A DNA stretch of 64,000 nucleotides from Halomonas sp. (GTDB lineage Bacteria > Pseudomonadota > Gammaproteobacteria > Pseudomonadales > Halomonadaceae): NCBI RefSeq assembly GCF_017515565.1, contig NZ_JAFWFN010000083.1:1-64000 (forward strand). Direction: 5' to 3'. Below, one piece after another: positions 1 through 64,000 of this stretch. The position numbers and the translations under genes were made by a program. Every line of letters begins with the position of its first letter. The first letter of the stretch is position 1. The notes under the pieces were generated by a model. That model searched no databases and was not told where the DNA came from. It was given only the letters and a program-made list of their open reading frames with translations.

Positions 1-138
1 CCACTGGCGACGTTCCACAAACGCCGTCCGAAAATAGCCCAGGTGTGCCACCGGCCCCCCAAACGAGGTCAGCCCCAGGGCCAAAAACGCCCAAAACACT
101 TCGCTTACCCGCCCTCGTGGCGATGCCTGTTCTGCCAT
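1..138 (-). CDS. chrA: ChrA-family chromate transporter, N-terminal part only
   Basis: The reading frame starts at the ATG whose complement is at 136-138 and runs off the left edge, giving 46 residues. They carry the typical start of ChrA-type inner-membrane proteins: a short polar leader, then FLALGLTSFGGPVAHLGYFR and a basic FVERRQW stretch. Known ChrA proteins export chromate or sulfate-like anions. Only the first helix region is seen, so completeness and function cannot be judged. It lies downstream of ilvD on the same strand, with a terminator hairpin between them. Confidence 0.8.
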   Translation of the reverse strand, partial: MAEQASPRGRVSEVFWAFLALGLTSFGGPVAHLGYFRTAFVERRQW

Positions 139-163
139 TGTTCCCACCGTTTAGCCAATTAAA

Positions 164-195
164 AAGCGCAAGGCTCAATGTTAAGCCTTGCGCTT
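164..195 (-). terminator. Intrinsic terminator downstream of ilvD
   Basis: A perfect 12-bp stem (164-175 pairing with 184-195, arm AAGCGCAAGGCT) has an 8-nt loop and is followed on the minus strand by a run of T. It sits 64 nt past the ilvD stop and before chrA, so it should end ilvD transcription. Confidence 0.8.
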
Positions 196-258
196 GACTG
201 CTTGATGACATTCCCCATGGCCACCTCTAAGAAGCGGCATGGTGACGTCGCTTTGCGC

Positions 259-1938
259 TTAGTCGGTGACCGCACCCGTGCTGGCAGAGCTGACCAACTT
301 GGCATACTTCGCCAGCACGCCTTTGCGATAGCGCGGTTCTGGCTGCTGCCAGGCAGCACGGCGACGCATCATTTCCTCATCGCTAATATCGACTTCAATG
401 GTGTCGGCTTCTGCATCAATGGTGATGGCGTCGCCATCCTCCACCAGCGCCAACGGGCCACCGTCAAAAGCTTCAGGCGATACATGCCCTACCACAAAAC
501 CATGGCTGCCGCCGGAGAAACGCCCGTCGGTAATTAGCGCTACGTCGTTGCCCAAGCCACGCCCCATAATCGCGGAGGTAGGCGTGAGCATTTCGCGCAT
601 CCCGGGGCCGCCTTTCGGGCCTTCGTAGCGAATCACCACCACATCGCCCGCCACCACAGTGCCGTCATTAATGCGCGCCTGGGCTTCTTCTTCAGAGCCA
701 AACACCCGTGCCGAACCGCTAAAGCGCGTGCCCTCTTTCCCGGTAATTTTAGCCACCGCCCCTTCCGGCGCCAGGTTGCCAAACAGAATGCGCAGGTGGC
801 TTTCGCCTTTAAGCGGGTTACCCAGCGGCGCGATAATCTGCTGATCAATGGGGTAGGGTTCCACCTCGGCTAAGTTCTCTGCCAGCGTTTTACCCGTGAC
901 CGTTAGGCAGTCGCCGTTAAGTAGCCCGGCATCCAGCAGAATTTTCATCAGCGGCTGAATCCCGCCAATCGCCACCAGCTCGCTCATCATATAGTGGCCA
1001 CTGGGGCGCAGGTCAGCGAGAACCGGCACGCGCTTACCGATCTCAGTGAAGTCTGAAAGGGTCAGTTCAACGCCAATGGTGCGCGCCATACCAATCAAGT
1101 GCAGCACCGCGTTGGTAGAGCCACCCAAAGCAATCACCACGGTAATCGCGTTCTCAAACGCCTCGCGGGTCATGATATCAGAGGGCTTAATATCACTGGC
1201 CAGCAGCGCCAACACCGCCTCGCCTGCGGCTTTACAGTCGTCACGTTTTTCCTGGGAAATGGCGTTCTGCGCTGAACTTCCCGGCAGGCTCATGCCCAAT
1301 GCTTCAATGGCAGACGCCATGGTGTTGGCGGTGTACATACCGCCACAGGAACCCGGGCCAGGGATGGCGGTTTCTTCGATGTTTTTAAGCTCAATTAGAT
1401 CGATATCACCACGGGAGTGCGCGCCCATAGCCTCAAACACCGAGACAATATCAGTGTGCCCTTTGCCGGGCATAATGGTGCCGCCATAAACAAATACGCT
1501 GGGGCGGTTCAACCGCGCCAAGCCCATAATGCAGCCCGGCATATTTTTATCGCAACCGCCTATAGCCACCAGCCCATCAAAACCTTCACAGCCCGCCACG
1601 GTTTCGATGGAATCCGCAATCACTTCGCGGGAAACCAGCGAGTACTTCATGCCTTCCGTGCCGTTGGCGATGCCATCAGAAATGGTGATGGTATTAAAGA
1701 TCACCCCTTTGCCACCCGCCGCGTCGGCACCAGCGCAGGCGAACTCTGCCAGCTCACCAATGTGGCTATTGCACGGGGTCACCATGCTCCAGGTCGAGGC
1801 AACACCCACCTGGGGCTTGGTAAAATCATCATCGTTAAACCCCACCGCCCGCAGCATCGCACGGCTGGCCGCCTTGCCAGGGCCGTCCACCACCAGGGAT
1901 GAGTGGCGGCGGGTATTATTAATTGTAGGCTCGGTCAT
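259..1938 (-). CDS. ilvD: Dihydroxy-acid dehydratase
   Basis: IlvD converts 2,3-dihydroxy-isovalerate or 2,3-dihydroxy-3-methylvalerate to the 2-keto acids in valine/isoleucine synthesis, using an Fe-S cluster and Mg2+ in the cytoplasm. The 559-residue product matches the shorter class of the family (E. coli has about 616). It shows the cluster cysteines in [10 protein letters not shown] (near residue 56), [10 protein letters not shown] (near 129) and [12 protein letters not shown] (near 201), and the family motif [11 protein letters not shown] chose the ATG at 1936-1938 because GAGGAA lies just upstream on the minus strand; a longer in-frame start at 2007 lacks support. It diverges from recC and ends at a good terminator. 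Confidence 0.96.
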
Positions 1939-2090
1939 GGGGAATTCCTCTTTGCTTGACTCACATCGCTTTACGCGCAGTATCCGCACAGCTTGGCGAT
2001 ATAACACGCATCCCGCAAGACACTTAACTTATGGCACCATAGCGCTACGCCCTATGCCCAATGCCTAATGCCGTGAAGGAACACCACCGC

Positions 2091-5000
2091 ATGTCTGCCA
2101 ATTCGCTGCTCTCCTCAACATCGTTTAAGCCAACGCCCCTTACCCCTGGCTTTATGGTGGTGCACGCTAACCGCCTGGAAGATTTACGCGGTTTGGCGGT
2201 GCAGTGGATGCGCCGGCAACCGCTGGGGCCGCTGGAAAACGAGACCATTCTGGTGCAGAGCAACGGCATTGGGCAGTGGTTAAAACTAGCGCTGGCGGAA
2301 GACCCAGAAAACGGTGGCGCGGGCATAGCCGCAGCCCTAGACGTCATGCTGCCTGCGCGTTTTCTATGGCAGGCCTACCGCACGGTGCTCACCCACGTTG
2401 ACCAGGATGGCGACGCAGTGCCTGAAACCTCGCCGTTTGATAAATCGCGCTTGGTGTGGCGGCTGCTGCGCCTGCTGCCCAGCCTATCTGGGCAGGAAGT
2501 ATTCGCGCCGCTAGCTCAGTTTTTGGAAATCGACCGCGACCAGCGCAAGCACTACCAACTGGCCGAGCGGCTGGCCGACTTATTCGACCAGTACCAGGTG
2601 TATCGCGCCGACTGGCTGGATGCCTGGGCCAACGGTGACGACGTACTGATTACCGCCCGGGGCGAACGCCGCCCGCTGGAAGAGCACCAGCGTTGGCAGC
2701 CAGCGCTGTGGCGCATTCTGCGCGAGGACGTCGCCGTCACCCAAGGCAAAGCAGGCCTCAATAGCAGCCGCGCCCAGGTGCATCGGCGCTTTTTGAAAGC
2801 CACCGAGCAGTTGGAAGACCAACCCTGCCCGTCAGGCCTGCCCCGGCGGCTGATTATTTTTGGTATTTCATCGCTTCCCCAACAAACCCTGGAAGCGCTG
2901 GCGGCGCTCTCCCGCTGCTGCCAAATCGTGCTGTGTGTGCACAACCCCTGCCAGTTCTACTGGGCGGATATCATCGAGCACAAAGATTTACTGCGCGCCA
3001 ATCGCTACCGCCAGCGCCGCAAAACCGGTATGCCCGAAGCGCTGGATGTGCTTGGCACCGGCGACGCCGACGATGCCCTGCATCTGCACGCCCAGCCGCT
3101 GCTCGCCGCCTGGGGCAAGCAAGGCCGCGACTACCTGCGCCTGCTGGATGAGCACGACGATTCCGGCAACTACCAAACCCTGTTCGAACAGCAGGCGCTG
3201 CGTATTGATATGTTCGAGCCGTTTAACGGCGTTGATCGCAACTGCCTACTCAGCCAACTCCAAGATGATATTCGCGAACTGCGCCCTGTCGCGGAAACCC
3301 AAACCCACTGGCCCGCGCTGAACCCAGCAGATGACGCCATCGTGTTTCATATTGCCCACGGCCCCCAGCGGGAAGTTGAGATTCTCCACGACCAGCTGCT
3401 GGCCGCCTTCAGCGCCGACCCCGACCTGCGCCCGCGGGATATCATCGTTATGGTGCCGGATATCGACCGCTACGCGCCGCATATCGCCGCGGTGTTTGGA
3501 CAGCTACAAAACGACGACCCGCGGCATATCCCCTACACGCTTTCCGACCAAGCCAGCCGCCACCGCCTGCCGCTGATGATTGCCCTGGAAAAGCTGCTGC
3601 GCCTGCCAGAACTGCGTCTTTCAGTCAGCGATTTACTGAATCTGCTCGATGTGCCCGCCCTGCGCCAGCGCTTTGGGCTGGAAGAGCGCGACCTGCCAGT
3701 GCTAGAGCGCTGGATGGAAGGCGCAGGCATTCGTTGGGGGCTAAACGCCAAGCAGCGCCAAACCTTGGAGCTACCCGGCGGGCTAAGCCAAAACACCTGG
3801 GCCTTTGGCCTGCGCCGCCTGCTGCTGGGCTACACCGTGGGCGAAGGCCACGCATGGCAAGGCATAGAACCGTTTGACGACATCGGTGGGCTGGAAGCGA
3901 GCCTTGCCGGTCCGTTAGCCACCCTACTGGAAAAGCTCGAAGCCACCTGGGAAACCTTTTGCCAACCCACCGATGCCGCCAACTGGGTGTCACGGCTGCG
4001 CACGCTTCTAGAAACCTTCTTTCTCACCGACGACGCCCAAGAGAGCGTAATGCTCACCAAGCTGGAAAACGGCCTGCAGCAGATGCTGGAAAGCAGCCAG
4101 GAAGCCCAATTAAAAGAACCGCTGCCGCTCTCCATGGTGCGCGAACACTGGCTGGCACAGATTGATGAGCACAGCCTTTCCCAACGCTTCTTGGCCGGGG
4201 CGGTCAACTTCGCCACGCTAATGCCCATGCGCGCCATACCTTTTAAGCGCGTGTGCCTGCTGGGCATGAACGACGGCGAGTACCCCCGCTCCCAGCCGCC
4301 GTTGGATTTTGATTTGATGGGCAGCGACTACCGCCCCGGCGACCGCTCACGCCGGGAAGACGACCGCTACCTGTTTTTGGAAGCGCTGCTCTCCGCCCGC
4401 GACCAGCTCTACATTAGCTGGGTCGGCAGAAGCCAAATCGACAACACCCCGCTACCGCCTTCGGTGCTGGTTGGCCAACTGCGCGACCACCTGGAAACAG
4501 GCTGGCGGCTAGAGAACGGCACGCCGCTGCTAGACGCGCTGACTACCGAGCATCCGTTGCAGCCGTTTAGCCGCGCTTATTTTTCTAGCGAGACATCTGC
4601 CAACAATCCTCAAAACCGACTGTTTACCTATGCCCATGAATGGCGTGAGGTGCACGCGCCGCGTGTGCCTCAGGCTGCCCCGGCCACTCTGCCCCCACCG
4701 GAAAACACCCCGACTAGCCTGACGCTCGGCCAGCTGGGTCAATTCTTACGCGAGCCAGTACGCGCCTTCTTCAATACCCGGCTGGGGGTGTATTTCGAGC
4801 AGGAAGCGATTGCTGAGCTGGACGAAGAGCCTTTCGCCCTGGATGGCCTGCAAAACTGGCAGCTACAAGACCAACTGATCGCTGCCCAGCGCCACGCCAT
4901 TGATCGCGGCGAGCCGCGTATCGACGCCCTTCACGCTGCTCTTGAACGCTTTCAGGGTCAGGGCGTGTTAGCCATGGGTGCCTTTGGCGAGCGCATGCGT

Positions 5001-5735
5001 GATGCCTTAGCGGAACCCATGGAAGCGCTGTTCAGCGACTATGAAGAAGCCCTGGGCGCATGGCCGATTGCGCTAGGTGACCCGGAAGCGATTCACCTGA
5101 AAAGCAGTAACGGTATTACGTTGGAAGATTGGCTGGGCGAGCTACGCCAGGATAACGCATGCAACCGCTGCCGCCTGCTTTTGCTCAGCAGCAGCCTGAT
5201 CAAGAACAGCAAGTACCAGTGGCATCTGCTGCTGCGCCACTGGGTTGCGCATTTAGCTGGCAACCTCAGCGGCCCGATGACCACGCAACTGCTTTCCAAG
5301 GCAGGCAATATAACCCTGGAACCTGTCGCTTCCGACACCGCCCGCGCCCACCTGGAAACCCAGCTAAGCGCCTGGCAACACGGCCTGGAAGTGCCGCTAC
5401 CGCTGGCCCCGCAGGCCGCTTTCGCTTGGCTGACAAAGCTGGGCACACCTGACATTGCTAATGAAAAAGGCCAGGAAAGCGACGCCTACGCCGCTGCCGA
5501 AAAAGCCTATGAAAGCGGATTCAAAACCACCGGCGAAGCCGACCAAAGCCCTTACCTCGGCCACCAATGGCCGCGCTTCGAGCGGCTGTTTTTCGACCGC
5601 ATTGAAGCGTCTAATGATGGCCAACCACACACCTTCGCCACGCTGACGGAAGCGCTTTATGCGCCGCTGTTCAAGGCCGTGAAAAAGCCAGACGCTACAA
5701 AAGCCTCAAGCGGTAAAAAAGGAGCTGCCCAATGA
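2091..5735 (+). CDS. recC: Exodeoxyribonuclease V subunit RecC
   Basis: RecC is the Chi-recognising, non-catalytic scaffold subunit of RecBCD, which processes double-strand DNA ends for recombination and degrades foreign linear DNA. The 1214-residue product begins with the family pattern HANRLEDLRGLAVQWM and LVQSNGIGQWLKL, and carries MRAIPFKRVCLLGMNDGEYPR near residue 710 and a C-terminal inactive nuclease-like domain. The start at 2091 follows GAAGGA with suitable spacing; an upstream in-frame ATG at 2061 gives ten extra residues. Its stop overlaps the recB start by 4 nt (ATGA), so translation is probably coupled. The order recC-recB-recD is as in pseudomonads. Confidence 0.95.
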   Translation: MSANSLLSSTSFKPTPLTPGFMVVHANRLEDLRGLAVQWMRRQPLGPLENETILVQSNGIGQWLKLALAEDPENGGAGIAAALDVMLPARFLWQAYRTVLTHVDQDGDAVPETSPFDKSRLVWRLLRLLPSLSGQEVFAPLAQFLEIDRDQRKHYQLAERLADLFDQYQVYRADWLDAWANGDDVLITARGERRPLEEHQRWQPALWRILREDVAVTQGKAGLNSSRAQVHRRFLKATEQLEDQPCPSGLPRRLIIFGISSLPQQTLEALAALSRCCQIVLCVHNPCQFYWADIIEHKDLLRANRYRQRRKTGMPEALDVLGTGDADDALHLHAQPLLAAWGKQGRDYLRLLDEHDDSGNYQTLFEQQALRIDMFEPFNGVDRNCLLSQLQDDIRELRPVAETQTHWPALNPADDAIVFHIAHGPQREVEILHDQLLAAFSADPDLRPRDIIVMVPDIDRYAPHIAAVFGQLQNDDPRHIPYTLSDQASRHRLPLMIALEKLLRLPELRLSVSDLLNLLDVPALRQRFGLEERDLPVLERWMEGAGIRWGLNAKQRQTLELPGGLSQNTWAFGLRRLLLGYTVGEGHAWQGIEPFDDIGGLEASLAGPLATLLEKLEATWETFCQPTDAANWVSRLRTLLETFFLTDDAQESVMLTKLENGLQQMLESSQEAQLKEPLPLSMVREHWLAQIDEHSLSQRFLAGAVNFATLMPMRAIPFKRVCLLGMNDGEYPRSQPPLDFDLMGSDYRPGDRSRREDDRYLFLEALLSARDQLYISWVGRSQIDNTPLPPSVLVGQLRDHLETGWRLENGTPLLDALTTEHPLQPFSRAYFSSETSANNPQNRLFTYAHEWREVHAPRVPQAAPATLPPPENTPTSLTLGQLGQFLREPVRAFFNTRLGVYFEQEAIAELDEEPFALDGLQNWQLQDQLIAAQRHAIDRGEPRIDALHAALERFQGQGVLAMGAFGERMRDALAEPMEALFSDYEEALGAWPIALGDPEAIHLKSSNGITLEDWLGELRQDNACNRCRLLLLSSSLIKNSKYQWHLLLRHWVAHLAGNLSGPMTTQLLSKAGNITLEPVASDTARAHLETQLSAWQHGLEVPLPLAPQAAFAWLTKLGTPDIANEKGQESDAYAAAEKAYESGFKTTGEADQSPYLGHQWPRFERLFFDRIEASNDGQPHTFATLTEALYAPLFKAVKKPDATKASSGKKGAAQ

Positions 5736-8700
5736 GCCAGAACGCCACTCCAATGCCGCTTAACCCTCTTACGTTACCGCTTCACGGCAGCCGTTTGATT
5801 GAAGCCAGTGCGGGCACCGGCAAAACCTTTACCATCGCGTTGCTCTACGTGCGCTTGGTACTGGGTGGCCAGCACAGCGAAGACGACAGCGCCTTTGTGC
5901 GCCCGCTCACCCCGCCGGAAATTCTGGTGGTCACCTTCACCAATGCCGCCACCCAGGAGCTGCGCGAACGTATCCGCCATCGGCTAGTGGAAGCCGCCGC
6001 GGTGTTTCGTCATCAGGGTGAGGACTCACTTCTTCTTGATCTGCGCAGCCAATACCCCGAGGCCACATGGCCCGCCTGCGCCCGCCGCCTGGAGCTGGCC
6101 GCCGAATGGATGGACGAAGCCGCCGTTTCCACCATCCACAGCTGGTGCTACCGCATGCTGCGCGAACACGCCTTCGATAGCGGCAGCCTGTTCTCGCTCA
6201 ATTTGGAAAACGACCAGCGCGAACTGGAACAAGAAGTGGTGCGCGACTACTGGCGCACCTTCTACTACCCGCTGGATGCCGACGCCCTGGGCAGTATTAC
6301 CTGCTACTGGAAATCGCCGGATCAACTCCACGAAGACGTGCGCAAGCTGCTACACGAAAGCGAGGCACTCGGCAGCCAACGCCCCGCGCCCGATGCAACA
6401 TTAAGTGCTGCCGAAGCTGAACGCAGCGCCACGCTAGGTAAGCTAAAAGCCCCCTGGCCCGCATGGCTAGATGAACTGGTGCCCGCCCTTGAAGATGCCG
6501 CCAAACGCAAAGCCTTCAAAGGCCAAAGCTTCAACGCCAAAAGCCGCGCCAACTGGCTAGGCGCACTGCGCGAGTGGTGCGAAAGCGATCTTGAGCGCCC
6601 CGCTCTTACCCCCGCCGCCTGGAAACGCCTAACCCCAGACGGCATGGCCGAGATATGGAAAGAGGGCGCGCCACCCTGCCCAGCCGCCTGGGAAGCGCTG
6701 GCGGAAATGCCCACCGCCCTCAACGCCTTGCCAGAACCGCGCAATGACCTGCTGATTCATGCCGTGCAGTGGTGCAAAGTACGCATGGAGCGCGAGCAGG
6801 AACGCCGCGCCGAAATGGGCCCCAACGACCTGCTCACCCATTTAGACCGCGCCCTGCAAGGCCCCAACAAAGAGGCCCTGGCCGCTCAGATTCTGCGCCA
6901 GTTCCCCGTGGCGCTGATTGATGAGTTCCAAGACACCGACCCCATCCAGTACCGCATCTTTAACGCAGTGTATGAGGTCGCCAACCCCCGCCGCGACGCC
7001 GCTATGCTACTGATCGGCGACCCCAAACAGGCCATCTACGCCTTTCGCGGTGCGGATATCTTCACCTACCTGCAGGCTCGCCAAGACACCGCAGGCCGCC
7101 ACGTGACGCTGGGCACCAACTTCCGTTCCAGCCGCGCCATGGTCGAAGCCGTTAATCACTGCTTCCACTACGCCGATCAGCACCCGGCTGGGGCGTTTCT
7201 GTTCCGCGAAGATGGCGGTAAGAACCCGTTGCCGTTCTTATCAGTAGCCGCCAAAGGCCGCGACGAACAGCTGGTGCATAAAGGCCAACCACTGCCCGCC
7301 ATGACGCTCTGGCCACTGGCAAGCGATGAGCCACTTTCCAAAACCGCCTACCAAACCGAAATGGCCGAGTGCTGCGCCTCTTACATGGTGGAACTGCTCG
7401 CGGCAGGCCAAGGGGGTGATAAAGGAGGCAAAAGCGGTTTCCAGAAAGGTGACGACTTCACCCCGCTAACACCTTCCGATATGGCAGTGCTGGTCAACGG
7501 CCTGCAGGAAGCCCGCGCCATTCGTTCAGCGCTGGCCAGCCGAGGGGTGAAGAGTGTTTATCTTTCCGACCATGACAAGGTATTTAGCTCGCCCATGGCG
7601 AAGCAGGTAGAACGCTGGCTGCGCGCCTGCGCCGAGCCGCTGGCCAGCTCCCGCCAAGCCGAAGCGCACCTTCGCGCCGCCTTGGCCACGCCGGTGTTAG
7701 GGCTCAGTTTGGCCGACCTTGATCACCTGCAACAAAACGAACTGGCCTGGGAGGCGCGGGTAGAGCAGTTCAGCCACTACCATCGCCTGTGGCAGCGCCA
7801 GGGTGTGCTGCCCTTGGTACGCCGCATGATGGTGGACTTCGACATTCCCGCCCGCCTGCTGGGTGCGTTCGAAGAGGGTGAGCGCTTGCTCACCGACCTG
7901 CTGCACTTAGGCGAACTGCTGCAGCAAGCCAGCGCTGAACTGGACGGCGAACACGCGCTGATTCGCTTTTTGTATGAGGCCATTGCCGACCCGGAAAGCC
8001 ACGGCGACAGCCACAAGCTGCGCCTGGAAAGCGATGCGGATTTGGTCAAGGTAGTCACCATCCACAAATCCAAAGGGCTTGAGTACCCGCTGGTATTCCT
8101 GCCGTTTATCGCCAACCACCGCCCGGTAAACGATAAAGACATACCGCTGCGCTGGCACGATGCCCAAGGCAACCTTCAGCTCAGCCTAAGCGCGGATGAG
8201 GAAACGCGAACCACCGCCGACCGCGAACGTTTAGGGGAAGACCTGCGCAAGCTTTATGTGGCGCTGACCCGCGCCCGCCACGCGACTTGGCTGGGGCTAG
8301 CTCCGCTCGATGGGCTAGAAAATAGCGCCCTTGGTTACCTAATTAGCGGCGGAAAAACGCTGGCACCGGCAGAGCTAACCACCGCGCTGGAAGCGCTGGC
8401 AAAAGGCAGCAAGATTGCTGTAAAGGAGCCGCCTGCCCCCACCGCCCAGCGCCTTGCCCTTCCTGAACAAAGCGCCACGCTTGGACACGCCCGCACACCC
8501 ACGCGCCCGGCCAAAGAGCACTGGTGGATTGCCAGCTACTCGGCGCTGCGCCTATCTGGCACGCTTACCGCCCCCACGGCCACGCCTCTGGAACCCACCA
8601 CCGCCCAGGAAGCCACCGCGTTTGAAGTGCTGGATGAGCCGCAGGAACTATCCCAGTTGGCCCAGCAGGAAGCATTTCATCTTCACAAATTCCCAAGAGG

Positions 8701-9439
8701 CCCAGGGCCGGGTACCTTCTTGCACGGGCTGTTGGAATGGGCAGGCAGACAAGGCTTTGAGACCGTCGCCAGCGACCGCGGCGCGCTCGACGACATGCTG
8801 TGGCGGCGAGTGCAGCTACGCGGCTGGCAAGCATGGCAAGAACCGCTGGCAGGCTGGCTTTCAGCGCTACTCACCACACCGTTACCGCTGGCCGCGCCGA
8901 CCCAACAAAGCGTCGCGCTGACCGACCTTGCCAGCTACCAAGTGGAGCTAGAGTTCTGGTTCGCCGCCAAACGGGTGAGCACCCAGGCAATTGATGCCCT
9001 GGTAAGCAAGCACTTACTGCCAGGAGTTGAGCGCCCCGCGCTGGATGCCGACACCCTTAACGGCATGCTTAAAGGCTTTATTGATCTGGCGTTTGAGCAT
9101 CAAGGGCGCTTTTACGTGCTGGACTGGAAATCGAACTACTTAGGGCCGAATGACAGTGCCTACGAACCCGACACCCTGCGCCACGCGCTGCTGGCCAAGC
9201 GCTACGACCTCCAGGCCGCGCTTTACCTGCTGGCCATGCATCGGCTGCTCAAAGCGCGCCTGCCCGACTACGACCCGCACCAGCACCTGGGCGGCTCAAT
9301 GACGGTATTTCTGCGCGGCAGCCGTAGCCCAGGGCGCGGGGTATTTTCCGAGCCCGCCCCGGTTGAACTGATCGAAGCACTGGATAGCCTGTTTGCAGGC
9401 GCATCGTTTTCAAGCCCCGCACAGGAAGCGACGGTATGA
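5732..9439 (+). CDS. recB: Exodeoxyribonuclease V subunit RecB (helicase-nuclease)
   Basis: RecB supplies the 3'-5' SF1 helicase motor and the only nuclease site of RecBCD, and loads RecA after Chi. The 1235-residue product has Walker A ASAGTGKT near residues 25-32, helicase motif II LIDEFQDTDPIQ near 395, and KVVTIHKSKGLEYPLVFLPF and LYVALTRARH in the C-terminal motor part. Near residues 1110-1135 it shows the nuclease core GFIDLAFEHQGRFYVLDWKS with the catalytic D and K in the expected spacing. The gene overlaps recC and recD by 4 nt each. All key motifs are intact, so the complex should be active. Confidence 0.96.
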   Translation: MSQNATPMPLNPLTLPLHGSRLIEASAGTGKTFTIALLYVRLVLGGQHSEDDSAFVRPLTPPEILVVTFTNAATQELRERIRHRLVEAAAVFRHQGEDSLLLDLRSQYPEATWPACARRLELAAEWMDEAAVSTIHSWCYRMLREHAFDSGSLFSLNLENDQRELEQEVVRDYWRTFYYPLDADALGSITCYWKSPDQLHEDVRKLLHESEALGSQRPAPDATLSAAEAERSATLGKLKAPWPAWLDELVPALEDAAKRKAFKGQSFNAKSRANWLGALREWCESDLERPALTPAAWKRLTPDGMAEIWKEGAPPCPAAWEALAEMPTALNALPEPRNDLLIHAVQWCKVRMEREQERRAEMGPNDLLTHLDRALQGPNKEALAAQILRQFPVALIDEFQDTDPIQYRIFNAVYEVANPRRDAAMLLIGDPKQAIYAFRGADIFTYLQARQDTAGRHVTLGTNFRSSRAMVEAVNHCFHYADQHPAGAFLFREDGGKNPLPFLSVAAKGRDEQLVHKGQPLPAMTLWPLASDEPLSKTAYQTEMAECCASYMVELLAAGQGGDKGGKSGFQKGDDFTPLTPSDMAVLVNGLQEARAIRSALASRGVKSVYLSDHDKVFSSPMAKQVERWLRACAEPLASSRQAEAHLRAALATPVLGLSLADLDHLQQNELAWEARVEQFSHYHRLWQRQGVLPLVRRMMVDFDIPARLLGAFEEGERLLTDLLHLGELLQQASAELDGEHALIRFLYEAIADPESHGDSHKLRLESDADLVKVVTIHKSKGLEYPLVFLPFIANHRPVNDKDIPLRWHDAQGNLQLSLSADEETRTTADRERLGEDLRKLYVALTRARHATWLGLAPLDGLENSALGYLISGGKTLAPAELTTALEALAKGSKIAVKEPPAPTAQRLALPEQSATLGHARTPTRPAKEHWWIASYSALRLSGTLTAPTATPLEPTTAQEATAFEVLDEPQELSQLAQQEAFHLHKFPRGPGPGTFLHGLLEWAGRQGFETVASDRGALDDMLWRRVQLRGWQAWQEPLAGWLSALLTTPLPLAAPTQQSVALTDLASYQVELEFWFAAKRVSTQAIDALVSKHLLPGVERPALDADTLNGMLKGFIDLAFEHQGRFYVLDWKSNYLGPNDSAYEPDTLRHALLAKRYDLQAALYLLAMHRLLKARLPDYDPHQHLGGSMTVFLRGSRSPGRGVFSEPAPVELIEALDSLFAGASFSSPAQEATV

Positions 9440-11709
9440 GTAAGCCCAAAGACACCCACACCTTCGACCTGTTTGGCGATGCCGTTGAGGCACAGGATGC
9501 CCAGCCTTCAATGGCCCCCGCGCCAGTAAGCGCTCACCCTGCGCTTAGCGATACCACTGAGCTGTTGGCCCTATGCGAGCGCTGGGTAGCAAGAGGCTGG
9601 CTGCGCGATTTAGACCGCGCCCTGGTGCGTTTTCTAGCCGCAGAAGCACCGGATGCCCCCGCACTGCTGCTGATGGCCGCCGCGCTGGCCAGCCACCAGC
9701 TTGGCCGAGGCCATGTGTGTCTGGATTTAAACGCCACGCTTAAAGCACCCGATTTCGCCCTTTCGCTACCACCAGAAGGGGATGATTTAACCGACCCGCC
9801 ACCGCTGCCCAGCGATGTGCTGGCCACACTCACGCTAAGCGAATGGCAAGCCGCGCTGCAACACCCGTTGCTCACCAGCGAAGGCCCCGGCAACACACCG
9901 CTGGTGGTAGTGACGACTCACTCAGGTTCAAGTGAAAAGACAGACACGCGGCTCTACCTACGCCGCTACTGGCAATACGAACAAACCCTGCATCAGCAAA
10001 TCGCCACGCGTGTGGAAGCCACCGATCACGCCAGCCACCTTGGGTTACTGCCCCAAGCCCTGAATATTCTGTTTGAAAACCGTGCTTTTGAAACGTCTGC
10101 CACCCCGGACTGGCAAAAAACCGCCTGCGCCCTGGCCGCCCGCAGCCGCTTCGGCATTATTACCGGCGGCCCCGGCACCGGCAAAACCACCACCGTGGTG
10201 CGCCTGCTCGCCCTACTGCAAACGCTGCAACTGGCCAACGCCCCCAGCCAACCGCTGCGCATTCGCCTAGCCGCCCCCACCGGCAAAGCCGCCGCGCGCC
10301 TGAATGAATCCATCACTGGGCAGGTGAATGATTTACCGCTCGTTCAGCTGGCAACGTTATTAAGTGAGCACTCACCTTCTGCTGCACCCAGCGAGATAGC
10401 CATTCCCACTGAAGTCACGACACTCCATAGGCTGCTGGGCGCAAGACCGGATACCCGCCACTTCCGCCACAGCGCCGCCAACCCGCTAGCGCTAGATGTA
10501 CTGGTCATCGACGAAGCGTCCATGGTGGATATCGAAATGATGGCCGCCGTGCTGCGCGCCTTGCCCGCCAACGCCCAATGCGTACTGCTGGGGGACAAAG
10601 ACCAGCTAGCATCGGTAGAAGCCGGCTCGGTACTCGGTGACCTATGCCGCCGCGCCGAAGCCGCCCACTACACCCCAGAAACCGCCCAGTGGCTGGAACA
10701 CGCCACCGGCCGACCGCTGCCAGCAGAGTACCTAGATACCCAAGGCCAACCGCTGGACCAAGCCATTACCATGCTGCGGGTTAGCCACCGCTTCAATGAA
10801 CACAGCGGCATCGGTCAGTTGGCCCAGGCGATTAACCAGCCCAGCCACGCCCAAAGTGATCGGGAAAAACAGCAGGCCGTTAGCGCCGTGCTGCGCCACG
10901 GCTACCCAGACCTGCACCACTTAACGCTTGCTGAGGACATCGCGCTGGATAAGTTGGTAATTCACGGCAGCGCGGATAAATTTCTGAATGGTGGTAAAGG
11001 CCGCACCAACCACAAAAATGAGCCCATCGCCCCGCCCACCGGCTACCGCCATTACCTAAAAGTGCTGGCCGCACAGCGCCCGCATGGGGAATCGTTTGAG
11101 GAAAACGCAGCAGCTTATAACGCCTGGGCCAGCGAGGTGCTCAGCGCCTACAGCCACTTTCAACTGCTATGTGCGCTACGCAAAGGCCCCTGGGGGGTAG
11201 AAGGCTTAAACCTGCATATCGCCAAAACACTTCGTAGTGAAAAGCTGCTATTTGGCAGTGACTACACATTGGAAAAAGGCTGGTATGAAGGCCGCCCGGT
11301 GCTGGTGACCCAAAACGACTACGGCCTAAAACTGATGAACGGCGATATCGGCATAACGCTGGCCGTGCCTGATCCACGCAACCCGCAACAAAAGCTGTTG
11401 AGAGTGGCCTTTCCTTCATCAAGTGCCACGAGCGATGCCGATAAACCCATCCGCTGGGTGCTGCCCTCCCGCCTGCACGCGGTGGAAACCGTGTTTGCGA
11501 TGACGGTACACAAATCCCAAGGCTCGGAGTTCTTACACACCGCCCTACTGCTACCGCCTACCATCAACCCGATTCTCACCCGCGAGCTGGTCTACACCGG
11601 CATCACCCGCGCCCGCGCTTGGCTCACACTGGTGGAAGCCAAGCGCGGGGTGTTGAATGAGGCGGTTACTAGGGAGGTTATGCGGGTTAGTGGGATGGGG
11701 AAGTTGTAG
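9436..11709 (+). CDS. recD: Exodeoxyribonuclease V subunit RecD (5'-3' helicase)
   Basis: RecD is the fast 5'-3' SF1B helicase of RecBCD. The 757-residue product has Walker A TGGPGTGKTTT near residues 243-253, motif II VLVIDEASMVD near 355, and the C-terminal motif VFAMTVHKSQGSEF followed by LVYTGITRAR. It is longer than E. coli RecD (608), with extra sequence around residues 430-560 before the motif LLCALRKGPWGVEGLN. The last 205 nt (11505-11709) recur in diverged form at 18271-18472, beyond the lasso cluster, which shows that DNA was inserted at this gene's 3' end. The present 3' end may therefore be native or may have arrived with the insert. Confidence 0.95.
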   Translation: MSKPKDTHTFDLFGDAVEAQDAQPSMAPAPVSAHPALSDTTELLALCERWVARGWLRDLDRALVRFLAAEAPDAPALLLMAAALASHQLGRGHVCLDLNATLKAPDFALSLPPEGDDLTDPPPLPSDVLATLTLSEWQAALQHPLLTSEGPGNTPLVVVTTHSGSSEKTDTRLYLRRYWQYEQTLHQQIATRVEATDHASHLGLLPQALNILFENRAFETSATPDWQKTACALAARSRFGIITGGPGTGKTTTVVRLLALLQTLQLANAPSQPLRIRLAAPTGKAAARLNESITGQVNDLPLVQLATLLSEHSPSAAPSEIAIPTEVTTLHRLLGARPDTRHFRHSAANPLALDVLVIDEASMVDIEMMAAVLRALPANAQCVLLGDKDQLASVEAGSVLGDLCRRAEAAHYTPETAQWLEHATGRPLPAEYLDTQGQPLDQAITMLRVSHRFNEHSGIGQLAQAINQPSHAQSDREKQQAVSAVLRHGYPDLHHLTLAEDIALDKLVIHGSADKFLNGGKGRTNHKNEPIAPPTGYRHYLKVLAAQRPHGESFEENAAAYNAWASEVLSAYSHFQLLCALRKGPWGVEGLNLHIAKTLRSEKLLFGSDYTLEKGWYEGRPVLVTQNDYGLKLMNGDIGITLAVPDPRNPQQKLLRVAFPSSSATSDADKPIRWVLPSRLHAVETVFAMTVHKSQGSEFLHTALLLPPTINPILTRELVYTGITRARAWLTLVEAKRGVLNEAVTREVMRVSGMGKL

Positions 11710-11803
11710 GGATCAGTTCCTCATCTGTTCTGGGTGATGGTTAGCCGAAATCCAACAGACAGGGAGTATTTTTGAGACGAGGACTACGAATCCGCATCTT
11801 AAT

Positions 11804-12526
11804 TCAAATCAGGCCCTGATGTGCAGCAGCGGCTATGGCCTGCGCCCGATTGGTTACATCTAATTTCCGGTAGATATTGCTCAGGTGAAACTTCACAGTC
11901 CCCTCAGACAGGCTGAGAATTATTCCAGTTTCCCATACCGTTTTACCTTCACTTACCCACTTTAACACTTCTGATTCACGCACACTCAGCGGCTGCATAA
12001 GCTTATGCTGTTTTATACAACTGGTTGCTGTATGCAACGCTGGCATGACGTTACTAAGGGCCCATTGAGCTGCTGGGTGTAGTCCGTTGCTATCGACGCA
12101 AATAGAACAGATCGTGATTACGTCGGAGTGCTCTTGCACAAAACTACACGCAACCCCTGCGTTCAAGCCATAATCAGCGGCTTTTTCAAAGAACGTAGGC
12201 GGGCAGTAGCTTCCAAAGTGTGTATAAGCGTCTTCCCAGGAGTAAATATCGGAGGCTAAAGATGCATAACGTATAACCGGGTCGACCCTACCAAAATCTT
12301 CTGCCAAGTAAGTTTGTATCCATTTCGGAGGGTAGTCATGGCTAACAAGGTGCCTGATTGAGGAAGAGGATGGATGTTTAATCTGACACAGAATGATGCC
12401 CTCGCAACAGCTAAGATCACGAAGCCAGTCCAACGTGTCTGAGACACCTCGTTCTGGCTGTGAAAGGCAGCTTTTCATGTGGTCAATAAGGCCGAAAAGA
12501 GTCGCTTGATCCAAGTCATCGGACAT
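11804..12526 (-). CDS. LuxR-family acyl-homoserine-lactone receptor and regulator
   Basis: The 240-residue protein has the two domains of AHL-responsive LuxR regulators. The N-terminal autoinducer-binding domain carries the ligand-pocket residues in register with TraR/LasR: W69, Y73, D82, W97 and G124. The C-terminal HTH (about 172-235) carries LSVRESEVLKW and EGTVKFHLSNIYRKL. It diverges from a LuxI-type synthase and, beyond it, the lasso genes, so it is the obvious candidate to control both. The ligand cannot be read from sequence. The ATG at 12524-12526 is used. Confidence 0.93.
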   Translation of the reverse strand: MSDDLDQATLFGLIDHMKSCLSQPERGVSDTLDWLRDLSCCEGIILCQIKHPSSSSIRHLVSHDYPPKWIQTYLAEDFGRVDPVIRYASLASDIYSWEDAYTHFGSYCPPTFFEKAADYGLNAGVACSFVQEHSDVITICSICVDSNGLHPAAQWALSNVMPALHTATSCIKQHKLMQPLSVRESEVLKWVSEGKTVWETGIILSLSEGTVKFHLSNIYRKLDVTNRAQAIAAAAHQGLI

Positions 12527-12847
12527 ATCGTTTTCAACTCCCTCTGCTATTCGAGAGCTCGCCCCATTCTAGCGTCTCTACGGATATTACTAGTATTACA
12601 CGCCCAAGGTCGCGCGATATAACCCGCTGCTTGGGGGAAATAACTAAGTGTAGTAATTGGATGGGGCCTCTCATGTCATGTAGTGATTAGCTAAGTGGAA
12701 TGCTTCTCACCTAGCATTTTACCCTTCTAAAAACTAACTTATAGTTAACTCCAGCTGTTTCTACCCTATCCATTCGGCTAGTAGTCAGTGCTGTATATAA
12801 AGGCAATGCTAATACAGAAAATGACGGCTAATGATACTGGTATACTC
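12527..12847. promoter_or_regulatory. luxR-luxI divergent control region
   Basis: This 321-nt AT-rich spacer must hold both promoters. Two weak candidate sites stand out. One is a near-palindrome TATTACTAGTATTA at 12585-12598, close to the luxR start. The other is a CT-N12-AG match at 12666-12685 with poor dyad symmetry. No further gene is apparent. If luxI uses one of the upstream in-frame starts (GTG 12788, ATG 12806 or 12821), the spacer is shorter. Confidence 0.4.
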
Positions 12848-13576
12848 ATGAGTGCAAAAAAAGTGCAACCATCTTTCTCAGGTCTTGATGATGCAAAGGC
12901 ACTCATACTGGATCGCAATGAGTACCGCCTTGAATATCTATTGTGCGACTGCCGTTTAACCCAAGCATACGAGCTCAGAGCCAAGGTCTTTTGCAGTGAG
13001 CTTGGGTGGGTAGGCCACCAAGGACAATTGCGAGAAGTCGATGCTTTCGATGGTAGCGTTTGGCACTTAGGTGTCCTGGCTCAGGGGAAACTAGCAGCGT
13101 ATTTAAGAGTTCACCCTTATTGGGCTCCTTGGATGATCGATAGTGTTTTTTCAGACATCGCACCAACAGGTTGCTCACTACGACGGCCTGGTGTCTGTGA
13201 GGTATCACGCCTAGCAGTAGCCCCAGCATTCCGTCGCTTCGCTTTTTCAGATGATCAAACCGCAACTGGTTTGATCTTAAAGCTGCTTTACAATTTTTGT
13301 TTTCAAAACAAAATCGATAAGGTGTACATGATCGGTACTAACCGTTTACTGCGTGCCTTAAGGCTGCACGGTCTCCCCTGCCATCCTAGTCCAGGGGATC
13401 ATCATCAGCCTGATCGGGATGCACCGATTTTTGCTACCCTCGACTGGGATGAGTTTCGATCCAGCAACGCCCCTCTTATTACTAAACGACGCCCTGCGTT
13501 TTTGGCGCAAGCCAAGCTCGTACATAAAGGAAAGCTGGGGCAAGCATCTCAATGCCTCTGCAAAGTACATCTGTAA
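12848..13576 (+). CDS. LuxI-family acyl-homoserine-lactone synthase
   Basis: LuxI enzymes join S-adenosylmethionine and an acyl-ACP to make AHL signals. All residues conserved in the family are present in order (numbering from this start): R44, F48, W54 in ELRAKVFCSELGW; E63, D65, D68 in REVDAFD; R87 in AYLRVHP; F101; and E118, R121 in CEVSRLAV. The C-terminal part is longer than usual, about 242 residues in total against about 200. No start has a clear ribosome site: ATG 12848, 12821, 12806 and GTG 12788 are all in frame. It sits head to head with luxR and 312 nt before the lasso precursor. A separate, less canonical family member lies at 60631-61449. Confidence 0.9.
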   Translation: MSAKKVQPSFSGLDDAKALILDRNEYRLEYLLCDCRLTQAYELRAKVFCSELGWVGHQGQLREVDAFDGSVWHLGVLAQGKLAAYLRVHPYWAPWMIDSVFSDIAPTGCSLRRPGVCEVSRLAVAPAFRRFAFSDDQTATGLILKLLYNFCFQNKIDKVYMIGTNRLLRALRLHGLPCHPSPGDHHQPDRDAPIFATLDWDEFRSSNAPLITKRRPAFLAQAKLVHKGKLGQASQCLCKVHL

Positions 13577-13792
13577 CCCCACCTTCTGTTCTTGACTGCC
13601 TTATTCTTATTTATGAGCGCCGTAGGATAAGAGCGGATCATGTATGAACTGACCTCAATTTTCTCTTCTGACTAGTTCTTTTCTCCATGGCTGATCCCGA
13701 TAACTGTCTGTTAGCTGTCGACCTAGCAAGTGGCTGACACGTAATCGCAAAAAATGGCAAGTGTTGCCCGAACGAGGGAGAAACCAGCATAT

Positions 13793-13812
13793 GACTATCC
13801 AGATGGACAGGT
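13793..13812 (+). promoter_or_regulatory. Candidate lux box and promoter of the lasso operon
   Basis: The sequence GACTATCCAG at 13793-13802 followed by ATGGACAGGT fits the LuxR-type pattern NNCT-N12-AGNN. Its half-sites CTATCC and GGACAG match in five of six dyad positions. The centre is near 13802.5. A plausible -10 element GATAAC lies at 13832-13837, which would put the transcription start near 13844 and the box at about -42, the usual position for LuxR activation. The precursor ATG follows at 13889. The rest of the 13577-13888 gap shows no convincing gene. Confidence 0.5.
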
Positions 13813-13888
13813 GCGCAGTCTTACCATCCCCGATAACCTCAAGAGTGCCGACGTCGGAACTGAAACAAAGCCATAAAAGGAGAAAGAC

Positions 13889-14038
13889 ATGTTGAAGAAA
13901 AAAGTCCTGAAGAAGCACCTATCCAACGTGCTAAATCAAAAGGCATCTACCTTCAAAGCGAGCAGTGCAACTCGAGGGGGAGGCGGCGGTGCCATTATTG
14001 AGGGTTCCTATGCTGTTTGGCGGGATCCGTGGACCTAA
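13889..14038 (+). CDS. Lasso peptide precursor
   Basis: This 49-residue gene has a strong ribosome site (AAAAGGAGA, spacing about 6) and directly precedes lasso B, D and C genes. It encodes a basic leader (MLKKKVLKKHLSNVLNQK to SSATR) and a C-terminal core. The near-invariant Thr at leader position -2 is T28, which puts cleavage after R29 and makes G30 the first core residue. Core: ring GGGGGAIIE, tail GSYAVWRDPWT. E9 can form the macrolactam with the G1 amine, giving a nine-residue ring as in capistruin-type peptides and an 11-residue tail with bulky Y12, W15, R16 and W19 as possible plugs. The calculated monoisotopic mass of the cyclised core is about 2029.96 Da. If processing were one residue later, an eight-residue ring resembling citrocin or klebsidin (GGxGxIIE) would result. 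Confidence 0.88.
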   Translation: MLKKKVLKKHLSNVLNQKASTFKASSATRGGGGGAIIEGSYAVWRDPWT

Positions 14039-14052
14039 GGCCTAGTGCCTAA

Positions 14053-14083
14053 AAGGCATGTCGCACACTGTGCGACATGCCTT
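14053..14083 (+). terminator. Strong hairpin between the precursor and lasso B gene
   Basis: An almost perfect palindrome (arm AAGGCATGTCGCA, 14053-14065, pairing with 14071-14083) lies 14 nt past the precursor stop. It lacks a long U tail, so it is more likely a partial terminator or a 3' stabiliser of the short precursor transcript than a full stop. Such A/B or A/C intergenic hairpins are known in other proteobacterial lasso operons, where they favour precursor over enzyme expression. Confidence 0.75.
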
Positions 14084-14150
14084 ATTGCCAGTTCTATGTT
14101 CAGCCTTTTACATGCAGTCATCCCTTCCCAGCGAATCACGGAGCCATGAA

Positions 14151-14849
14151 ATGGAGGTTTATCCCAAGTTTAACCAATATGTTCACTATGTCCTTCTTAA
14201 CGGTGAATTCATCATTCTTGATGAGCAGGAAGACCGTTATGTCATCTTAGAAGCACCGACCAGCTTAGAACTTGAGATGGCGCTAATGGAGGGAAATGAA
14301 CAATCAGCGCTTGTTCAAGAGCTGCTTAATGCAGGAATACTCGAACTTTCCAGTCAGCGGCAGTCGATCCGGAGAGTGACTGTCCAGGAACACGGGATTG
14401 GCGACTACGAGTGGCGGTTTGCTCGCCAATTCCACCAGACTGCCTCAGTTAAGTGGATGAGTTTTCGCGCGCTTCAAACTTTGCTTTGGATAAAGACTTT
14501 GTTATCGACGCGAGGATTTCACTCTGCAATGAATAGTCTCCGTGCTCTAAAAGCTACACAAGCGCATTCAATACACTTACCGATTGAATCCAGTGAACAC
14601 AATCGAATTTGCGCATGCGCTGCTACCGCTATAGCAGAGGCAGCACTTTGGATGCCTTATCGTGTGGAATGCCTGGAGTATTCTATGTCGCTATCGCGAC
14701 TACTACTTTCACTAGGGGTCTGCCCGACGTTCCGCATAGGAGTTCAGCGATACGACTTTTTATCGCACGCTTGGGTTGAGGTTGGGGGAAAAGTGCTAGG
14801 CGATGACCCGAACTTGCCCGATAGAATGTGTTCGATTGTTGAAATTTAG
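14151..14849 (+). CDS. Lasso peptide B protein (leader recognition and leader peptidase)
   Basis: The B protein binds the precursor leader and cuts it off so the cyclase can close the ring. The 232-residue product is the fused proteobacterial form: an N-terminal RRE-like part (about 1-75, with FIILDEQEDRYVIL), then a transglutaminase-like cysteine protease domain with C174 (VECLEYSMSLSRLLL), H206 (SHAWVEV) and D218 (GDDPNL) as the catalytic triad. The start at 14151 follows GGAG by 7 nt; the frame remains open upstream to 14058, but that stretch is the hairpin. It precedes the exporter gene by 16 nt. Confidence 0.93.
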   Translation: MEVYPKFNQYVHYVLLNGEFIILDEQEDRYVILEAPTSLELEMALMEGNEQSALVQELLNAGILELSSQRQSIRRVTVQEHGIGDYEWRFARQFHQTASVKWMSFRALQTLLWIKTLLSTRGFHSAMNSLRALKATQAHSIHLPIESSEHNRICACAATAIAEAALWMPYRVECLEYSMSLSRLLLSLGVCPTFRIGVQRYDFLSHAWVEVGGKVLGDDPNLPDRMCSIVEI

Positions 14850-14865
14850 ACCATTGAGCCCTGCT

Positions 14866-16581
14866 ATGAAAGACACGTATTCCCCATCCTATGTAACCAC
14901 CTACCGGCGCGGACTTGAGCTAATCCAGTCTCGCTATCCGCGATTTTTTACCCACCTCATACTAGTGCTGCTGCTCATGATCGGCATAGCGGCGGTGGGC
15001 GCATCGGTTCCCTATTTACTTCGGCAGACGACCAATCTCTTAGTGGAAGATTCGGGTGAGGCGGCAGTGGGTATGATCTACGTCTTCGCGACTGCTTATG
15101 CCGTCGGCTGGACGTTGAGCAACATGATGGAGTGGGGCAAGAATCTCGCTAGTGCATACGTGATGGCTAGATGCGATGCGGCCGTGTACTCGAGTATTGT
15201 GCGGCGTTTGCTACGGTTACCTTACCAAGCGCAGCATCAGCTTGATACGGGGGTTGTCATGGCCGACGTCAACAGGGCGATGAGCAGCTTTGGTCTGATC
15301 AACCACGCCCTATTCTGGACCATTACTCCGGTCGTCATCCAGCTTTGCTTTGTCTTTGGTATTCTCTGGCAGGTGATCAACCTCACCTTCGCGGCCGCCT
15401 TCATCCTGGCCATCGTTGTGCTCTTCATGCTGACCTACCGAATTGCCGATACGACGACCCGCATCCACAAGAGCTTCTACCAGACGCATACTCAGCTGAG
15501 TGAATTTCTTGCAGAGCGCTTACGCGCACTCTATGACATCAAGATCAACCTCGCTGCTGAACATGAAGAACGTACACTCGACCACCATCTGCGTACCTAC
15601 GTTCACACGGTATACGGCACCCATGCGAAGCTCAGCGGTTTGATGGGTGGACAAGTTCTCGCTGTAGGCCTGGTGCTGGGTGGGTTCACGCTGTATACCG
15701 TCAGCGAAACGCTACGCCAGCGCTATCAAGTCGGCGATTTCATCATGATCACGACTTATGTTGTTCAACTCACCTCCCCGTTCGTCATGATTGCGGCGGC
15801 GTTAATTGACCTCAAGAAGAACTACGTCGCCCTCGGTGACGGCCTTAGATACCTTGACCTGCCGACCGAGCTCCAGTCCGCAGCCAATATCACTCTGGAT
15901 CATCATCAGCCTATCTTCTCGCTACGCGAAGTAACCTTACGCGCCGATGACGCCACCTCCGCCATGCCGCTCAGTGTGGAAATTCAGTCTGGCAAAATGT
16001 ACGGGGTACGCGGGCCATCCGGAAGCGGAAAATCCACGCTATTAAGAACCCTTCTAGGGCTTGAGCCTCAAGCATCCGGTGAGATCCTTTTCCATGGAGT
16101 TAGTGTTAGCCAACTTTCACCTGAGGATATCCTTAGCGTAGTAAGTGTTGTCCCACAAGCACCGCTGATTTTTAGCGGTAGCGTTCGCGAGAACCTACTG
16201 TACGCGCACCCTCAGCCCGTTCCTGACCAGGAGCTGCTTGCGCTTGTCGAACTCTTGGATCTAGAGCGAATCGGCGGCGAAACGTCTGGCGCAAGCGTGC
16301 TGGATCGTGATGTCGGCGTACAGGGAAGGAATCTTTCCGGCGGGGAACAACAGCGCATCGCCATTGGCAGAGCGCTGCTGCGCGGCACACGCACCATGAT
16401 CCTTGATGAGCCCACGGCCGCGCTGGACAGTGCGCGCGAGATTCAGCTCATGCAGGCGCTAAGATCACGCGTTGAGACACTGGTAGTAGTAAGCCACCGT
16501 GAGCAGGTACTTGCGCTAGCCGATGACTGTATTGATGTCGGCCCCTACAACACGCCGTTTTTAGCAGAGCAGAGGAGTTAA
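14866..16581 (+). CDS. Lasso peptide D protein, ABC exporter
   Basis: The 571-residue half-transporter has an N-terminal six-helix membrane domain (about 1-330) and a C-terminal ATPase domain with Walker A GPSGSGKST near 382, signature LSGGEQQR near 489, Walker B MILDEP near 511 and switch histidine VVVSH near 540. In lasso clusters such proteins export the mature peptide and give the producer self-protection. The ATG at 14866 was chosen because it avoids overlap with the B gene; an in-frame ATG at 14803 would overlap it by 47 nt. The cyclase gene follows after 4 nt, so coupling is likely. Confidence 0.92.
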   Translation: MKDTYSPSYVTTYRRGLELIQSRYPRFFTHLILVLLLMIGIAAVGASVPYLLRQTTNLLVEDSGEAAVGMIYVFATAYAVGWTLSNMMEWGKNLASAYVMARCDAAVYSSIVRRLLRLPYQAQHQLDTGVVMADVNRAMSSFGLINHALFWTITPVVIQLCFVFGILWQVINLTFAAAFILAIVVLFMLTYRIADTTTRIHKSFYQTHTQLSEFLAERLRALYDIKINLAAEHEERTLDHHLRTYVHTVYGTHAKLSGLMGGQVLAVGLVLGGFTLYTVSETLRQRYQVGDFIMITTYVVQLTSPFVMIAAALIDLKKNYVALGDGLRYLDLPTELQSAANITLDHHQPIFSLREVTLRADDATSAMPLSVEIQSGKMYGVRGPSGSGKSTLLRTLLGLEPQASGEILFHGVSVSQLSPEDILSVVSVVPQAPLIFSGSVRENLLYAHPQPVPDQELLALVELLDLERIGGETSGASVLDRDVGVQGRNLSGGEQQRIAIGRALLRGTRTMILDEPTAALDSAREIQLMQALRSRVETLVVVSHREQVLALADDCIDVGPYNTPFLAEQRS

Positions 16582-16585
16582 GCTT

Positions 16586-18160
16586 ATGACGTTGAAGCAC
16601 TTAACAGATGCCCTACGTGATGATGACAATAACTCTTGTACTAACAGAATTGTGCACCAGCCTATCGGTCGTATTCCGTTGCTGATAAGTCTCGACGACA
16701 GCTCAATTAGACCATTGCAAGGGCAAACCCCGCTCAGCGGGATGGTGCCAAGGCGTAATGCTCGCGCGCCGTATATCGAAGCTAAAGGCGGCAAGATAAA
16801 GGTACGGAATCCGTTGGGTAGTTGCCGCGAGATCTATTTACGAGTTACGTCTTCAAGTGTACGGGTTGGCAGTACACTTGAGGAGGTAATTGAAAAGGGA
16901 ACTAACACGCCAGCGCTTGAAAAGGTTGTCGCGCACTTGAATAACGACACTACACTGGGTTTCTCAATTTGGAGAGATGTGCATGTTATCCCCGCTGGCA
17001 GTGTGGCTCACCTTCAGCGTGGAGAAGTACTCCACATCACCTCAGAACTAGACTCAATGCACGACATAAGCAACACCTCTGACAATCCAGCTGCGATACT
17101 TGAAGAATTGCTTCAACAAGAGGCTCTTACAGAGCGTTTCGGTGTTGCATTCTCGGGCGGTTGTGACTCAACTTCTTTGCTCTATGCAGCTGCAGCCGTA
17201 TACGGGGTAGAGCAACCTGTAGCGTGCACTTGGTACTTTCCAGGCGGTAGTGCACACGATGATGCGCAGATTGCCTCGGCTATTGCCGACGAACTCGGCG
17301 TCGAGCACTTCTCGTTAACGCTTTCGGAAGATTTGTTATTTAGTCCGATTCAAGGGCCGCTACCTGCAGCCCCTTCAACTGCACTCGCCTTCCAAGCCGT
17401 TATCTATCAGCTAGCGGAGGAGCTATCGATACGAACCAACACGCGACCTGTGACGATTCTAGATGGCCATGGTGGCGACCAGATATTCCTCGACCCGGTG
17501 CCGGTGGCATCGCTACGTAATACCTTACTCAGTCAACCTTCGGCATTTGCCCGAAAACTTAGGCATTACGCTCAATTGTACTCGGTTAGTTATATCCGAG
17601 TGTTACGAGCAATAATGAAGTCATCTCCGAATCCAATTAATAAGTTTCTCCGAGACGAAGTAATCGCTAGCTCACGCCAAGACGGCCCCTCACTCACAGT
17701 AGCGAGAAACGAGCCTATAAGGCGCGCATGGATGCAAGATGCTATCAACGAGAACAGCTATCGTGTCATCTGCGATGAACGGGCGCAGTATTTGAGGCCA
17801 TTTACTCAGGAAGAAATGCTCCGTTACGCACTTTCGTTTCCTACAGACGCTCTCTATGATAACAATTACACGCGCCTGCCTTTCCGGCAGAAAGTCGCTA
17901 AACACTATAATACGAGTGCCATTTTTCGACGTAGGAAGGGCTCGGTTACAGGGGCCTTTCAGAAAGCACTGTGGAACAATAGGGCGTATTTGGAACCGCT
18001 GGTTCTAGAGGGACAGCTCGCTCATTGGGGTTTAATAGACCGTGAAAGGTTTAGAGACGTCTACAACCAGACGGCACTTGGCTGTGGTGGTTTTGACTAC
18101 GACCTTCTTAAGCTCCTCACTACTGCTCTACTCTTAGACGCTTATCAAAGGCTTTTGTAG
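16586..18160 (+). CDS. Lasso peptide C protein, macrolactam cyclase (asparagine-synthetase-like)
   Basis: The C protein adenylates the ring Asp/Glu side chain and joins it to the core N-terminus. The 524-residue protein has the asparagine synthetase B fold: a degenerate N-terminal amidotransferase-like domain lacking the usual Cys2, and an ATP-pyrophosphatase domain with the PP-loop AFSGGCDSTSLLY near 188 and DGHGGDQIF near 292. The start follows GAGGAG by about 8 nt and lies 4 nt after the exporter stop. It is last in the order A-B-D-C, which differs from the common A-C-B-D. No isopeptidase gene follows. Confidence 0.93.
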   Translation: MTLKHLTDALRDDDNNSCTNRIVHQPIGRIPLLISLDDSSIRPLQGQTPLSGMVPRRNARAPYIEAKGGKIKVRNPLGSCREIYLRVTSSSVRVGSTLEEVIEKGTNTPALEKVVAHLNNDTTLGFSIWRDVHVIPAGSVAHLQRGEVLHITSELDSMHDISNTSDNPAAILEELLQQEALTERFGVAFSGGCDSTSLLYAAAAVYGVEQPVACTWYFPGGSAHDDAQIASAIADELGVEHFSLTLSEDLLFSPIQGPLPAAPSTALAFQAVIYQLAEELSIRTNTRPVTILDGHGGDQIFLDPVPVASLRNTLLSQPSAFARKLRHYAQLYSVSYIRVLRAIMKSSPNPINKFLRDEVIASSRQDGPSLTVARNEPIRRAWMQDAINENSYRVICDERAQYLRPFTQEEMLRYALSFPTDALYDNNYTRLPFRQKVAKHYNTSAIFRRRKGSVTGAFQKALWNNRAYLEPLVLEGQLAHWGLIDRERFRDVYNQTALGCGGFDYDLLKLLTTALLLDAYQRLL

Positions 18161-18270
18161 TTCAGGGCATTTGACTGGCAGTGCCTGCTTCCCACCAAAA
18201 CGCCAGGAAGATCACTTTTTTGCACGTAGCCGTTCCCACTATCGTTACGGATAGACCAGCAAATGGGTCT

Positions 18271-18472
18271 GGTACACAAATCCCAAGCCTCGGAGTTCCT
18301 GCACACCGCCCTACTGCTACCGCCTACGCTGAACCCTATTCTCACCCGCGAGCTGGTCTACACCGGCATCACCCGCGCCCGCGATTGGCTCACGCTGGTG
18401 GAGGCCAAACGCGGGGTGTTGAATGAGGCGGTGGTGAGGGAGGTGGTTAGGGTTAGTGGGGTTGGGAGTTGA
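18271..18472 (+). pseudogene. Second, truncated copy of the recD 3' end
   Basis: The last 67 codons of recD recur here in frame (VHKSQASEFLHTALLLPPT, then LVYTGITRAR and RGVLNEAV) with about 90% nucleotide identity by eye to 11505-11709 and a different stop codon. No start or upstream recD sequence accompanies it. It marks the right edge of the inserted lasso block. The 110 nt between the cyclase stop and this copy show no recognisable feature. Confidence 0.9.
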
Positions 18473-18510
18473 TTGAAACCGACACCAGCGGCTATGGTCG
18501 TGTCAGATTT

Positions 18511-18550
18511 CGGCCAGGAGCTGCCTTTTAGTCGTCTCTAATATAATGCC
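18511..18550 (+). repeat. Dispersed repeat copy A
   Basis: A 40-nt segment starting CGGCCAGGAGCTGCCTTTTAG and ending ATATAATGCC is shared, with changes, by three other intergenic places in this window (21007, 25715 and 39569). Here the preceding hairpin seen in the fuller copies is missing. It lies just right of the recD 3' duplication. Confidence 0.6.
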
Positions 18551-18612
18551 CGCAATAAGCGGTGCGAGGAACGAGCGCCCAGCGACCGTAGGGAGCGAAT
18601 TTAATTGTTTTG

Positions 18613-19230
18613 TTATGAATTCTCATTTTCTATCCAGACACAGAAATCGGTGATCTCTTTCAGGTCAGGAAATTCACCGTCTTTTGGCCCCCACCATCCC
18701 AAGGAGTCTCGATAGAGATAGTAAATATATTTATGGTACTTGTCGTAAAACTGAGTGAGACTGAGTTTAGATGATCTTTCATAGGCGACATGCCCACAGA
18801 CCTTGTTCCGATACTCTCGAAAGTCCTTTGCAAATTCCTCAGGCACCTTTACATCATAAAAACCTATGTCGTTTACCCAGTCAGGCGCGCGGCCATCTTT
18901 AATGGCATCACGATATTGATCCATCACGCGCTGCGCGTGATGCATGATGTAACTGTCAATTATAAGGGTTCGTTCCTCACCTTTCTTGTTCGTAAGTTTT
19001 GTGTTGCCCGAATCACGAGCATTACACCCCAAAATAAACTCGTACAAGTGATGCACGAAGCCTGAATACGCATTATAGGCTCGATAAGAAACCTCTCGGT
19101 TACGCCCTTTCATAATCATGATGGTGGCGTAATGGGTGAACCGCCGAAACTCGTCATGACACCTGAAAATTTCATGGGTCAAAGCAGTGCAGTGATCGGA
19201 ATCGATAATGCCGCCTACCTCAAACTTCAT
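18613..19230 (-). CDS. HEPN-motif protein, probable RNase-type accessory protein
   Basis: I do not recognise the family by name. The 205-residue product is mostly helical and contains R141-N-K-V-C-G-H147, an Rx4-6H motif with Asn after Arg as in HEPN ribonucleases, followed by an aromatic-rich helix (FYDKYHKYIYYLY). HEPN proteins are common in toxin-antitoxin, abortive-infection and other defence systems. The start at 19230 follows AGGGG; an in-frame Met six codons upstream is less likely. The gene is AT-richer than the core and lies 71 nt downstream of the nuclease-like gene on the same strand, so the two may work together. Function is inferred. Confidence 0.6.
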   Translation of the reverse strand: MKFEVGGIIDSDHCTALTHEIFRCHDEFRRFTHYATIMIMKGRNREVSYRAYNAYSGFVHHLYEFILGCNARDSGNTKLTNKKGEERTLIIDSYIMHHAQRVMDQYRDAIKDGRAPDWVNDIGFYDVKVPEEFAKDFREYRNKVCGHVAYERSSKLSLTQFYDKYHKYIYYLYRDSLGWWGPKDGEFPDLKEITDFCVWIENENS

Positions 19231-19301
19231 AACTACCCCTTGATGCATGACGCTGAAGGAAGCGGCCTGTCTTCTGCGTCCGTCTTCCGTGACTTGTTAA
19301 A

Positions 19302-20795
19302 TCATTTTCGACTCCGATTCTTCCTCCTAGCGTGCTTCTGTCTTTTGCTTTCCGTTTTTCGCTTATTGTCTTCAGTTTTGCCCATCAGCCGATTGCCGGG
19401 ATCTTTTTCTTCAACTGGAAATTGATAGTTTTTTTTATTTTGTTCTTTAACATTACCTTCTTTAAATAGGCCAAGTTTTTCCCGCATTTCCTGAGCTTCC
19501 GCGTAGTCATCTTCGGACCATTCGCTTGTATCAATGTAGATCATATCTTCACTGCCCCCATTAGGGCTTGGGGGATCAGTAGCTATTCCAACTACTATAC
19601 TTCTCTCTCGCTTGAGAAGCTTTGCAGACTTACAATAAGCGAGCAAAAGACTCGCTCGAAACTCCCGGTATTGCTGGTAGGACTCGAAGTATTCGGAGAT
19701 CGGCGTCACCAACCACACATACATAGTTTCAGGATTGGTGGGCGATAATAAGAGGCGAACACCCTTTTGATCTGTTTTTAGTGACTTCACTTTTTCCTGT
19801 ATGGCATCTGCAAGGATTCTTCGCCCCAACCTTGATTCGGAGGCGAATTCTCGAATTCCCATAGTAACGGAGCTAAAGTCATCAGCGTTGCTGAAATGCC
19901 AAGTATTATCTCGTGCGTGATTGCCAAAGTATTCGATCAATCTGTCAATAAAATAGGAAGAAACGTCGAGTTCCTTGCCTCTTTTGTATTGCGGTAAAGA
20001 TCTAATGCTGTCGTAGAGCCCTTCTTGCACAACGACAAAGTCGGCATCGTTAACATAAAACCCAGGATCGCGATCCTTGTTTGATTCTAACAGGTAATAA
20101 CCGAGAAGCTCTTCTTCACCTGCTGATATGCCTAAACGGCCAGATGAAACGAACGTTTCCTTACTGGAAAGGTAGGTGGTGAAGTCATGGACTGTATCAA
20201 GCTCTCGCATTAGAACATCAAGTGCAACATCATCAAGAACATGGACGAAGCCCTTATCGGGATTGACCGTCCCCCACTGGAAAGGAGTTTTCTCCATTTC
20301 CTTCCCAACTATTTTCGGGTTCAGCATTAATGAGCCGGATCCAGAAGCGTGTTCTTTAAATCTCTCTGTAGCATTCCTCGCGACCAAAATCCGATGTATC
20401 TTTATTTTACTAATTGAAGGAAATGTAAGAGGAAAAGGCTGACTACACTTTCGATCTAAAAATATTCGGTCGGCGTGTTCTCGAATAAACTTTTCGGCGC
20501 CGTAAACTTGCGGGGCTGATTTTAAGACTGCCCTTCTGACCCACCGTCCCCAATCCACGTTCAAGTCACCAGTGTCCTTAAACGCAATATCTTTATCCGA
20601 AAAGATGATGACGTGTTCTTTGAACACCACAAGAAGATCACACAGTTCTTTTCCATCACCATGCTCGGTTTTCTTTCCTTCATCTGTGTATAGATTTACG
20701 AAACACCAAGGACTTAGGAATGTATTTTTACCCAACCAAGCAAGATAGCGCTCTGATGCTGTCACTCCCTTTTCTTCTTTCTGCTCCGTACTCAT
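19302..20795 (-). CDS. Large hypothetical protein with PD-(D/E)xK-like nuclease signature
   Basis: Near the N-terminus the 497-residue product has E50, then D53 in LCDLLVVF, then IIFSDK with D67 and K68. That spacing fits an E...D...(D/E)xK restriction-endonuclease-like core. The middle is unassigned. The C-terminus is a long, highly basic tail (KRKTESKRQKHARRKNRSRK), suggesting nucleic-acid contact. Start choice is between two adjacent ATGs (20798 and 20795) behind AAGAAGGG. With the downstream HEPN-motif gene it makes a plausible two-gene defence module. No helicase or ATPase motif is present. Family name unknown to me. Confidence 0.55.
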   Translation of the reverse strand: MSTEQKEEKGVTASERYLAWLGKNTFLSPWCFVNLYTDEGKKTEHGDGKELCDLLVVFKEHVIIFSDKDIAFKDTGDLNVDWGRWVRRAVLKSAPQVYGAEKFIREHADRIFLDRKCSQPFPLTFPSISKIKIHRILVARNATERFKEHASGSGSLMLNPKIVGKEMEKTPFQWGTVNPDKGFVHVLDDVALDVLMRELDTVHDFTTYLSSKETFVSSGRLGISAGEEELLGYYLLESNKDRDPGFYVNDADFVVVQEGLYDSIRSLPQYKRGKELDVSSYFIDRLIEYFGNHARDNTWHFSNADDFSSVTMGIREFASESRLGRRILADAIQEKVKSLKTDQKGVRLLLSPTNPETMYVWLVTPISEYFESYQQYREFRASLLLAYCKSAKLLKRERSIVVGIATDPPSPNGGSEDMIYIDTSEWSEDDYAEAQEMREKLGLFKEGNVKEQNKKNYQFPVEEKDPGNRLMGKTEDNKRKTESKRQKHARRKNRSRK

Positions 20796-21006
20796 CATAT
20801 CCCTTCTTTTAACAGGTATTAGACTGACCACCTTATGATTGGATATACGCGCCACACGTTTATTCCACAAATGAAGCCTAAAAATTCAACTATAAGTTAT
20901 TAATATTTATAATTAGGCCGCACATCTAAAGTGCCGTGCCTACCGCATTCTCTAAAATGACCGCTTTGGGTCGATAGTACCTGTGGCATGCCGAGTGATC
21001 CTGCTT

Positions 21007-21044
21007 CGGCCAAGAGCGGTATTTTAGGTGATTCTGATGTAATG
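21007..21044 (+). repeat. Dispersed repeat copy D
   Basis: The segment begins CGGCCAAGAGCGGTATTTTAG and continues to CTGATGTAATG, like the copies at 18511, 25715 and 39569. Just upstream, at 20955-20977, lies TGACCGCTTTGGGTCGA; a similar short motif recurs at 21604-21622. The 308-nt gap 20799-21106 otherwise holds only the promoter of the nuclease-like gene and a GC-rich hairpin near 21054-21085. Confidence 0.55.
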
Positions 21045-21106
21045 TTTAGCGTAACCGGCCGGCTTTGGAGCGCCGGCGAAAAAGCCGATCCACGTTGACG
21101 TTTTTG

Positions 21107-21430
21107 TCAGCAGGAGATTTCTCCGTATTCTTCAGAATACATGTAGACGGTGCATCTACGCTCCAAGAGCCTGAAATCACGACCGCTACAATCTAGCTCT
21201 CCGTGCTCTCGATCGTAAAAATAAACTTCACATGCTCTCTGTACTGGCCGGAGATTCCGCCGACTACATTCGACCTCTCCGTAAGACTCATCGTACTTAA
21301 AGACTTCGCAGTAGCGGCCCACATCTCTTAGGCTAAAGCCGTAGCCTTCAATTGTCTGTGCCGCCACCGCAAAAGGCAATATGGTTGATATGACTACGAT
21401 TGCAATTGAAGTGCCTAATCTCGGCTTCAT
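21107..21430 (-). CDS. Secreted protein of three exact 26-residue Cys-hairpin repeats
   Basis: The 107-residue product has a signal peptide (MKPRLGTSIAIVVISTILPF, likely cut near AVAA-Q25). The mature part is made of three units of identical length: C41-C55, C67-C81 and C93-C107, each of form C(E/T)Vxx-Y-xxxx-GExxC, joined by 11-residue basic linkers (SRRNLRPVQRA, SGRDFRLLERR). The periodicity is exactly 26 residues and the chain ends on the last Cys. Three disulfide-closed hairpins in the periplasm or outside are likely. I do not recognise the family. The ribosome site AGGATGGA precedes the ATG. Confidence 0.7.
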   Translation of the reverse strand: MKPRLGTSIAIVVISTILPFAVAAQTIEGYGFSLRDVGRYCEVFKYDESYGEVECSRRNLRPVQRACEVYFYDREHGELDCSGRDFRLLERRCTVYMYSEEYGEISC

Positions 21431-21636
21431 ACTTCCATCCTGCTAACAGTTATTAGACGGCGCGCTCTATGATTGAATGAACGTGCTGGCATTTTACTCC
21501 AGCAAATGCAGCCCGGCGCATTCTCCCAAGCCTATGAATCTTTAGATATTAATTTACACTAGACATGTATAGCCAAAATTCGCGCTCCTGCTGCATTTCT
21601 AAAAATGTCCGCTCAGGGTCGAAAGGCGTCATTCGC

Positions 21637-22011
21637 TCAATTCCTCATAAAACGCCACTCTGCCCGCTATAGTTGCCATACCACCAATCGGTTGCTCATT
21701 GTTCCAGCAATGTCCTGACAGTTACCCAGCGAGAAAGTCACCGTATGCCCTTTAAAGGGGCAATAAGTGGTGGTTTCTTAAACGGTGAGTGAGTCCATCC
21801 GCACATCTTCACGTGGGAAGTAGTGAGGCGGCGGGTAGCCACATTCGCGGAGTTCAAGCATGTTGGTGCTTTTTATAGTTTCCACCAGCAGAGTGCCATT
21901 AACCTGCACTTACATGCGCTGCTTGGTAGAGTGAACGTTATGCGGGCATCCTGCATTGTAAATTCCCTGCGGCGTTTTTTGCTCTAATACGTCGAGACTA
22001 GCAGTAAACAT
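21637..22011 (-). pseudogene. Broken DUF427-family gene
   Basis: Read on the minus strand from the ATG at 22011, the frame gives a DUF427 domain: VQVNGTLLVETIKSTNMLEL, ECGYPPPHYFPREDVRMDSL and TTTYCPFKGHTVTFSLG. It is interrupted by three in-frame stops (TAA before VQVNG, TAA after DSLTV, TAG near the end). The C-terminal part is diverged. DUF427 proteins have no firmly established role. The gene is clearly inactive. Confidence 0.75.
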
Positions 22012-22058
22012 AAGTTAAGCCTACCTCGGGAGCTTAGTTTTTAGTCGACAACTGATTC

Positions 22059-22407
22059 TTAGTAATGAGGGTAAGTCATCACTTCCACGCTACCGCTTTT
22101 AGCATTGTGGTTAATGTGGCACAGCACTAAGCTGGGCTGCGTGCCGTTAGCCTTAACGGTTAGCTCGCCTGCTGCGTTCCAGCCGCCGCCATTGCCGCAG
22201 GTTTACCAGCCGCTTGGGGAGATCAGTGCACTAGCCAGGTAAACATCCGCTTGTTGGGCTGCGGCGATGGCTGAGTGGCTGGGGTGGGTGAAGTCGGCGC
22301 AAATGGCTAGCGCTATGCGGGAGCCGTTTACTTTCAAGTGATCCGCCAACTGCTGCACCGTTATGCCGTCGGCTAGCGCTTCCCCTTGCTGGGCGCACAG
22401 GGGACTT
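22059..22407 (-). pseudogene. Nitrilase-superfamily (carbon-nitrogen hydrolase) fragment
   Basis: The minus-strand frame reads IALAICADFTHPSHSAIAAA, then ADVYLASALISPSGW, an in-frame TAA at 22203-22205, then GGGWNAAGELTVKANG and a natural end MTYPHY-stop. This matches the C-terminal half of carbon-nitrogen hydrolases around the catalytic Cys (AICAD). The N-terminal half is missing. With the neighbouring DUF427 relic it makes a stretch of decayed genes from 21.6 to 22.4 kb. Confidence 0.7.
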
Positions 22408-22417
22408 TCACCCCCAG

Positions 22418-22460
22418 CACAACCAAGACGCCCCCGGAGTGCCGGGGGGCGTTGGTGTTG
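22418..22460 (-). terminator. GC-rich terminator hairpin
   Basis: The stem ACGCCCCCGG/CCGGGGGGCGT (about 22428-22452), flanked by further pairing AACCAA/TTGGTGTTG, lies 26 nt past the stop of the dioxygenase gene on the minus strand. It should end that transcript. Confidence 0.7.
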
Positions 22461-22485
22461 CTAGGTTCTCAATTTACCGAAAGTG

Positions 22486-23280
22486 TCAGTAGCTCTCATT
22501 GAGGACCGCTTCCGGGAAGTGGCGACGCAACATCCGGTTCTGGAAGTCGTCCACGAAGCGGCTGTTGATGATGATGATGAACCGCTCAAAGGGTGCCTCG
22601 CTTTCGAGCTGTTCGATCCCGTCGACACTGTGAAATAGCCGGTCATCGCGCAGATGAAGGATATCACCCGGGTTCAGGGTGATATCGACCAAGGGTTGCG
22701 CGCCAGCCTTGTCTGCGTAGAGGTGATTTTCGGCGCCTGCCACGTTTTCCCGATTGAGGACCAGAATGCTTAGGGCCTTGCAACCATCGGCATGAATTCC
22801 CTGTCCCTGAAGGGGGTCGATGCTGCCTTCTCCGCGAACCCCGGTGATCTGCATCAAAATGGGTTCGTGCGCACCGATACTCCACATCCTTGCCCAGGCG
22901 CTAACGAAGGCCTTCACATCGGGGCGTGCCATGAATTCCCGAGTCAGCGGATCATAGTACCGTAGGCGATCCGCCATGCTTTCCGCGTCGTTGAAGGCAC
23001 CCCCCTGGGCCATGGGGCATTGGCCCATATCCTCGACATCTCCCTGATCATTCAGGGCGAGCCATGACATCCGCTTCCATCGCTGGTTCACATAGGGATC
23101 GCGCGGCAGGTCAGCGGCAAACCCCTGCCAGGCGGTCAGATCGATTCGCTCCCGAATATCGGTTTTCGCCCAATCCTGATGCCTCAGCGCATCGGTCACT
23201 CCCGGATTCCAATAATCGACGAGTGAATCAGCAGGCATGAAGGTGGGGGCGAAACCATGCTTGAGAGTATCGAGTTTCAT
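22486..23280 (-). CDS. Fe(II)/2-oxoglutarate dioxygenase, isoleucine-hydroxylase (IDO)-like
   Basis: The 264-residue product belongs to the 2OG-Fe_Oxy_2 family, whose characterised members hydroxylate free amino acids such as L-isoleucine. It has YVNQRWKRMSWL, GQCPMAQGGAFNDAESMADRLRYY, the iron ligands in GIHADGCKAL (HxD) and DRLFHSVDG (distal His), and the 2OG-binding Arg in FERFIIIINSRF. The start at 23280 follows AGGAG by 8 nt; the longer in-frame start at 23370 is unlikely. It stands alone, with its own terminator, and diverges from a PAS-GGDEF-EAL gene. The true substrate is not predictable. Confidence 0.82.
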   Translation of the reverse strand: MKLDTLKHGFAPTFMPADSLVDYWNPGVTDALRHQDWAKTDIRERIDLTAWQGFAADLPRDPYVNQRWKRMSWLALNDQGDVEDMGQCPMAQGGAFNDAESMADRLRYYDPLTREFMARPDVKAFVSAWARMWSIGAHEPILMQITGVRGEGSIDPLQGQGIHADGCKALSILVLNRENVAGAENHLYADKAGAQPLVDITLNPGDILHLRDDRLFHSVDGIEQLESEAPFERFIIIINSRFVDDFQNRMLRRHFPEAVLNESY

Positions 23281-23537
23281 GTTGGTATTCTCCTGTTTAC
23301 TGGGCGGAATTGCCCGGTGTGGCCGGTGTAAACACCCCGGCCAACAGGAGGAAAATGAGAAGAGTTGCAAGGATATGTCAAAGAAATGTACTTAAAAAGA
23401 GTGGTTTTGTTGAAAAAAGGATCAGACTATTAGTGACGCATATGGTTAGGTTATCTCCTACAATTAGGTGTAGGATAATTAAAACAAAATGCTTATTGTT
23501 GCCATTATGATGGCTCTTGACAGTGTTTTTTCTTTAA

Positions 23538-25415
23538 GTGGATTCCATGACTGCCAGCGATTCCCGACATCACAGAGCTCCGGAACGCCTGAAGGAGAAC
23601 CGCAGGAAGTTTTCCGGGGCGCTCGTATTGAAGATGTCAAAGACACCTTCAACGGATGGCATCGATTTGCAAGATGCCGGCAGGGAAGAAGTCGCGTTAG
23701 TACGCCGCCAGTATCTGGAGAGTGAGCAGCGATTCCGTGCCCTGCTGGAGAGTCTGCCGAAGGTGGCGGTCCAGGGGTATGATCGCGATCGGCGAGTGAT
23801 TTACTGGAATGAGGGCAGCACTCGTCTCTATGGCTATACCGCGGAAGAAGCCCAAGGTCAGTTACTGGAAGATCTAATCATTCCTGCTTTCATGCGTGAC
23901 GAGGTAATCCAGGCGCATGGTGCCTGGATCAAACATGGGATCGATATACCCGCCGATGAACTCGAACTCAAGCACAAAACCGGCGAACTGGTATCGGTGT
24001 TTTCGCAGCATCTGATGCTCAATGAGCATACCGACTCACCCTTGATGTTCTGCGTGGATGTCGATCTTTCTGACCAAAAGCGCGCCCACCGTGACCTGGA
24101 ATTCGCCACCCGCTTCGACAGGCTTACCCATCTACCTAACCGCCAGACCTTCGAAGTCGACCTGGACAGTCTGTTGGATTCCTGTCGACGCCAGGGTAAT
24201 GGCCTGGCAACCATCTACCTGGACATCGATCACTTCGTCGAGATCAATGATGCCCTTGGCTATGATCAGGGCGATCGCCTGCTCATTGAGCTGACTCAGC
24301 GACTGAGAGAATGCCAGCGAGTCACTGACCTGGTGTCCCGTGTCTCTAGCGATGAATTCGTGCTGGCCTTTCCCGGCGTGCACTTGGACCACGATGTCAG
24401 ACGGGTCGTTCGTCATGTCCAGAATGTCTTTCGGGAACCTTTCGTCCTGGATGGTCGGGAGCGTCAGGTCACGGCCTGCCTGGGTGTGGCACTCTTTCCC
24501 GAGAATGGTGAATCGTCACGCGAATTGATCCGTAATGCCGATGTTGCCAAGAATCGTGCCAAACTGGATGGTCGGGGTGCTGTACGTTTCTTCCAACAGA
24601 AGCTCCATGATGAACTGGTTCGCCAGGACTATATCTCGGCGCGACTCGAGGAAGCCCTGGATAACGGTGAATTCTCCCTCCACTACCAGCCTCAGGTCTC
24701 GCCGGCCAGTGGGCGAATAGAGAATCTCGAGGCCTTGTTACGCTGGCAGCCTGCCGAGGGCCCACCAATCTCGCCTGCCGAGTTTATCCCGCTGGCCGAG
24801 CGTTCCGGTGTGATCCATCGTCTGGGCGACTGGGTCATCGAAGAAGCTTGCCGCCAGCAGGTGGAATGGCGTGCCAAGGGTTTTCATGAGCACCGCATCG
24901 ACATCAATGTCTCGGGCCGTCAACTGGTGCGTCCCGATGCCCTGAAGAGCTTCGAAGACTCGCTGCAGCGACACGGCTTAGGCCCGCGGGATATCGGCAT
25001 CGAATTGACCGAGAATGTCCTGATCGAAGCCGACGAGACCCTACTCGAAGACCTGCGGCGCCTCTATCATCGCGGCATTCACATTGCTATCGACGACTTC
25101 GGGACCGGTTATTCCTCTCTGAGCTATCTCAAGCACTTTCCAGTCACCGCCCTGAAGATCGATCGCTCCTTCATCCACGACGCTCCCACACAGCCGAAGG
25201 ATAGAGCCATCCTGGAGGGTGCCATCTTCATCGGTCATCGGTTGGGATTGGAGGTGGTGGCCGAGGGCGTCGAGAACGCCGAACAGTTGTCATTGCTTCA
25301 CGAAATGCATTGCGACCTCATCCAGGGGTTCTTCTTCTACCGTCCGATGCCTGCCAAGGAAATCGACCGCCTGCTGGGCGGTTTCTTGCCTAGTCACGAA
25401 GGGCTGTCGCACTGA
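23538..25415 (+). CDS. PAS-GGDEF-EAL protein, probable c-di-GMP phosphodiesterase
   Basis: The 625-residue protein has a PAS domain (about 60-185), a GGDEF domain (about 190-355) whose signature is degenerate (VSSDEF in place of GGDEF), and a complete EAL domain (about 365-615) with ENLEALLRW, ELTENVL, DDFGTGYSSLSYL and KIDRSF. It is therefore expected to cleave rather than make c-di-GMP. No membrane segment is seen, so it is probably cytoplasmic. The start is uncertain: GTG 23538 and ATG 23547 lack clear ribosome sites, and an ATG at 23634 is also in frame. Confidence 0.88.
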   Translation: MDSMTASDSRHHRAPERLKENRRKFSGALVLKMSKTPSTDGIDLQDAGREEVALVRRQYLESEQRFRALLESLPKVAVQGYDRDRRVIYWNEGSTRLYGYTAEEAQGQLLEDLIIPAFMRDEVIQAHGAWIKHGIDIPADELELKHKTGELVSVFSQHLMLNEHTDSPLMFCVDVDLSDQKRAHRDLEFATRFDRLTHLPNRQTFEVDLDSLLDSCRRQGNGLATIYLDIDHFVEINDALGYDQGDRLLIELTQRLRECQRVTDLVSRVSSDEFVLAFPGVHLDHDVRRVVRHVQNVFREPFVLDGRERQVTACLGVALFPENGESSRELIRNADVAKNRAKLDGRGAVRFFQQKLHDELVRQDYISARLEEALDNGEFSLHYQPQVSPASGRIENLEALLRWQPAEGPPISPAEFIPLAERSGVIHRLGDWVIEEACRQQVEWRAKGFHEHRIDINVSGRQLVRPDALKSFEDSLQRHGLGPRDIGIELTENVLIEADETLLEDLRRLYHRGIHIAIDDFGTGYSSLSYLKHFPVTALKIDRSFIHDAPTQPKDRAILEGAIFIGHRLGLEVVAEGVENAEQLSLLHEMHCDLIQGFFFYRPMPAKEIDRLLGGFLPSHEGLSH

Positions 25416-25501
25416 GCCTCGTCGTGATTTGACGTACAATCCCCGGGGTTGTCATACCCTGGAAACCTTGTGAACGACCCCGATGCCCTTCGGTAATCCC
25501 C

Positions 25502-25660
25502 ATGAGCCATTGTGGTGCAGCAAAAACGCCTCGACCTGTCCAGTTCGAAATAACCGAGCAAACCCGTATTGCTCGTATCGTGAAAGCATGGGTCACCGAA
25601 ATAGGTTTAGATGCGTCCGTGTATGGCACGTACACGATGCGTCGTACCAAAGCGTCGTGA
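25502..25660 (+). pseudogene. Tyrosine recombinase remnant with internal deletion
   Basis: The short frame reads MSHCGAAKTPRPVQFEITEQ, then TRIARIVKAWV, then YGTYTMRRTKAS-stop. RPVQFEITEQTR and YGTHxMRRTKAS are two separate conserved blocks of a common proteobacterial integrase family. Here they are about 15 residues apart, whereas the full protein has a longer stretch between them, and the C-terminus with the catalytic Tyr is missing. It lies just left of dispersed repeat B and at the left edge of the catabolic island. Confidence 0.7.
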
Positions 25661-25675
25661 AGTGGTTATAGTTTA

Positions 25676-25754
25676 ATATGGACAAACAACGGCCTATTTT
25701 GGGCGGTCGTTGTCCGGCCAAGAGAGGTCTTTTAGGCAATACTGATATAATGCC
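25676..25754 (+). repeat. Dispersed repeat copy B (full form)
   Basis: The element consists of ATATGGACAAACAACGGCC, an inverted repeat (ACAACGGCC/GGTCGTTGT), then CGGCCAAGAG, TTTTAGG and CTGATATAATGCC. Copy C at 39530-39608 has the same layout over the same 79 nt. The two full copies enclose the whole catabolic island. Confidence 0.65.
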
Positions 25755-25755
25755 T

Positions 25756-25799
25756 TGCACAGCGGCGCAAAGGGCGGCCCTCCTTTGCGCCGCTGTGCA
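25756..25799. terminator. Perfect 18-bp hairpin downstream of the GlxA regulator gene
   Basis: The arm TGCACAGCGGCGCAAAGG (25756-25773) pairs exactly with 25782-25799 around an 8-nt loop. It abuts repeat B and lies 11 nt past the stop of the minus-strand regulator gene. It could end that transcript, although no long T run follows. Confidence 0.55.
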
Positions 25800-25810
25800 C
25801 AACATTAACT

Positions 25811-26830
25811 TTACTCATGCTTTGAATACCCCCTCCGCTCCACGATAGCACTGGGCGCTTCACCAAAACGATTCCGATAGGCTCGGGTAAAGTGCGCCGG
25901 CTGGGTAAAGCCGGAGGCCAAGGCAGCTTCGGTCACAAAACTACGGCTATCAGCAAGGAGTTGGCGCGCCCGGTCTAGCCGCATCCCCAAGTAACACTGC
26001 TGGGGCGTCTCGCCAAAGTGACGCTGAAATAGCCGCGTCAACTGGCGCTGGGACTGCCCTACCAACCGGCACACCTCAGGGATTGGTAGCGCTTGCGTTA
26101 GGTTCGCCTCCATCACCGCTAGTGTCCTCACCACACTGCGTGGCAGCTCCTCGTAGCGTCGGCGTGAAACATCACCGCCGTCATCGCCCGGCCGCTTGTG
26201 AACCAGCTGCCGCCCCACGGCATCGGCCAGGGCGGGGCCATAGGCGTGCTCTATCCATGCCAACATCATGTCGATACTCGCTGCACCACCGGAGCCCGTT
26301 AGCCGCATCGCATCGAATTCGTAGCTTGCCGGGCTGATGTCTAGCTCCGGGAATTCACGCCGAAAAGCCGGTACGCTTTCCCAATGCAGTGCAACACGGT
26401 GCCCCGACAGCACCCCCGCCCGGGCCAAGATGAAGGGCGCCGTATCCAGTCCACCCAGCCAGCCGCCGTGGGCAGCGATGCGTCGCAGCACGGCGCGATC
26501 TTGGAGTCGCACCGTTGCCTCCGCTTCATAGGAAGAGACCACCATTAGCCGAGATGCATCCGTCAACGACTCCAATGGACCGTCCACATCGATGCGAACC
26601 CCATTACTAGCCAACACAGCCTCGCCGTCCGCCGAGAGCAGGCGCCAGGCAAAAAGGTCACGGCCGAAACGATTAGCCACACGTAGTGGTTCAAGCAAGC
26701 AGAACAACGTCAACATAGAAAAACGCGGCACCAGCCACACGTTGAGGGTGTGCTCGGCCTGCTCCGGTGTCAGCAGAGGGGGCGAATCGGGGCGCGGGTA
26801 GGGCCATGTGGTGTTGGTTGCGTCATTCAT
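25811..26830 (-). CDS. GlxA-type AraC regulator with DJ-1/PfpI-like sensor domain
   Basis: The 339-residue protein has an N-terminal amidase/DJ-1-like domain (about 25-195: LNVWLVPRFSMLTLFCLLEPLR, GGWLGGLDTAPFILARAGVL) lacking a recognisable catalytic Cys, and a C-terminal AraC DNA-binding domain with two HTH motifs (PIPEVCRLVGQSQRQLTRLF and ALASGFTQPAHFTRAYRNRF). Relatives (GbdR, CdhR, ArgR-type) sense betaine, carnitine or arginine metabolites. It diverges from the dioxygenase-led operon and probably activates it. The start at 26830 lacks a good ribosome site; the frame extends to 26911. Confidence 0.87.
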   Translation of the reverse strand: MNDATNTTWPYPRPDSPPLLTPEQAEHTLNVWLVPRFSMLTLFCLLEPLRVANRFGRDLFAWRLLSADGEAVLASNGVRIDVDGPLESLTDASRLMVVSSYEAEATVRLQDRAVLRRIAAHGGWLGGLDTAPFILARAGVLSGHRVALHWESVPAFRREFPELDISPASYEFDAMRLTGSGGAASIDMMLAWIEHAYGPALADAVGRQLVHKRPGDDGGDVSRRRYEELPRSVVRTLAVMEANLTQALPIPEVCRLVGQSQRQLTRLFQRHFGETPQQCYLGMRLDRARQLLADSRSFVTEAALASGFTQPAHFTRAYRNRFGEAPSAIVERRGYSKHE

Positions 26831-26930
26831 GGCGAATATAGTCAAGCATGTGGCTAATTTAATCAAGTTATGGCTAATCCAGGCGGGTAGCATAGAGGAA
26901 GTCCCTAACACACCCTATGGAGGCGCCGCC

Positions 26931-28049
26931 ATGACACACGTCACCCCATCAGCCAATCGCCGACGCCTAGCCATCGAACATCATGGCCAGCGAGGTGAGT
27001 TTGCGGCCCTTTGGCTGCGTGAACGCAGCCCGGATGACGAGACATTAGACCCGCGCACCGGTCAGCGCTTAGTCGAAGCCGCCGAGCTGCCGTTGGAGCT
27101 CTGCATCGACGCCGCCGACGTGGCGGATAACCAGCTGCAACTCCGCTTCAGCGACGGTCATCGCACCCATTTCGATCTCGCGGCGCTGTTCGATGACAAG
27201 GCGATCGATCCGTCTAAGCGCCTCTGGAATGCCACCAGCGCGCCCCGACCCGTGGCCGATTTCGCTGCCGCGATAGAAAGCGACGCGGCGCTCTCGGACA
27301 TGCTGGAATCGCTGCATCGCGACGGTTTTGTGATCGTCTCCGGAGTTCCTGCCCACGAGGACGGTATGCAGCCGCTAGTCGATCGCATCGGCCCGCTACG
27401 ACGCACCAACTGGGGCGGCATCGCCGACGTCAAATCGGTCGCCGACGCCTACGACCTGACCATGACCCAACGTGGATTAGAGCCGCATACCGACAACCCT
27501 TACCGCGATCCCATCCCCGGTTACATCTGGCTGCACTGCCTAACCAACGCCGCCGAAGGCGGTGACAGCACCCTAGCCGACGGCTTGATGGCCGCCCGAC
27601 TGCTGCGCGAGTGTGACCCCGACGCCTATGCTTGCCTTACACAAGTAACACCCAGCTTTCGCTATCGCGACGCCGACACCGACTTGGAAAGCGAAGGACC
27701 ACTGATCGAACTGGACAGCAACGGCGAACCGGTCCGCGTACGCTACTCCAACCGCACCGAACGCATTCCCGCTCTACCTCCCGAAGAGCTGGAGGCCTAC
27801 TACGCCGCTCGGCAAGCCTTTTATCAACTGATCACCGGCGAAGAACTGACCCTGCACCTCAAGCTCGATCCGGGCCAAATGTTAATCATGGACAACTACC
27901 GCCTGCTCCACGGACGCAGTGCCTTCCAGCTCGCCGGCGGCGTACGCCATATGCGCCAAGGCTACGTTGACCGAGACAGTACCGCCAGCCGGCGCCGCGT
28001 GCTGCGCCAGCGACTCGCCACTCCCAAGGCCCAAGGAGAATCCGTATGA
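26931..28049 (+). CDS. TmpA-like Fe(II)/2OG dioxygenase (gamma-butyrobetaine hydroxylase family)
   Basis: The 372-residue protein has the N-terminal DUF971-like domain (about 1-95) and the TauD/BBOX catalytic domain, with HxD ligands H186 and D188 (LEPHTDNPY) and distal H327 (LLHGRSAF), and a 2OG Arg near RHMRQGYVDRD. Family members hydroxylate gamma-butyrobetaine, trimethyllysine or, for TmpA, 2-trimethylaminoethylphosphonate. Adjacency to a TmpB/PhnZ-like HD oxygenase, with overlapping stop and start, makes the TmpA assignment the best guess. The ribosome site GGAGG lies 7 nt before the ATG. Confidence 0.75.
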   Translation: MTHVTPSANRRRLAIEHHGQRGEFAALWLRERSPDDETLDPRTGQRLVEAAELPLELCIDAADVADNQLQLRFSDGHRTHFDLAALFDDKAIDPSKRLWNATSAPRPVADFAAAIESDAALSDMLESLHRDGFVIVSGVPAHEDGMQPLVDRIGPLRRTNWGGIADVKSVADAYDLTMTQRGLEPHTDNPYRDPIPGYIWLHCLTNAAEGGDSTLADGLMAARLLRECDPDAYACLTQVTPSFRYRDADTDLESEGPLIELDSNGEPVRVRYSNRTERIPALPPEELEAYYAARQAFYQLITGEELTLHLKLDPGQMLIMDNYRLLHGRSAFQLAGGVRHMRQGYVDRDSTASRRRVLRQRLATPKAQGESV

Positions 28050-28633
28050 ATCAAGCTCGCTTTCGCCACTTTGGAGAGGCTAAGCGTGACGACTGGGCGC
28101 TCATCGATGCCCATTTTCGCGACTACGTCGAAGACGCGCCGCGCCGGGTACTCGCCCACTTGCACAACCTAGCTGGCGACCATCATGGCTACCCAGTGGA
28201 TCGCTACGAGCACTGCCTACAGACCGCCACTCGGGCGCTACGCGATGGTGCCGATGAGGAGATGGTAGTTTGCGCACTGCTTCACGACATTGGCGACGAC
28301 CTGGCCCCGGCTAACCACGCCGAGATCGCCGCAGCCATCCTCGAGCCCTTCGTCGACCCGCTCAACGCCTGGATGATTCGCCACCACGAACTCTTCCAGG
28401 GGTATCACTACCGGCACTTTTTCGGCCAGGACCCTCATGCGCGGGAGCAATATCGCGACCACCCGGCCTATGAGCGCACGGTGCGCTTCTGCGACCACTG
28501 GGACCAGGCCAGCTTCGACCCCGATTACGACACCCTGCCCCTCGAGCACTTCGTCCCCATGGTAGAGAGTGTATTTAGTCGCACGCCCCACGGCGGGCTA
28601 CCCGAGCCGCTTCCCGAAGGGGCATTACGATGA
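28046..28633 (+). CDS. TmpB/PhnZ-like HD-domain mixed-valent diiron oxygenase
   Basis: The 195-residue protein has the metal ligand set of HD oxygenases: H56 (YEHCLQTA), H80-D81 (LLHDIGDD), H91, H113/H114 (MIRHHELF) and D150 (FCDHWDQ). PhnZ and TmpB use such a diiron site to cleave the C-P bond of 1-hydroxy-phosphonates made by a partner Fe/2OG enzyme. Here the partner is the gene just upstream (4-nt overlap). A plain HD phosphohydrolase is the alternative. In the TmpAB pathway the products would be phosphate and glycine betaine. The downstream aruI-like gene also overlaps by 4 nt. Confidence 0.72.
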   Translation: MNQARFRHFGEAKRDDWALIDAHFRDYVEDAPRRVLAHLHNLAGDHHGYPVDRYEHCLQTATRALRDGADEEMVVCALLHDIGDDLAPANHAEIAAAILEPFVDPLNAWMIRHHELFQGYHYRHFFGQDPHAREQYRDHPAYERTVRFCDHWDQASFDPDYDTLPLEHFVPMVESVFSRTPHGGLPEPLPEGALR

Positions 28634-30249
28634 GCCAGACCTGTGCCCGCCAGTTACTGCGCCTGCTTGAAGCCTATGGCGTCGACACCGCTTTCGGCAT
28701 CCCCGGGGTGCACACCATCGAGCTTTATCGCGCCCTGGGCGAAAGCCCGATTCGTCACGTCACCCCACGCCACGAGCAGGGCGCGGGCTTTATGGCCGAC
28801 GGCTATGCGCGAGCCAGCGGCAAACCCGCGGCCTGTTTCATCATCACCGGCCCCGGCATGACAAATATCGCCACCGCCATGGGTCAGGCGTTGGCCGACT
28901 CAGTACCGATGTTGGTGATCTCCAGCGTCAACCGCCGCGATACCCTGGGGCGCGGTCAAGGGCGGCTGCATGAGCTACCCAGCCAGCAGCAACTACTCGC
29001 CGGCGTCAGTGTATTTAGCCATACCTTGCACGACCCGGCGGCGCTACCGGAGGTACTCGCCCGTGCCTTCGCGATCTTTCGCGGCGCGCGGCCAGGGCCC
29101 ATACACATCGAGATTCCCATCGACCTGTTCGATGCCCCGGTCCCCGCGACTGCACCACGCCCGATCGAGGTATTCCCCCCGGCACCGGCGCCCGCCGCCA
29201 TTGCCCGCGCGGCCGAATGGCTAAGCCAAGCGGAGCGCCCGTTATTACTGCTCGGCGGCGGCTGCGTGGCGGCCCCCGAGGCCGCCCGTGCCTTGGTGGA
29301 ACACTTGCAGGCCCCTGCCCTGACTACCATCAATGCCAAAGGCGTGCTGGGGCTCGATCACCCCCTCGACCTCGGCGCTACCATGAGTCTGCCTGCTTCA
29401 CGCCGCCTGGCGGCTGAGGCGGACGTGGTCCTGGCGCTGGGTACCGAGCTAGGCGAGACCGACTACGATCTAGTGTTTGACGAGGGCTTCCACCTCAACG
29501 GGCGGCTAATTCGGGTGGACATCGACCCTCAACAACTGGGCCGTAACCAGGACGCCGACCTAGCCATGGTCGCCGACGCCGGCGAGACGATGACCGCGCT
29601 ATTACAGGCGCTGCCGAAAAACCGTGGCGGAACACCTCTAGATAGCGGCCGTGCCGCTGCGGTTCGCCAAGCGCTGGCCCTCAACGCTGACCCTGAGTTG
29701 GCCCCCCATGTGCCGCTCTACGCCACCCTGCGCGCCACATTGCCCGACGCGATTTTAGTGGGTGACTCCACCGGGCCGGTCTATGCCGGCAACTTTCTTG
29801 CCTCCCTTTCCGCACCGCGGCGCTGGTTCAACGCCGCCACCGGCTACGGCACCCTTGGTTATGGCCTACCCGCCGCGCTCGGGGCATCCCTGGCCTGCCC
29901 CGAGCAGCCGGTAGTGGCCCTGGTCGGCGACGGTGGCCTGCAGTTCGTAATCGGCGAACTAGCCACCGCCCGCGATCTTAATCACCCCGTTGCGGTAGTG
30001 ATCTGGAACAACCAAGGCTACGACGAAATTCGACGCTACATGGCCATGCACGAAGTGCCTCAGCTGGGCGTCAACTTAACCGCGCCGAACTTTGCTGACT
30101 TGGCCCGTGCTTACACCTGCCGCTACCGGATAGTGGACGACCCCACGTCCCTCGGCGAGGCGCTCGCTCAATTGGGCGAAGAGGCCTCACCGCTGCTGAT
30201 CGAAGTGGACGCCACGGCCTGGACGAACGCCTTGCTAGATCAAAAATAA
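28630..30249 (+). CDS. aruI: ThDP-dependent 2-keto acid decarboxylase, AruI-like
   Basis: The 539-residue enzyme has the acetolactate-synthase-like layout: N-terminal pyrimidine-binding domain with the catalytic Glu in PRHEQGAGFMADGYAR, central domain, and C-terminal ThDP/Mg site GDGGLQFVIGELAT to WNNQGY. AruI decarboxylates 2-ketoarginine to 4-guanidinobutyraldehyde in the arginine transaminase pathway. The close AruH match two genes downstream supports this over acetolactate synthase. The start overlaps the previous stop (ATGA). Confidence 0.8.
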   Translation: MSQTCARQLLRLLEAYGVDTAFGIPGVHTIELYRALGESPIRHVTPRHEQGAGFMADGYARASGKPAACFIITGPGMTNIATAMGQALADSVPMLVISSVNRRDTLGRGQGRLHELPSQQQLLAGVSVFSHTLHDPAALPEVLARAFAIFRGARPGPIHIEIPIDLFDAPVPATAPRPIEVFPPAPAPAAIARAAEWLSQAERPLLLLGGGCVAAPEAARALVEHLQAPALTTINAKGVLGLDHPLDLGATMSLPASRRLAAEADVVLALGTELGETDYDLVFDEGFHLNGRLIRVDIDPQQLGRNQDADLAMVADAGETMTALLQALPKNRGGTPLDSGRAAAVRQALALNADPELAPHVPLYATLRATLPDAILVGDSTGPVYAGNFLASLSAPRRWFNAATGYGTLGYGLPAALGASLACPEQPVVALVGDGGLQFVIGELATARDLNHPVAVVIWNNQGYDEIRRYMAMHEVPQLGVNLTAPNFADLARAYTCRYRIVDDPTSLGEALAQLGEEASPLLIEVDATAWTNALLDQK

Positions 30250-30278
30250 ATCGATAACCGACAAACAAGGACCCTGAC

Positions 30279-31220
30279 ATGCGCAAAACAGCCCTACTAA
30301 CCACCGCAGCTATCATCGGCCTGCTGCCCTTCACCGCACAAGCCACACAGGATGCCAGCGATGAACTCCGCCTAGTGGTACCGCCCTGGCCAGGGGTGAC
30401 TGTCAAAAGCGAGATTCTTACCCAGTTGGCAACATCGTTGGGATATCAGGTTGAGGCACTGGAGGTCAGCTCCACCGTGGGCTACCAGACCCTGCAAAGC
30501 GGCGAAAGCGATGCCTTCCTGGCCGGCTGGCTACCCTCCCAGCAACAGAGCTATGACGCGGCCATGGAAGCGGGCAGCATCGTCGACCTTGGCAATAACG
30601 TCACCGGCGCCCGCATGGGGTTTGCGGTGCCAGGTTATGTCTATGAGGCAGGCGTGACAAACGCCGAACAACTCGCTGATCCCGAGATCCGCGAGCGCTT
30701 CGGGGCGGAAATCTACTCTATCGAGAGCGGTTCGACGGTCAGCGAGCATCTCCATGGCGCTGCCGAAGCCGATACCTACGGGCTCAGCCAGTGGAGACTA
30801 CGCGAGTCGTCAACCCCAGGCATGCTAGCCGAGGTGGACGCAGCCAAGCGCGAGCAGCGCTGGATTCTCTTCTATGGCTGGACGCCACACTGGATGGCTC
30901 CCGCATACGACATGGAGATCCTCGATGACCCGGCTAGCGTGTTCGGCGAAAACAACGGCCAAAGCGATGTGCGCACCATACTCGCGAGCGCCTACCACGC
31001 AGCCAACCCCAACATGGTAAGGCTGCTGGACCAGTTCGAGCTGACTGCCGATGAGCAAAGTGAGTTCATCCGCGATTTCGGCCTCGAAGACGGAGAGCTG
31101 GAGACCGTCGCCCGCGACTGGCTGTTGGCCAACCCCGAGCGAATAGAGACTTTCTTGGAAGGCGTCACCACCCGCGATGGCGAGCCGGGTTTAGCAGCGG
31201 TTCGCGCTAGCCTGGAATGA
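30279..31220 (+). CDS. OpuAC/ProX-type quaternary-amine binding protein
   Basis: The 313-residue product has a signal peptide (cleavage near AQA-T) and the OpuAC fold: LRLVVPPWPGVTVKSEIL, GYQTLQSGESDAFLAGWLP, and a repeated hinge region with ILFYGWTPHWMAPAYD. Relatives bind glycine betaine, choline or similar trimethylammonium compounds in the periplasm. No OpuAA/OpuAB-type ATPase or permease is in the operon, so it must borrow another transporter or act as a sensor. It sits in the middle of the aruI-aruH operon behind AAGGA. Confidence 0.85.
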   Translation: MRKTALLTTAAIIGLLPFTAQATQDASDELRLVVPPWPGVTVKSEILTQLATSLGYQVEALEVSSTVGYQTLQSGESDAFLAGWLPSQQQSYDAAMEAGSIVDLGNNVTGARMGFAVPGYVYEAGVTNAEQLADPEIRERFGAEIYSIESGSTVSEHLHGAAEADTYGLSQWRLRESSTPGMLAEVDAAKREQRWILFYGWTPHWMAPAYDMEILDDPASVFGENNGQSDVRTILASAYHAANPNMVRLLDQFELTADEQSEFIRDFGLEDGELETVARDWLLANPERIETFLEGVTTRDGEPGLAAVRASLE

Positions 31221-31255
31221 GCCGGCCCCCAGCGTTTCCTAAAGCGAGGCATCCT

Positions 31256-32482
31256 ATGCATTATTCACGACTAACCGAGCGCATCGCCGGCGAAGGCGCT
31301 GCGGCTTGGGATATCCACTATCGTGCCCTGGCACGCCAGGCCGCCGGCGATGACATCACCGTGCTCTCGGTGGGTGACCCGGATTTCGCCACCCCGACCC
31401 CGATTATTGAAAGCGCCGTGGCCAGTCTGCGCGGTGGCGCCACCCACTACCCTGACGTACAGGGTAAGCTGGCACTGCGCCAAGCCATCGCCGACGGCTA
31501 CCGCCGCCAGGGCCTCGATGCAGGTCCGGATAACGTTATCGTCATGGCTGGCGCCCAGTGCGGCCTCTACGCCGCCGCCCAGTGCCTCCTGGATCCCGGC
31601 GACGAAGTACTGGTGCCCGAACCCAGCTATGTCACCTACGAGGCGGTACTGCGCGCCACCGGCGCCGAGCTGGTACAGGTGCCACTGAACGGCGAGGCGG
31701 ATTTTCGCCTTGACCCGGCGGCCTTGGAAGCCACCATCACACCGCGCACCCGGGCCATGTTGCTTAACAGCCCCCACAACCCGACCGGCCAGTTGATCGA
31801 TGTCGACACCTGGAAGGCCATCGCCGAACTATGCCGACGCCACGACCTCTGGTTGATCGCCGACGAAGTTTACGCCGAGCTGATTTTTGAAGGCGAACAC
31901 CTTTGCCCCGCCACGCTGCCGGATATGGCCGAGCGCAGCGTGGTGATCAGCAGTCTATCCAAGTCACACGCCATGACCGGCTGGCGCCTGGGGTGGGTAC
32001 TGGGTCCCGAGGCGTTGATCCAGCACCTGACCCACCTGGCGCTATGCATGCTCTACGGCTGCCCCGACTTCATCCAGGACGCTGCCTGCGATGCTCTGAC
32101 GATGCCGCCCGCCGAGCTAAGCGAGATGCGTGACGTTTATCGCGCGCGCCGCGATACCGTTTGCGAGGCCTTGGCCGAGAGTGCGGCAGTCACTGCTATT
32201 TGCCCACCGGCCGGGATGTTCCTGATGGTGGATATTCGCACCACGGGCCTCTCTTCCCAGGCTTTCGCCGACCGTCTGCTCGACGAAGAGAACATCTCGG
32301 TGCTCTCGGGTGAGGCCTTCGGCCCCTCAGCGGCAGGGTTTGTGCGCCTCAGCTTGACCGTGGAGGCCGAGCGTTTAGCCACCGCCTGCCAACGTTTGGC
32401 GGCCTGTGCGGAGCGCGCCCTCGATGAGAACGCTCCGCATGCCTTGTCACCGACCCCGGCTTCGGAGGCCGATTGCCTATGA
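31256..32482 (+). CDS. aruH: Arginine:pyruvate-type transaminase, AruH-like
   Basis: The 408-residue class I/II aminotransferase begins [20 protein letters not shown], nearly as I recall Pseudomonas AruH. It has [19 protein letters not shown], the PLP lysine in [15 protein letters not shown], and [13 protein letters not shown]. AruH moves the alpha-amino group of arginine to pyruvate, giving 2-ketoarginine for AruI. I chose the ATG at 31256 (after GCGAGG) over 31217 because it matches the family start. The stop overlaps the next gene by 4 nt. Confidence 0.86.
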
Positions 32483-33276
32483 CATCATCACTTCAGCATG
32501 CTTTTCGTCCCCGCTCCTCCACCGCTCCGGCGGTGGTGGCCAACCAACTGATCAAACATTTTGGCGACTTAGCGGTCCTCAAGGGCGTTTCTCTCGACGT
32601 ACCCGAAGGCACCGTTACCTCCATCATCGGCGCTAGCGGCTCGGGTAAGAGCACCCTGCTGCGCTGCATGAACCTGCTGGAGCGACCCGACCGAGGCGAA
32701 CTGGCGATTGCGGATGAGGCGATTCGTTTCGACCGCAATCCCCAGGGCGACATCATCGGTCTTGACCGTCGCCAGCTGCTACGGCTGCGCGCCAAAGTCA
32801 CCATGGTCTTCCAGCAGTTCAACTTGTGGCCACATCTGACGGTACTCGGCAACGTCATCGAAGCGCCCATGCGGGTCAAAAAGCTCTCCCGCAAGCAAGC
32901 CACCGCCTTGGGCGAGCACTACCTGGAGCGAGTGGGTATGGCCGACCGGCGCGATACCTACCCTGCCTTTCTCTCTGGCGGCCAACAGCAGCGAGTAGCC
33001 ATCGCCCGAGCACTGGCGATGGAGCCGCGTCTGCTGCTCTTCGATGAACCCACGTCGGCGCTAGATCCAGAACGGGTCAACGAGGTGTTGGGGGTGATCC
33101 GTGGCCTCGCCGACGAAGGCCGCACCATGCTGCTAGTCACCCACGAAATGCATTTCGCCCGAGAGGTCTCCGACCAGTTGGTCTATCTCGATCAAGGTCA
33201 AATTGCCTGTTCGGGGACCCCGGAAGACGTCTTCGCGGATCCCCGCTGTCGTCAATTCATGGCGCCCGCCGCTTGA
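32479..33276 (+). CDS. Polar amino acid ABC transporter ATPase (HisP/GlnQ/ArtP type)
   Basis: The 265-residue ATPase has Walker [11 protein letters not shown]-loop [10 protein letters not shown], signature [15 protein letters not shown], Walker [13 protein letters not shown] and the H-loop VTHEM. It energises the importer made with the binding protein and two permeases just downstream. The ATG at 32479 overlaps the aruH stop; a TTG at 32473 is also in frame. Given the aruHI genes, arginine or a related guanidino or basic amino acid is the likely cargo. Confidence 0.9.
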
Positions 33277-33337
33277 TAACTCTGCATCACCACAACAAGA
33301 ACCACCACCACAACAACTGACCTAACAGGAGAAGACC

Positions 33338-34111
33338 ATGAAATTCCCGATGATGATGGCGACCGCCGTGACCGCGCTTGGCCTTGGCCACACCGCCCAA
33401 GCTGCCGAGCCCCTCAAGGTAGGTATCTCCGGCGAGCCCTACCCACCCTTCACTTACAAGGCCGCCAGCGGCGACTGGACCGGTTTCGAAGTGGAGCTGG
33501 CCCATGCTTTCTGCGACGCCATGAGCCGCGAGTGCGCGATCACGCCCACCGGCTGGAGCGGCATCATTCCCTCGCTCAATGCCGGGCGCATCGACATGAT
33601 CATGAACTCCATGTCGATCACCGATAAGCGCAAGCGGGTCATCGACTTCACTCGCCCTTATTACTTCACGCCGGGCGCCTATGTCGCCGCCAGCGACCAA
33701 GCGTTCGATATCCCCGACGACCTGGACGGCCTAGTGATGGGCGTGCAGTCGGCCACTACCAACGCCACCTATGCCCGCCGGGCGTTGCGCGACAGCGGCG
33801 TGGACATCCGTCTCTACGATCAGGCTGAGCAGGTCAACAACGACCTGCTTTCAGGGCGCCTGGATGTAATCCTGGCCGACGAGATTGCCATGGTGCAGCT
33901 CCTTGATCGCGACGAGGCCGAGGGCTTTGAGATCAAGGCCACCGCGCCTCATCACGAAGCCTACGGCGAGGGTATCGGTATCGGCCTGCGCCAAGGAGAT
34001 GATGAGCTGCGCGACACCCTTAATGCCGCCATCGCCACGGTGATCGAAGACGGCACCTGTGCCAGCCTTTCCGAGCAGTACCTGGGCACCGACGTCTGCG
34101 TCTACGACTGA
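33338..34111 (+). CDS. Periplasmic basic amino acid-binding protein (HisJ/ArtJ family)
   Basis: The 257-residue protein has a signal peptide ending AQA-A, then the family pattern LKVGISGEPYPPFTY, GDWTGFEVELAHAFCDAM, GIIPSLNAGRIDMIMNSM and RVIDFTRPYYFTPGAYV. It captures amino acids for the downstream permeases. AGGAG lies 7 nt before the ATG. A GC-rich hairpin after the stop probably protects this part of the mRNA and raises its yield over the permeases. Confidence 0.9.
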   Translation: MKFPMMMATAVTALGLGHTAQAAEPLKVGISGEPYPPFTYKAASGDWTGFEVELAHAFCDAMSRECAITPTGWSGIIPSLNAGRIDMIMNSMSITDKRKRVIDFTRPYYFTPGAYVAASDQAFDIPDDLDGLVMGVQSATTNATYARRALRDSGVDIRLYDQAEQVNNDLLSGRLDVILADEIAMVQLLDRDEAEGFEIKATAPHHEAYGEGIGIGLRQGDDELRDTLNAAIATVIEDGTCASLSEQYLGTDVCVYD

Positions 34112-34134
34112 ACCACTTTTCGCCATTGCTCTCT

Positions 34135-34161
34135 ACCCCCGGCGCCAATGGCGCTGGGGGT
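34135..34161 (+). terminator. Intra-operon hairpin after the binding-protein gene
   Basis: The arm ACCCCCGGCGCC (34135-34146) pairs with GGCGCTGGGGGT (34150-34161) around a 3-nt loop, with one G-T pair. It sits between the binding-protein and permease genes with only TT following, so it more likely stabilises the upstream message or partly ends transcription than acts as a full terminator. Confidence 0.6.
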
Positions 34162-34203
34162 TGCATTGTGTGACTCACTGTTCCGTGACCAAGGAAAGCA
34201 ACC

Positions 34204-34911
34204 ATGACTTCGATGACACCAGAGGGGCTCATCGACTGGGCGGGTCCCATTCTTAGCGGGGCGCTAACCACGGTGCAGATCGCCGTGCTGGCTTACGCCA
34301 TTGGCCTGCTGCTAGGGCTATTAGGCGCTGGCGCCAAGCTCAGCCCCTGGGCGCCGTTACGCGGCCTGGCCACCGCTTACTCCACCCTCATCCGAGCCGT
34401 GCCCGAACTGCTGCTGATTATCCTGCTTTACTATGCGGGCGCCCAGGCATTGGACGCCCTGCTGGCTCATCTGGGCATGGCCGGTGCCATGCAGATCACC
34501 GGCTTCGCTACCGCAGTGGGTGTACTGGCCTTCGTTCAGGGTGCTTACATGACAGAGGTGTTTCGCGGCGCCATCCTCGCCATCCCGCGCGGCCAATTGG
34601 AGGCCGCCGACGCTTTCGGCTTCTCGCGCTGGACTCGCTTCCACCGCGTCGTGCTGCCAGGGATGCTGCCCAACGCCCTGCCGGGCATGTCCAATCTGTG
34701 GCTGATTCTGATCAAGGACACCGCCCTGATCAGCGTGATTGGCTTCAACGAGCTGTTTTTTACCATTCAGCAGGCCGCCGCCAGTAGTCGCGCCTACTTC
34801 CTTTTCTATGCCGCCGCCGGTGTCATCTACTTACTGATGACTCTGAGCTCCACAGCAATCTTCGCCCGCCTTGAGCGTTACGTACGCCGTGGCCAACCCA
34901 CGGAGGCATGA
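34204..34911 (+). CDS. Amino acid ABC transporter permease (HisQ type)
   Basis: The 235-residue inner-membrane protein has about five helices and the family segments SGALTTVQIAVLAYAIGLLLG, LIRAVPELLLIILLYY and the EAA loop QLEAADAFGFSRWTRFHRVVLP. It pairs with the next permease. AAGGAAAG precedes the ATG. Confidence 0.9.
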   Translation: MTSMTPEGLIDWAGPILSGALTTVQIAVLAYAIGLLLGLLGAGAKLSPWAPLRGLATAYSTLIRAVPELLLIILLYYAGAQALDALLAHLGMAGAMQITGFATAVGVLAFVQGAYMTEVFRGAILAIPRGQLEAADAFGFSRWTRFHRVVLPGMLPNALPGMSNLWLILIKDTALISVIGFNELFFTIQQAAASSRAYFLFYAAAGVIYLLMTLSSTAIFARLERYVRRGQPTEA

Positions 34912-34912
34912 C

Positions 34913-35638
34913 ATGGACTTTTCTTGGCTGAGCGATCCTTTTTACCTGAGCTATCTATGGGAAGGTTTCGTCAATACGCTGTGGCTGCTGCTGGTCTCTG
35001 CAGTAGGCGGCCTATTCCTCACCGTGCTAGTGGCACTCGCCCGACTGCGCGGCCCACGCCCCCTGGCTTGGCTGGTCTGGGCTTTTACCACCGTGATGCG
35101 TGGCACCCCGCTGCTGGTGCAGCTGTTTTTCTTCTACTACGGCGTAGGCCACCTGATGGAAGGCGTGCCGGGCATCCGCGAAACATTCATGTGGCCACTG
35201 CTGCGCGACCCTTTTTTCTTCGCCGCCTTGACCTTCATCCTAAGCGTGGGCGCCTACTCGGGCGAAGTGATTCGTGGTGCCATGAAGAGCGTGCCCCGAG
35301 GCGAACTGGAGGCAGGCCGCGCTTTCGGGCTCTCCGGTTTGCAGGTACTCACTAGGCTGTGGCTACCTCGCGCCATCCAGCTCTGCCTGCCCACGCTCAC
35401 TGGCGAGATGATCCTGCTGCTCAAATCGATCCCGCTGGTCTCCACCATCGCCCTGATGGACTTACTTCAGGCCGCCAATATCATTCGCGACGAGACGTTC
35501 CTGGTCTACGAGCCGTTGCTGTTGATCGCCGGTATCTACCTGGCTACCACGGTGGTGCTGACCCTGGTACTACGCTTTGTGGAACTCAACTTCCCCGGTA
35601 TGCAGCCGACACAACGCCGCTGGCTGCCTATTCGCTGA
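34913..35638 (+). CDS. Amino acid ABC transporter permease (HisM type)
   Basis: The 241-residue inner-membrane protein has WEGFVNTLWLLLVSAVGGL, TTVMRGTPLLVQLFFFYYG and the EAA loop ELEAGRAFGLSGLQVLTRLWLP. The ATG at 34913 follows GGAGG by 7 nt and lies 1 nt after the hisQ-type stop, so translation is coupled. It completes the importer. Confidence 0.9.
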   Translation: MDFSWLSDPFYLSYLWEGFVNTLWLLLVSAVGGLFLTVLVALARLRGPRPLAWLVWAFTTVMRGTPLLVQLFFFYYGVGHLMEGVPGIRETFMWPLLRDPFFFAALTFILSVGAYSGEVIRGAMKSVPRGELEAGRAFGLSGLQVLTRLWLPRAIQLCLPTLTGEMILLLKSIPLVSTIALMDLLQAANIIRDETFLVYEPLLLIAGIYLATTVVLTLVLRFVELNFPGMQPTQRRWLPIR

Positions 35639-35653
35639 ACAGGATAAAATGAC

Positions 35654-37111
35654 ATGCAAGATTCCACACAGATACTGAACGAACAGTTTATCGACAACCT
35701 CTGGGTGCCAAGCAAGAGCAAGACGCGCCGCCCGGTGCTCGACCCTTATCGAGAAGCACATATCGCCGAGGTGACCGGCGGCGCCCCGGCGGACGTCGAT
35801 GCCGCCGTGGCGGCGGCCCGGCGCGCCCTACCCGCTTGGCAAGCCACACCGGAGCCCCGCCGAGGAGAGTATCTGGAAGCCATTGCTGCCGGGCTTGAGA
35901 CCCGCCATCAGGCCCTGGCCGAGCTTTCCAGCCGCAACAACGGCAAGCCCCTGGCCGAGTCCTACCAAGACCTGGACGATGCTATTGCTTGCTATCGCTA
36001 CTATGCTGAGGCCGCCGTGGCTCTGGGAGAACGCCAGGGAACGGTCGAGGAGACCGGCCAGCCTGATTTAGAAGCGCGCCACTACTGGGAGCCAGTGGGT
36101 GTGGTAGGACTGATCACACCTTGGAATTTCCCCTTGGTCAGCAGTGCCTGGAAGCTGGCGCCAGCACTTGCCGCAGGCTGCACGGTAGTGTTCAAACCCT
36201 CAGAAGTTACGCCCCTTCCCGAGCGGATGCTGACAGAGATTGTCACTGAGGCAGGCCTACCCCCGGGGGTATTCAACCTACTGCAAGGTGACGGCGAGGG
36301 TATCGGCGCCCCAATGAGCCACCATCCCGGCATCGACAAGCTCTCCTTTACCGGTAGCAATCCGGTAGGCGAGGCAGTAATGCGCGCCGCTGCCCAGGGC
36401 GTAAGGCCAGTCTCACTGGAGCTGGGCGGCAAGTCGCCGATCCTGGTTACCGACGACGCCGATCTCACGCTTGCACGCGATTTGGTGATAGCGGGTATCT
36501 GCTACAACGCCGGCCAAATGTGCTCGGCCACGAGTCGACTGTTGGTGCATGAGCGCCTAGCGGACGACCTTTACGCGGCTATCGATGCCGCCATGGCAGC
36601 GCTGCGCCTGGGCGACCCGCTCGCGGCGGAGACCGACATGGGCCCTCTGGTCAGCACCACCCAGCGAGAGCGGGTGCGGGACTACGTGGCCCTCGCCGAG
36701 GAAGAGGGGCTAGGCAGCGAAACGCCCGCCCTTGCCCTGCCCGAGCATGGCTTTTTTGTGCCCCCGCGCCTCTACCGCGAGGTGCCTACCACCAGCCGCC
36801 TGTGGCAAGAAGAGATTTTTGGCCCGGTGCTTTGCGCACGCCGCGTGGCCGACGACGACGAGGCTATTGCCTTAGCCAATGACAGCGACTTCGGCCTGGC
36901 TGCCACGGTGGTGGCTGGCGACCCCGACCGCGCCGAGGCCATTGCACGTCGCCTGGAGGCAGGCAATGTCTGGTGTAACAGCGACCAGATCGCGCCGCCC
37001 CAGGGTAGCTGGGGCGGGATGAAGCGCAGCGGCATCGGACGCGAATTGGGCGAAGCCGGTCTGGACGCTTACCTTGAGCTCAAGCGCATCACACGCCCCT
37101 TGAGGGCCTGA
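35654..37111 (+). CDS. Aminoaldehyde dehydrogenase, ALDH9/10 (betaine aldehyde dehydrogenase) type
   Basis: The 485-residue NAD(P)-dependent dehydrogenase has the family hallmarks GVVGLITPWNFPLVSSAWKLAPALAAG split by the conserved Asn, the general base in LELGGKS, and the catalytic Cys in NAGQMCSATSRLLVHE. The DLDDAIACYRYYAEAA and CSATSRL stretches are typical of ALDH10-type aminoaldehyde dehydrogenases, which accept 4-guanidinobutyraldehyde, 4-trimethylaminobutyraldehyde or betaine aldehyde. After AruH and AruI, oxidation of 4-guanidinobutyraldehyde to 4-guanidinobutyrate fits best. No guanidinobutyrase gene follows. Confidence 0.85.
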   Translation: MQDSTQILNEQFIDNLWVPSKSKTRRPVLDPYREAHIAEVTGGAPADVDAAVAAARRALPAWQATPEPRRGEYLEAIAAGLETRHQALAELSSRNNGKPLAESYQDLDDAIACYRYYAEAAVALGERQGTVEETGQPDLEARHYWEPVGVVGLITPWNFPLVSSAWKLAPALAAGCTVVFKPSEVTPLPERMLTEIVTEAGLPPGVFNLLQGDGEGIGAPMSHHPGIDKLSFTGSNPVGEAVMRAAAQGVRPVSLELGGKSPILVTDDADLTLARDLVIAGICYNAGQMCSATSRLLVHERLADDLYAAIDAAMAALRLGDPLAAETDMGPLVSTTQRERVRDYVALAEEEGLGSETPALALPEHGFFVPPRLYREVPTTSRLWQEEIFGPVLCARRVADDDEAIALANDSDFGLAATVVAGDPDRAEAIARRLEAGNVWCNSDQIAPPQGSWGGMKRSGIGRELGEAGLDAYLELKRITRPLRA

Positions 37112-37181
37112 TGGCCGCTAGGGGGACGGCTCTCACTATTTTGTGGCACACTCGAGTGCTTTCGCCTTTGGGTTCCACTCG

Positions 37182-37206
37182 ATGGCGCTCCCTTGAGCGC
37201 CATTTT
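37182..37206 (+). terminator. Terminator at the end of the catabolic operon
   Basis: The stem ATGGCGCT/AGCGCCAT (37182-37189 with 37196-37203) has a 6-nt loop and a TTTTC tail. It follows the aldehyde dehydrogenase gene by about 70 nt and separates the operon from the second regulator gene. Confidence 0.6.
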
Positions 37207-37238
37207 CATGTACCCTTTCATGCACTCTCTTGCCGACT

Positions 37239-38207
37239 ATGAGACTCAAGCCCCCCGACACTGTCCCCGAGCGCATTGGATTTTTTCTTTTGCCGCGCTT
37301 CGCCATGGTGGCGTTTTTCTCTGCGATTGAGCCACTGCGCATTGCCAACCGCATCGACGGACGCACCCTCTTTGAGTGGGATTTGATTAGCCGCGATGGC
37401 GAACCGGTCGTTGCCTCAAACGGCATGACACTCGCCGTAAATAGCTCCCTTCACGCAGCCCCTCAGGTGCCTAGCTTGGCGGTCTGCGCAAGCTTTGAGC
37501 CTGAGAATGGCATTGATGACGAACTGATTGATTGGCTACGGGGATGTGCCCACGAAGGCTGTGTGCTCGGCGGCATGGATACCGGCTGCTACGCGCTCGC
37601 CGCCGCTGGCCTTCTTGACGATCAAACAGTGACGCTGCACTGGGAGTGCCTGGCCGACTTCCGCGCCCGCTTTCCACGAGTTGACGTCGTAGAGTCGATT
37701 TACGAAGTTACCGACGAGGGGTTCTCCTGCGCTGGCGGCAGTGCCGCCATCGACATGAGCCTTGACCTGATCCGGCGCCGACACGGTGACGCGCTCGCCA
37801 AACAGGTTCGCGCTCAGCTCATCCACGAGCAGGGGCGCCGCCCGGCCAGCCGCCAGCGCGACCCTGCGACTCCCCAAGAGCCGATGCTTCAGCGCGCCAT
37901 GACCTTGATGGAAGCGAACCTGGCGTCCCCGCTAAGTATCCGCGCGCTTGCTAATGAACTCGGTATTACCTGGCGTCGCCTTGATCGCCTTTTCGCCCGA
38001 CATTTAGCAATGTCACCCCAACAGACCTACTTGGCCCGGCGCTTAGATCACGCTTACCGGCTGCTGTGTCAAACGCCGCATAGCATCATGGACATCAGCC
38101 TTGCCTGCGGCTTTGCTTCCCCTTCGAGCTTCAGTCGCGCCTTTCGTCACCATTATGGCGTCACACCTCGCCAATTGCGCCAGCAAACGGTGTCGAATCA
38201 TGCATAG
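37239..38207 (+). CDS. GlxA-type AraC regulator, second copy
   Basis: The 322-residue protein has the same layout as the regulator at 25811: a DJ-1/PfpI-like domain (IGFFLLPRFAMVAFFSAIEPLR, GGMDTGCYALAAAGLL) and a C-terminal AraC domain (SIRALANELGITWRRLDRLF, ACGFASPSSFSRAFRHHY, ending in typical TPRQLRQ). Relatives regulate carnitine, betaine and dimethylglycine catabolism. It lies directly upstream of the butyrobetaine hydroxylase-like gene and probably controls it. The ATG at 37239 lacks a clear ribosome site; a TTG at 37230 is in frame. Confidence 0.86.
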   Translation: MRLKPPDTVPERIGFFLLPRFAMVAFFSAIEPLRIANRIDGRTLFEWDLISRDGEPVVASNGMTLAVNSSLHAAPQVPSLAVCASFEPENGIDDELIDWLRGCAHEGCVLGGMDTGCYALAAAGLLDDQTVTLHWECLADFRARFPRVDVVESIYEVTDEGFSCAGGSAAIDMSLDLIRRRHGDALAKQVRAQLIHEQGRRPASRQRDPATPQEPMLQRAMTLMEANLASPLSIRALANELGITWRRLDRLFARHLAMSPQQTYLARRLDHAYRLLCQTPHSIMDISLACGFASPSSFSRAFRHHYGVTPRQLRQQTVSNHA

Positions 38208-38286
38208 TAAGTGTCGAATCCTGCTGCGCATCATATCCACCTAACAGGCATCCTAAGCGCAATAACTCATCGCCTAGGAGACCCAC

Positions 38287-39519
38287 ATGACCCAAGCACT
38301 TCCTCTGACACCTGACTACGATGTTTGGCCCATTGAGGCCACCCTCAAAAAAGTATCCTTCAAGCCGCGCCTACTGAAGGTGTCCTGGAGCGATGGCCGA
38401 GAGAGCCGCTACCACAGCATCTGGCTGCGTGAGAACGCCGCTGACGAGACAACCGTCAACCCGGCAACGCGCGAACGCATTCTTGACCTTTCCACCTTGC
38501 CCAGCTGGGCTGAGATTACCGGTGCCGAGATCGATGAAGCCGGCGCGCTGTGCGTAGATTTCGCGCCGGAGGGACAGCGCTTACGCTTCCACCCCGGCTG
38601 GCTTAGAGCGCACGACTACGACAATGCTGACGATCCAGAAGCACCGCTCGTGCCGATAACGACGTGGCAGCGAGACTCAGGCGAAGGCCCAGACAGCTTG
38701 GACGCCACGGGCCTGCTCGACACCGAAGAAGGCAGCGAGACCGAAGAGGCCATTCTCGCCCCTGCGCTTTCCAGCATACTGGGCAAGGGGTTAGTTCGTC
38801 TGCGCAACCTGCCCATTGAGCCCGACTCGCTCGAAGCGATCGCACGGCGTATCGGACCTGTAAGGCCCACCAACTTCGGCATGCTTTTCAACGTCAAAGC
38901 CAAACCGAACCCCGATTCCAACGCTTACACGTCCATCGCCCTACCACCCCACGTCGACCTGCCAACCCGGGAGTATCAGCCAGGCATGCAAATGCTCCAC
39001 TGCCTGGAAAACAGCGTGGAAGGTGGCGAGGCGGTCATGCTCGACGGGTTTGCCGTGGCCGAGGCGCTGCGCGAGCGTCACCCCGAAACCTTTGTCACGC
39101 TCACCCAGGTGCGTTGGTGCTTTGCGAATACCGCCAAGACCACCGATTACGTTTGGTACTCGCCGATGATTCGTCTTGATGAGCGCGGTGAGCTGTTGGA
39201 AGTTCGCATAGCCGACTTCCTACGCGGGCCGCTGCAAACCAACTTTAAGGACGTAGAGCCCGCCTATGAAGCGCTAATGGTGCTTCAGAAAATGCTGCAC
39301 GACCCTACGTTCGCCATTCGCTTCACCTATCAGCCAGGCGATTTGGTGATATTCGACAACCGCCGACTTCTCCACGCTCGCGACGCTTTCGAGGGCACGA
39401 GCGGTCATCGCTGGCTGCAAGGCTGCTACATGGAGCGCGACGAGATTCGCTCTCGCTACCGAATGATTAAACGCGCCTCAAACCAACGTAAAGCGACGGC
39501 CGAAGCGCCATTAGCATGA
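38287..39519 (+). CDS. Gamma-butyrobetaine hydroxylase-like Fe(II)/2OG dioxygenase
   Basis: The 410-residue protein has the N-terminal zinc-binding-type domain of the BBOX family (LLKVSWSDGRESRYHSIWLREN) and a TauD-type catalytic domain with HxD in LPPHVDLPTREY, distal His in NRRLLHARDAF and Arg in HRWLQGCYMERDE. BBOX enzymes convert gamma-butyrobetaine to L-carnitine. It is clearly a paralogue, not a copy, of the TmpA-like protein at 26931. AGGAG lies 7 nt before the ATG. With a regulator gene of its own it forms a small unit at the right end of the catabolic island. Confidence 0.85.
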   Translation: MTQALPLTPDYDVWPIEATLKKVSFKPRLLKVSWSDGRESRYHSIWLRENAADETTVNPATRERILDLSTLPSWAEITGAEIDEAGALCVDFAPEGQRLRFHPGWLRAHDYDNADDPEAPLVPITTWQRDSGEGPDSLDATGLLDTEEGSETEEAILAPALSSILGKGLVRLRNLPIEPDSLEAIARRIGPVRPTNFGMLFNVKAKPNPDSNAYTSIALPPHVDLPTREYQPGMQMLHCLENSVEGGEAVMLDGFAVAEALRERHPETFVTLTQVRWCFANTAKTTDYVWYSPMIRLDERGELLEVRIADFLRGPLQTNFKDVEPAYEALMVLQKMLHDPTFAIRFTYQPGDLVIFDNRRLLHARDAFEGTSGHRWLQGCYMERDEIRSRYRMIKRASNQRKATAEAPLA

Positions 39520-39529
39520 GGGAAGTTTG

Positions 39530-39608
39530 ATATGAACAGACGACGGCCGATGTCGAGCCGTCGTTACCCGGCCAGGAGCTGCTTTTTAGGACATTCTGAT
39601 TTGATACC
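39530..39608 (+). repeat. Dispersed repeat copy C (full form)
   Basis: It has the same layout as copy B: GATATGAACAGACGACGGCC, inverted repeat ACGACGGC/GCCGTCGT, then CGGCCAGGAG, TTTTTAGG and CTGATTTGATACC. It starts 10 nt after the hydroxylase stop and marks the right end of the catabolic island. Confidence 0.65.
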
Positions 39609-39625
39609 GCGCTTTGCAGCATTTG

Positions 39626-40261
39626 TTAAGCTTCATTTTTTGAGATGCGCTCAAAGCAGAAATATGCGAATTTTTGCACTCCCTGGGCTGGTGTGCAGTG
39701 CTCCTCAGTTCGCTCCTCCACTAGTTTAAATCCTGACCCAAGCTCAGCTTTAAGCTTCTGAGAGTCATATTGAATGATTGGCAAGTCGCTACATTTTTCA
39801 GGCCCGCCGATTGCGAAGGAGGCAAGAATCAAATGCCCACCCACGCGTAGAGCTCTTTCAAGAGCTCGTACGTAACGCTGGCGATCTTCAGCATCAACCA
39901 AAAAATGGAACACCGCACGATCATGCCAAAGTGCAAACTGACTATTGGGTGAAAATGCTGTGACATCCGACTCAACCCAACTTACCGCACTAGCATTTGG
40001 TCCGAGCCGCTTGCGCGATGCAGCCAATGCCGCCTCAGAAATGTCCAGTACTGTGACATTCGTGTGCCCTGTTTCAAGTAGGTAGTCCACCAGAACAGAG
40101 GCTCCGCCACCAACATCTATGACCGGGTCGGATCGCTCAAGACCGCAGTTGGCAATAAACTCTAGAGAGACAGTGGGCTTGGACTGAAACCAGCTCACTT
40201 CTGTAGCCTCCTTCTGCTCGTAAATATTTTGCCAATGGGTCTTCCTGTCAAAAGCTTGCAC
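39626..40261 (-). CDS. Class I SAM-dependent methyltransferase
   Basis: The 211-residue protein has motif I VIDVGGGASVLVDYLLE, the acidic end of strand 2 in VTVLDISEAAL, and motif post-II VSWVESDVTAF, followed by WHDRAVFHFL. It resembles small cytosolic methyltransferases of the TehB or thiopurine type; the substrate is unknown. I chose GTG at 40261 because GGAGG lies 5 nt upstream; ATG codons further up (40282, 40309) lack such a site. The preceding 240 nt up to the IS remnant are AT-rich and hold no other gene. Confidence 0.82.
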   Translation of the reverse strand: MQAFDRKTHWQNIYEQKEATEVSWFQSKPTVSLEFIANCGLERSDPVIDVGGGASVLVDYLLETGHTNVTVLDISEAALAASRKRLGPNASAVSWVESDVTAFSPNSQFALWHDRAVFHFLVDAEDRQRYVRALERALRVGGHLILASFAIGGPEKCSDLPIIQYDSQKLKAELGSGFKLVEERTEEHCTPAQGVQKFAYFCFERISKNEA

Positions 40262-40502
40262 TATTGCCTCCAAAAAAAACATAACAATTCTATTTGTGCG
40301 TATAAACATAGAGCCAATGGCTATAACAAATTGTTTTATATTTATTTGAAAAACACATTTAAAGCCAAGGGCTCATCTAAACATACAATTTTTTTCAGAT
40401 GGTCGCTCAGGGCCGAGTCCCAGCTTTAAATGTAGTGGCATAGTGAATTTGGCCACCTAATTAGAGGTGCTAATATGCACCAAGACATCATTAGGTGGCA
40501 GC

Positions 40503-40751
40503 ATGGCAACAAGACCAAAACGTAGCTTTAGCCCTGAATTCCGGCCCGAAGCAGCACAGCTAGTCGTTGATCAAAACTATACGGTTCGAGAAGCGGCTGA
40601 AGCCATGAATGTGGGGTATTCGAGCATGGATAAATGGGTACGTCAGTTACGCCAAGAGCGTGACAGCCAAAGCCCTAAAGCAACGCCCATGACGCCCGAT
40701 CAGCTCAGGATTCGTGAGCTCGAAAAGCGCATTCGTGATCTTGCCCAGTAG
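40503..40751 (+). pseudogene. Truncated IS3-family OrfA (first insertion sequence)
   Basis: The 82-residue frame starts MATRPKRSFSPEFRPEAAQL and has an IS3-type OrfA HTH (YTVREAAEAMNVGYSSMDKWVRQLRQER) and the start of the leucine zipper (RIRELEKRIRDLAQ). It is cut exactly where the second element begins. Its left end is probably near 40444 (TGAATTTGGCCACC). No OrfB of this element is found to the right. Confidence 0.8.
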
Positions 40752-40795
40752 CAGTGGACACCTCAAGAATGTAATACGCTACGATGAGGTGAACT

Positions 40796-41107
40796 ATGGC
40801 AAGATCGACAACATCAATGAAGAAAAAATCTTATACCCGTTACTCAGATGCCTACCGTCAAGAAGCGTTAGCGCTGGCTGATCGCATTGGTGTGGCAGCA
40901 GCGGCTCGTGAGCTGGGCATACATACGAGCCAGCTTTATCAGTGGCGCTCTAAAGCGCAGCTTCAGCAAGACACCTCTGAACGAGAGCAGTCGTTGGCAG
41001 AAGAAAACGCCCGCTTGAAGCGCCAATTAGCCGAAGCAAATGAAGAGTTGGCCATCACAAAAAAGGCCGCGTTCCGATGGCGGCCCCGAACTTTGCGAAG
41101 AGCCTGA
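40796..41107 (+). CDS. IS3-family transposase OrfA
   Basis: The 103-residue protein has an HTH ([34 protein letters not shown]) and a leucine-zipper region ([22 protein letters not shown]). The usual OrfA ending FAKSLK is not in this frame. It lies in the -1 frame, ending at the TGA at 41110-41112, just at the OrfB start. The A-rich stretch at 41058-41063 could allow slippage, or the gene has a small indel. Transposition may therefore be impaired. Confidence 0.75.
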
Positions 41108-41108
41108 A

Positions 41109-41975
41109 GTGAAGTACGCCTTTATCCATCGTCATCGCCAGGCTTTCAGTGTTCAGCGCATGTGCCATGTTGTCGGAGTCGCTCGGAGTGGCTACTACGC
41201 TTGGCGACAGCGCGAAGGAGCTTCGTCCCCAAAACGCAGCCAGCAAGCCATTATCGATCAGCGCGTGGCGAAGGCTTATCACCAACGTAAGGGGCGCTCA
41301 GGCGCCCCGAGATTAGCATTAGACCTTCGAGATGATGGACTGCCGATCAACCGCAAGACGGTGGCTGCCAGCATGCAGCGTCAGGGCTTGCGCGCTAAAG
41401 CAGCCCGCAAGTTTAAGGCCACCACCAACTCTCGACATTCGCTGCCAGTCGCGCCGAATCTGCTAGCGCAAAACTTCACGGCCACAGCCCCCAATCAAAA
41501 GTGGGTGGGTGATATCACCTACTTGGCGACGGGTGAAGGCTGGCTTTATCTTGCCGTGCTCATTGACCTGTACTCCCGCAAAGTGATCGGTTGGGCGATG
41601 AGTGAGCGTATGACGGCTGATCTTGTCTGTGATGCACTACAAATGGCGCTATGGAAACGTAAAATGCCAACAGGTGTGATCGTCCATTCAGACCGAGGCA
41701 GCCAGTACTGTTCCGCGCTTTACCAATCGCTGCTTACCCGGCATGAGCTTAAGTGCAGTATGAGCGCGAAAGGCAACTGTTATGATAACGCCTGTGCTGA
41801 GAGCTTCTTTCACAGTCTCAAAGTTGAAGCGATCCACGGTGAGCACTTTAAAACGCGAGATATGATGAGACGCCAGGTGTTTGAATACATCGAACTGGAC
41901 TACAACAAGCAACGACGGCACAGTGCTATAGGGATGATCAGCCCAGAGGTCTTTGAAGCCCGAACGATTGCTTAA
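41109..41975 (+). CDS. IS3-family transposase OrfB (DDE integrase domain)
   Basis: From the GTG at 41109 the product has 288 residues: an HTH_21-type region ([23 protein letters not shown]) and an rve integrase core with all three acidic residues, D in [10 protein letters not shown] in [11 protein letters not shown] and E in [14 protein letters not shown]. The catalytic part is intact. The frame is open upstream to 41040, which would matter for an OrfAB fusion. Confidence 0.85.
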
Positions 41976-42002
41976 ACCAGTGCCCACTCTTGCTGGGTAA
42001 GA

Positions 42003-42098
42003 TCAGTTCCATTCGTGAGCGCACTCCGGGCACACAAAGTTGCTTTGATCCTGGTAGACGAATTCCAACTGGCAATTTGGGCAAGAGGGGCATGACAT
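42003..42098 (-). pseudogene. PhnA/YjdM zinc-ribbon fragment cut off by the IS
   Basis: The 31 codons read MSCPSCPNCQLEFVYQDQ and SNFVCPECAHEWN-stop, the N-terminal four-Cys zinc ribbon of YjdM (PhnA). The normal protein is about 110 residues long; the rest is missing because the insertion sequence ends next to the stop. The neighbourhood 42099-42371 holds a hairpin near 42301-42328 and the promoter of the next gene, nothing else recognisable. Confidence 0.75.
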
Positions 42099-42371
42099 AG
42101 GTAATGGCTTATGTAGTTGGTTTAGCGGTTTATGATACTGAGCCGTTGCTGCCTTGGCGAAATGCATTCAGGTGAGGCGAAGGGAGCTAACGCTGGCTGT
42201 ATGAGGAGTGCTTACTGCGTGGTGGCGGCTGAATGGCTGAATCGCCGTGAGTTTACGCCGCTTTCTGCAGGCGTGGATTAGTCATCATGAAAAAAATGAG
42301 CGCGGCCAGGATTGGCTTAACCGCGCCTCGCCTCCTAGACTGAAAGCTCATTTCTTTTGAGATACCGACCT

Positions 42372-43340
42372 ATGCGTGTTTTTTCTAATCCGGTCGGTGC
42401 CGGTTCGCTCTGGTTTGATAATTTAGTGACCGCCGACGGTGTTCCCGTCGCATACGACCCGCAAGCGCGTGCTTTTTTGCCCATGCCGCCCTTCTGCGCC
42501 AACCGTGAGGTGATCGGCTGTAACTGGATTGCGCCAAAGCAGGGTGAATTCTGCCGTGCCTGCGCGATGACGGCACTAGCTCCCGACCCGTCCATTGCAG
42601 ATGCGATGCCCAACTGGGCGCAAACGGAAGCGGCTAAACGCTGGGTGATTGATAACCTAGGCCGTTGGAACTGGTTCCGCCCAGAAGACCCCGGTGCGCC
42701 ACCGGTATTTCATATGCTGGCCGAAGGGTCGATCCCGGTGCCCATGGGGCATGTGGGCGGCGTGGTGACCATCAGCGTAGCGGAAGCAGATGCGGTGCTG
42801 CGCACCACCCGTAAAGAAGCCTTGGATGAGCCTTACCGCACGATGATTGGCCATATGCGCCATGAAATCGCCCACATGTTGTGGTGGCGGTTAAGCTTGC
42901 GGGATGATTTTCTGGATGCGTTTCGTGAGATGTTTGGCGATGAGCGGGAGGATTATCCGGCGGCGTTGCAGCGGCATTATCAAAACGGCCCGCCTGCGGA
43001 TTGGCGGCAGCGGTTCTTGTCTACCTACGCCTCTTCCCACCCCCATGAGGATTGGGCAGAAACCACCTCACACCTGCTGCACCTGACTGATATTACCGAT
43101 AGCTTTGTATCGTCGGGCATGACCTCTCCTGCCTTGCCCAACACCTATAACTGGGATGCCTACGCCGAGCCAGATGCTGAGCGCCTGATTCACATTGCGG
43201 CATCGTTAGTGGCCGGTGTTAACCATGTGAACCGCTCGATGGGGCTTTCGGATCTTTATCCGTTTGTGCTTTCCGATGCGGCAATGCGCAAGCTTGCTTT
43301 TGTGCATGGCTGGCTGCGGCGCGGCGCTCAGGGGCTCTGA
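42372..43340 (+). CDS. Putative zinc-binding metallopeptidase (DUF2248/Peptidase_Mx type)
   Basis: The 322-residue protein has an N-terminal zinc-ribbon-like region (FDNLVTADGVPVAYDP, CNWIAPKQGEFCRACAMTAL) and the gluzincin motif in GHMRHEIAHMLWWRL (HEIAH), with a further acidic region EDWAETTSHLLH that fits the third metal ligand. No signal peptide is seen. Substrates of this family are not known to me. The ATG at 42372 is preferred over a TTG at 42357. Confidence 0.8.
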   Translation: MRVFSNPVGAGSLWFDNLVTADGVPVAYDPQARAFLPMPPFCANREVIGCNWIAPKQGEFCRACAMTALAPDPSIADAMPNWAQTEAAKRWVIDNLGRWNWFRPEDPGAPPVFHMLAEGSIPVPMGHVGGVVTISVAEADAVLRTTRKEALDEPYRTMIGHMRHEIAHMLWWRLSLRDDFLDAFREMFGDEREDYPAALQRHYQNGPPADWRQRFLSTYASSHPHEDWAETTSHLLHLTDITDSFVSSGMTSPALPNTYNWDAYAEPDAERLIHIAASLVAGVNHVNRSMGLSDLYPFVLSDAAMRKLAFVHGWLRRGAQGL

Positions 43341-43437
43341 AGCGAGTGTGAGGCGAAAGGCTTTACAAACAAGCGCTGTAATCTGCTTTTGAAACAGGCC
43401 CAGTGGGCTACCTCTGGGCCTGTCATGTATCGACGCG

Positions 43438-43698
43438 TTAGCTTAGCTCAAGCGCTTCAATCATTGCTGCCACCTTGTTCCGGGCATCGCCTTGCAGCGT
43501 TTGAAGCGGCTGGGGCAAACAGGGCTCGCTCACTTTGCCAGTGAGTTCTGCAATGGTGGCCACTACCCGCAAGCTGCCGCCGTACTCACGGTAGAGTGCC
43601 CATAACGGCTCCAGCGTTTCCGAAAGTGCATTGGCGTGTTGTGTGTTTCCCGCTTGGGCGGCGCGGGTTAGCGGAAATGCGCTTAGGCCGGTGAACAT
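43438..43698 (-). pseudogene. DapA-family aldolase/synthase relic with in-frame internal deletion
   Basis: The 86-residue frame joins the usual N-terminus of DHDPS-like proteins (MFTGLSAFPLT) directly to their C-terminal helices (RAAQAGNTQHANALSETLEP, LWALYREYGGSLRVVATIAE, LTGKVSEPCLPQPLQTLQG). About 200 central residues, including the Schiff-base Lys and the barrel, are missing without loss of frame. It cannot be an active aldolase. Alternatively a new small helical protein could be made, but I see no evidence for that. Confidence 0.7.
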
Positions 43699-43719
43699 GA
43701 AAGTATCCTTTTAGGTGGC

Positions 43720-45216
43720 TTAACAATCATGGTGATGCTCTTTTAGCGCCGTTTGTGCATCTGCTTCGATAGCATTCAGGACGTCTTCGGACACTTGATA
43801 ACGAAATTGTTTGCGCCGGTTTTTGGAAAGTCGCCCTTCGTTATTGAGACACATCATGACCAAGCGCGACAAGTCACTGCCACGAATATCGTAACGCGCA
43901 TTAATGGCAGCACACACTTGGTCAAAACAGGCTAAATAGCGTGTTTCTGATTTTAATTCATCTTCAAGCGCCACCTTGGCCATTTTCAATGTAAACGTAA
44001 CGGCATCCGTTGCGTCCCAATAACGATAAAGCGCTGGATGACCGTTAAATTGAAACTCGAACTGGTCAGCGTCAAACCAATTCACTCGCCAGTGCTCTCG
44101 GGCAGGTTTTGAGAATACTTCTAACGCTGCCAAGTAATCAGCCTCATGGCGCTTCATAGCCACTGAAATAGGTAATAAATGGTCGTGAAATAAGCTTTCC
44201 ATCCGGCATAACGCGTGATGGATCAAAAATCTGGAAATTCTTCCATTGCCATCCATGAACGGGTGCAGAAACACAAACCCAAATGAAATGACCGCTGAGA
44301 CCACCAAGGCAGGCACTTGCTGAGCCGATGAGGGATCTGAAATTTGGTTTGCCCACCCTATCAAAGCGTGCATCAACTCATCACAAAGCTCAGGCGGTGG
44401 GGGTAAGTAGCTAATGCCAATCGCACCTGGCAAACCGTTATGCAAATAGTTTTGCTCATGGCGAAAGGCAGCTGCTTTATCGAAAGGATTACTAATGGTG
44501 CTGTTTTGTAGTTCAACCAAATAGGATTCTGAGAGGGGCTTACGGTCATGAGCCTGATGTAATAGCTGCATGAAACGCTGCTGTTTATCCGGCGATGGTG
44601 TCTCTTTTTCTATGGCAAATGAAGACTGCGTTTCACTAAGGTAAGCCCATTGAATGGCGCGATCCAGCATGCCCGGTGGCAGCGAAGCCATAAAGCTAGC
44701 AGCTTGACCCAAAATATCTTCATTCAGCCAAGCGGTTATCTCAGGTGTGCGCCTTACCACCGCACAGTATTCGAGTGTTCCTAATCCATTGAAATCTACT
44801 CGCCAGCGGCTGTCACGTATTGAAGGCCCAGTAATGTATTGCTTAGGATCAAACAATGGAACCGCCCGACCTTTGACTTCCACATCGAATGGGAGGCGGG
44901 ACACAAGCGCTTCATAGAGGTAACCTAACTTGCGTAAATAAATACCGTTAGGTGACACTTCTAGGGCCTCACGCAGTGCGTTTTTCGGTAAATGTGGCAA
45001 CGCTGCCGCCAATATCCCCAGGTCGATACCTTCGTGTTTTAGTGCAAATACCAAGTGGGCAAGGAGCGTGTCATCTGGCGCTCGCCCACTCGGCACAGCT
45101 ATTTCTTGCTCTAGCCACATAATACGGGTGACAGGACGTACCCTTGCAGGATTCGTCGGTGGACATACTCCTAGCGACAGGTGCTCATGCAGGTATGCAT
45201 AGCCAACAGTTTTCAT
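43720..45216 (-). CDS. Fic-domain AMP-transferase-type protein
   Basis: Fic enzymes transfer AMP or other phosphate groups to protein side chains. The 498-residue protein has the complete active-site motif HPFMDGNGR (near residue 315) and a likely N-terminal-side inhibitory helix SSFAIEKE (near residue 200), which resembles S/TxxxEG/N except for Lys at the last position. A winged-helix-like C-terminal region (about 430-490) may bind DNA. A palindrome 18 nt upstream of the start could be its operator. No antitoxin gene is adjacent. Confidence 0.88.
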   Translation of the reverse strand: MKTVGYAYLHEHLSLGVCPPTNPARVRPVTRIMWLEQEIAVPSGRAPDDTLLAHLVFALKHEGIDLGILAAALPHLPKNALREALEVSPNGIYLRKLGYLYEALVSRLPFDVEVKGRAVPLFDPKQYITGPSIRDSRWRVDFNGLGTLEYCAVVRRTPEITAWLNEDILGQAASFMASLPPGMLDRAIQWAYLSETQSSFAIEKETPSPDKQQRFMQLLHQAHDRKPLSESYLVELQNSTISNPFDKAAAFRHEQNYLHNGLPGAIGISYLPPPPELCDELMHALIGWANQISDPSSAQQVPALVVSAVISFGFVFLHPFMDGNGRISRFLIHHALCRMESLFHDHLLPISVAMKRHEADYLAALEVFSKPAREHWRVNWFDADQFEFQFNGHPALYRYWDATDAVTFTLKMAKVALEDELKSETRYLACFDQVCAAINARYDIRGSDLSRLVMMCLNNEGRLSKNRRKQFRYQVSEDVLNAIEADAQTALKEHHHDC

Positions 45217-45233
45217 TGCACAACGCCTTGCGA

Positions 45234-45270
45234 CTGAACATTTTGTTCACTTCAACAACAAAATGTTCAG
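45234..45270. promoter_or_regulatory. Palindrome upstream of the Fic gene
   Basis: Two perfect 14-bp arms, CTGAACATTTTGTT (45234-45247) and AACAAAATGTTCAG (45257-45270), flank a 9-nt spacer. It lies 18 nt upstream of the Fic ATG and 46 nt downstream of the stop of the next minus-strand gene. An operator for the Fic protein itself is the first guess; a terminator hairpin for the gene at 45316 is possible but it is AT-rich. Confidence 0.55.
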
Positions 45271-45315
45271 CAAGCAACTAAAACACGATTTTTTATTAAC
45301 CTGCCAAGCGCAGCG

Positions 45316-45636
45316 CTATTGCCCAAAGCCGATGCCCAAGCGCAGCGCTTGCAGACCATCAAACTGGACGCTGACGTCATCAGAGAAGATCGGATGCCCT
45401 TGCACCGTCATGTTAACGGCGGCCTGTGAGCCGCGATAAGTAACGGTTACTTCGATGTTGGCTGACGTGCTAACCGGGGCCAGCACACCGTACTCGACAT
45501 TATCAATGCTGACAGAATCGAGGCCGCGATTATCCAGCTGCTGTTGGATTTCCCGCTCGACCACCACACCGTAATAGAAGTAAATGCCTGTATAGCCCAG
45601 CGCCAGCACAACCAGTAATGAAAATAGCTTGCCCAT
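45316..45636 (-). CDS. Small membrane-anchored protein of unknown function
   Basis: The 106-residue product has one N-terminal membrane segment (LFSLLVVLALGYTGIYFYYG) followed by a soluble domain rich in beta strands (VEYGVLAPVSTSANIEVTVTY, DDVSVQFDGLQALRLG). It is likely anchored in the inner membrane with the rest in the periplasm. I do not recognise the family. AAAAGGAA precedes the ATG. Confidence 0.65.
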   Translation of the reverse strand: MGKLFSLLVVLALGYTGIYFYYGVVVEREIQQQLDNRGLDSVSIDNVEYGVLAPVSTSANIEVTVTYRGSQAAVNMTVQGHPIFSDDVSVQFDGLQALRLGIGFGQ

Positions 45637-45728
45637 GGTGTTCCTTTTATTCTAACGAGTGTATTGCCGCTACCTAGGTAGCAAGCGAGATTGGCGTTAA
45701 CTGCTGAGTTTTGCTAGTTACTCAACTG

Positions 45729-45866
45729 TCACATACGGCGTTTTAGTAATGCGTAGACCTTGCCATTATCACGCTTTCCAACGTCAATAACATAAACGAA
45801 TAGCTCATCATCAACGACTTTGTTTACTAGGCGATAGCACGCGCTAAGCCACTTGATTTTGACAGG
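45729..45866 (-). pseudogene. RelE-family toxin C-terminal relic
   Basis: The minus-strand frame reads VKIKWLSACYRLVNKVVDDE, LFVYVIDVGKRD, then VYALLKRRM-stop, the typical end of RelE/ParE toxins (YRLVYEV..., VIAVGKR). No start or N-terminal half is present. It lies in the 307-nt gap between the small membrane protein gene and an intact HigB-type toxin gene on the other strand. Confidence 0.7.
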
Positions 45867-45896
45867 AGGCTGAGCTCTTTAAAAATCACTTGATAA

Positions 45897-45910
45897 TAGG
45901 CTATAGCCTA
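45897..45910. promoter_or_regulatory. Operator-like palindrome of the toxin-antitoxin operon
   Basis: A perfect 14-bp palindrome TAGGCTATAGCCTA lies 33 nt upstream of the toxin ATG, next to -10-like TATATA and TATACT stretches. It is well placed for autorepression by the XRE antitoxin. A ribosome site GGAGAGGAG precedes the toxin start. Confidence 0.6.
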
Positions 45911-45943
45911 TATAGCATTTAACCTATACTACGGAGAGGAGCA

Positions 45944-46288
45944 ATGTGGTCGATTGAACAAACACCCATATTTGAAGCGTGGTTCTTCTCCCTAGACGAT
46001 GCAGACCGAGAAAATGTTCTGGCATCCATTCTTCTATTGCAGGAACGCGACCCAATGCTTTCTCGTCCACATGCAGATACGGTAAACGGCTCGCAATTCG
46101 CGAATATGAAGAAACTGAGAGTTCAAAGCCTAGGGCGCCCTATTAGAGCTTTTTTTGCCTTTGACCCAACTCGCACAGGCATCATTTTATGCGCTGGCGA
46201 CAAGGGCGAAAACGATAAGCGGTTTTACGATGACATGATTCCAGTGGCTGACAGAGAATACGCGGCGCACCTGGAAACGCTAAAGTGA
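45944..46288 (+). CDS. RelE/HigB-type toxin (Gp49 family)
   Basis: The 114-residue protein has the HigB/phage Gp49-like pattern: an N-terminal FEAWFFSLDDADRENVLASI, central LSRPHADTVNGSQFANMKKLRV, and GRPIRAFFAFDPTRTGIILCAGDK. Such toxins cleave mRNA on the ribosome. The gene precedes its XRE antitoxin, as in higBA loci, with 10 nt between them. Confidence 0.88.
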   Translation: MWSIEQTPIFEAWFFSLDDADRENVLASILLLQERDPMLSRPHADTVNGSQFANMKKLRVQSLGRPIRAFFAFDPTRTGIILCAGDKGENDKRFYDDMIPVADREYAAHLETLK

Positions 46289-46298
46289 GGTGATCATC

Positions 46299-46601
46299 AT
46301 GGCAAGAAAATTAGAAGATTTGCTGGCACAAGAGAAGCCTGAGGTGATTGCAGCGGCTCAAGCAAAAGCCAACGATATGCTATTCGAGATACGGCTTGCC
46401 GAAATTCGCCTGTTAGCGGAAAAAACCCAGGCGGACATCGCCGACGCCATGGGAGTCAAGCAGCCCACCGTTGCGGGATTAGAGAAAGTAGGTCAGGACA
46501 TGCGCCTTAGCTCTCTCAAGCGATATGTAGAAGCTCTAGGTGGACGTGTTCGCGTTGATATTGAGCTGCCAGATGGTAGCCATCACGGCTTTCCAGTCTG
46601 A
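46299..46601 (+). CDS. XRE-family antitoxin (HigA type)
   Basis: The 100-residue protein has an HTH (EIRLAEIRLLAEKTQADIADAMGVKQPTVAGLEK) in its middle and a C-terminal GGRVRVDIELPDG tail common in HigA/HipB-like antitoxins. The ATG at 46299 follows GAGG by 8 nt; a GTG at 46290 is in frame. It should bind the upstream palindrome and neutralise the toxin. Confidence 0.88.
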   Translation: MARKLEDLLAQEKPEVIAAAQAKANDMLFEIRLAEIRLLAEKTQADIADAMGVKQPTVAGLEKVGQDMRLSSLKRYVEALGGRVRVDIELPDGSHHGFPV

Positions 46602-46637
46602 ATTTTTATCTTGCCTCAAGCATTACTTATGAAACAA

Positions 46638-46669
46638 CCACAAGAGTAGGCAACGGCCTACTCTTGTGG
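46638..46669. terminator. Hairpin between the toxin-antitoxin operon and trpA
   Basis: The arm CCACAAGAGTAGG (46638-46650) pairs perfectly with 46657-46669 around a 6-nt loop. It lies between converging genes and can serve both directions; T runs are weak. Confidence 0.65.
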
Positions 46670-46701
46670 TGTTCTCTTGACTGCTGCCGTTCGTACCCTA
46701 C

Positions 46702-47541
46702 CTAGCAGGCCTGCGACTCGTGTACTTCGCGGCACGCTCTAACACTCTCCGCCAACTCGCTTACTAAGCCATGCACCCGTTCCACCGCTTCATCAGGCGT
46801 GGTGGCATGCTCGATGCAGTCGACTAGCGCTGACCCCACCACGACGGCATCGCTAAAGCGGCCAATGGTGGCGGCTTGTTCGGCGGTGCGGATACCAAAG
46901 CCGACGGCGATGGGTAGTTCCGTGTGTTCGCGTAGTTGGCCAACCGCGCTTTCCAGCCGTTCAGGCGTGGGTGCGCTGCCCCCCGTTACGCCCGCCACCG
47001 ATACGTAGTAGATAAACCCGGAGGCGTTACCCAGCACTTTGGGCAAGCGCTTAGCATCGGTAGTTGGGGTGGCTAAACGGATAAAATCGATGCCGTGCTT
47101 AGCCGCTGGTTGGCAGAGTTCTTCGTCGTGTTCGGGGGGCAGATCCACCACGATCAGGCCATCCACGCCAGCGCTGGCGGCGTCGGTTAGAAAGCGCTCA
47201 ACCCCGTAGCAGTAAATCGGGTTGTAGTAGCCCATCAGTACAATTGGCGTGGTGCTGTTTTCTTCACGGAACTGGCGCACCATCTCCAGCGTTTTAGCTT
47301 GGGTTTGGCCGTTTTCCAGAGCACGCAGGGCAGCTTTTTGAATGGCGGGGCCATCGGCCATGGGGTCGCTGAACGGCATGCCGAGTTCGATGATATCTAC
47401 CCCTGCTTCTGGCAATCCGTGCAGCAGGCGGCGCGAGGTCTCAGCGTCCGGGTCGCCTGCCGTCAGGTAGCTGACTAATGCCGGGCGGTTGTGTTGTTGG
47501 AGCGCGGTAAAGCACGTTTCAAGACGCGATGTCGTTTTCAT
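46702..47541 (-). CDS. trpA: Tryptophan synthase alpha subunit
   Basis: TrpA splits indole-3-glycerol phosphate to indole and glyceraldehyde 3-phosphate. The 279-residue TIM-barrel protein has [11 protein letters not shown], the catalytic Glu in [20 protein letters not shown], the catalytic Asp in [11 protein letters not shown], and the phosphate loops GVTGG and VGFGI. The start at 47541 follows GGAGGAGAG; the frame extends into trpB's end. trpB lies 38 nt upstream on the same strand. Confidence 0.96.
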
Positions 47542-47579
47542 GATGCTCTCCTCCACTACCCTGTTCTCCTGAAGTGCGC

Positions 47580-48809
47580 TCATAGGTTTTTCACTCCGAA
47601 TTTATCGCCCAAGTGATGGGCGACGCTCATCATGTCTTTGTCGCCGCGACCGCTGAGGTTGATCACCATTAAGTGCTCGCGGGGCAGCGTGGGGGCGCGC
47701 TTGGCAACTTCCGCCAGTGCGTGGGCGGTTTCCAAAGCGGGAATAATGCCTTCCTGACGGCAGCAAACCTGGAAAGCTTCCAGCGCTTCGTCGTCAGTGG
47801 CGGATACGTACTCTACCCGCCCCTGTTCATGCAGCCATGCGTGCTCTGGCCCAATGCCGGGGTAATCCAGCCCTGCGGAAATTGAGTGGGCATCGATAAT
47901 CTGGCCATCCTCATTTTGCAGCAGGTAAGTGCGGTTGCCGTGCAGTACACCGGGCGTGCCGCCGTTTAGGCTGGCGGCGTGCAGGCCGCTGTTCACGCCT
48001 TTACCACCGGCTTCTACGCCAATCATTTTTACCGAAAGGTCGTTGAGGAAGGGGTGAAACAGCCCCAGGGCATTTGAGCCACCGCCGATACAGGCCACCA
48101 GCGAATCCGGCAAACGGCCGTGCTTTTCGAGCATTTGGCTGCGGGTTTCGTGGCCGATCACCGCTTGGAAGTCGCGCACCATGGCGGGGTACGGGTGTGG
48201 CCCAGCCACCGTGCCAATAATGTAGAAGGTGTCATCGACGTTGGTGACCCAGTCGCGCAGCGCTTCGTTCATGGCGTCTTTTAGCGTGCCGGTGCCGGAG
48301 GTGACGGGAATCACCTCCGCCCCCAGGAGCTTCATGCGGAACACGTTAGGCTGCTGGCGTTCGATGTCCGTCGCGCCCATGTAAATCACACAAGGTAGAC
48401 CAAAACGCGCCGCGACCGTGGCGGTGGCCACGCCGTGCATGCCCGCGCCGGTTTCGGCGATGATGCGCTTTTTACCCATTTGCTTGGCCAGCAGCACTTG
48501 GCCAATGCAGTTATTAATTTTGTGGGCGCCGGTGTGGTTTAGCTCTTCGCGCTTTAGGTAAATGCTGGCACCGCCGAAGTGTTCTGTCAGGCGTTCAGCG
48601 AAGTAGAGCGGGCTTGGGCGACCTACGTAGTCACCCTGAAAATAGGCTAACTGGCGCTGAAATTCAGGATCGTTTTTGGCGGTGGCATATTCGTCTTGCA
48701 GCTCTAGAATCAGCGGCATCAGCGTTTCCGCAACAAAGCGGCCGCCAAAGCTGCCAAACAGGCCATTGGCGTCGGGCAGGCTCTTGGATATGTCTACAGG
48801 TTGATTCAT
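47580..48809 (-). CDS. trpB: Tryptophan synthase beta subunit
   Basis: TrpB condenses indole with serine using PLP. The 409-residue protein has [12 protein letters not shown], the PLP lysine in HTGAHKINN, the channel motif [17 protein letters not shown] and NLSGRGDKD. The ATG at 48809 follows AGAGG. trpB and trpA form a pair apart from other trp genes, divergent from a LysR gene, the arrangement known from Pseudomonas trpI-trpBA. Confidence 0.97.
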
Positions 48810-48954
48810 CACGACCTCTGAATGCGTTATCAAACATTACAGTGAAAACAATGCAATGAAAGTAGCGCAGACAGGCGGGGATAAAAATCGATAAGATGGC
48901 AGCTATCGGTGAGTTTTAGTCAACTATCAACTCATTTGCCCATTAGGAAAAGCA

Positions 48955-49848
48955 ATGCAAAACAGCATGCCGCCGCTTAGCGCCTTGCGCGCCTTTGAAG
49001 CTACCGCTCGGTTAGGTAGCGTGACCGCTGCTGCCGATGAGCTAAGCGTTACCCACGGCGCAGTTAGCCGCCAACTTAAAAGCCTGGACGAGCATTTTGG
49101 TGTAGCGCTATTTGCTAAAGCGGGGCGTGGGCTGGTGCTTACTCACCACGGCGAGCGGCTACAAAGTGGCGTGGGCGAAGCATTTAGCAAGCTGCGCGAT
49201 AGTTGCGCGGCGCTCAAGCATGATGTGGAGGAAGCGCCCTTCACCCTGGCCTGCCCTGGCAGCCTGTTGGCGCGTTGGTTGATTCCCCGCTTGGATCGCC
49301 TGCACCGTGAACTACCCGAGCTGAAGTTGCAGGTGGTAGTGAGTGACACTGAGCAGCTCGGCAAGCCCAGTAATGCCAGCGCCACACTGGCATTTACTGA
49401 ACCGCCCTGGCCTGCCGACATGGCGGTTATACCACTGATGCCCGAACAGATTTGTGCAGTGGTGAGCCCATCGTTGGCAGCGCAAACCGACCCGGCCAAC
49501 CCGGAAACGCTGTTTGCTAACAAGCTTCTATACACCGCCTCACGCCCTCAGGCGTGGCCGCAGTGGGCTGCTGCCCAGGGCATTGAGCTAGCACAACTTG
49601 AGCAGGCATTAAGCAAAGGCCAGGGATTTGACCATCTTTACTATTTAATGGAAGCCGCCGTGGCGGGATTAGGCGTGGCCATTGCTCCAAAGCTGCTGGT
49701 GGAAGATGACGTAAACAGCGGGCGGCTAGTGGCACCCTGGGGGCATGTCGAAACGTCCGCCCACCTCTGCTTATGGCTACCCAAACACACTAGCCTTCGC
49801 CGCAGCGAAGCGCTGGCTGGATGGCTTAAGCAGGCGCTTAAAGAGTGA
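48955..49848 (+). CDS. LysR-family regulator, probable TrpI-like activator of trpBA
   Basis: The 297-residue protein has an N-terminal LysR HTH (LRAFEATARLGSVTAAADEL, THGAVSRQLKSLDEHFGVALF) and a C-terminal effector domain. The sequence type resembles GcvA/TrpI. Divergence from trpB across 145 nt suggests it activates trpBA, as TrpI does in pseudomonads with indole-3-glycerol phosphate. That role is inferred from position. AGGA precedes the ATG. Confidence 0.85.
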   Translation: MQNSMPPLSALRAFEATARLGSVTAAADELSVTHGAVSRQLKSLDEHFGVALFAKAGRGLVLTHHGERLQSGVGEAFSKLRDSCAALKHDVEEAPFTLACPGSLLARWLIPRLDRLHRELPELKLQVVVSDTEQLGKPSNASATLAFTEPPWPADMAVIPLMPEQICAVVSPSLAAQTDPANPETLFANKLLYTASRPQAWPQWAAAQGIELAQLEQALSKGQGFDHLYYLMEAAVAGLGVAIAPKLLVEDDVNSGRLVAPWGHVETSAHLCLWLPKHTSLRRSEALAGWLKQALKE

Positions 49849-49878
49849 GCCCTATTGGCCTTTGCTCCTCGGGCGCGA

Positions 49879-50481
49879 CTAAACAAACGCGGTTTGCTGA
49901 AAGCTCTCTCTAGCCGTTACCGCGGCGTGCCATGCCTGGAGCTGTGGGTACTCTTCTTTCCAGTCCACCTCGGGCAGCCTGAACGCTAAATAGTCCAACG
50001 CCACCGCCGTGGAGATTTCACCAAGGTTGAGTGATTCGGTTAGCTGGTTTTCGTGAAGCTCATCACCCAGCTGTTTTGTCAGTCGCTGGATGGCACGCTG
50101 GCGTCTTAGGCCAAGTTCGCTTTGATCAATCTCAGCACCATAATGTTTTCTAGCGATCACCGTGGTGAAGGAGGCATCCATTAAATTTTGCCCCAGCCCC
50201 GTCAGGTGTAGCACGTCAGCCAGTTGGGAGGTGGGTACTATCGGCATGCTGGGGCTAACGTCATCAAGGTAAAAGGCAATCAGCAGCGACTCGCTGAGTG
50301 TTTTGCCATCCTGAGTAACGAGTGCCGGGATGCGTCCCGCGGGATTAACCGCCAGCAGCGCTTTGTCGTCTGCCCAGGGGTCGCACCAGCGCAGCGTTAC
50401 ATCCTCCATAAGGCCTTTTTCGAGCAAGATGATGCGCGCCATACGCGCATAAGGGGACGTTGCGTTCAGAAAGAGTTCCAT
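49879..50481 (-). CDS. Glutathione S-transferase family protein
   Basis: The 200-residue protein has the thioredoxin-like N-terminal domain (ELFLNATSPYARMARIILLEKG, with S/Y/A at the active-site helix), the cis-Pro segment NPAGRIPALVT, the glutathione-binding LSESLLIAFYLD, and an all-helical C-terminal domain. The substrate is unknown. GGAGG precedes the ATG. The MFS transporter gene lies 14 nt upstream on the same strand, so the two may be co-transcribed. Confidence 0.87.
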   Translation of the reverse strand: MELFLNATSPYARMARIILLEKGLMEDVTLRWCDPWADDKALLAVNPAGRIPALVTQDGKTLSESLLIAFYLDDVSPSMPIVPTSQLADVLHLTGLGQNLMDASFTTVIARKHYGAEIDQSELGLRRQRAIQRLTKQLGDELHENQLTESLNLGEISTAVALDYLAFRLPEVDWKEEYPQLQAWHAAVTARESFQQTAFV

Positions 50482-50495
50482 TAGTACCTCCGTTT

Positions 50496-51698
50496 CTAAT
50501 GTGAGGAAGAAGTGTGGCGCAGCTCTGCGCCACGGCTAAGCAGTACCAGTAAAAAGCCACCCACCAACACGAAGCCACTGATAGCAAACAGCGGTGAATA
50601 AGTGCCCCAGGTGGCATAAAGCCCAGACATAGCGTAGCCGGATAGCGCCTGAGCAGCCGCAAAGGCGGCGGTCGCTTGGCCCCAGAGCTTTTTATGGGCG
50701 GTAGGGCCGACTAGCTCAGCAAGCCGACCCGACGTCAACGCGACAATGCCAGGTATCATCGCCCCTACCGCGAACGATGACACTGACTGACCAAGGGGAG
50801 CTAGAGAAACTACCGGCAGGGAAACCGCCGCTGCCTTCACAAGAAAGGCGATAGCTAAGCCACGGTGCCAACCCACTCGCCGCGCCAATGCACCCACGAT
50901 AAGCGGCCCACATACGGCGCCCACGCCGAATATGCCCCATTGTATAGAAGCAGCTTGATGTCCTAGCCCGTTCTCCCTGGCAAGATAGTCCACCCAAAAA
51001 AGGGTATGGGGTACAAACCCCACAGCGTCCAAGGCATAGGCACCCATCACAATGAGAACAACAAACATGACGCTTGCATGCCTTTTTTGGCTATTCACAT
51101 TTTGGCTGACCACTTTGTGGTTAGCCACAGTCGGCGAAGCCAGACGAGCGACACCACGGTCGCATACAAGTCCCGCCAATATGCAGAGCAGGCCCAGCAT
51201 AGTCCAGGTAGCGGTTAGGCTGAATTCGAGTAGTAAGGGAACGACTGATGCCGAAAGCAGTGCACCAAATCCAATACCGGTAAATACTAATGCCCCTACA
51301 CCAGTTCGCCGTTCAGGGGGCGTTGTCGCTAGAGCCAGCGATGGGCCAACCACCATAAGCGTGGCCCCAGCAATGCCTGAGGCTAATCGCCAAAAGAAGA
51401 ACCAGCTAAAACTCCCTACCCCAGCACAGAGTAGGAAGCTTAGGGCGATTGCCACAAAACTTGTACCAATAACGGCTCGTACAGAAAAATGCTCGCTTAA
51501 AGTATGGGCAGCCAGGGCGCCGATAAAGTAACCGAGTAGATTCGCAGCCCCCAAGTAGACGCCTTGACTGGCGCTGAACCAATCCTCTTGAATCAGCGCC
51601 GGGAGTAGCGGCGTGTACGCAAAGCGGGCGATACCTATGCCTGCCAGGGTAGCCATCACGCCGGTAGCCAGCGCAGGCAAATCTTTGCGGTTAATCAT
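50496..51698 (-). CDS. YbfB/YjiJ-family MFS transporter
   Basis: The 400-residue membrane protein has about 12 helices and the family features GIARFAYTPLLPALI, GAANLLGYFIGAL and RRTGVGALVFTGIGFGALL. Cargo is unknown. AAGGAAA precedes the ATG. A LysR gene diverges upstream (51845), a likely regulator of this gene and the GST gene that follows. Confidence 0.87.
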   Translation of the reverse strand: MINRKDLPALATGVMATLAGIGIARFAYTPLLPALIQEDWFSASQGVYLGAANLLGYFIGALAAHTLSEHFSVRAVIGTSFVAIALSFLLCAGVGSFSWFFFWRLASGIAGATLMVVGPSLALATTPPERRTGVGALVFTGIGFGALLSASVVPLLLEFSLTATWTMLGLLCILAGLVCDRGVARLASPTVANHKVVSQNVNSQKRHASVMFVVLIVMGAYALDAVGFVPHTLFWVDYLARENGLGHQAASIQWGIFGVGAVCGPLIVGALARRVGWHRGLAIAFLVKAAAVSLPVVSLAPLGQSVSSFAVGAMIPGIVALTSGRLAELVGPTAHKKLWGQATAAFAAAQALSGYAMSGLYATWGTYSPLFAISGFVLVGGFLLVLLSRGAELRHTSSSH

Positions 51699-51844
51699 GT
51701 GGTTTCCTTACTGAGTCGCTATGCGGGCAACGTTGGCGACGGGTTTACCGTTAGCCTACGCACAGGGACAATTCCTTGGAAACGATTTATATTGATACTA
51801 TTTATCTCTTTTTGAGATACCCGCAGTTTAACCGGGAGTTGGAA

Positions 51845-52738
51845 ATGCAGCTTAAATCGCTACGGCTGTTTATGGCAGTGGCTGAAACTGGCAGCTTTAT
51901 GGCCGCTGCTAGGCAGCTACACACGGTACAATCTAACGTGACCACCCATATCAAAAAGCTTGAGGAGGAGTTAGGCGCGCAGTTGATTCACCGTGCAGGT
52001 GGCGTGCGCCTAACCTCTGCTGGGCTGGCATTACGAGAGCACGCAGAGCGAATGTTAGTAGCGCATGATGAGGCATTAGCGCTGTTTAAAAGCGATGAGA
52101 ACACTTCAGGCCGACTGCGTCTGGGAGCCATGGAAACGACCATGGCTCTTCGCCTTCCGCCTCTATTAGCCGCGTATCACGCTGCCTTCCCTGACGTAGA
52201 CATGACCCTTAAAACCGGCCCCACTGCGAGCTTAATCGAGTGGCTCATGGCCGGTCAGGTGGATGGCGTTTTTGTGGCGGGCGTTATCGATCACCATCGC
52301 TATCGTTCGCTCAAGGTCTTTAGTGAACAACTTGTGTTGGTGAGCCCAACCCCCATATCCAGTGTGCCTAGTCCTGAAGAACTCCTAGCGGCGACGTTTC
52401 TTACTTTTCGCCAAGGATGCAGTTACCGACAGCGTATTGAGCTGCTACTGGCATCCCAGGGGGTTAATGCAGCGCGTGTTTTCGAGTTTGGCACACTGGA
52501 TGCCATGCTTGGCTGCGTTGCGGCGGGGATGGGCTACGCGGTACTCCCCCGCGCCACCGTTGAAGCGCATCAGCATCGCTTTGGCATCCACTATCTGGAA
52601 CTACCCTCTTCCATTGCCAATATAGATACCTACTTTGTCACCCCAGAACCATCCGCCTGGTCCCCCGCCCTGCTCCGCTTCAACGACACCTTGTGCGAAA
52701 AAATAGCGCTGGACGCCCCATCCCGTGAGGCGTCTTAA
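51845..52738 (+). CDS. LysR-family regulator
   Basis: The 297-residue protein has the LysR HTH (LRLFMAVAETGSFMAAARQL, VQSNVTTHIKKLEEELGAQL) and an effector-binding domain of the CysB/CynR class. The start at 51845 follows GGGAG; the open frame extends to 51776 without a ribosome site. It diverges from the MFS-GST pair and probably regulates it. Confidence 0.87.
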   Translation: MQLKSLRLFMAVAETGSFMAAARQLHTVQSNVTTHIKKLEEELGAQLIHRAGGVRLTSAGLALREHAERMLVAHDEALALFKSDENTSGRLRLGAMETTMALRLPPLLAAYHAAFPDVDMTLKTGPTASLIEWLMAGQVDGVFVAGVIDHHRYRSLKVFSEQLVLVSPTPISSVPSPEELLAATFLTFRQGCSYRQRIELLLASQGVNAARVFEFGTLDAMLGCVAAGMGYAVLPRATVEAHQHRFGIHYLELPSSIANIDTYFVTPEPSAWSPALLRFNDTLCEKIALDAPSREAS

Positions 52739-52773
52739 CGGAAAATAACCAGTCGTCATACGTGAAACTCATC

Positions 52774-53136
52774 CTAGTGGATTTGGTTGAATCTGCTACG
52801 CCTCTCGCGAGCGAGAATTCCCTCCGCGTCCAGGGTAGCGATGGGAGCCTCTTGATAACCGGGAATATCACCCGTTAACTGAAGTGCTTGGTAGCGCAGT
52901 GCGCACACCCGTAGGAATGAGGTGAAGTTTCCCAAATCGTGCCCCGCATCAATGGATTCATGATAGAGACGCGTAATCATCTGGGCAGTGTTCATTCCAT
53001 CCCGCTGGGCAATCTCTTCTAGGATATGCCAGAAGTAATTCTCCATTCTCACGCTCGTTACCATGCCGTCGATACGTAGTGAGTGCGTTGCGCTACGCCA
53101 CAGCTCGGGATCGGCTTTGATAAACAGTTTACACAT
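52774..53136 (-). CDS. Ribbon-helix-helix domain protein
   Basis: The 120-residue protein has an RHH_4-type core: a strand (HSLRIDGMVTSVRMEN) followed by helices FWHILEEIAQRDGMNTAQMI and GNFTSFLRVCALRYQ. Such proteins often bind DNA as dimers, but the family role is unknown. No partner toxin is adjacent. Confidence 0.75.
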   Translation of the reverse strand: MCKLFIKADPELWRSATHSLRIDGMVTSVRMENYFWHILEEIAQRDGMNTAQMITRLYHESIDAGHDLGNFTSFLRVCALRYQALQLTGDIPGYQEAPIATLDAEGILARERRSRFNQIH

Positions 53137-53243
53137 GGGGGCTCTCTTTACGTACAGGCGTCATCTCAGGATAGCGGGCATCATGAAAAGCGCCCAGCAA
53201 GAGACTGGGCGCGACTATCACGCTACGGCCACCCCTTTAGGGC

Positions 53244-53813
53244 CTACTTATTCAACAATGCCATGAACTGTGCGAGCCACGCAGGGTGAGCAGGCCAAGC
53301 AGGCGCAGTCACCAAGTTGCCATCGGTGACTGCATCGGTGACGTCTAGGCTGGCGAAGTGGCCCCCTGCAAGCTCCACTTCCGGCTGGCAAGCTGGGTAA
53401 GCGGAGCACTGCCTGCCTTCTAGCACCTTAGCGGCGGCTAACAGCTGCGCACCGTGGCAAATAGCGGCGACGGGCTTGTTCGTCTTAAAAAAGTGTTGAA
53501 CCATGGTGAGCACGTCTTTATTTAAGCGCAGATACTCTGGCGCCCGCCCACCCGGCACCACCAGGGCATCGTAGTCGGCAGGGTTGGTGTTGGAAAAATC
53601 GGCATTGAGGGCAAAGCGGTGGCCGGGCTTTTCAGAATACGTTTGATCACCTTCGAAGTCATGAATTGCGGTGGCCACCGTATCCCCCGAGGCCTTTCCA
53701 GGACATACCGCATCGACACAATGGCCCACCGCCATTAATGCCTGAAAAGGCACCATGGTTTCATAATCTTCAGTGTAGTCGCCGGTGATCATCAAAATTC
53801 GTTTGCTGCTCAT
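53244..53813 (-). CDS. DJ-1/PfpI family protein
   Basis: The 189-residue protein has [20 protein letters not shown] with the conserved acidic residue, and the nucleophile elbow [13 protein letters not shown] (Cys-His). [12 protein letters not shown] is typical of the PfpI/YhbO branch, which includes glyoxalase/deglycase-like and stress proteins. The start at 53813 was chosen over 53855 because the domain begins there and AAGGAG lies upstream. Confidence 0.85.
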
Positions 53814-53961
53814 CTCTATGCTCCTTATCGTTATTCGTCGAGTAATTGAGCACACGCGGGGCGTGTAGAGATAAAATTAGCAAGAACCTTTCAACTGCGG
53901 GTAGTAGCCCCTTACTACAACGTCATCACCGGCGATTTCCCCCAGAATCCAGCTTGTCAAC

Positions 53962-54591
53962 TTAGCCAATAAGCTCGTTGATGGGACGCTTGCCATCCAG
54001 CAGCAGGAATTCCTGATTCGTCACATTGGGGGCTTGCACTACGTGCAGTAATGCGTGAGCAACATTAGCCCGGGAGATTTGGTTATCGCCCGACTCTTCA
54101 ACGGTGCTAGCAAACTGGCGGCTTGCAGTATCATCCGTCAAACGACCTGGCTTAAGAATCACATAAGGTACTTTACTGTTTGCCAAATGGGCATCCGCAG
54201 CAAACTTCGCGGCCATATAAGGGCGCATTTTTTCAGGCGCTTCCAGCGGCTTTTCAGAGCGCATGGCGCTTATCATGATGTAGCGGGCAAGGCCTTTTTG
54301 ACTGGCGATATCAGCAGCGCGAATAGCACCATATAAATCGATCATCAGCGTTTTATCAGGCCCGGTATGGGGGCCTGAACCCGCCGTATAGACAACCTGG
54401 TCGCAGCCTTCGAAAGCGTGTTCAAGCTCGCCCTCTAAATCAGCAATCACGGTCTCAATGCCGCGTTCTTTAAACCACGACGCCTGCCCTTCATTGCGGA
54501 TCATCGCCTTAATAGGCGTACCCGCCTGCTGGGCCAATTCGCAAAACTGTTTACCAATTTGCCCGTTGGCACCAATCACTAACGTTTTCAT
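53962..54591 (-). CDS. NAD(P)-binding, atypical short-chain dehydrogenase-like protein
   Basis: The 209-residue protein begins with a Rossmann motif VIGANGQIGKQF and has the NmrA/YtfG-like features DLEGELEHAFEGCDQVVYTAG, RYIMISAMRSEK and VPYVILKPGRL. The classical SDR Tyr-x-x-x-Lys appears as YMAAKFAAD. The substrate is unknown. AAGGAG precedes the ATG at 54591. Confidence 0.85.
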   Translation of the reverse strand: MKTLVIGANGQIGKQFCELAQQAGTPIKAMIRNEGQASWFKERGIETVIADLEGELEHAFEGCDQVVYTAGSGPHTGPDKTLMIDLYGAIRAADIASQKGLARYIMISAMRSEKPLEAPEKMRPYMAAKFAADAHLANSKVPYVILKPGRLTDDTASRQFASTVEESGDNQISRANVAHALLHVVQAPNVTNQEFLLLDGKRPINELIG

Positions 54592-54816
54592 AACGACTCC
54601 TTGTGAATTACTCACTTTCGAACTGCCTACCTACAATGAATGCAGGCACATAGGAGAAATTCAACCCGTGAGCTTATTGCTGTTTCACCTTGGTACCTTT
54701 TTTAAATTAGCCACTTTATCCGCGCTTTGGCACCAAGCTCCCAGGGTTGTACTTTTTGGCATTTTGCTTTTAGGGCATGTAGGATAATTGAACGACCATT
54801 CAATTAAGGAGCTTCT

Positions 54817-55752
54817 ATGCAACGTAATCCGCTAATTGCCGCTATATCGCTAGGTCTTTTCGCTGGTGCTGCCACGTCCTCTGCGCTAGCTGAAACAACA
54901 CCGCTGGAGCAACAGCTAAAAGACCTCGAATCATTTCAAGTAATTGCCCACCGTGGCGCCAGCGGCCATGCGCCGGAAAGCACTATGGCCGCCTACGAAC
55001 TGGCCCATGAATGGGGTGTCGATTATTTAGAGCTGGATGTTCAAATTACAGCCGACGGTGAGCTGGTGGTGTTTCATGATGACGCCATTGATCGCACCAG
55101 CACCGGTGAGGGCAAGGTTAATGACCACACCCTGGAAGAGCTAAAAGCGCTGGACACTGGCTCTTGGTTCAATGAAGCCAATGCCGATAAAGCAGACGCA
55201 GACTTTGAAGGCGCACAAATTCTCACGTTGAGCGAACTGTTTGAGCGTTTCGGCCATGATGAGCGGTATTACATTGAAACTAAGTCACCGCAATTAAACC
55301 CAGGCCTGGAAGAAGCCCTCGTTGAGTCGTTAGAAGCCCACGATATGATTGAGACGGGACGCGTGTTAGTCCAGTCATTCGAGCAGGACAGTCTACTTAA
55401 AATACGCGAGCTGAATGAGAACGTACCACTCATTCAACTGGTGTGGTACCACACCAATGAAGAGGATGATTCGCAGCTACAAGAGTGGACAGGTGTCACA
55501 CCGGGCCCAGCCGAGATCACCGATGAAGATTTCCAAACAATCGCTGAATACGCAGCGGGTATCGGCACTAACGTCACTTACGATGGAAACGACGTTATTG
55601 ATGCAGACTTTATTCGCCAAGCACAGGCAAATGGTTTGCCCGTCCATATTTATACAATCAACGAGCCAGAAGAGATGCAGCGCTTACTAGACTGGGGCGT
55701 AAACGGGTTGTTTACTGACTACCCTGACCACCTGCTTGAACTCGTTGAGTAG
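54817..55752 (+). CDS. glpQ: Periplasmic glycerophosphodiester phosphodiesterase
   Basis: The enzyme hydrolyses glycerophosphodiesters to sn-glycerol 3-phosphate and an alcohol. The 311-residue protein has a signal peptide (cleavage near SALA-E) and the GDPD core: IAHRGASGHAPESTMAAY with the catalytic His, YLELDVQITADGELVVFHDD with metal ligands and second His, and a late GVNGLFTDYPD. Length and export fit GlpQ. The start follows AAGGAG; a terminator lies 20 nt past the stop. Confidence 0.9.
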   Translation: MQRNPLIAAISLGLFAGAATSSALAETTPLEQQLKDLESFQVIAHRGASGHAPESTMAAYELAHEWGVDYLELDVQITADGELVVFHDDAIDRTSTGEGKVNDHTLEELKALDTGSWFNEANADKADADFEGAQILTLSELFERFGHDERYYIETKSPQLNPGLEEALVESLEAHDMIETGRVLVQSFEQDSLLKIRELNENVPLIQLVWYHTNEEDDSQLQEWTGVTPGPAEITDEDFQTIAEYAAGIGTNVTYDGNDVIDADFIRQAQANGLPVHIYTINEPEEMQRLLDWGVNGLFTDYPDHLLELVE

Positions 55753-55772
55753 CCATGTTAAGTAGAATGAAG

Positions 55773-55798
55773 AAACGCCCGGCTTTTGCCGGGCGTTT
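55773..55798 (+). terminator. Intrinsic terminator after the GDPD gene
   Basis: The stem AAACGCCCGGC/GCCGGGCGTTT (55773-55783 with 55788-55798) has a 4-nt loop, and the last T residues double as the U tract. Confidence 0.88.
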
Positions 55799-55800
55799 TA

Positions 55801-56057
55801 GTTACATAGGCTTAATGTAATGCGGCAGTGATATGTTTTATGTACCTTGAAACATCCTAAAGATGGTGTAGTGTTTCTAGGTATTTCAGGTTACTTTGGC
55901 CTAGCTGTTTTGTAGTTTCCGTCAATAAGAAAAGCCGATAAGCTCCTTACCCAAGGACTTTTTAAGTAGCGGCTGCAAGGGAGAAACGTCATTTACTTAT
56001 TCATATCGGCAGTGTGGGCGAAGCCTGCAGGGTGCATGGCCTGGCGTTTAGCGGGCA
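55801..56057. other. Intergenic region before the signalling operon
   Basis: The spacer is AT-rich and holds no gene I can see. It should contain the promoter for the genes from 56058 on. A weak fold AGCCG/CGGCT encloses 55933-55972. I looked for a c-di-GMP riboswitch because of the GGDEF gene downstream and did not find the consensus. Confidence 0.4.
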
Positions 56058-56543
56058 ATGACTAAGCATTCCTCGCCGCTCTCTTTTTTGAGCAGCACAC
56101 GCAAGCAATTTGCTTGGGTAACAGCCTGCCTGGTGCTTGTATTGCTTTCGGGGCTAGCAAAAGCACAAACGGTTGCTGATGAAAGCGTCATTGTTTTAGT
56201 GGCGCATCCTGACGTCCCCATCAGCTGGTTAACTCGTGATACCACCCGGGCAATTTTCGCCATGCGCCAACGGACTTGGCCGAATGGCCAAGCCGTACAG
56301 GTGTTTGTGCTGCCCAACCGCGACTCTGTGCATGCGCGTTTTACCAAAGAGCAGCTCGCTGTTTACCCTCACCAGCTTCAATTGGCCTGGGATCGTGTGG
56401 TGTTTTCTGGCAGGGGGCAAGCACCAAACCGTGTTCGCAACCTGACTGAAATGCGCGAGAAAGTGGCCAGTACGCCCGGTGCGCTGGGATACCTTGAAAG
56501 GGAGTACCTGGATGAAAGCGTCCAAGTCATTTCAATGGAGTGA
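56058..56543 (+). CDS. Periplasmic PstS-like small substrate-binding-like protein
   Basis: The 161-residue protein has an N-terminal signal or anchor (FAWVTACLVLVLLSGLAKA) and the short PBP-like fold often annotated as phosphate ABC transporter substrate-binding: VIVLVAHPDVP, TRAIFAMRQRTWPNGQAVQV, then GYLEREYLDESVQVI. It lacks partner permeases. Such proteins often stand before a porin-like and a sensory gene, as here, so a sensing role is plausible. It overlaps the next gene by 32 nt. Confidence 0.7.
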   Translation: MTKHSSPLSFLSSTRKQFAWVTACLVLVLLSGLAKAQTVADESVIVLVAHPDVPISWLTRDTTRAIFAMRQRTWPNGQAVQVFVLPNRDSVHARFTKEQLAVYPHQLQLAWDRVVFSGRGQAPNRVRNLTEMREKVASTPGALGYLEREYLDESVQVISME

Positions 56544-57723
56544 TCGCAAACTCGCCAAGAGGCTGATGGCGTGCCTTGTGTTGTTAACGCCCACCGCTGC
56601 CAGCTTAGCCGATGAGCACATACTGAGTACGCTGCAGGTGCATGGTTTTTTGAGCCAGGCGCTTATCGTAACCGACGACAACAATTTCTTTGGCCCCAGC
56701 AGTAACGATGCAGGGAGTGTAGAGTTTACTGAGCTTGGGATTAACGCTTCACTTCGTCCTCACCGAGATGTACTGGTAGCTGCTCAGTTACTAAGTCGCC
56801 GTGCAGGCGGTGAAACCAGCGATGCACAACCCACGCTGGACTACGGCGTAATTGATTATCAGATGGTCTCAAACCAAGAGCGGACCCTGGGCGTACAGGC
56901 AGGTAGGTTTAAAAATCCCTTTGGCCTTTATAACCAAACCCGGGACGTGGCGTTCACCCGGCCAAGCATCTTACTACCTCAATCGATCTACTTTGACCGT
57001 ACCAGGGCACTAGGGTTAGCCGCAGATGGCGTCAATGTGTATCTGGAAGAGCGCATCCCCTCAGGCACGCTTAGAGTAAGTAGCGGCGTTGGCCGACCAC
57101 AAACAGGTTCCTTACTCGCTAGGCAGCTATTTGGCGATACTGACAACAGTATCTCTTCTTCTTCGTTATCGGCCATTGCGCAGGTTTTATACGAAGACCA
57201 GAGCGGTAAGTTTCTTGCGGCGTTAAGTGCTGCCAACGTTAACTTAGATGCCAACGTTGCAGGCAACGCCGCAGACTTCAGCTTTCAGCCCTGGATTGCC
57301 TCGTTGCAATACAATGAAGAACTATGGAGCTTGACGGCTGAGTTCGCCCTACGCAAACAGTCCCTCGAAGGTGACAATCTATCTCGAAATTTCGACATCA
57401 CCGGCCATAGCTGGTACTTACAGTATCAACGACGCATGACGCCGAGCTGGAGCTGGCTGGTGAGGTACGACAGCCTCGTCAACAATACCGCCGACCGCTC
57501 AGGCAGAGCATACGAACAAAGCGGCTTTGGGCCAGCCCATTCTCAGTTTGCGGATGATGTAACCCTAGGCCTTCAGTGGACGCCCAATTCTCGCCTGATG
57601 CTTGCAGGAGAATACCATCACGTTAATGGCACTGGCTGGCTGCCAACACAAGATAATCCTGACGCTTCAGCAACTCGACAGCACTGGAATATGCTGCTAT
57701 TTCAGCTTTCGCTGCGTTTTTAA
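56512..57723 (+). CDS. Porin-like outer-membrane beta-barrel protein
   Basis: The 403-residue protein has a long signal peptide (cleavage near ASLA-D, about residue 34) and a mature part of alternating strands ending in a C-terminal Phe (LLFQLSLRF), the outer-membrane assembly signature. Segments such as GVQAGRFKNPFGLYNQTRDV and PSILLPQSIYFDR resemble phosphate-selective or general porins. GGGAG lies upstream of the ATG at 56512; ATG 56566 is an alternative but leaves a weaker signal peptide. Confidence 0.75.
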   Translation: MKASKSFQWSDRKLAKRLMACLVLLTPTAASLADEHILSTLQVHGFLSQALIVTDDNNFFGPSSNDAGSVEFTELGINASLRPHRDVLVAAQLLSRRAGGETSDAQPTLDYGVIDYQMVSNQERTLGVQAGRFKNPFGLYNQTRDVAFTRPSILLPQSIYFDRTRALGLAADGVNVYLEERIPSGTLRVSSGVGRPQTGSLLARQLFGDTDNSISSSSLSAIAQVLYEDQSGKFLAALSAANVNLDANVAGNAADFSFQPWIASLQYNEELWSLTAEFALRKQSLEGDNLSRNFDITGHSWYLQYQRRMTPSWSWLVRYDSLVNNTADRSGRAYEQSGFGPAHSQFADDVTLGLQWTPNSRLMLAGEYHHVNGTGWLPTQDNPDASATRQHWNMLLFQLSLRF

Positions 57724-57749
57724 CGCGGCAAGACAACGGAGCGTCCGTG

Positions 57750-60623
57750 ATGAAAGCTTTTACCAATTTACGAGCACGACAACGGCTTAGCCTAACCTGG
57801 CGCGTCACGGCGCTTAGTAGCCTGCTGCTGCTGGTACTAGTGGCACTTTCCACTTGGCTGGGGCACCACTACTTAACGCAGCAGTTTGAAAACAACCGCC
57901 TATTACATCATGAACGCCAACAGCGTGAAGTGCGCTTGGCCATGCACCGCTCTGCCGATAACTTACGCCAACTAGCAGGCCTAACGGCAGCCGCCCCCGA
58001 TCTAGCTGAAGCGTTATCGCAACGCAGGCCTTTAGCATTAGAGACTGCCCTAAATGCACGCTGGCCTTCCTTGCAGCTTGAGGCAGGCGTGGACGAAGTC
58101 TTTGTATTCGACTCTCAAGGACGGTTGGCAGGCCACTCAGGAACCAGCATAGCCCCTACCGATCTTCCCTTAGAAAACTGGATAGGCGAAGTATTAGCCA
58201 CGGACTCGCCAGTGACCACGCTACGCTGTGCAGCAGACTGCCAACAATTTGCGGCGGTGCCCATGCTTATGGAGGGGAAAAGTATTGGCACCGTGGTTCT
58301 CTCGCGCTCGCTGGCCGATGTGACTCGACAGGCAAAAGAAGTCTCGGGCAGCGAAATTGCGCTGTTGGTAATCGGCGATAGCGAGATCCCAGGGGTTTTA
58401 GAAGAGCGTCGCTTAAAAGCCTGGAACGGCCACTTAGTCGCGCTGACAAACCGCGAACCCACACTTTCATTACTCCAGCTCGCCGCTACTAAAACACCGA
58501 TCTATCCGCTGGCCAACACCCCGCTCAGGATTGAGTATGCCAACCGCTATTTAGAGCTCAGCGCCGTCTATATGGAGGATGATGCGGATTGGCGCAGCAC
58601 CAGCTACTTCCTTCTGATCTCCGATACTACCTCTCAAATGGCTGCAATTAACTCAGCCACTAATACGCTGCTCTTTGTTGGGGTTATGGGCTGGCTGGCC
58701 GCCCAGCTACTGCTGTTGATTATCTTATTAGGGCCAATGGCGCGGCTGCGCCGCATCGCAGGCCTTCTCCCGGCTCTTGCAAGCGGGCAATTTAGCCGCG
58801 TCACGGCTACCTTGCCTCGTTCAACGCCGCGACTTTCCAATGAAATTGATGTGCTGGAGTACTCTACCCGCGAACTCGCTTATCAGCTTGAGTCTCTGGA
58901 AACCGCAGTACAAGAGCGTAGCAACCAGCTTGCAGAACGCATTGATGAACTCGCCAAAGAGCGCGATTTTGTAAGTAGCCTTTTAGATACCGCCCGGGTC
59001 TTTATCGTGGTGCAAAACAGTGCCGGCCGTATCCAGCTGGTGAATGACTACACGCGGGAGCGGCTCAACCTCAATGATAGCGAGCTGCTCGGTCGCCACT
59101 TCATTGATATTTTTGATCAGCACGACCCTTTAACACTCAGCCATCGCCCTTCTTCACTGACTGATGGTAGTCACAAAGCCCCCCGTGACGAGCATTTGGG
59201 CATTCCTACCCAGGAAGAAAAAACCTTTCACACCGTCGATAAACGCTTTTACACCGTCGTTTGGTACCATGCTCCTCTAGCCGACAATCACAAGGGCAGC
59301 GCTGCCCGTATCTCTATTGGGCTAGATATTACCGAGCGCAAAGCAGCCGAGTCGCGCTTAACGTGGCTGGCCGAACACGACCCATTAACCGAGCTGTTTA
59401 ACCGCCGTTACTTCCAAGATGCGCTGCTTAATTCACTTTCACGCCGTAGTGAGGGTGCCATTCTGCTGCTGGACCTTAACCAGTTTAAAGAAATCAATGA
59501 ACTTAGCGGCCACCATGTTGGTGACCAGTTGCTCTGCAAAGTGGCGGAGACGCTATATGCCAACCTAGGCCAACGCAGCACTATTGCCCGCTTAGGGGGA
59601 GATGAGTTTGCGCTACTGCTAGAGAGTGTTAATAGTCAACAAGCAATCCATATTGCCGAATATATTACCCAGCTTTTAGATGCTATTTGCTTTGTCAGTG
59701 CAGGCCGAAAACATCATATAGCGGCCAGCATAGGCATTGCCCTTTTCCCGAGCCATGGGCAAACCCCGGCAGACCTTCTCGCCAGTGCAGATATGGCGAT
59801 GTACAAAGCGAAAGAGCGCGGCCTCCCCCACTGGTACCTGCACTCCCAGGAGGCAAATGTTAAAGACGAACTCCAAGAGCGTGTTTACTGGGTAGAGCGA
59901 CTGCATAGTGCACTGGAGACAGGCAGTTTCGAATTAATGGCACAGCCCATTGTTCGACTGCAGGATCGCGACATCAAACATTATGAAGTGTTACTACGGA
60001 TGCGTAACCCCGATGGCAGCTTAGTCTCCCCCGCCCACTTTATTCCTGTTGCGGAACAGAGTGGCTTAATTGTTCAGGTTGACCACTGGGTAATTAAACA
60101 CAGTCTACAGGCCCTTAAAAAGCTACAAGAGCGCGGCATTTCGCTCTCCGTAAACTTATCTGGCCAGTCACTACACGATTTAGGCTTAAGGCAATACTTA
60201 ACTGAAGAGTTAAGAAGCAGTGGCGCAGACCCGCACCACCTGATTTTAGAAGTCACCGAAACGGCCGCAATTACCGACTTTTCTACGGCACGCAATGTCC
60301 TGCAAAGCCTTCGCGAACTGGGCTGTCGCACTGCGCTGGATGATTTTGGCATCGGCTTTAGCAGCTTCCACTACCTAGGCCAGCTACCCGTTGATTATAT
60401 AAAAATCGACGGCTCGTTTATTCGTAGCCTGCTGACCAACCCTGATAGCCACACGATTGTGAAAGCGATAGCAGACATTGCCAAGGGCTTTGGTAAGCAA
60501 GCTATTGCTGAGTATGTTGACCAGGAGGCATTAACGCCTATTCTTAAAGAGTATGGCATTACGTATGGACAGGGCTTCCACTTGGGCAAGCCAGAGAGGT
60601 TAGAACAACTACTAAAGGGATAA
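57750..60623 (+). CDS. Membrane-bound sensor with HAMP-like, PAS, GGDEF and EAL domains
   Basis: The 957-residue protein has two membrane segments (about 15-45 and 300-330) enclosing a periplasmic sensor domain, then a linker with coiled coil (about 375-410), a PAS domain (about 410-530), a GGDEF domain with intact LGGDEFALLLE (near 615) and an EAL domain with EVLLRMRNPDGS and DDFGIGFSSFHYL. Both c-di-GMP synthesis and cleavage are possible. It follows the binding-protein-like and porin-like genes by 26 nt, which may supply the signal. GGAG precedes the ATG at 57750. Confidence 0.9.
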   Translation: MKAFTNLRARQRLSLTWRVTALSSLLLLVLVALSTWLGHHYLTQQFENNRLLHHERQQREVRLAMHRSADNLRQLAGLTAAAPDLAEALSQRRPLALETALNARWPSLQLEAGVDEVFVFDSQGRLAGHSGTSIAPTDLPLENWIGEVLATDSPVTTLRCAADCQQFAAVPMLMEGKSIGTVVLSRSLADVTRQAKEVSGSEIALLVIGDSEIPGVLEERRLKAWNGHLVALTNREPTLSLLQLAATKTPIYPLANTPLRIEYANRYLELSAVYMEDDADWRSTSYFLLISDTTSQMAAINSATNTLLFVGVMGWLAAQLLLLIILLGPMARLRRIAGLLPALASGQFSRVTATLPRSTPRLSNEIDVLEYSTRELAYQLESLETAVQERSNQLAERIDELAKERDFVSSLLDTARVFIVVQNSAGRIQLVNDYTRERLNLNDSELLGRHFIDIFDQHDPLTLSHRPSSLTDGSHKAPRDEHLGIPTQEEKTFHTVDKRFYTVVWYHAPLADNHKGSAARISIGLDITERKAAESRLTWLAEHDPLTELFNRRYFQDALLNSLSRRSEGAILLLDLNQFKEINELSGHHVGDQLLCKVAETLYANLGQRSTIARLGGDEFALLLESVNSQQAIHIAEYITQLLDAICFVSAGRKHHIAASIGIALFPSHGQTPADLLASADMAMYKAKERGLPHWYLHSQEANVKDELQERVYWVERLHSALETGSFELMAQPIVRLQDRDIKHYEVLLRMRNPDGSLVSPAHFIPVAEQSGLIVQVDHWVIKHSLQALKKLQERGISLSVNLSGQSLHDLGLRQYLTEELRSSGADPHHLILEVTETAAITDFSTARNVLQSLRELGCRTALDDFGIGFSSFHYLGQLPVDYIKIDGSFIRSLLTNPDSHTIVKAIADIAKGFGKQAIAEYVDQEALTPILKEYGITYGQGFHLGKPERLEQLLKG

Positions 60624-60630
60624 AGTAGCC

Positions 60631-61449
60631 GTGAAAAAAATAGCCGTTAACAAAACTATTCACCCGCCTACTACAACGCCTGAAGATATAAAGCAAAATA
60701 CCTTTACACCCGACTTTTTTGAACGTCACTTCTCTTTAATCATTGCGCAAACTACTGATGAAAAAATACGCGCCTTTTCACTTCGTCACGCCGTTTTTAA
60801 CGAAGAGCTTAATTACAAACTTGGCGATACGTCCCACCAGAACATTGAAAAAGATGTTCACGATCAGCACTCAATACTCTGTTTACTGCACCATAAAGAA
60901 ACCGGAATAGATGTGGGTTGCGTGCGCGTAGTGCTGATCAACAAGCAGCGCCTTTCCTCTTCGCCCAGCCTTCCCCTGGAAGAGTATTACGATGAAAGCC
61001 TCTTTACCTCGCACCAACATCCCCGCTACTTCTCATCTGAAAGCGTTTGTGAAGTTTCACGTTTAGCGGTGCACCCTGGATTCAGAAGAAAAAGCGCCGC
61101 CGAGATCAACAACCATGAGAGCAGTATTCGTGAAAGCCCGGCGCTTGTTAGCTTAAGCCTGTTCCTGGCCGCTACGGCCATTGTGGGGATTTCACAGCGC
61201 CACCATGTCTTCGCTATGCTTGAGCCGAGGTTTAATCGTCTGCTTGGCGCCTCAGGACTGCACTTTCAACAAGTAGGCGAACTCATTCAACACTGTGGTG
61301 AAAGAGCCGCCTTTTATATTGATCAACGTGTAGCTGAACACCACCTGCCCGAAAAAATAGTACCGCTCTACCAACTGATAAAATCCGGCCTAGCTACCCA
61401 GTTAGCATACGCAAACACCCCGGCTTTAAGTGACGCCACACCGCTTTGA
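60631..61449 (+). CDS. LuxI-fold acyltransferase, PEP-CTERM/exosortase-associated type
   Basis: The 272-residue protein belongs to the AHL-synthase-like GNAT group. It has RHAVFNEELNY, then EKDVHD (the ExDxxD of LuxI), VGCVRVVL, and VCEVSRLAVHPGFRR, the same block as in the LuxI protein at 12848. The Trp conserved in true LuxI enzymes is absent (Tyr in ELNY). I would call it a PEP-CTERM/exosortase-associated acyltransferase-like protein rather than a proven AHL synthase. It starts with GTG 7 nt after the GGDEF-EAL stop, so it is probably in the same operon. No LuxR gene is nearby. Confidence 0.75.
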   Translation: MKKIAVNKTIHPPTTTPEDIKQNTFTPDFFERHFSLIIAQTTDEKIRAFSLRHAVFNEELNYKLGDTSHQNIEKDVHDQHSILCLLHHKETGIDVGCVRVVLINKQRLSSSPSLPLEEYYDESLFTSHQHPRYFSSESVCEVSRLAVHPGFRRKSAAEINNHESSIRESPALVSLSLFLAATAIVGISQRHHVFAMLEPRFNRLLGASGLHFQQVGELIQHCGERAAFYIDQRVAEHHLPEKIVPLYQLIKSGLATQLAYANTPALSDATPL

Positions 61450-61486
61450 GTTAGATACTTACCCTAGGCCAGCCCCCTGCCCAGGG

Positions 61487-62116
61487 TTAAGTAGCACTTT
61501 GCTGTTTGAAATCCTGCACCGTTACGCTGGCAAACTTTTCCAGGAAAAACACCACTGTTTCAGGGTGTTTGAAGCGCCGCTCAAAGGCTTCATCCTGCCC
61601 ATGCGTGCGACGTGTAACGCGAGCCTTATACTCGTCGCCAACCTTACTAACGTTGACGCTATTTTCTCGTTCACCCTCACGGTGTACAGCCGTTAGGGGC
61701 GTAGATGTTTCCAGCAGCGCTGCCAATTGACGGGCTGCTGCCTGCTCTTCTGACGTTGCCCATAGCGGTTGGTCACGATTACCGTAGTGGTAAAGCAAAA
61801 TCACTAGCAAGACCGAAAACACAGTGCTGGTAAGCATCCAGGTTAGCTCTACATTCGCCACCGGCATGGTGAAAATCACCAACAGCTGTAATACCGCCCC
61901 AATGGCCAATAAGATGGCAAAAGGCCGCCAAATGCGAGGGTTCATAAAGCCACGTTTTAAGATGTAGCCCCATAATCCCAGCACACCCAGCGCCCCTACA
62001 GAGAGGTGCACTATGGCGAGGGGCGTTCCACCGCCCGAAAAAAGCGCAACGACCCCCATGACGGGAATCAGCGTATAAAAAACGGCTAAGAGATAGTAGG
62101 CGCGCGTAAGATTCAT
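61487..62116 (-). CDS. Membrane protein of unknown function
   Basis: The 209-residue protein has four predicted helices in its first 115 residues (YYLLAVFYTLIPVMGVVALF, LSVGALGVLGLWGYIL, FAILLAIGAVLQLLVIF, VFSVLLVILLYHYG), then a soluble tail (about 120-209). I do not recognise the family. AAAAGGAG precedes the ATG. Confidence 0.7.
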   Translation of the reverse strand: MNLTRAYYLLAVFYTLIPVMGVVALFSGGGTPLAIVHLSVGALGVLGLWGYILKRGFMNPRIWRPFAILLAIGAVLQLLVIFTMPVANVELTWMLTSTVFSVLLVILLYHYGNRDQPLWATSEEQAAARQLAALLETSTPLTAVHREGERENSVNVSKVGDEYKARVTRRTHGQDEAFERRFKHPETVVFFLEKFASVTVQDFKQQSAT

Positions 62117-62198
62117 TGATGGCTCCTTTTATAGTTTTTGGTACCGCTGTTTGCCATGCAACCCAGATAGAAATGCTCAACCTATGTCGCTTACTGCG

Positions 62199-62930
62199 TT
62201 ATTTCATTTCAAAGCCACGCTTTACCAAAAAATCACGCATATGGGGGCGTAGCTTGTCATCAAACAGTGGCTTCAAGTTATGCGACCAGTCGGTATTTTT
62301 ATTGCTACTGCTCCGCGCCTGGTAGTAAGCCTGCATAGTGGAATCAAAAGCTTGAACCAGCTCGGTGTCTTCAGTGTAGTAGTCTTCTTTTAAAATCGCT
62401 TCTACTGGCAGGCGCGGCTTTACTTCCGGATTGTGCGCTGGGTAGCCAAGGCACAAGCCAAATACCGGATAAACGTGCTCAGGAAGGCGCAACAAATCGC
62501 TAATCTGCTGGGGGTTATTGCGAATACCGCCGATATAGCAAATACCTAGCCCTTCAGACTCCGCTGCTACCACAACATTTTGGGCTACTAAAGCGGTGTC
62601 TACGGTGGCAACCAGCAATTGCTCGGTCATGCCTCGCTCAACGTTGGCTCCTGTGCGTGCTGATGCTTCCGTTGGGCGTTTCATATCGGCACAAAATACT
62701 AAAAATGCCGCGCAGCTTGCGACATACCCTTGCCCACCGGCCAGCTCGGCGATCTGCTCACGGTTAGCGGCGTCTTTAACGTGAATAATGGTATAGGCTT
62801 GTACGTGGCTTGAGGTCGCCGCGCTTTGGCCTGCTTGAATCAGTTCAAGCAGCAATCCATGGGGTATTTCTTGGTCGCTAAATTTACGAATAGAGCGGTG
62901 GGACTGCAGTAATTTGATAACGTCGTTCAT
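62199..62930 (-). CDS. nfsA: NfsA-type oxygen-insensitive nitroreductase
   Basis: The 243-residue FMN-dependent flavoenzyme reduces nitroaromatics and quinones with NADPH. It has LLQSHRSIRKFSDQEIPH, QSAATSSHVQAYTIIHV, and GLGICYIGGIRNNPQQISDLL with VFGLCLGYPAHNPEVKPRLP, all typical of NfsA/FRP. Length matches the family (about 240). The gap to the next gene (62931-63190) has no further feature. Confidence 0.88.
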   Translation of the reverse strand: MNDVIKLLQSHRSIRKFSDQEIPHGLLLELIQAGQSAATSSHVQAYTIIHVKDAANREQIAELAGGQGYVASCAAFLVFCADMKRPTEASARTGANVERGMTEQLLVATVDTALVAQNVVVAAESEGLGICYIGGIRNNPQQISDLLRLPEHVYPVFGLCLGYPAHNPEVKPRLPVEAILKEDYYTEDTELVQAFDSTMQAYYQARSSSNKNTDWSHNLKPLFDDKLRPHMRDFLVKRGFEMK

Positions 62931-63190
62931 AGTGCCTCACTAAGGAATAGGGTGATAACAACCAGTGGCTAGCATGGCACAGCCTCGCCATTTTTATGAA
63001 TCTTCAATGCGCGGTTTTTTTAACGGTGGCGTAAGAGGGTATTTTGATTGGGCTAGCACACAAGGCTATCTTCCAGCCATCTGGGCAACTACCTTAGTTA
63101 ATCCATGGTTTCTTAGCTAATAAGTTAACCAGCGTGCAGCTATACTATATGCAATATAAATTAATGGAATAACGTTGCCAGGAAGCCGCC

Positions 63191-63958
63191 ATGTCTAATA
63201 GCTCACACATACCGTCAGGGCAGGAATGGAATGCCAGCCACTACGAGGAAAACGCGAACTTCGTTCCTAAACAGGGAGGCGAGGTGCTAAAACTTCTTGC
63301 CCCGCAAGCGGGCCAGCGCATATTGGATCTTGGCTGTGGCGATGGTGCGTTAACCGAGCGTATTGCCCAAACGGGGGCGAATGTGTTGGGTATCGACGCG
63401 TCAGAGGAGATGGTGGACGCTGCGCGCCAGCGGGGCCTCAACGCCCGCGTGATTGATGGCCACCAACTGCCTTTTGACCATGAGTTTGACGCCGTATTCA
63501 GCAATGCAGCCTTGCACTGGATGCTAGACCCACAAAAGGTGCTCGCTGGCGTAAAGCGCGCGCTAAAACCGGGTGGGCGCTTTGTTGCGGAGTTTGGCGG
63601 CCACGGCAATATGGCGGCCATTTGCACCGCCCTTATAGCCTCGCTGCAGTTTCGCGGCATTAGTTCACACGGGCGCCACCCATGGTATTTTCCCACCACG
63701 CAAGAGTATGCCCACCTACTGCAAACCGTGGGTTTTAAGGTCGACTCTATTGAGTTGTTCCCACGCCCTACACTACTGCCTACGGGCATGGCAGGCTGGC
63801 TTAGAACCTTTGCCAACCCTTTCCTGCACAACTTAGACCAGGACCTACAAGAAGCCATTATTGATAATACGATGAATCTTCTTGCCCATAGCCTAAACGA
63901 TGGTCATGGTAACTGGACGGCTGACTATGTACGGCTGCGGGTCTCCGCACACGTGTAG
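63191..63958 (+). CDS. Class I SAM-dependent methyltransferase
   Basis: The 255-residue protein has motif I ILDLGCGDGALTERI, VLGIDASEEMVDAAR, FDAVFSNAALHWMLDP and LKPGGRFVAEFGGHGN, the pattern of trans-aconitate/BioC-like methyltransferases. The substrate is unknown. The ATG at 63191 is preceded by AGGAAG. The last 42 nt of the window contain nothing assignable. Confidence 0.88.
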   Translation: MSNSSHIPSGQEWNASHYEENANFVPKQGGEVLKLLAPQAGQRILDLGCGDGALTERIAQTGANVLGIDASEEMVDAARQRGLNARVIDGHQLPFDHEFDAVFSNAALHWMLDPQKVLAGVKRALKPGGRFVAEFGGHGNMAAICTALIASLQFRGISSHGRHPWYFPTTQEYAHLLQTVGFKVDSIELFPRPTLLPTGMAGWLRTFANPFLHNLDQDLQEAIIDNTMNLLAHSLNDGHGNWTADYVRLRVSAHV

Positions 63959-64000
63959 TATCGCCTGCGCTTTACAGTGACCACATAAAAAAACCCACCG

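What the first reader, a model, noticed from the sequence alone, without database searches (positions are those of the whole stretch)
11804..18160. Lasso-peptide cluster carrying its own LuxI/LuxR quorum-sensing pair
A full AHL synthase and AHL receptor, each with every conserved residue of its family, lie head to head immediately before a complete precursor-B-exporter-cyclase lasso cluster, and nothing else lies in the block. This suggests a self-contained, density-controlled lasso peptide system that moves as a unit. I cannot name a characterised lasso cluster built this way.
Basis: partly seen in the sequence, partly recalled or inferred. Interest (0 to 1): 0.92.

Follow-up and report, generated by a model that had tools for sequence, protein, structure and literature searches.

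The report
Quorum-sensing-controlled lasso peptide cluster
A salt-loving bacterium carries a compact gene set that makes a knotted peptide, with its own cell-density signal, receptor and matching DNA switch sites, so the peptide is probably made only in a crowd.

Summary
In detail: luxR, luxI and a complete precursor-B-exporter-cyclase lasso cluster fill 11804-18160, with nothing else between. The control idea gains sequence support. One 16-bp lux-box-like site, CTRTCC-N4-GG-N-YAG, stands before luxI and before the precursor gene. These are the only two sites found in the window, and both are kept in all five Halomonadaceae loci (10 of 10). They resemble the published CviR site, and CviR is the receptor's best match among solved structures. 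A close luxI occurs in the same 5 of 275 family genomes as an intact lasso B gene; both lux genes are under purifying selection. In Aidingimonas the lux pair is moved, inverted and more diverged, yet both boxes remain. "Moves as a unit" is only partly supported: the block sits in a spot after recD rich in recD 3'-end copies and has no mobility gene. The pairing is not unique: 4 of 60 other genomes with a lasso B2 match (all one unnamed, sphingomonad-like family) have LuxI within 6 kb, and two papers list such hybrid clusters. Best explanation: an AHL-LuxR switch that turns on luxI and the lasso operon together. A new variant of a known kind; AHL production and DNA binding are untested.

The parts
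11804..12526 (-). luxR: AHL-receptor transcription factor, 240 aa
   Evidence: PF03472 and PF00196 over cut-off; best solved relative CviR, E 2.5e-26; orthologues 68-90% identical in 4 related loci
12766..12781 (+). lux-box-like site before luxI (CTATCCATTCGGCTAG)
   Evidence: one of 2 matches in the 64-kb window, 0.07 expected; kept in 5 of 5 loci, 59-66 bp before luxI
12848..13576 (+). luxI: AHL synthase, 242 aa (longest ORF starts at 12788)
   Evidence: PF00765 41.4 bits, cut-off 24 (long ORF); start from alignment of five orthologues; dN/dS 0.14-0.29
13795..13810 (+). lux-box-like site before the precursor gene (CTATCCAGATGGACAG)
   Evidence: kept in 5 of 5 loci, 77-78 bp before the start codon; outer six bases on each side pair perfectly in both Aidingimonas loci
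13832..13837 (+). possible -10 element (GATAAC), invariant in five loci, centre 32 bp after the box centre
   Evidence: alignment; assignment by spacing is inference and the promoter scan did not list it
13889..14038 (+). A: lasso precursor, 49 aa; leader 13889-13975, core 13976-14035, ring Gly1-Glu9 predicted
14053..14083 (+). hairpin between A and B, 14 pairs, no T run after it
   Evidence: folds in 5 of 5 loci, z -3.9 to -5.4 for stretches of 69-77 bases, -2.5 for a 101-base window stretch; one U-A pair is C-G in both Aidingimonas (by eye)
14151..14849 (+). B: leader-binding plus protease (B1-B2 fused), 232 aa (longest ORF starts at 14058 inside the hairpin)
   Evidence: NF033537 71.3 bits; conserved GGAG then ATG; the N-terminal leader-binding part is inference
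14866..16581 (+). D: ABC exporter, probable self-immunity, 571 aa (longest ORF starts at 14803)
   Evidence: PF00005, PF00664; McjD among solved relatives, E 3.8e-37
16586..18160 (+). C: lasso macrolactam cyclase (asparagine-synthetase-like), 524 aa
   Evidence: PF00733 over cut-off; NCBIfam cyclase models below their cut-offs
11505..11701 (+). 3' end of intact recD, left copy of the repeat
18271..18467 (+). partial copy of the recD 3' end, 89% identical, right of the cluster

Best explanation
LuxI makes a diffusible acyl-homoserine lactone. At high cell density it binds the neighbouring LuxR. The LuxR dimer binds the 16-bp box before luxI, which amplifies the signal, and the matching box before the precursor gene, which turns on the A-B-D-C operon. 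B cuts the leader, C closes the Gly1-Glu9 ring round the tail, and D exports the lasso peptide and protects the producer. The hairpin after A probably gives more precursor than enzyme. The product is most likely a narrow-spectrum antibacterial used in crowded settings. Shown here: gene identity, conserved residues, box sharing and conservation, linkage, co-occurrence, selection and the hairpin. Inferred: the AHL itself, LuxR binding to the boxes, activation rather than repression, threading, the hairpin's role and antibacterial action.
For: The form CTATCCNNNNGGNYAG has only two matches in 64 kb, before luxI and before A; 0.07 expected, 1 of 100 shuffles had two or more. In first-order Markov resamples of the window's two promoter regions, 0 of 20,000 had the wider form (CTRTCC...) in both. 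Comparing the two promoter regions of each locus without the pattern, at 10 of 12 arm bases, gave this pair in all five loci; no other pair recurs at the same place in both the window's list and L003's list, which were not capped. 10 of 10 sites are kept, 77-78 bp before A and 59-66 bp before luxI. The published CviR site is CTGNCCNNNNGGNCAG (PMC12114271, passages) and CviR is LuxR's best solved relative. LuxI at 65% identity or more is found in exactly the 5 of 275 family genomes that have an intact B. dN/dS is 0.11-0.29 for luxR and luxI. The lux pair is kept though moved and inverted in L004 and L005. Of the 8 other genomic matches in G000, 6 lie inside stop-to-stop frames of 110 aa or more, so luxI and A are the main candidate targets.
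Against: No AHL, transcript or binding data. LuxI is divergent (41 bits) and its predicted structure was too poor to use (mean pLDDT 43.9). The pattern was derived from the same loci that it is counted in, and it is not rare genome-wide: 10 places in G000 (12 strand hits, against 6 for the reversed control pattern), and 1, 3, 5 and 13 places in four non-carriers. Sequence before A is conserved beyond the box, so box conservation there is not specific by itself. No scanned sigma-70 promoter coincides with the A box. One other genomic site lies 137 bp before a serine hydroxymethyltransferase gene. The NCBIfam lasso-cyclase models are below cut-off for C. The sphingomonad-like loci L135-L138 do not hold this box.
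Confidence: 0.8

Rival explanations
1. The lux pair and the lasso genes are separate passengers that share a landing spot after recD; the linkage says nothing about control.
For: recD 3'-end fragments surround the spot in many genomes; L003 also holds a candidate defence gene there; the lux pair in Aidingimonas has dS 1.16-1.42 to the window against 0.46-0.74 for B, D and C, so its history differs.
Against: The same box lies in both promoters in 5 of 5 loci. The pairing also holds in L005 and L006, where no recD piece was seen in the fetched flanks. Close LuxI and intact B share the same 5 of 275 genomes.
Confidence: 0.1
2. LuxR acts as a repressor of the precursor promoter that the signal releases (EsaR-like), or it answers a foreign signal rather than the LuxI product.
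For: Box position alone does not fix the sign of control. LuxI is divergent.
Against: Box centre 32 bp upstream of the invariant GATAAC suits an activator at about -42 (inference); LuxR is closest to CviR, which activates.
Confidence: 0.1
3. LuxI is a GNAT-type acyltransferase that does not make AHL (like the PEP-CTERM-associated acyltransferases or FeeM).
For: Acetyltransf_5 also matches at 32.9 bits, over its cut-off of 22.4, and TIGR03694 weakly, far below its cut-off.
Against: PF00765 scores higher and over cut-off; the conserved AHL-synthase residues are kept in 5 of 5; an AHL-receptor gene is adjacent and a box precedes luxI.
Confidence: 0.05

Closest known systems
Microcin J25 / capistruin type lasso clusters (A, B, C, D)
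   Same: Precursor, protease, cyclase and ABC exporter with no isopeptidase or TonB receptor in the block; McjD is among D's solved relatives.
   Different: Gene order A-B-D-C. These clusters carry no LuxI/LuxR (recalled). A review calls the expression of lasso genes poorly understood and suggests, for capistruin, an indirect repressing effect of AHLs through ScmR (PMC6963729, passages).
Sphingomonad-type lasso clusters with LuxI/LuxR (L135-L138; 'lassopeptide-homoserine lactone' of Sphingomonas So64.6b; Qipengyuania pacifica and Citromicrobium JL477)
   Same: AHL synthase beside lasso B and C genes, with a LuxR gene adjacent in all four loci; listed in print as antiSMASH-type predictions (PMC9716278, PMC9318849, passages).
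   Different: luxR, luxI, PhyH-type dioxygenase, GntR regulator, A, B, C on one strand, facing a TonB receptor and an Atxe2-type isopeptidase gene (families tested in L136); different precursor type; LuxR only 18-23% identical to the window's; no CTRTCC box.
CviI/CviR of Chromobacterium
   Same: Receptor family and a 16-bp site CTGNCC-N4-GGNCAG, also found before the synthase gene of C. subtsugae (PMC12114271, passages).
   Different: Target here is a lasso operon; luxR and luxI are divergent, not convergent; left half-site here reads CTATCC.
luxR-linked biosynthetic gene clusters of Proteobacteria
   Same: 47% of the listed clusters also carry a luxI gene (PMC5872303, passages).
   Different: 'lasso' does not occur in that paper's main text; supplements not seen.

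Membership tests
LuxI-type AHL synthase | Autoind_synth domain over curated cut-off | tested here: met
   41.4 bits, cut-off 24
LuxI-type AHL synthase | Conserved residues R, F, W, E, D, D, R, E, R | tested here: met
   the residue list is recalled
LuxI-type AHL synthase | AHL-synthase fold | tested here: inconclusive
   model mean pLDDT 43.9, not searched
LuxI-type AHL synthase | Makes an acyl-homoserine lactone | not testable with these tools
   needs an assay
LuxR-type AHL receptor | Autoind_bind plus GerE domains and six ligand-site residues | tested here: met
   the residue list is recalled
Autoinducing LuxI/LuxR circuit | lux box before luxI and before the target operon | tested here: met
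   sequence only:
Autoinducing LuxI/LuxR circuit | Signal-dependent binding and activation | not testable with these tools
   needs experiments
Class II lasso peptide cluster (microcin J25 type) | Core with Gly1 and Glu/Asp at 7-9, no Cys | tested here: met
   Gly1 and Glu9 in 5 of 5, no Cys
Class II lasso peptide cluster (microcin J25 type) | Thr at -2 of the leader | tested here: met
   met in the window and in 3 of 5 loci; Ile in both Aidingimonas
Class II lasso peptide cluster (microcin J25 type) | B2 protease, asparagine-synthetase-like cyclase, ABC exporter | tested here: met
   the NCBIfam cyclase models were below cut-off, Pfam over
Class II lasso peptide cluster (microcin J25 type) | Threaded product | not testable with these tools
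   needs MS/NMR; predicted [M+H]+ 2030.97
Isopeptidase-type lasso cluster (astexin type) | Isopeptidase and TonB receptor genes in the cluster | tested here: not met
   no such gene among the six between 11709 and 18271
Integrative mobile element | Integrase, transposase or recombinase within the repeats | tested here: not met
   only the six genes lie between the recD repeats in the window

The most novel reading that the evidence does not exclude
AHL quorum sensing has been coupled to lasso-peptide production at least twice independently (Halomonadaceae and sphingomonad-like bacteria). In Halomonadaceae the module is a self-switching competition cassette that is exchanged through a recombination spot made of recD 3'-end copies, with selection holding signal, receptor, boxes and peptide genes together even after the lux pair is moved or replaced. 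Lasso peptides would then often be density-gated weapons or public goods, not rarely.
Probability: 0.3. Interest if true: 0.75.

Novelty: new variant of a known kind. Interest (0 to 1): 0.6.

Why it matters
How lasso-peptide genes are switched on is described as poorly understood (PMC6963729, PMC6784204, passages). A cluster with its own AHL synthase, receptor and matching boxes gives a direct, testable switch: adding the right AHL, or expressing luxR, should wake it. Culture-collection strains that carry it are named in the records (Aidingimonas halophila DSM 19219, Billgrantia kenyensis DSM 17331). The pairing in a second bacterial group suggests that density control of lasso peptides is a recurring theme.

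Tried and rejected
The LuxI structure model from five sequences was too poor (mean pLDDT 43.9), so no fold search was made. Rfam found no family in 9000-27000. A PDB search with C gave no hit at E 0.01. A conserved stretch before A looked like a short reading frame in the window, but stops and shifts in L003 and L004 speak against coding (by eye). A palindrome CCGACGTCGG about 40 bp before A is also present in 5 of 5 loci but in 0 of 5 luxI promoter regions, so I did not take it as the LuxR site. Plasmids: LuxI found 2 distant records, none covering 80% of the query; B found 32, all under 60% identical. Perfect linkage was considered and toned down: B. pellis (L010/G078) keeps a B stub and a long D frame, 87% identical, and the fetched stretch gave no match to precursor, C or lux genes and no box, read as decay. 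L007-L009 (Pseudomonas, Enterobacter) gave no match to the window's LuxI in the fetched stretch. G092 and G133, Halomonadaceae with a different lasso B that the search with the window's B did not reach, have no LuxI match in the genome. Exclusivity of the AHL-lasso pairing was rejected. The pattern CTRTCCNNNNGGNYAG has 10 places in the window's genome, and the reversed control pattern is no rarer in some genomes, so the pattern alone is no proof.
Full report
OBSERVATION. Between the end of recD (11709; identity checked) and a partial copy of the recD 3' end (18271-18467, 89% identical over 197 bp) lie six genes and nothing else. luxR (11804-12526, minus strand) carries Autoind_bind and GerE domains over cut-off. 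luxI carries Autoind_synth at 41.4 bits (cut-off 24). B2, ABC-transporter and asparagine-synthase domains identify B, D and C. The 49-residue precursor has no Pfam or NCBIfam hit but has an orthologue at the same place in all five loci. Alignment of relatives moves three starts: luxI to 12848, B to 14151, D to 14866. The conserved residues of AHL synthases and of AHL-binding LuxR proteins are present and kept in 5 of 5 orthologues; the lists of defining residues are recalled. The block has 50% G+C against 61% for 2061-11709 upstream.

RELATIVES. A scan of genome contigs with B gave eight loci. Four carry the whole set: L003 (Halomonas sp. HyVt-328, most of C on another contig, L139), L004 and L005 (Aidingimonas halophila, A. 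lacisalsi), L006 (Billgrantia kenyensis, with an IS21-type insertion between D and C). L003 and L006 share the window's order. In L004 and L005 the divergent lux pair sits after C and is turned round. L010 (B. pellis) keeps a B stub and D only. L007-L009 (Pseudomonas, Enterobacter) match lasso genes weakly and gave no match to the window's LuxI in the fetched stretch. Among 275 held genomes of the family (254 of good quality), the window's B finds a relative in 6, intact in 5, and LuxI at 65% identity or more is in the same 5; six other genomes hold a LuxI match of 24-32% identity. The family also holds other, more distant lasso B2 genes (G092, G133) that this search did not reach and that have no LuxI match in the genome. 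dN/dS is 0.11-0.29 for luxR and luxI and 0.07-0.29 for B, D and C; the short precursor gives unstable values, 0.15-1.25. Between the window and Aidingimonas, dS is 1.16-1.42 for the lux pair but 0.46-0.74 for B, D and C, so the two halves seem to have different histories there.

THE SWITCH SITES. In alignments of the two promoter regions a dyad scan and inspection showed the same 16-bp site before luxI (12766-12781) and before the precursor gene (13795-13810). The form CTATCCNNNNGGNYAG has two matches in the 64-kb window, these two; 0.07 expected, and 1 of 100 shuffles had two or more. The wider form CTRTCCNNNNGGNYAG matches in 17 of the 141 loci held at the time, all of them copies of these lasso or lux regions. 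Both sites are present in 5 of 5 loci, 77-78 bp before the precursor and 59-66 bp before luxI. Comparing the two promoter regions of each locus without the pattern gave this pair in all five. First-order Markov resamples of the window's two regions had the site in both in 0 of 20,000 and in either in 22. The genome has ten places with the wider form. Of the eight others, six lie in frames of 110 aa or more, one lies 137 bp before a serine hydroxymethyltransferase gene, and one lies near a contig end. The reversed control pattern has 6 strand hits in the same genome against 12. The published ideal site of CviR is CTGNCCNNNNGGNCAG (PMC12114271, passages seen), and CviR is the best solved relative of this LuxR. 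The centre of the precursor-side box is 32 bp from an invariant GATAAC, which would suit an activator, but the promoter scan did not list a promoter there. The pattern was derived from these loci, so the counts in them are not independent of it; the likeness to the CviR site is.

THE A-B HAIRPIN. A 14-pair hairpin follows A at 14053-14083. Stretches of 69-77 bases fold with z between -3.9 and -5.4 in all five loci; a longer window stretch gave -2.5. Both Aidingimonas have C-G where the others have U-A at one pair (by eye; one event). It has no T run. A partial terminator or stabiliser that gives more precursor than enzyme is likely (inference).

HOW COMMON IS THE PAIRING. Lasso B2 was found in 15 of 369 sampled genomes of the class and 48 of 398 of the phylum (three of these below the curated cut-off). 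LuxI (PF00765) was then sought in the 60 distinct genomes other than the window's (14, 46). It lies within 6 kb of B2 in 4 of 60, all in one unnamed family (f213; 4 of its 12 genomes with B2). In these four loci a LuxR gene adjoins luxI, and luxR, luxI, a dioxygenase, a GntR regulator, precursor, B and C run on one strand, with two further genes between GntR and precursor in L135; they face a TonB receptor and an isopeptidase (family matches run for L136 only; the rest by eye). They do not hold the CTRTCC box. In none of the 22 gammaproteobacterial genomes among the 60 is LuxI near B2. Gene content suggests that f213 are sphingomonads (inference). In print, two papers list such hybrids as predictions: Sphingomonas So64.6b (PMC9716278) and Qipengyuania pacifica with Citromicrobium JL477 (PMC9318849), passages seen. 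Searches of the held library for lasso peptide with LuxI/LuxR, AHL synthase, Halomonas, homoserine lactone, Sphingomonas and autoinducer, or isopeptidase gave, in the listings and the passages I opened, no characterised AHL-controlled lasso cluster and no Halomonadaceae example. Many listed papers were not opened; most subscription papers and all supplements were out of reach.

MOBILITY. Short recD 3'-end pieces occur in 10 of 10 genomes looked at in detail (these ten were picked because they carry the lasso genes or had several matches, so this is no rate). The cluster lies directly after recD with a recD piece behind it in the window. In HyVt-328 it lies 5.4 kb after recD, and a recD piece follows C by 3.5 kb on the other contig. 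A. halophila has a recD piece about 4 kb from the precursor gene, and the B. pellis remnant is 29 kb after recD. L005 and L006 showed no recD piece in the fetched flanks. Both window copies are 83-94% identical to recD ends in 31 compared loci (two of them the same gene), with no clear sign which came with the insert. The spot behaves like a recombination hotspot, but the block holds no recombinase, so how it enters is unknown.

VERDICT. The gene set is real, conserved and very probably a single circuit in which AHL-bound LuxR raises luxI and the lasso operon together. AHL-gated gene clusters and lasso clusters are both known; their union is uncommon, appears in two unrelated settings, and here comes with candidate switch sites that make it testable.

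Noticed in passing
window 18271-18467; L139:4981-5394; L004:5610-6013; G078:C3:600838-601122: Partial copies of the recD 3' end recur after recD in Halomonadaceae genomes, like a recombination hotspot or graveyard of insertions; how it works is unknown.
   Followed up: partly
L003:2476-3492: Two pieces of a candidate anti-phage defence protein (PADLOC PDC-S21) lie directly after recD in HyVt-328, so the spot also takes defence genes.
   Followed up: partly
L135-L138: Sphingomonad-like lasso clusters with luxR-luxI, a PhyH-type dioxygenase and a GntR regulator in one run; two of the four genomes have a second LuxR gene close by.
   Followed up: partly
window 18613-20870: Two low-G+C genes with no Pfam or PADLOC match right after the recD copy.
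   Followed up: partly
window 60631-61449: A second GNAT-type protein (Acetyltransf_5 over cut-off) with weak similarity to AHL synthases and FeeM, below those cut-offs.
   Followed up: partly
L003:6433-7665 and L006:1660-2937: A DUF4236 gene stands beside luxR in two of the five loci and is absent from the window's block.
   Followed up: partly
L006:7861-9878: An IS21-type transposase/IstB pair splits C from A-B-D in Billgrantia kenyensis.
   Followed up: partly
L139:2803-3531: HyVt-328 has a second AHL-receptor-type LuxR gene just after its lasso cluster.
   Followed up: no
L010:10058-12077: Billgrantia pellis holds a decayed remnant: B stub and D; no match to precursor, C, lux genes or box in the fetched stretch.
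   Followed up: partly
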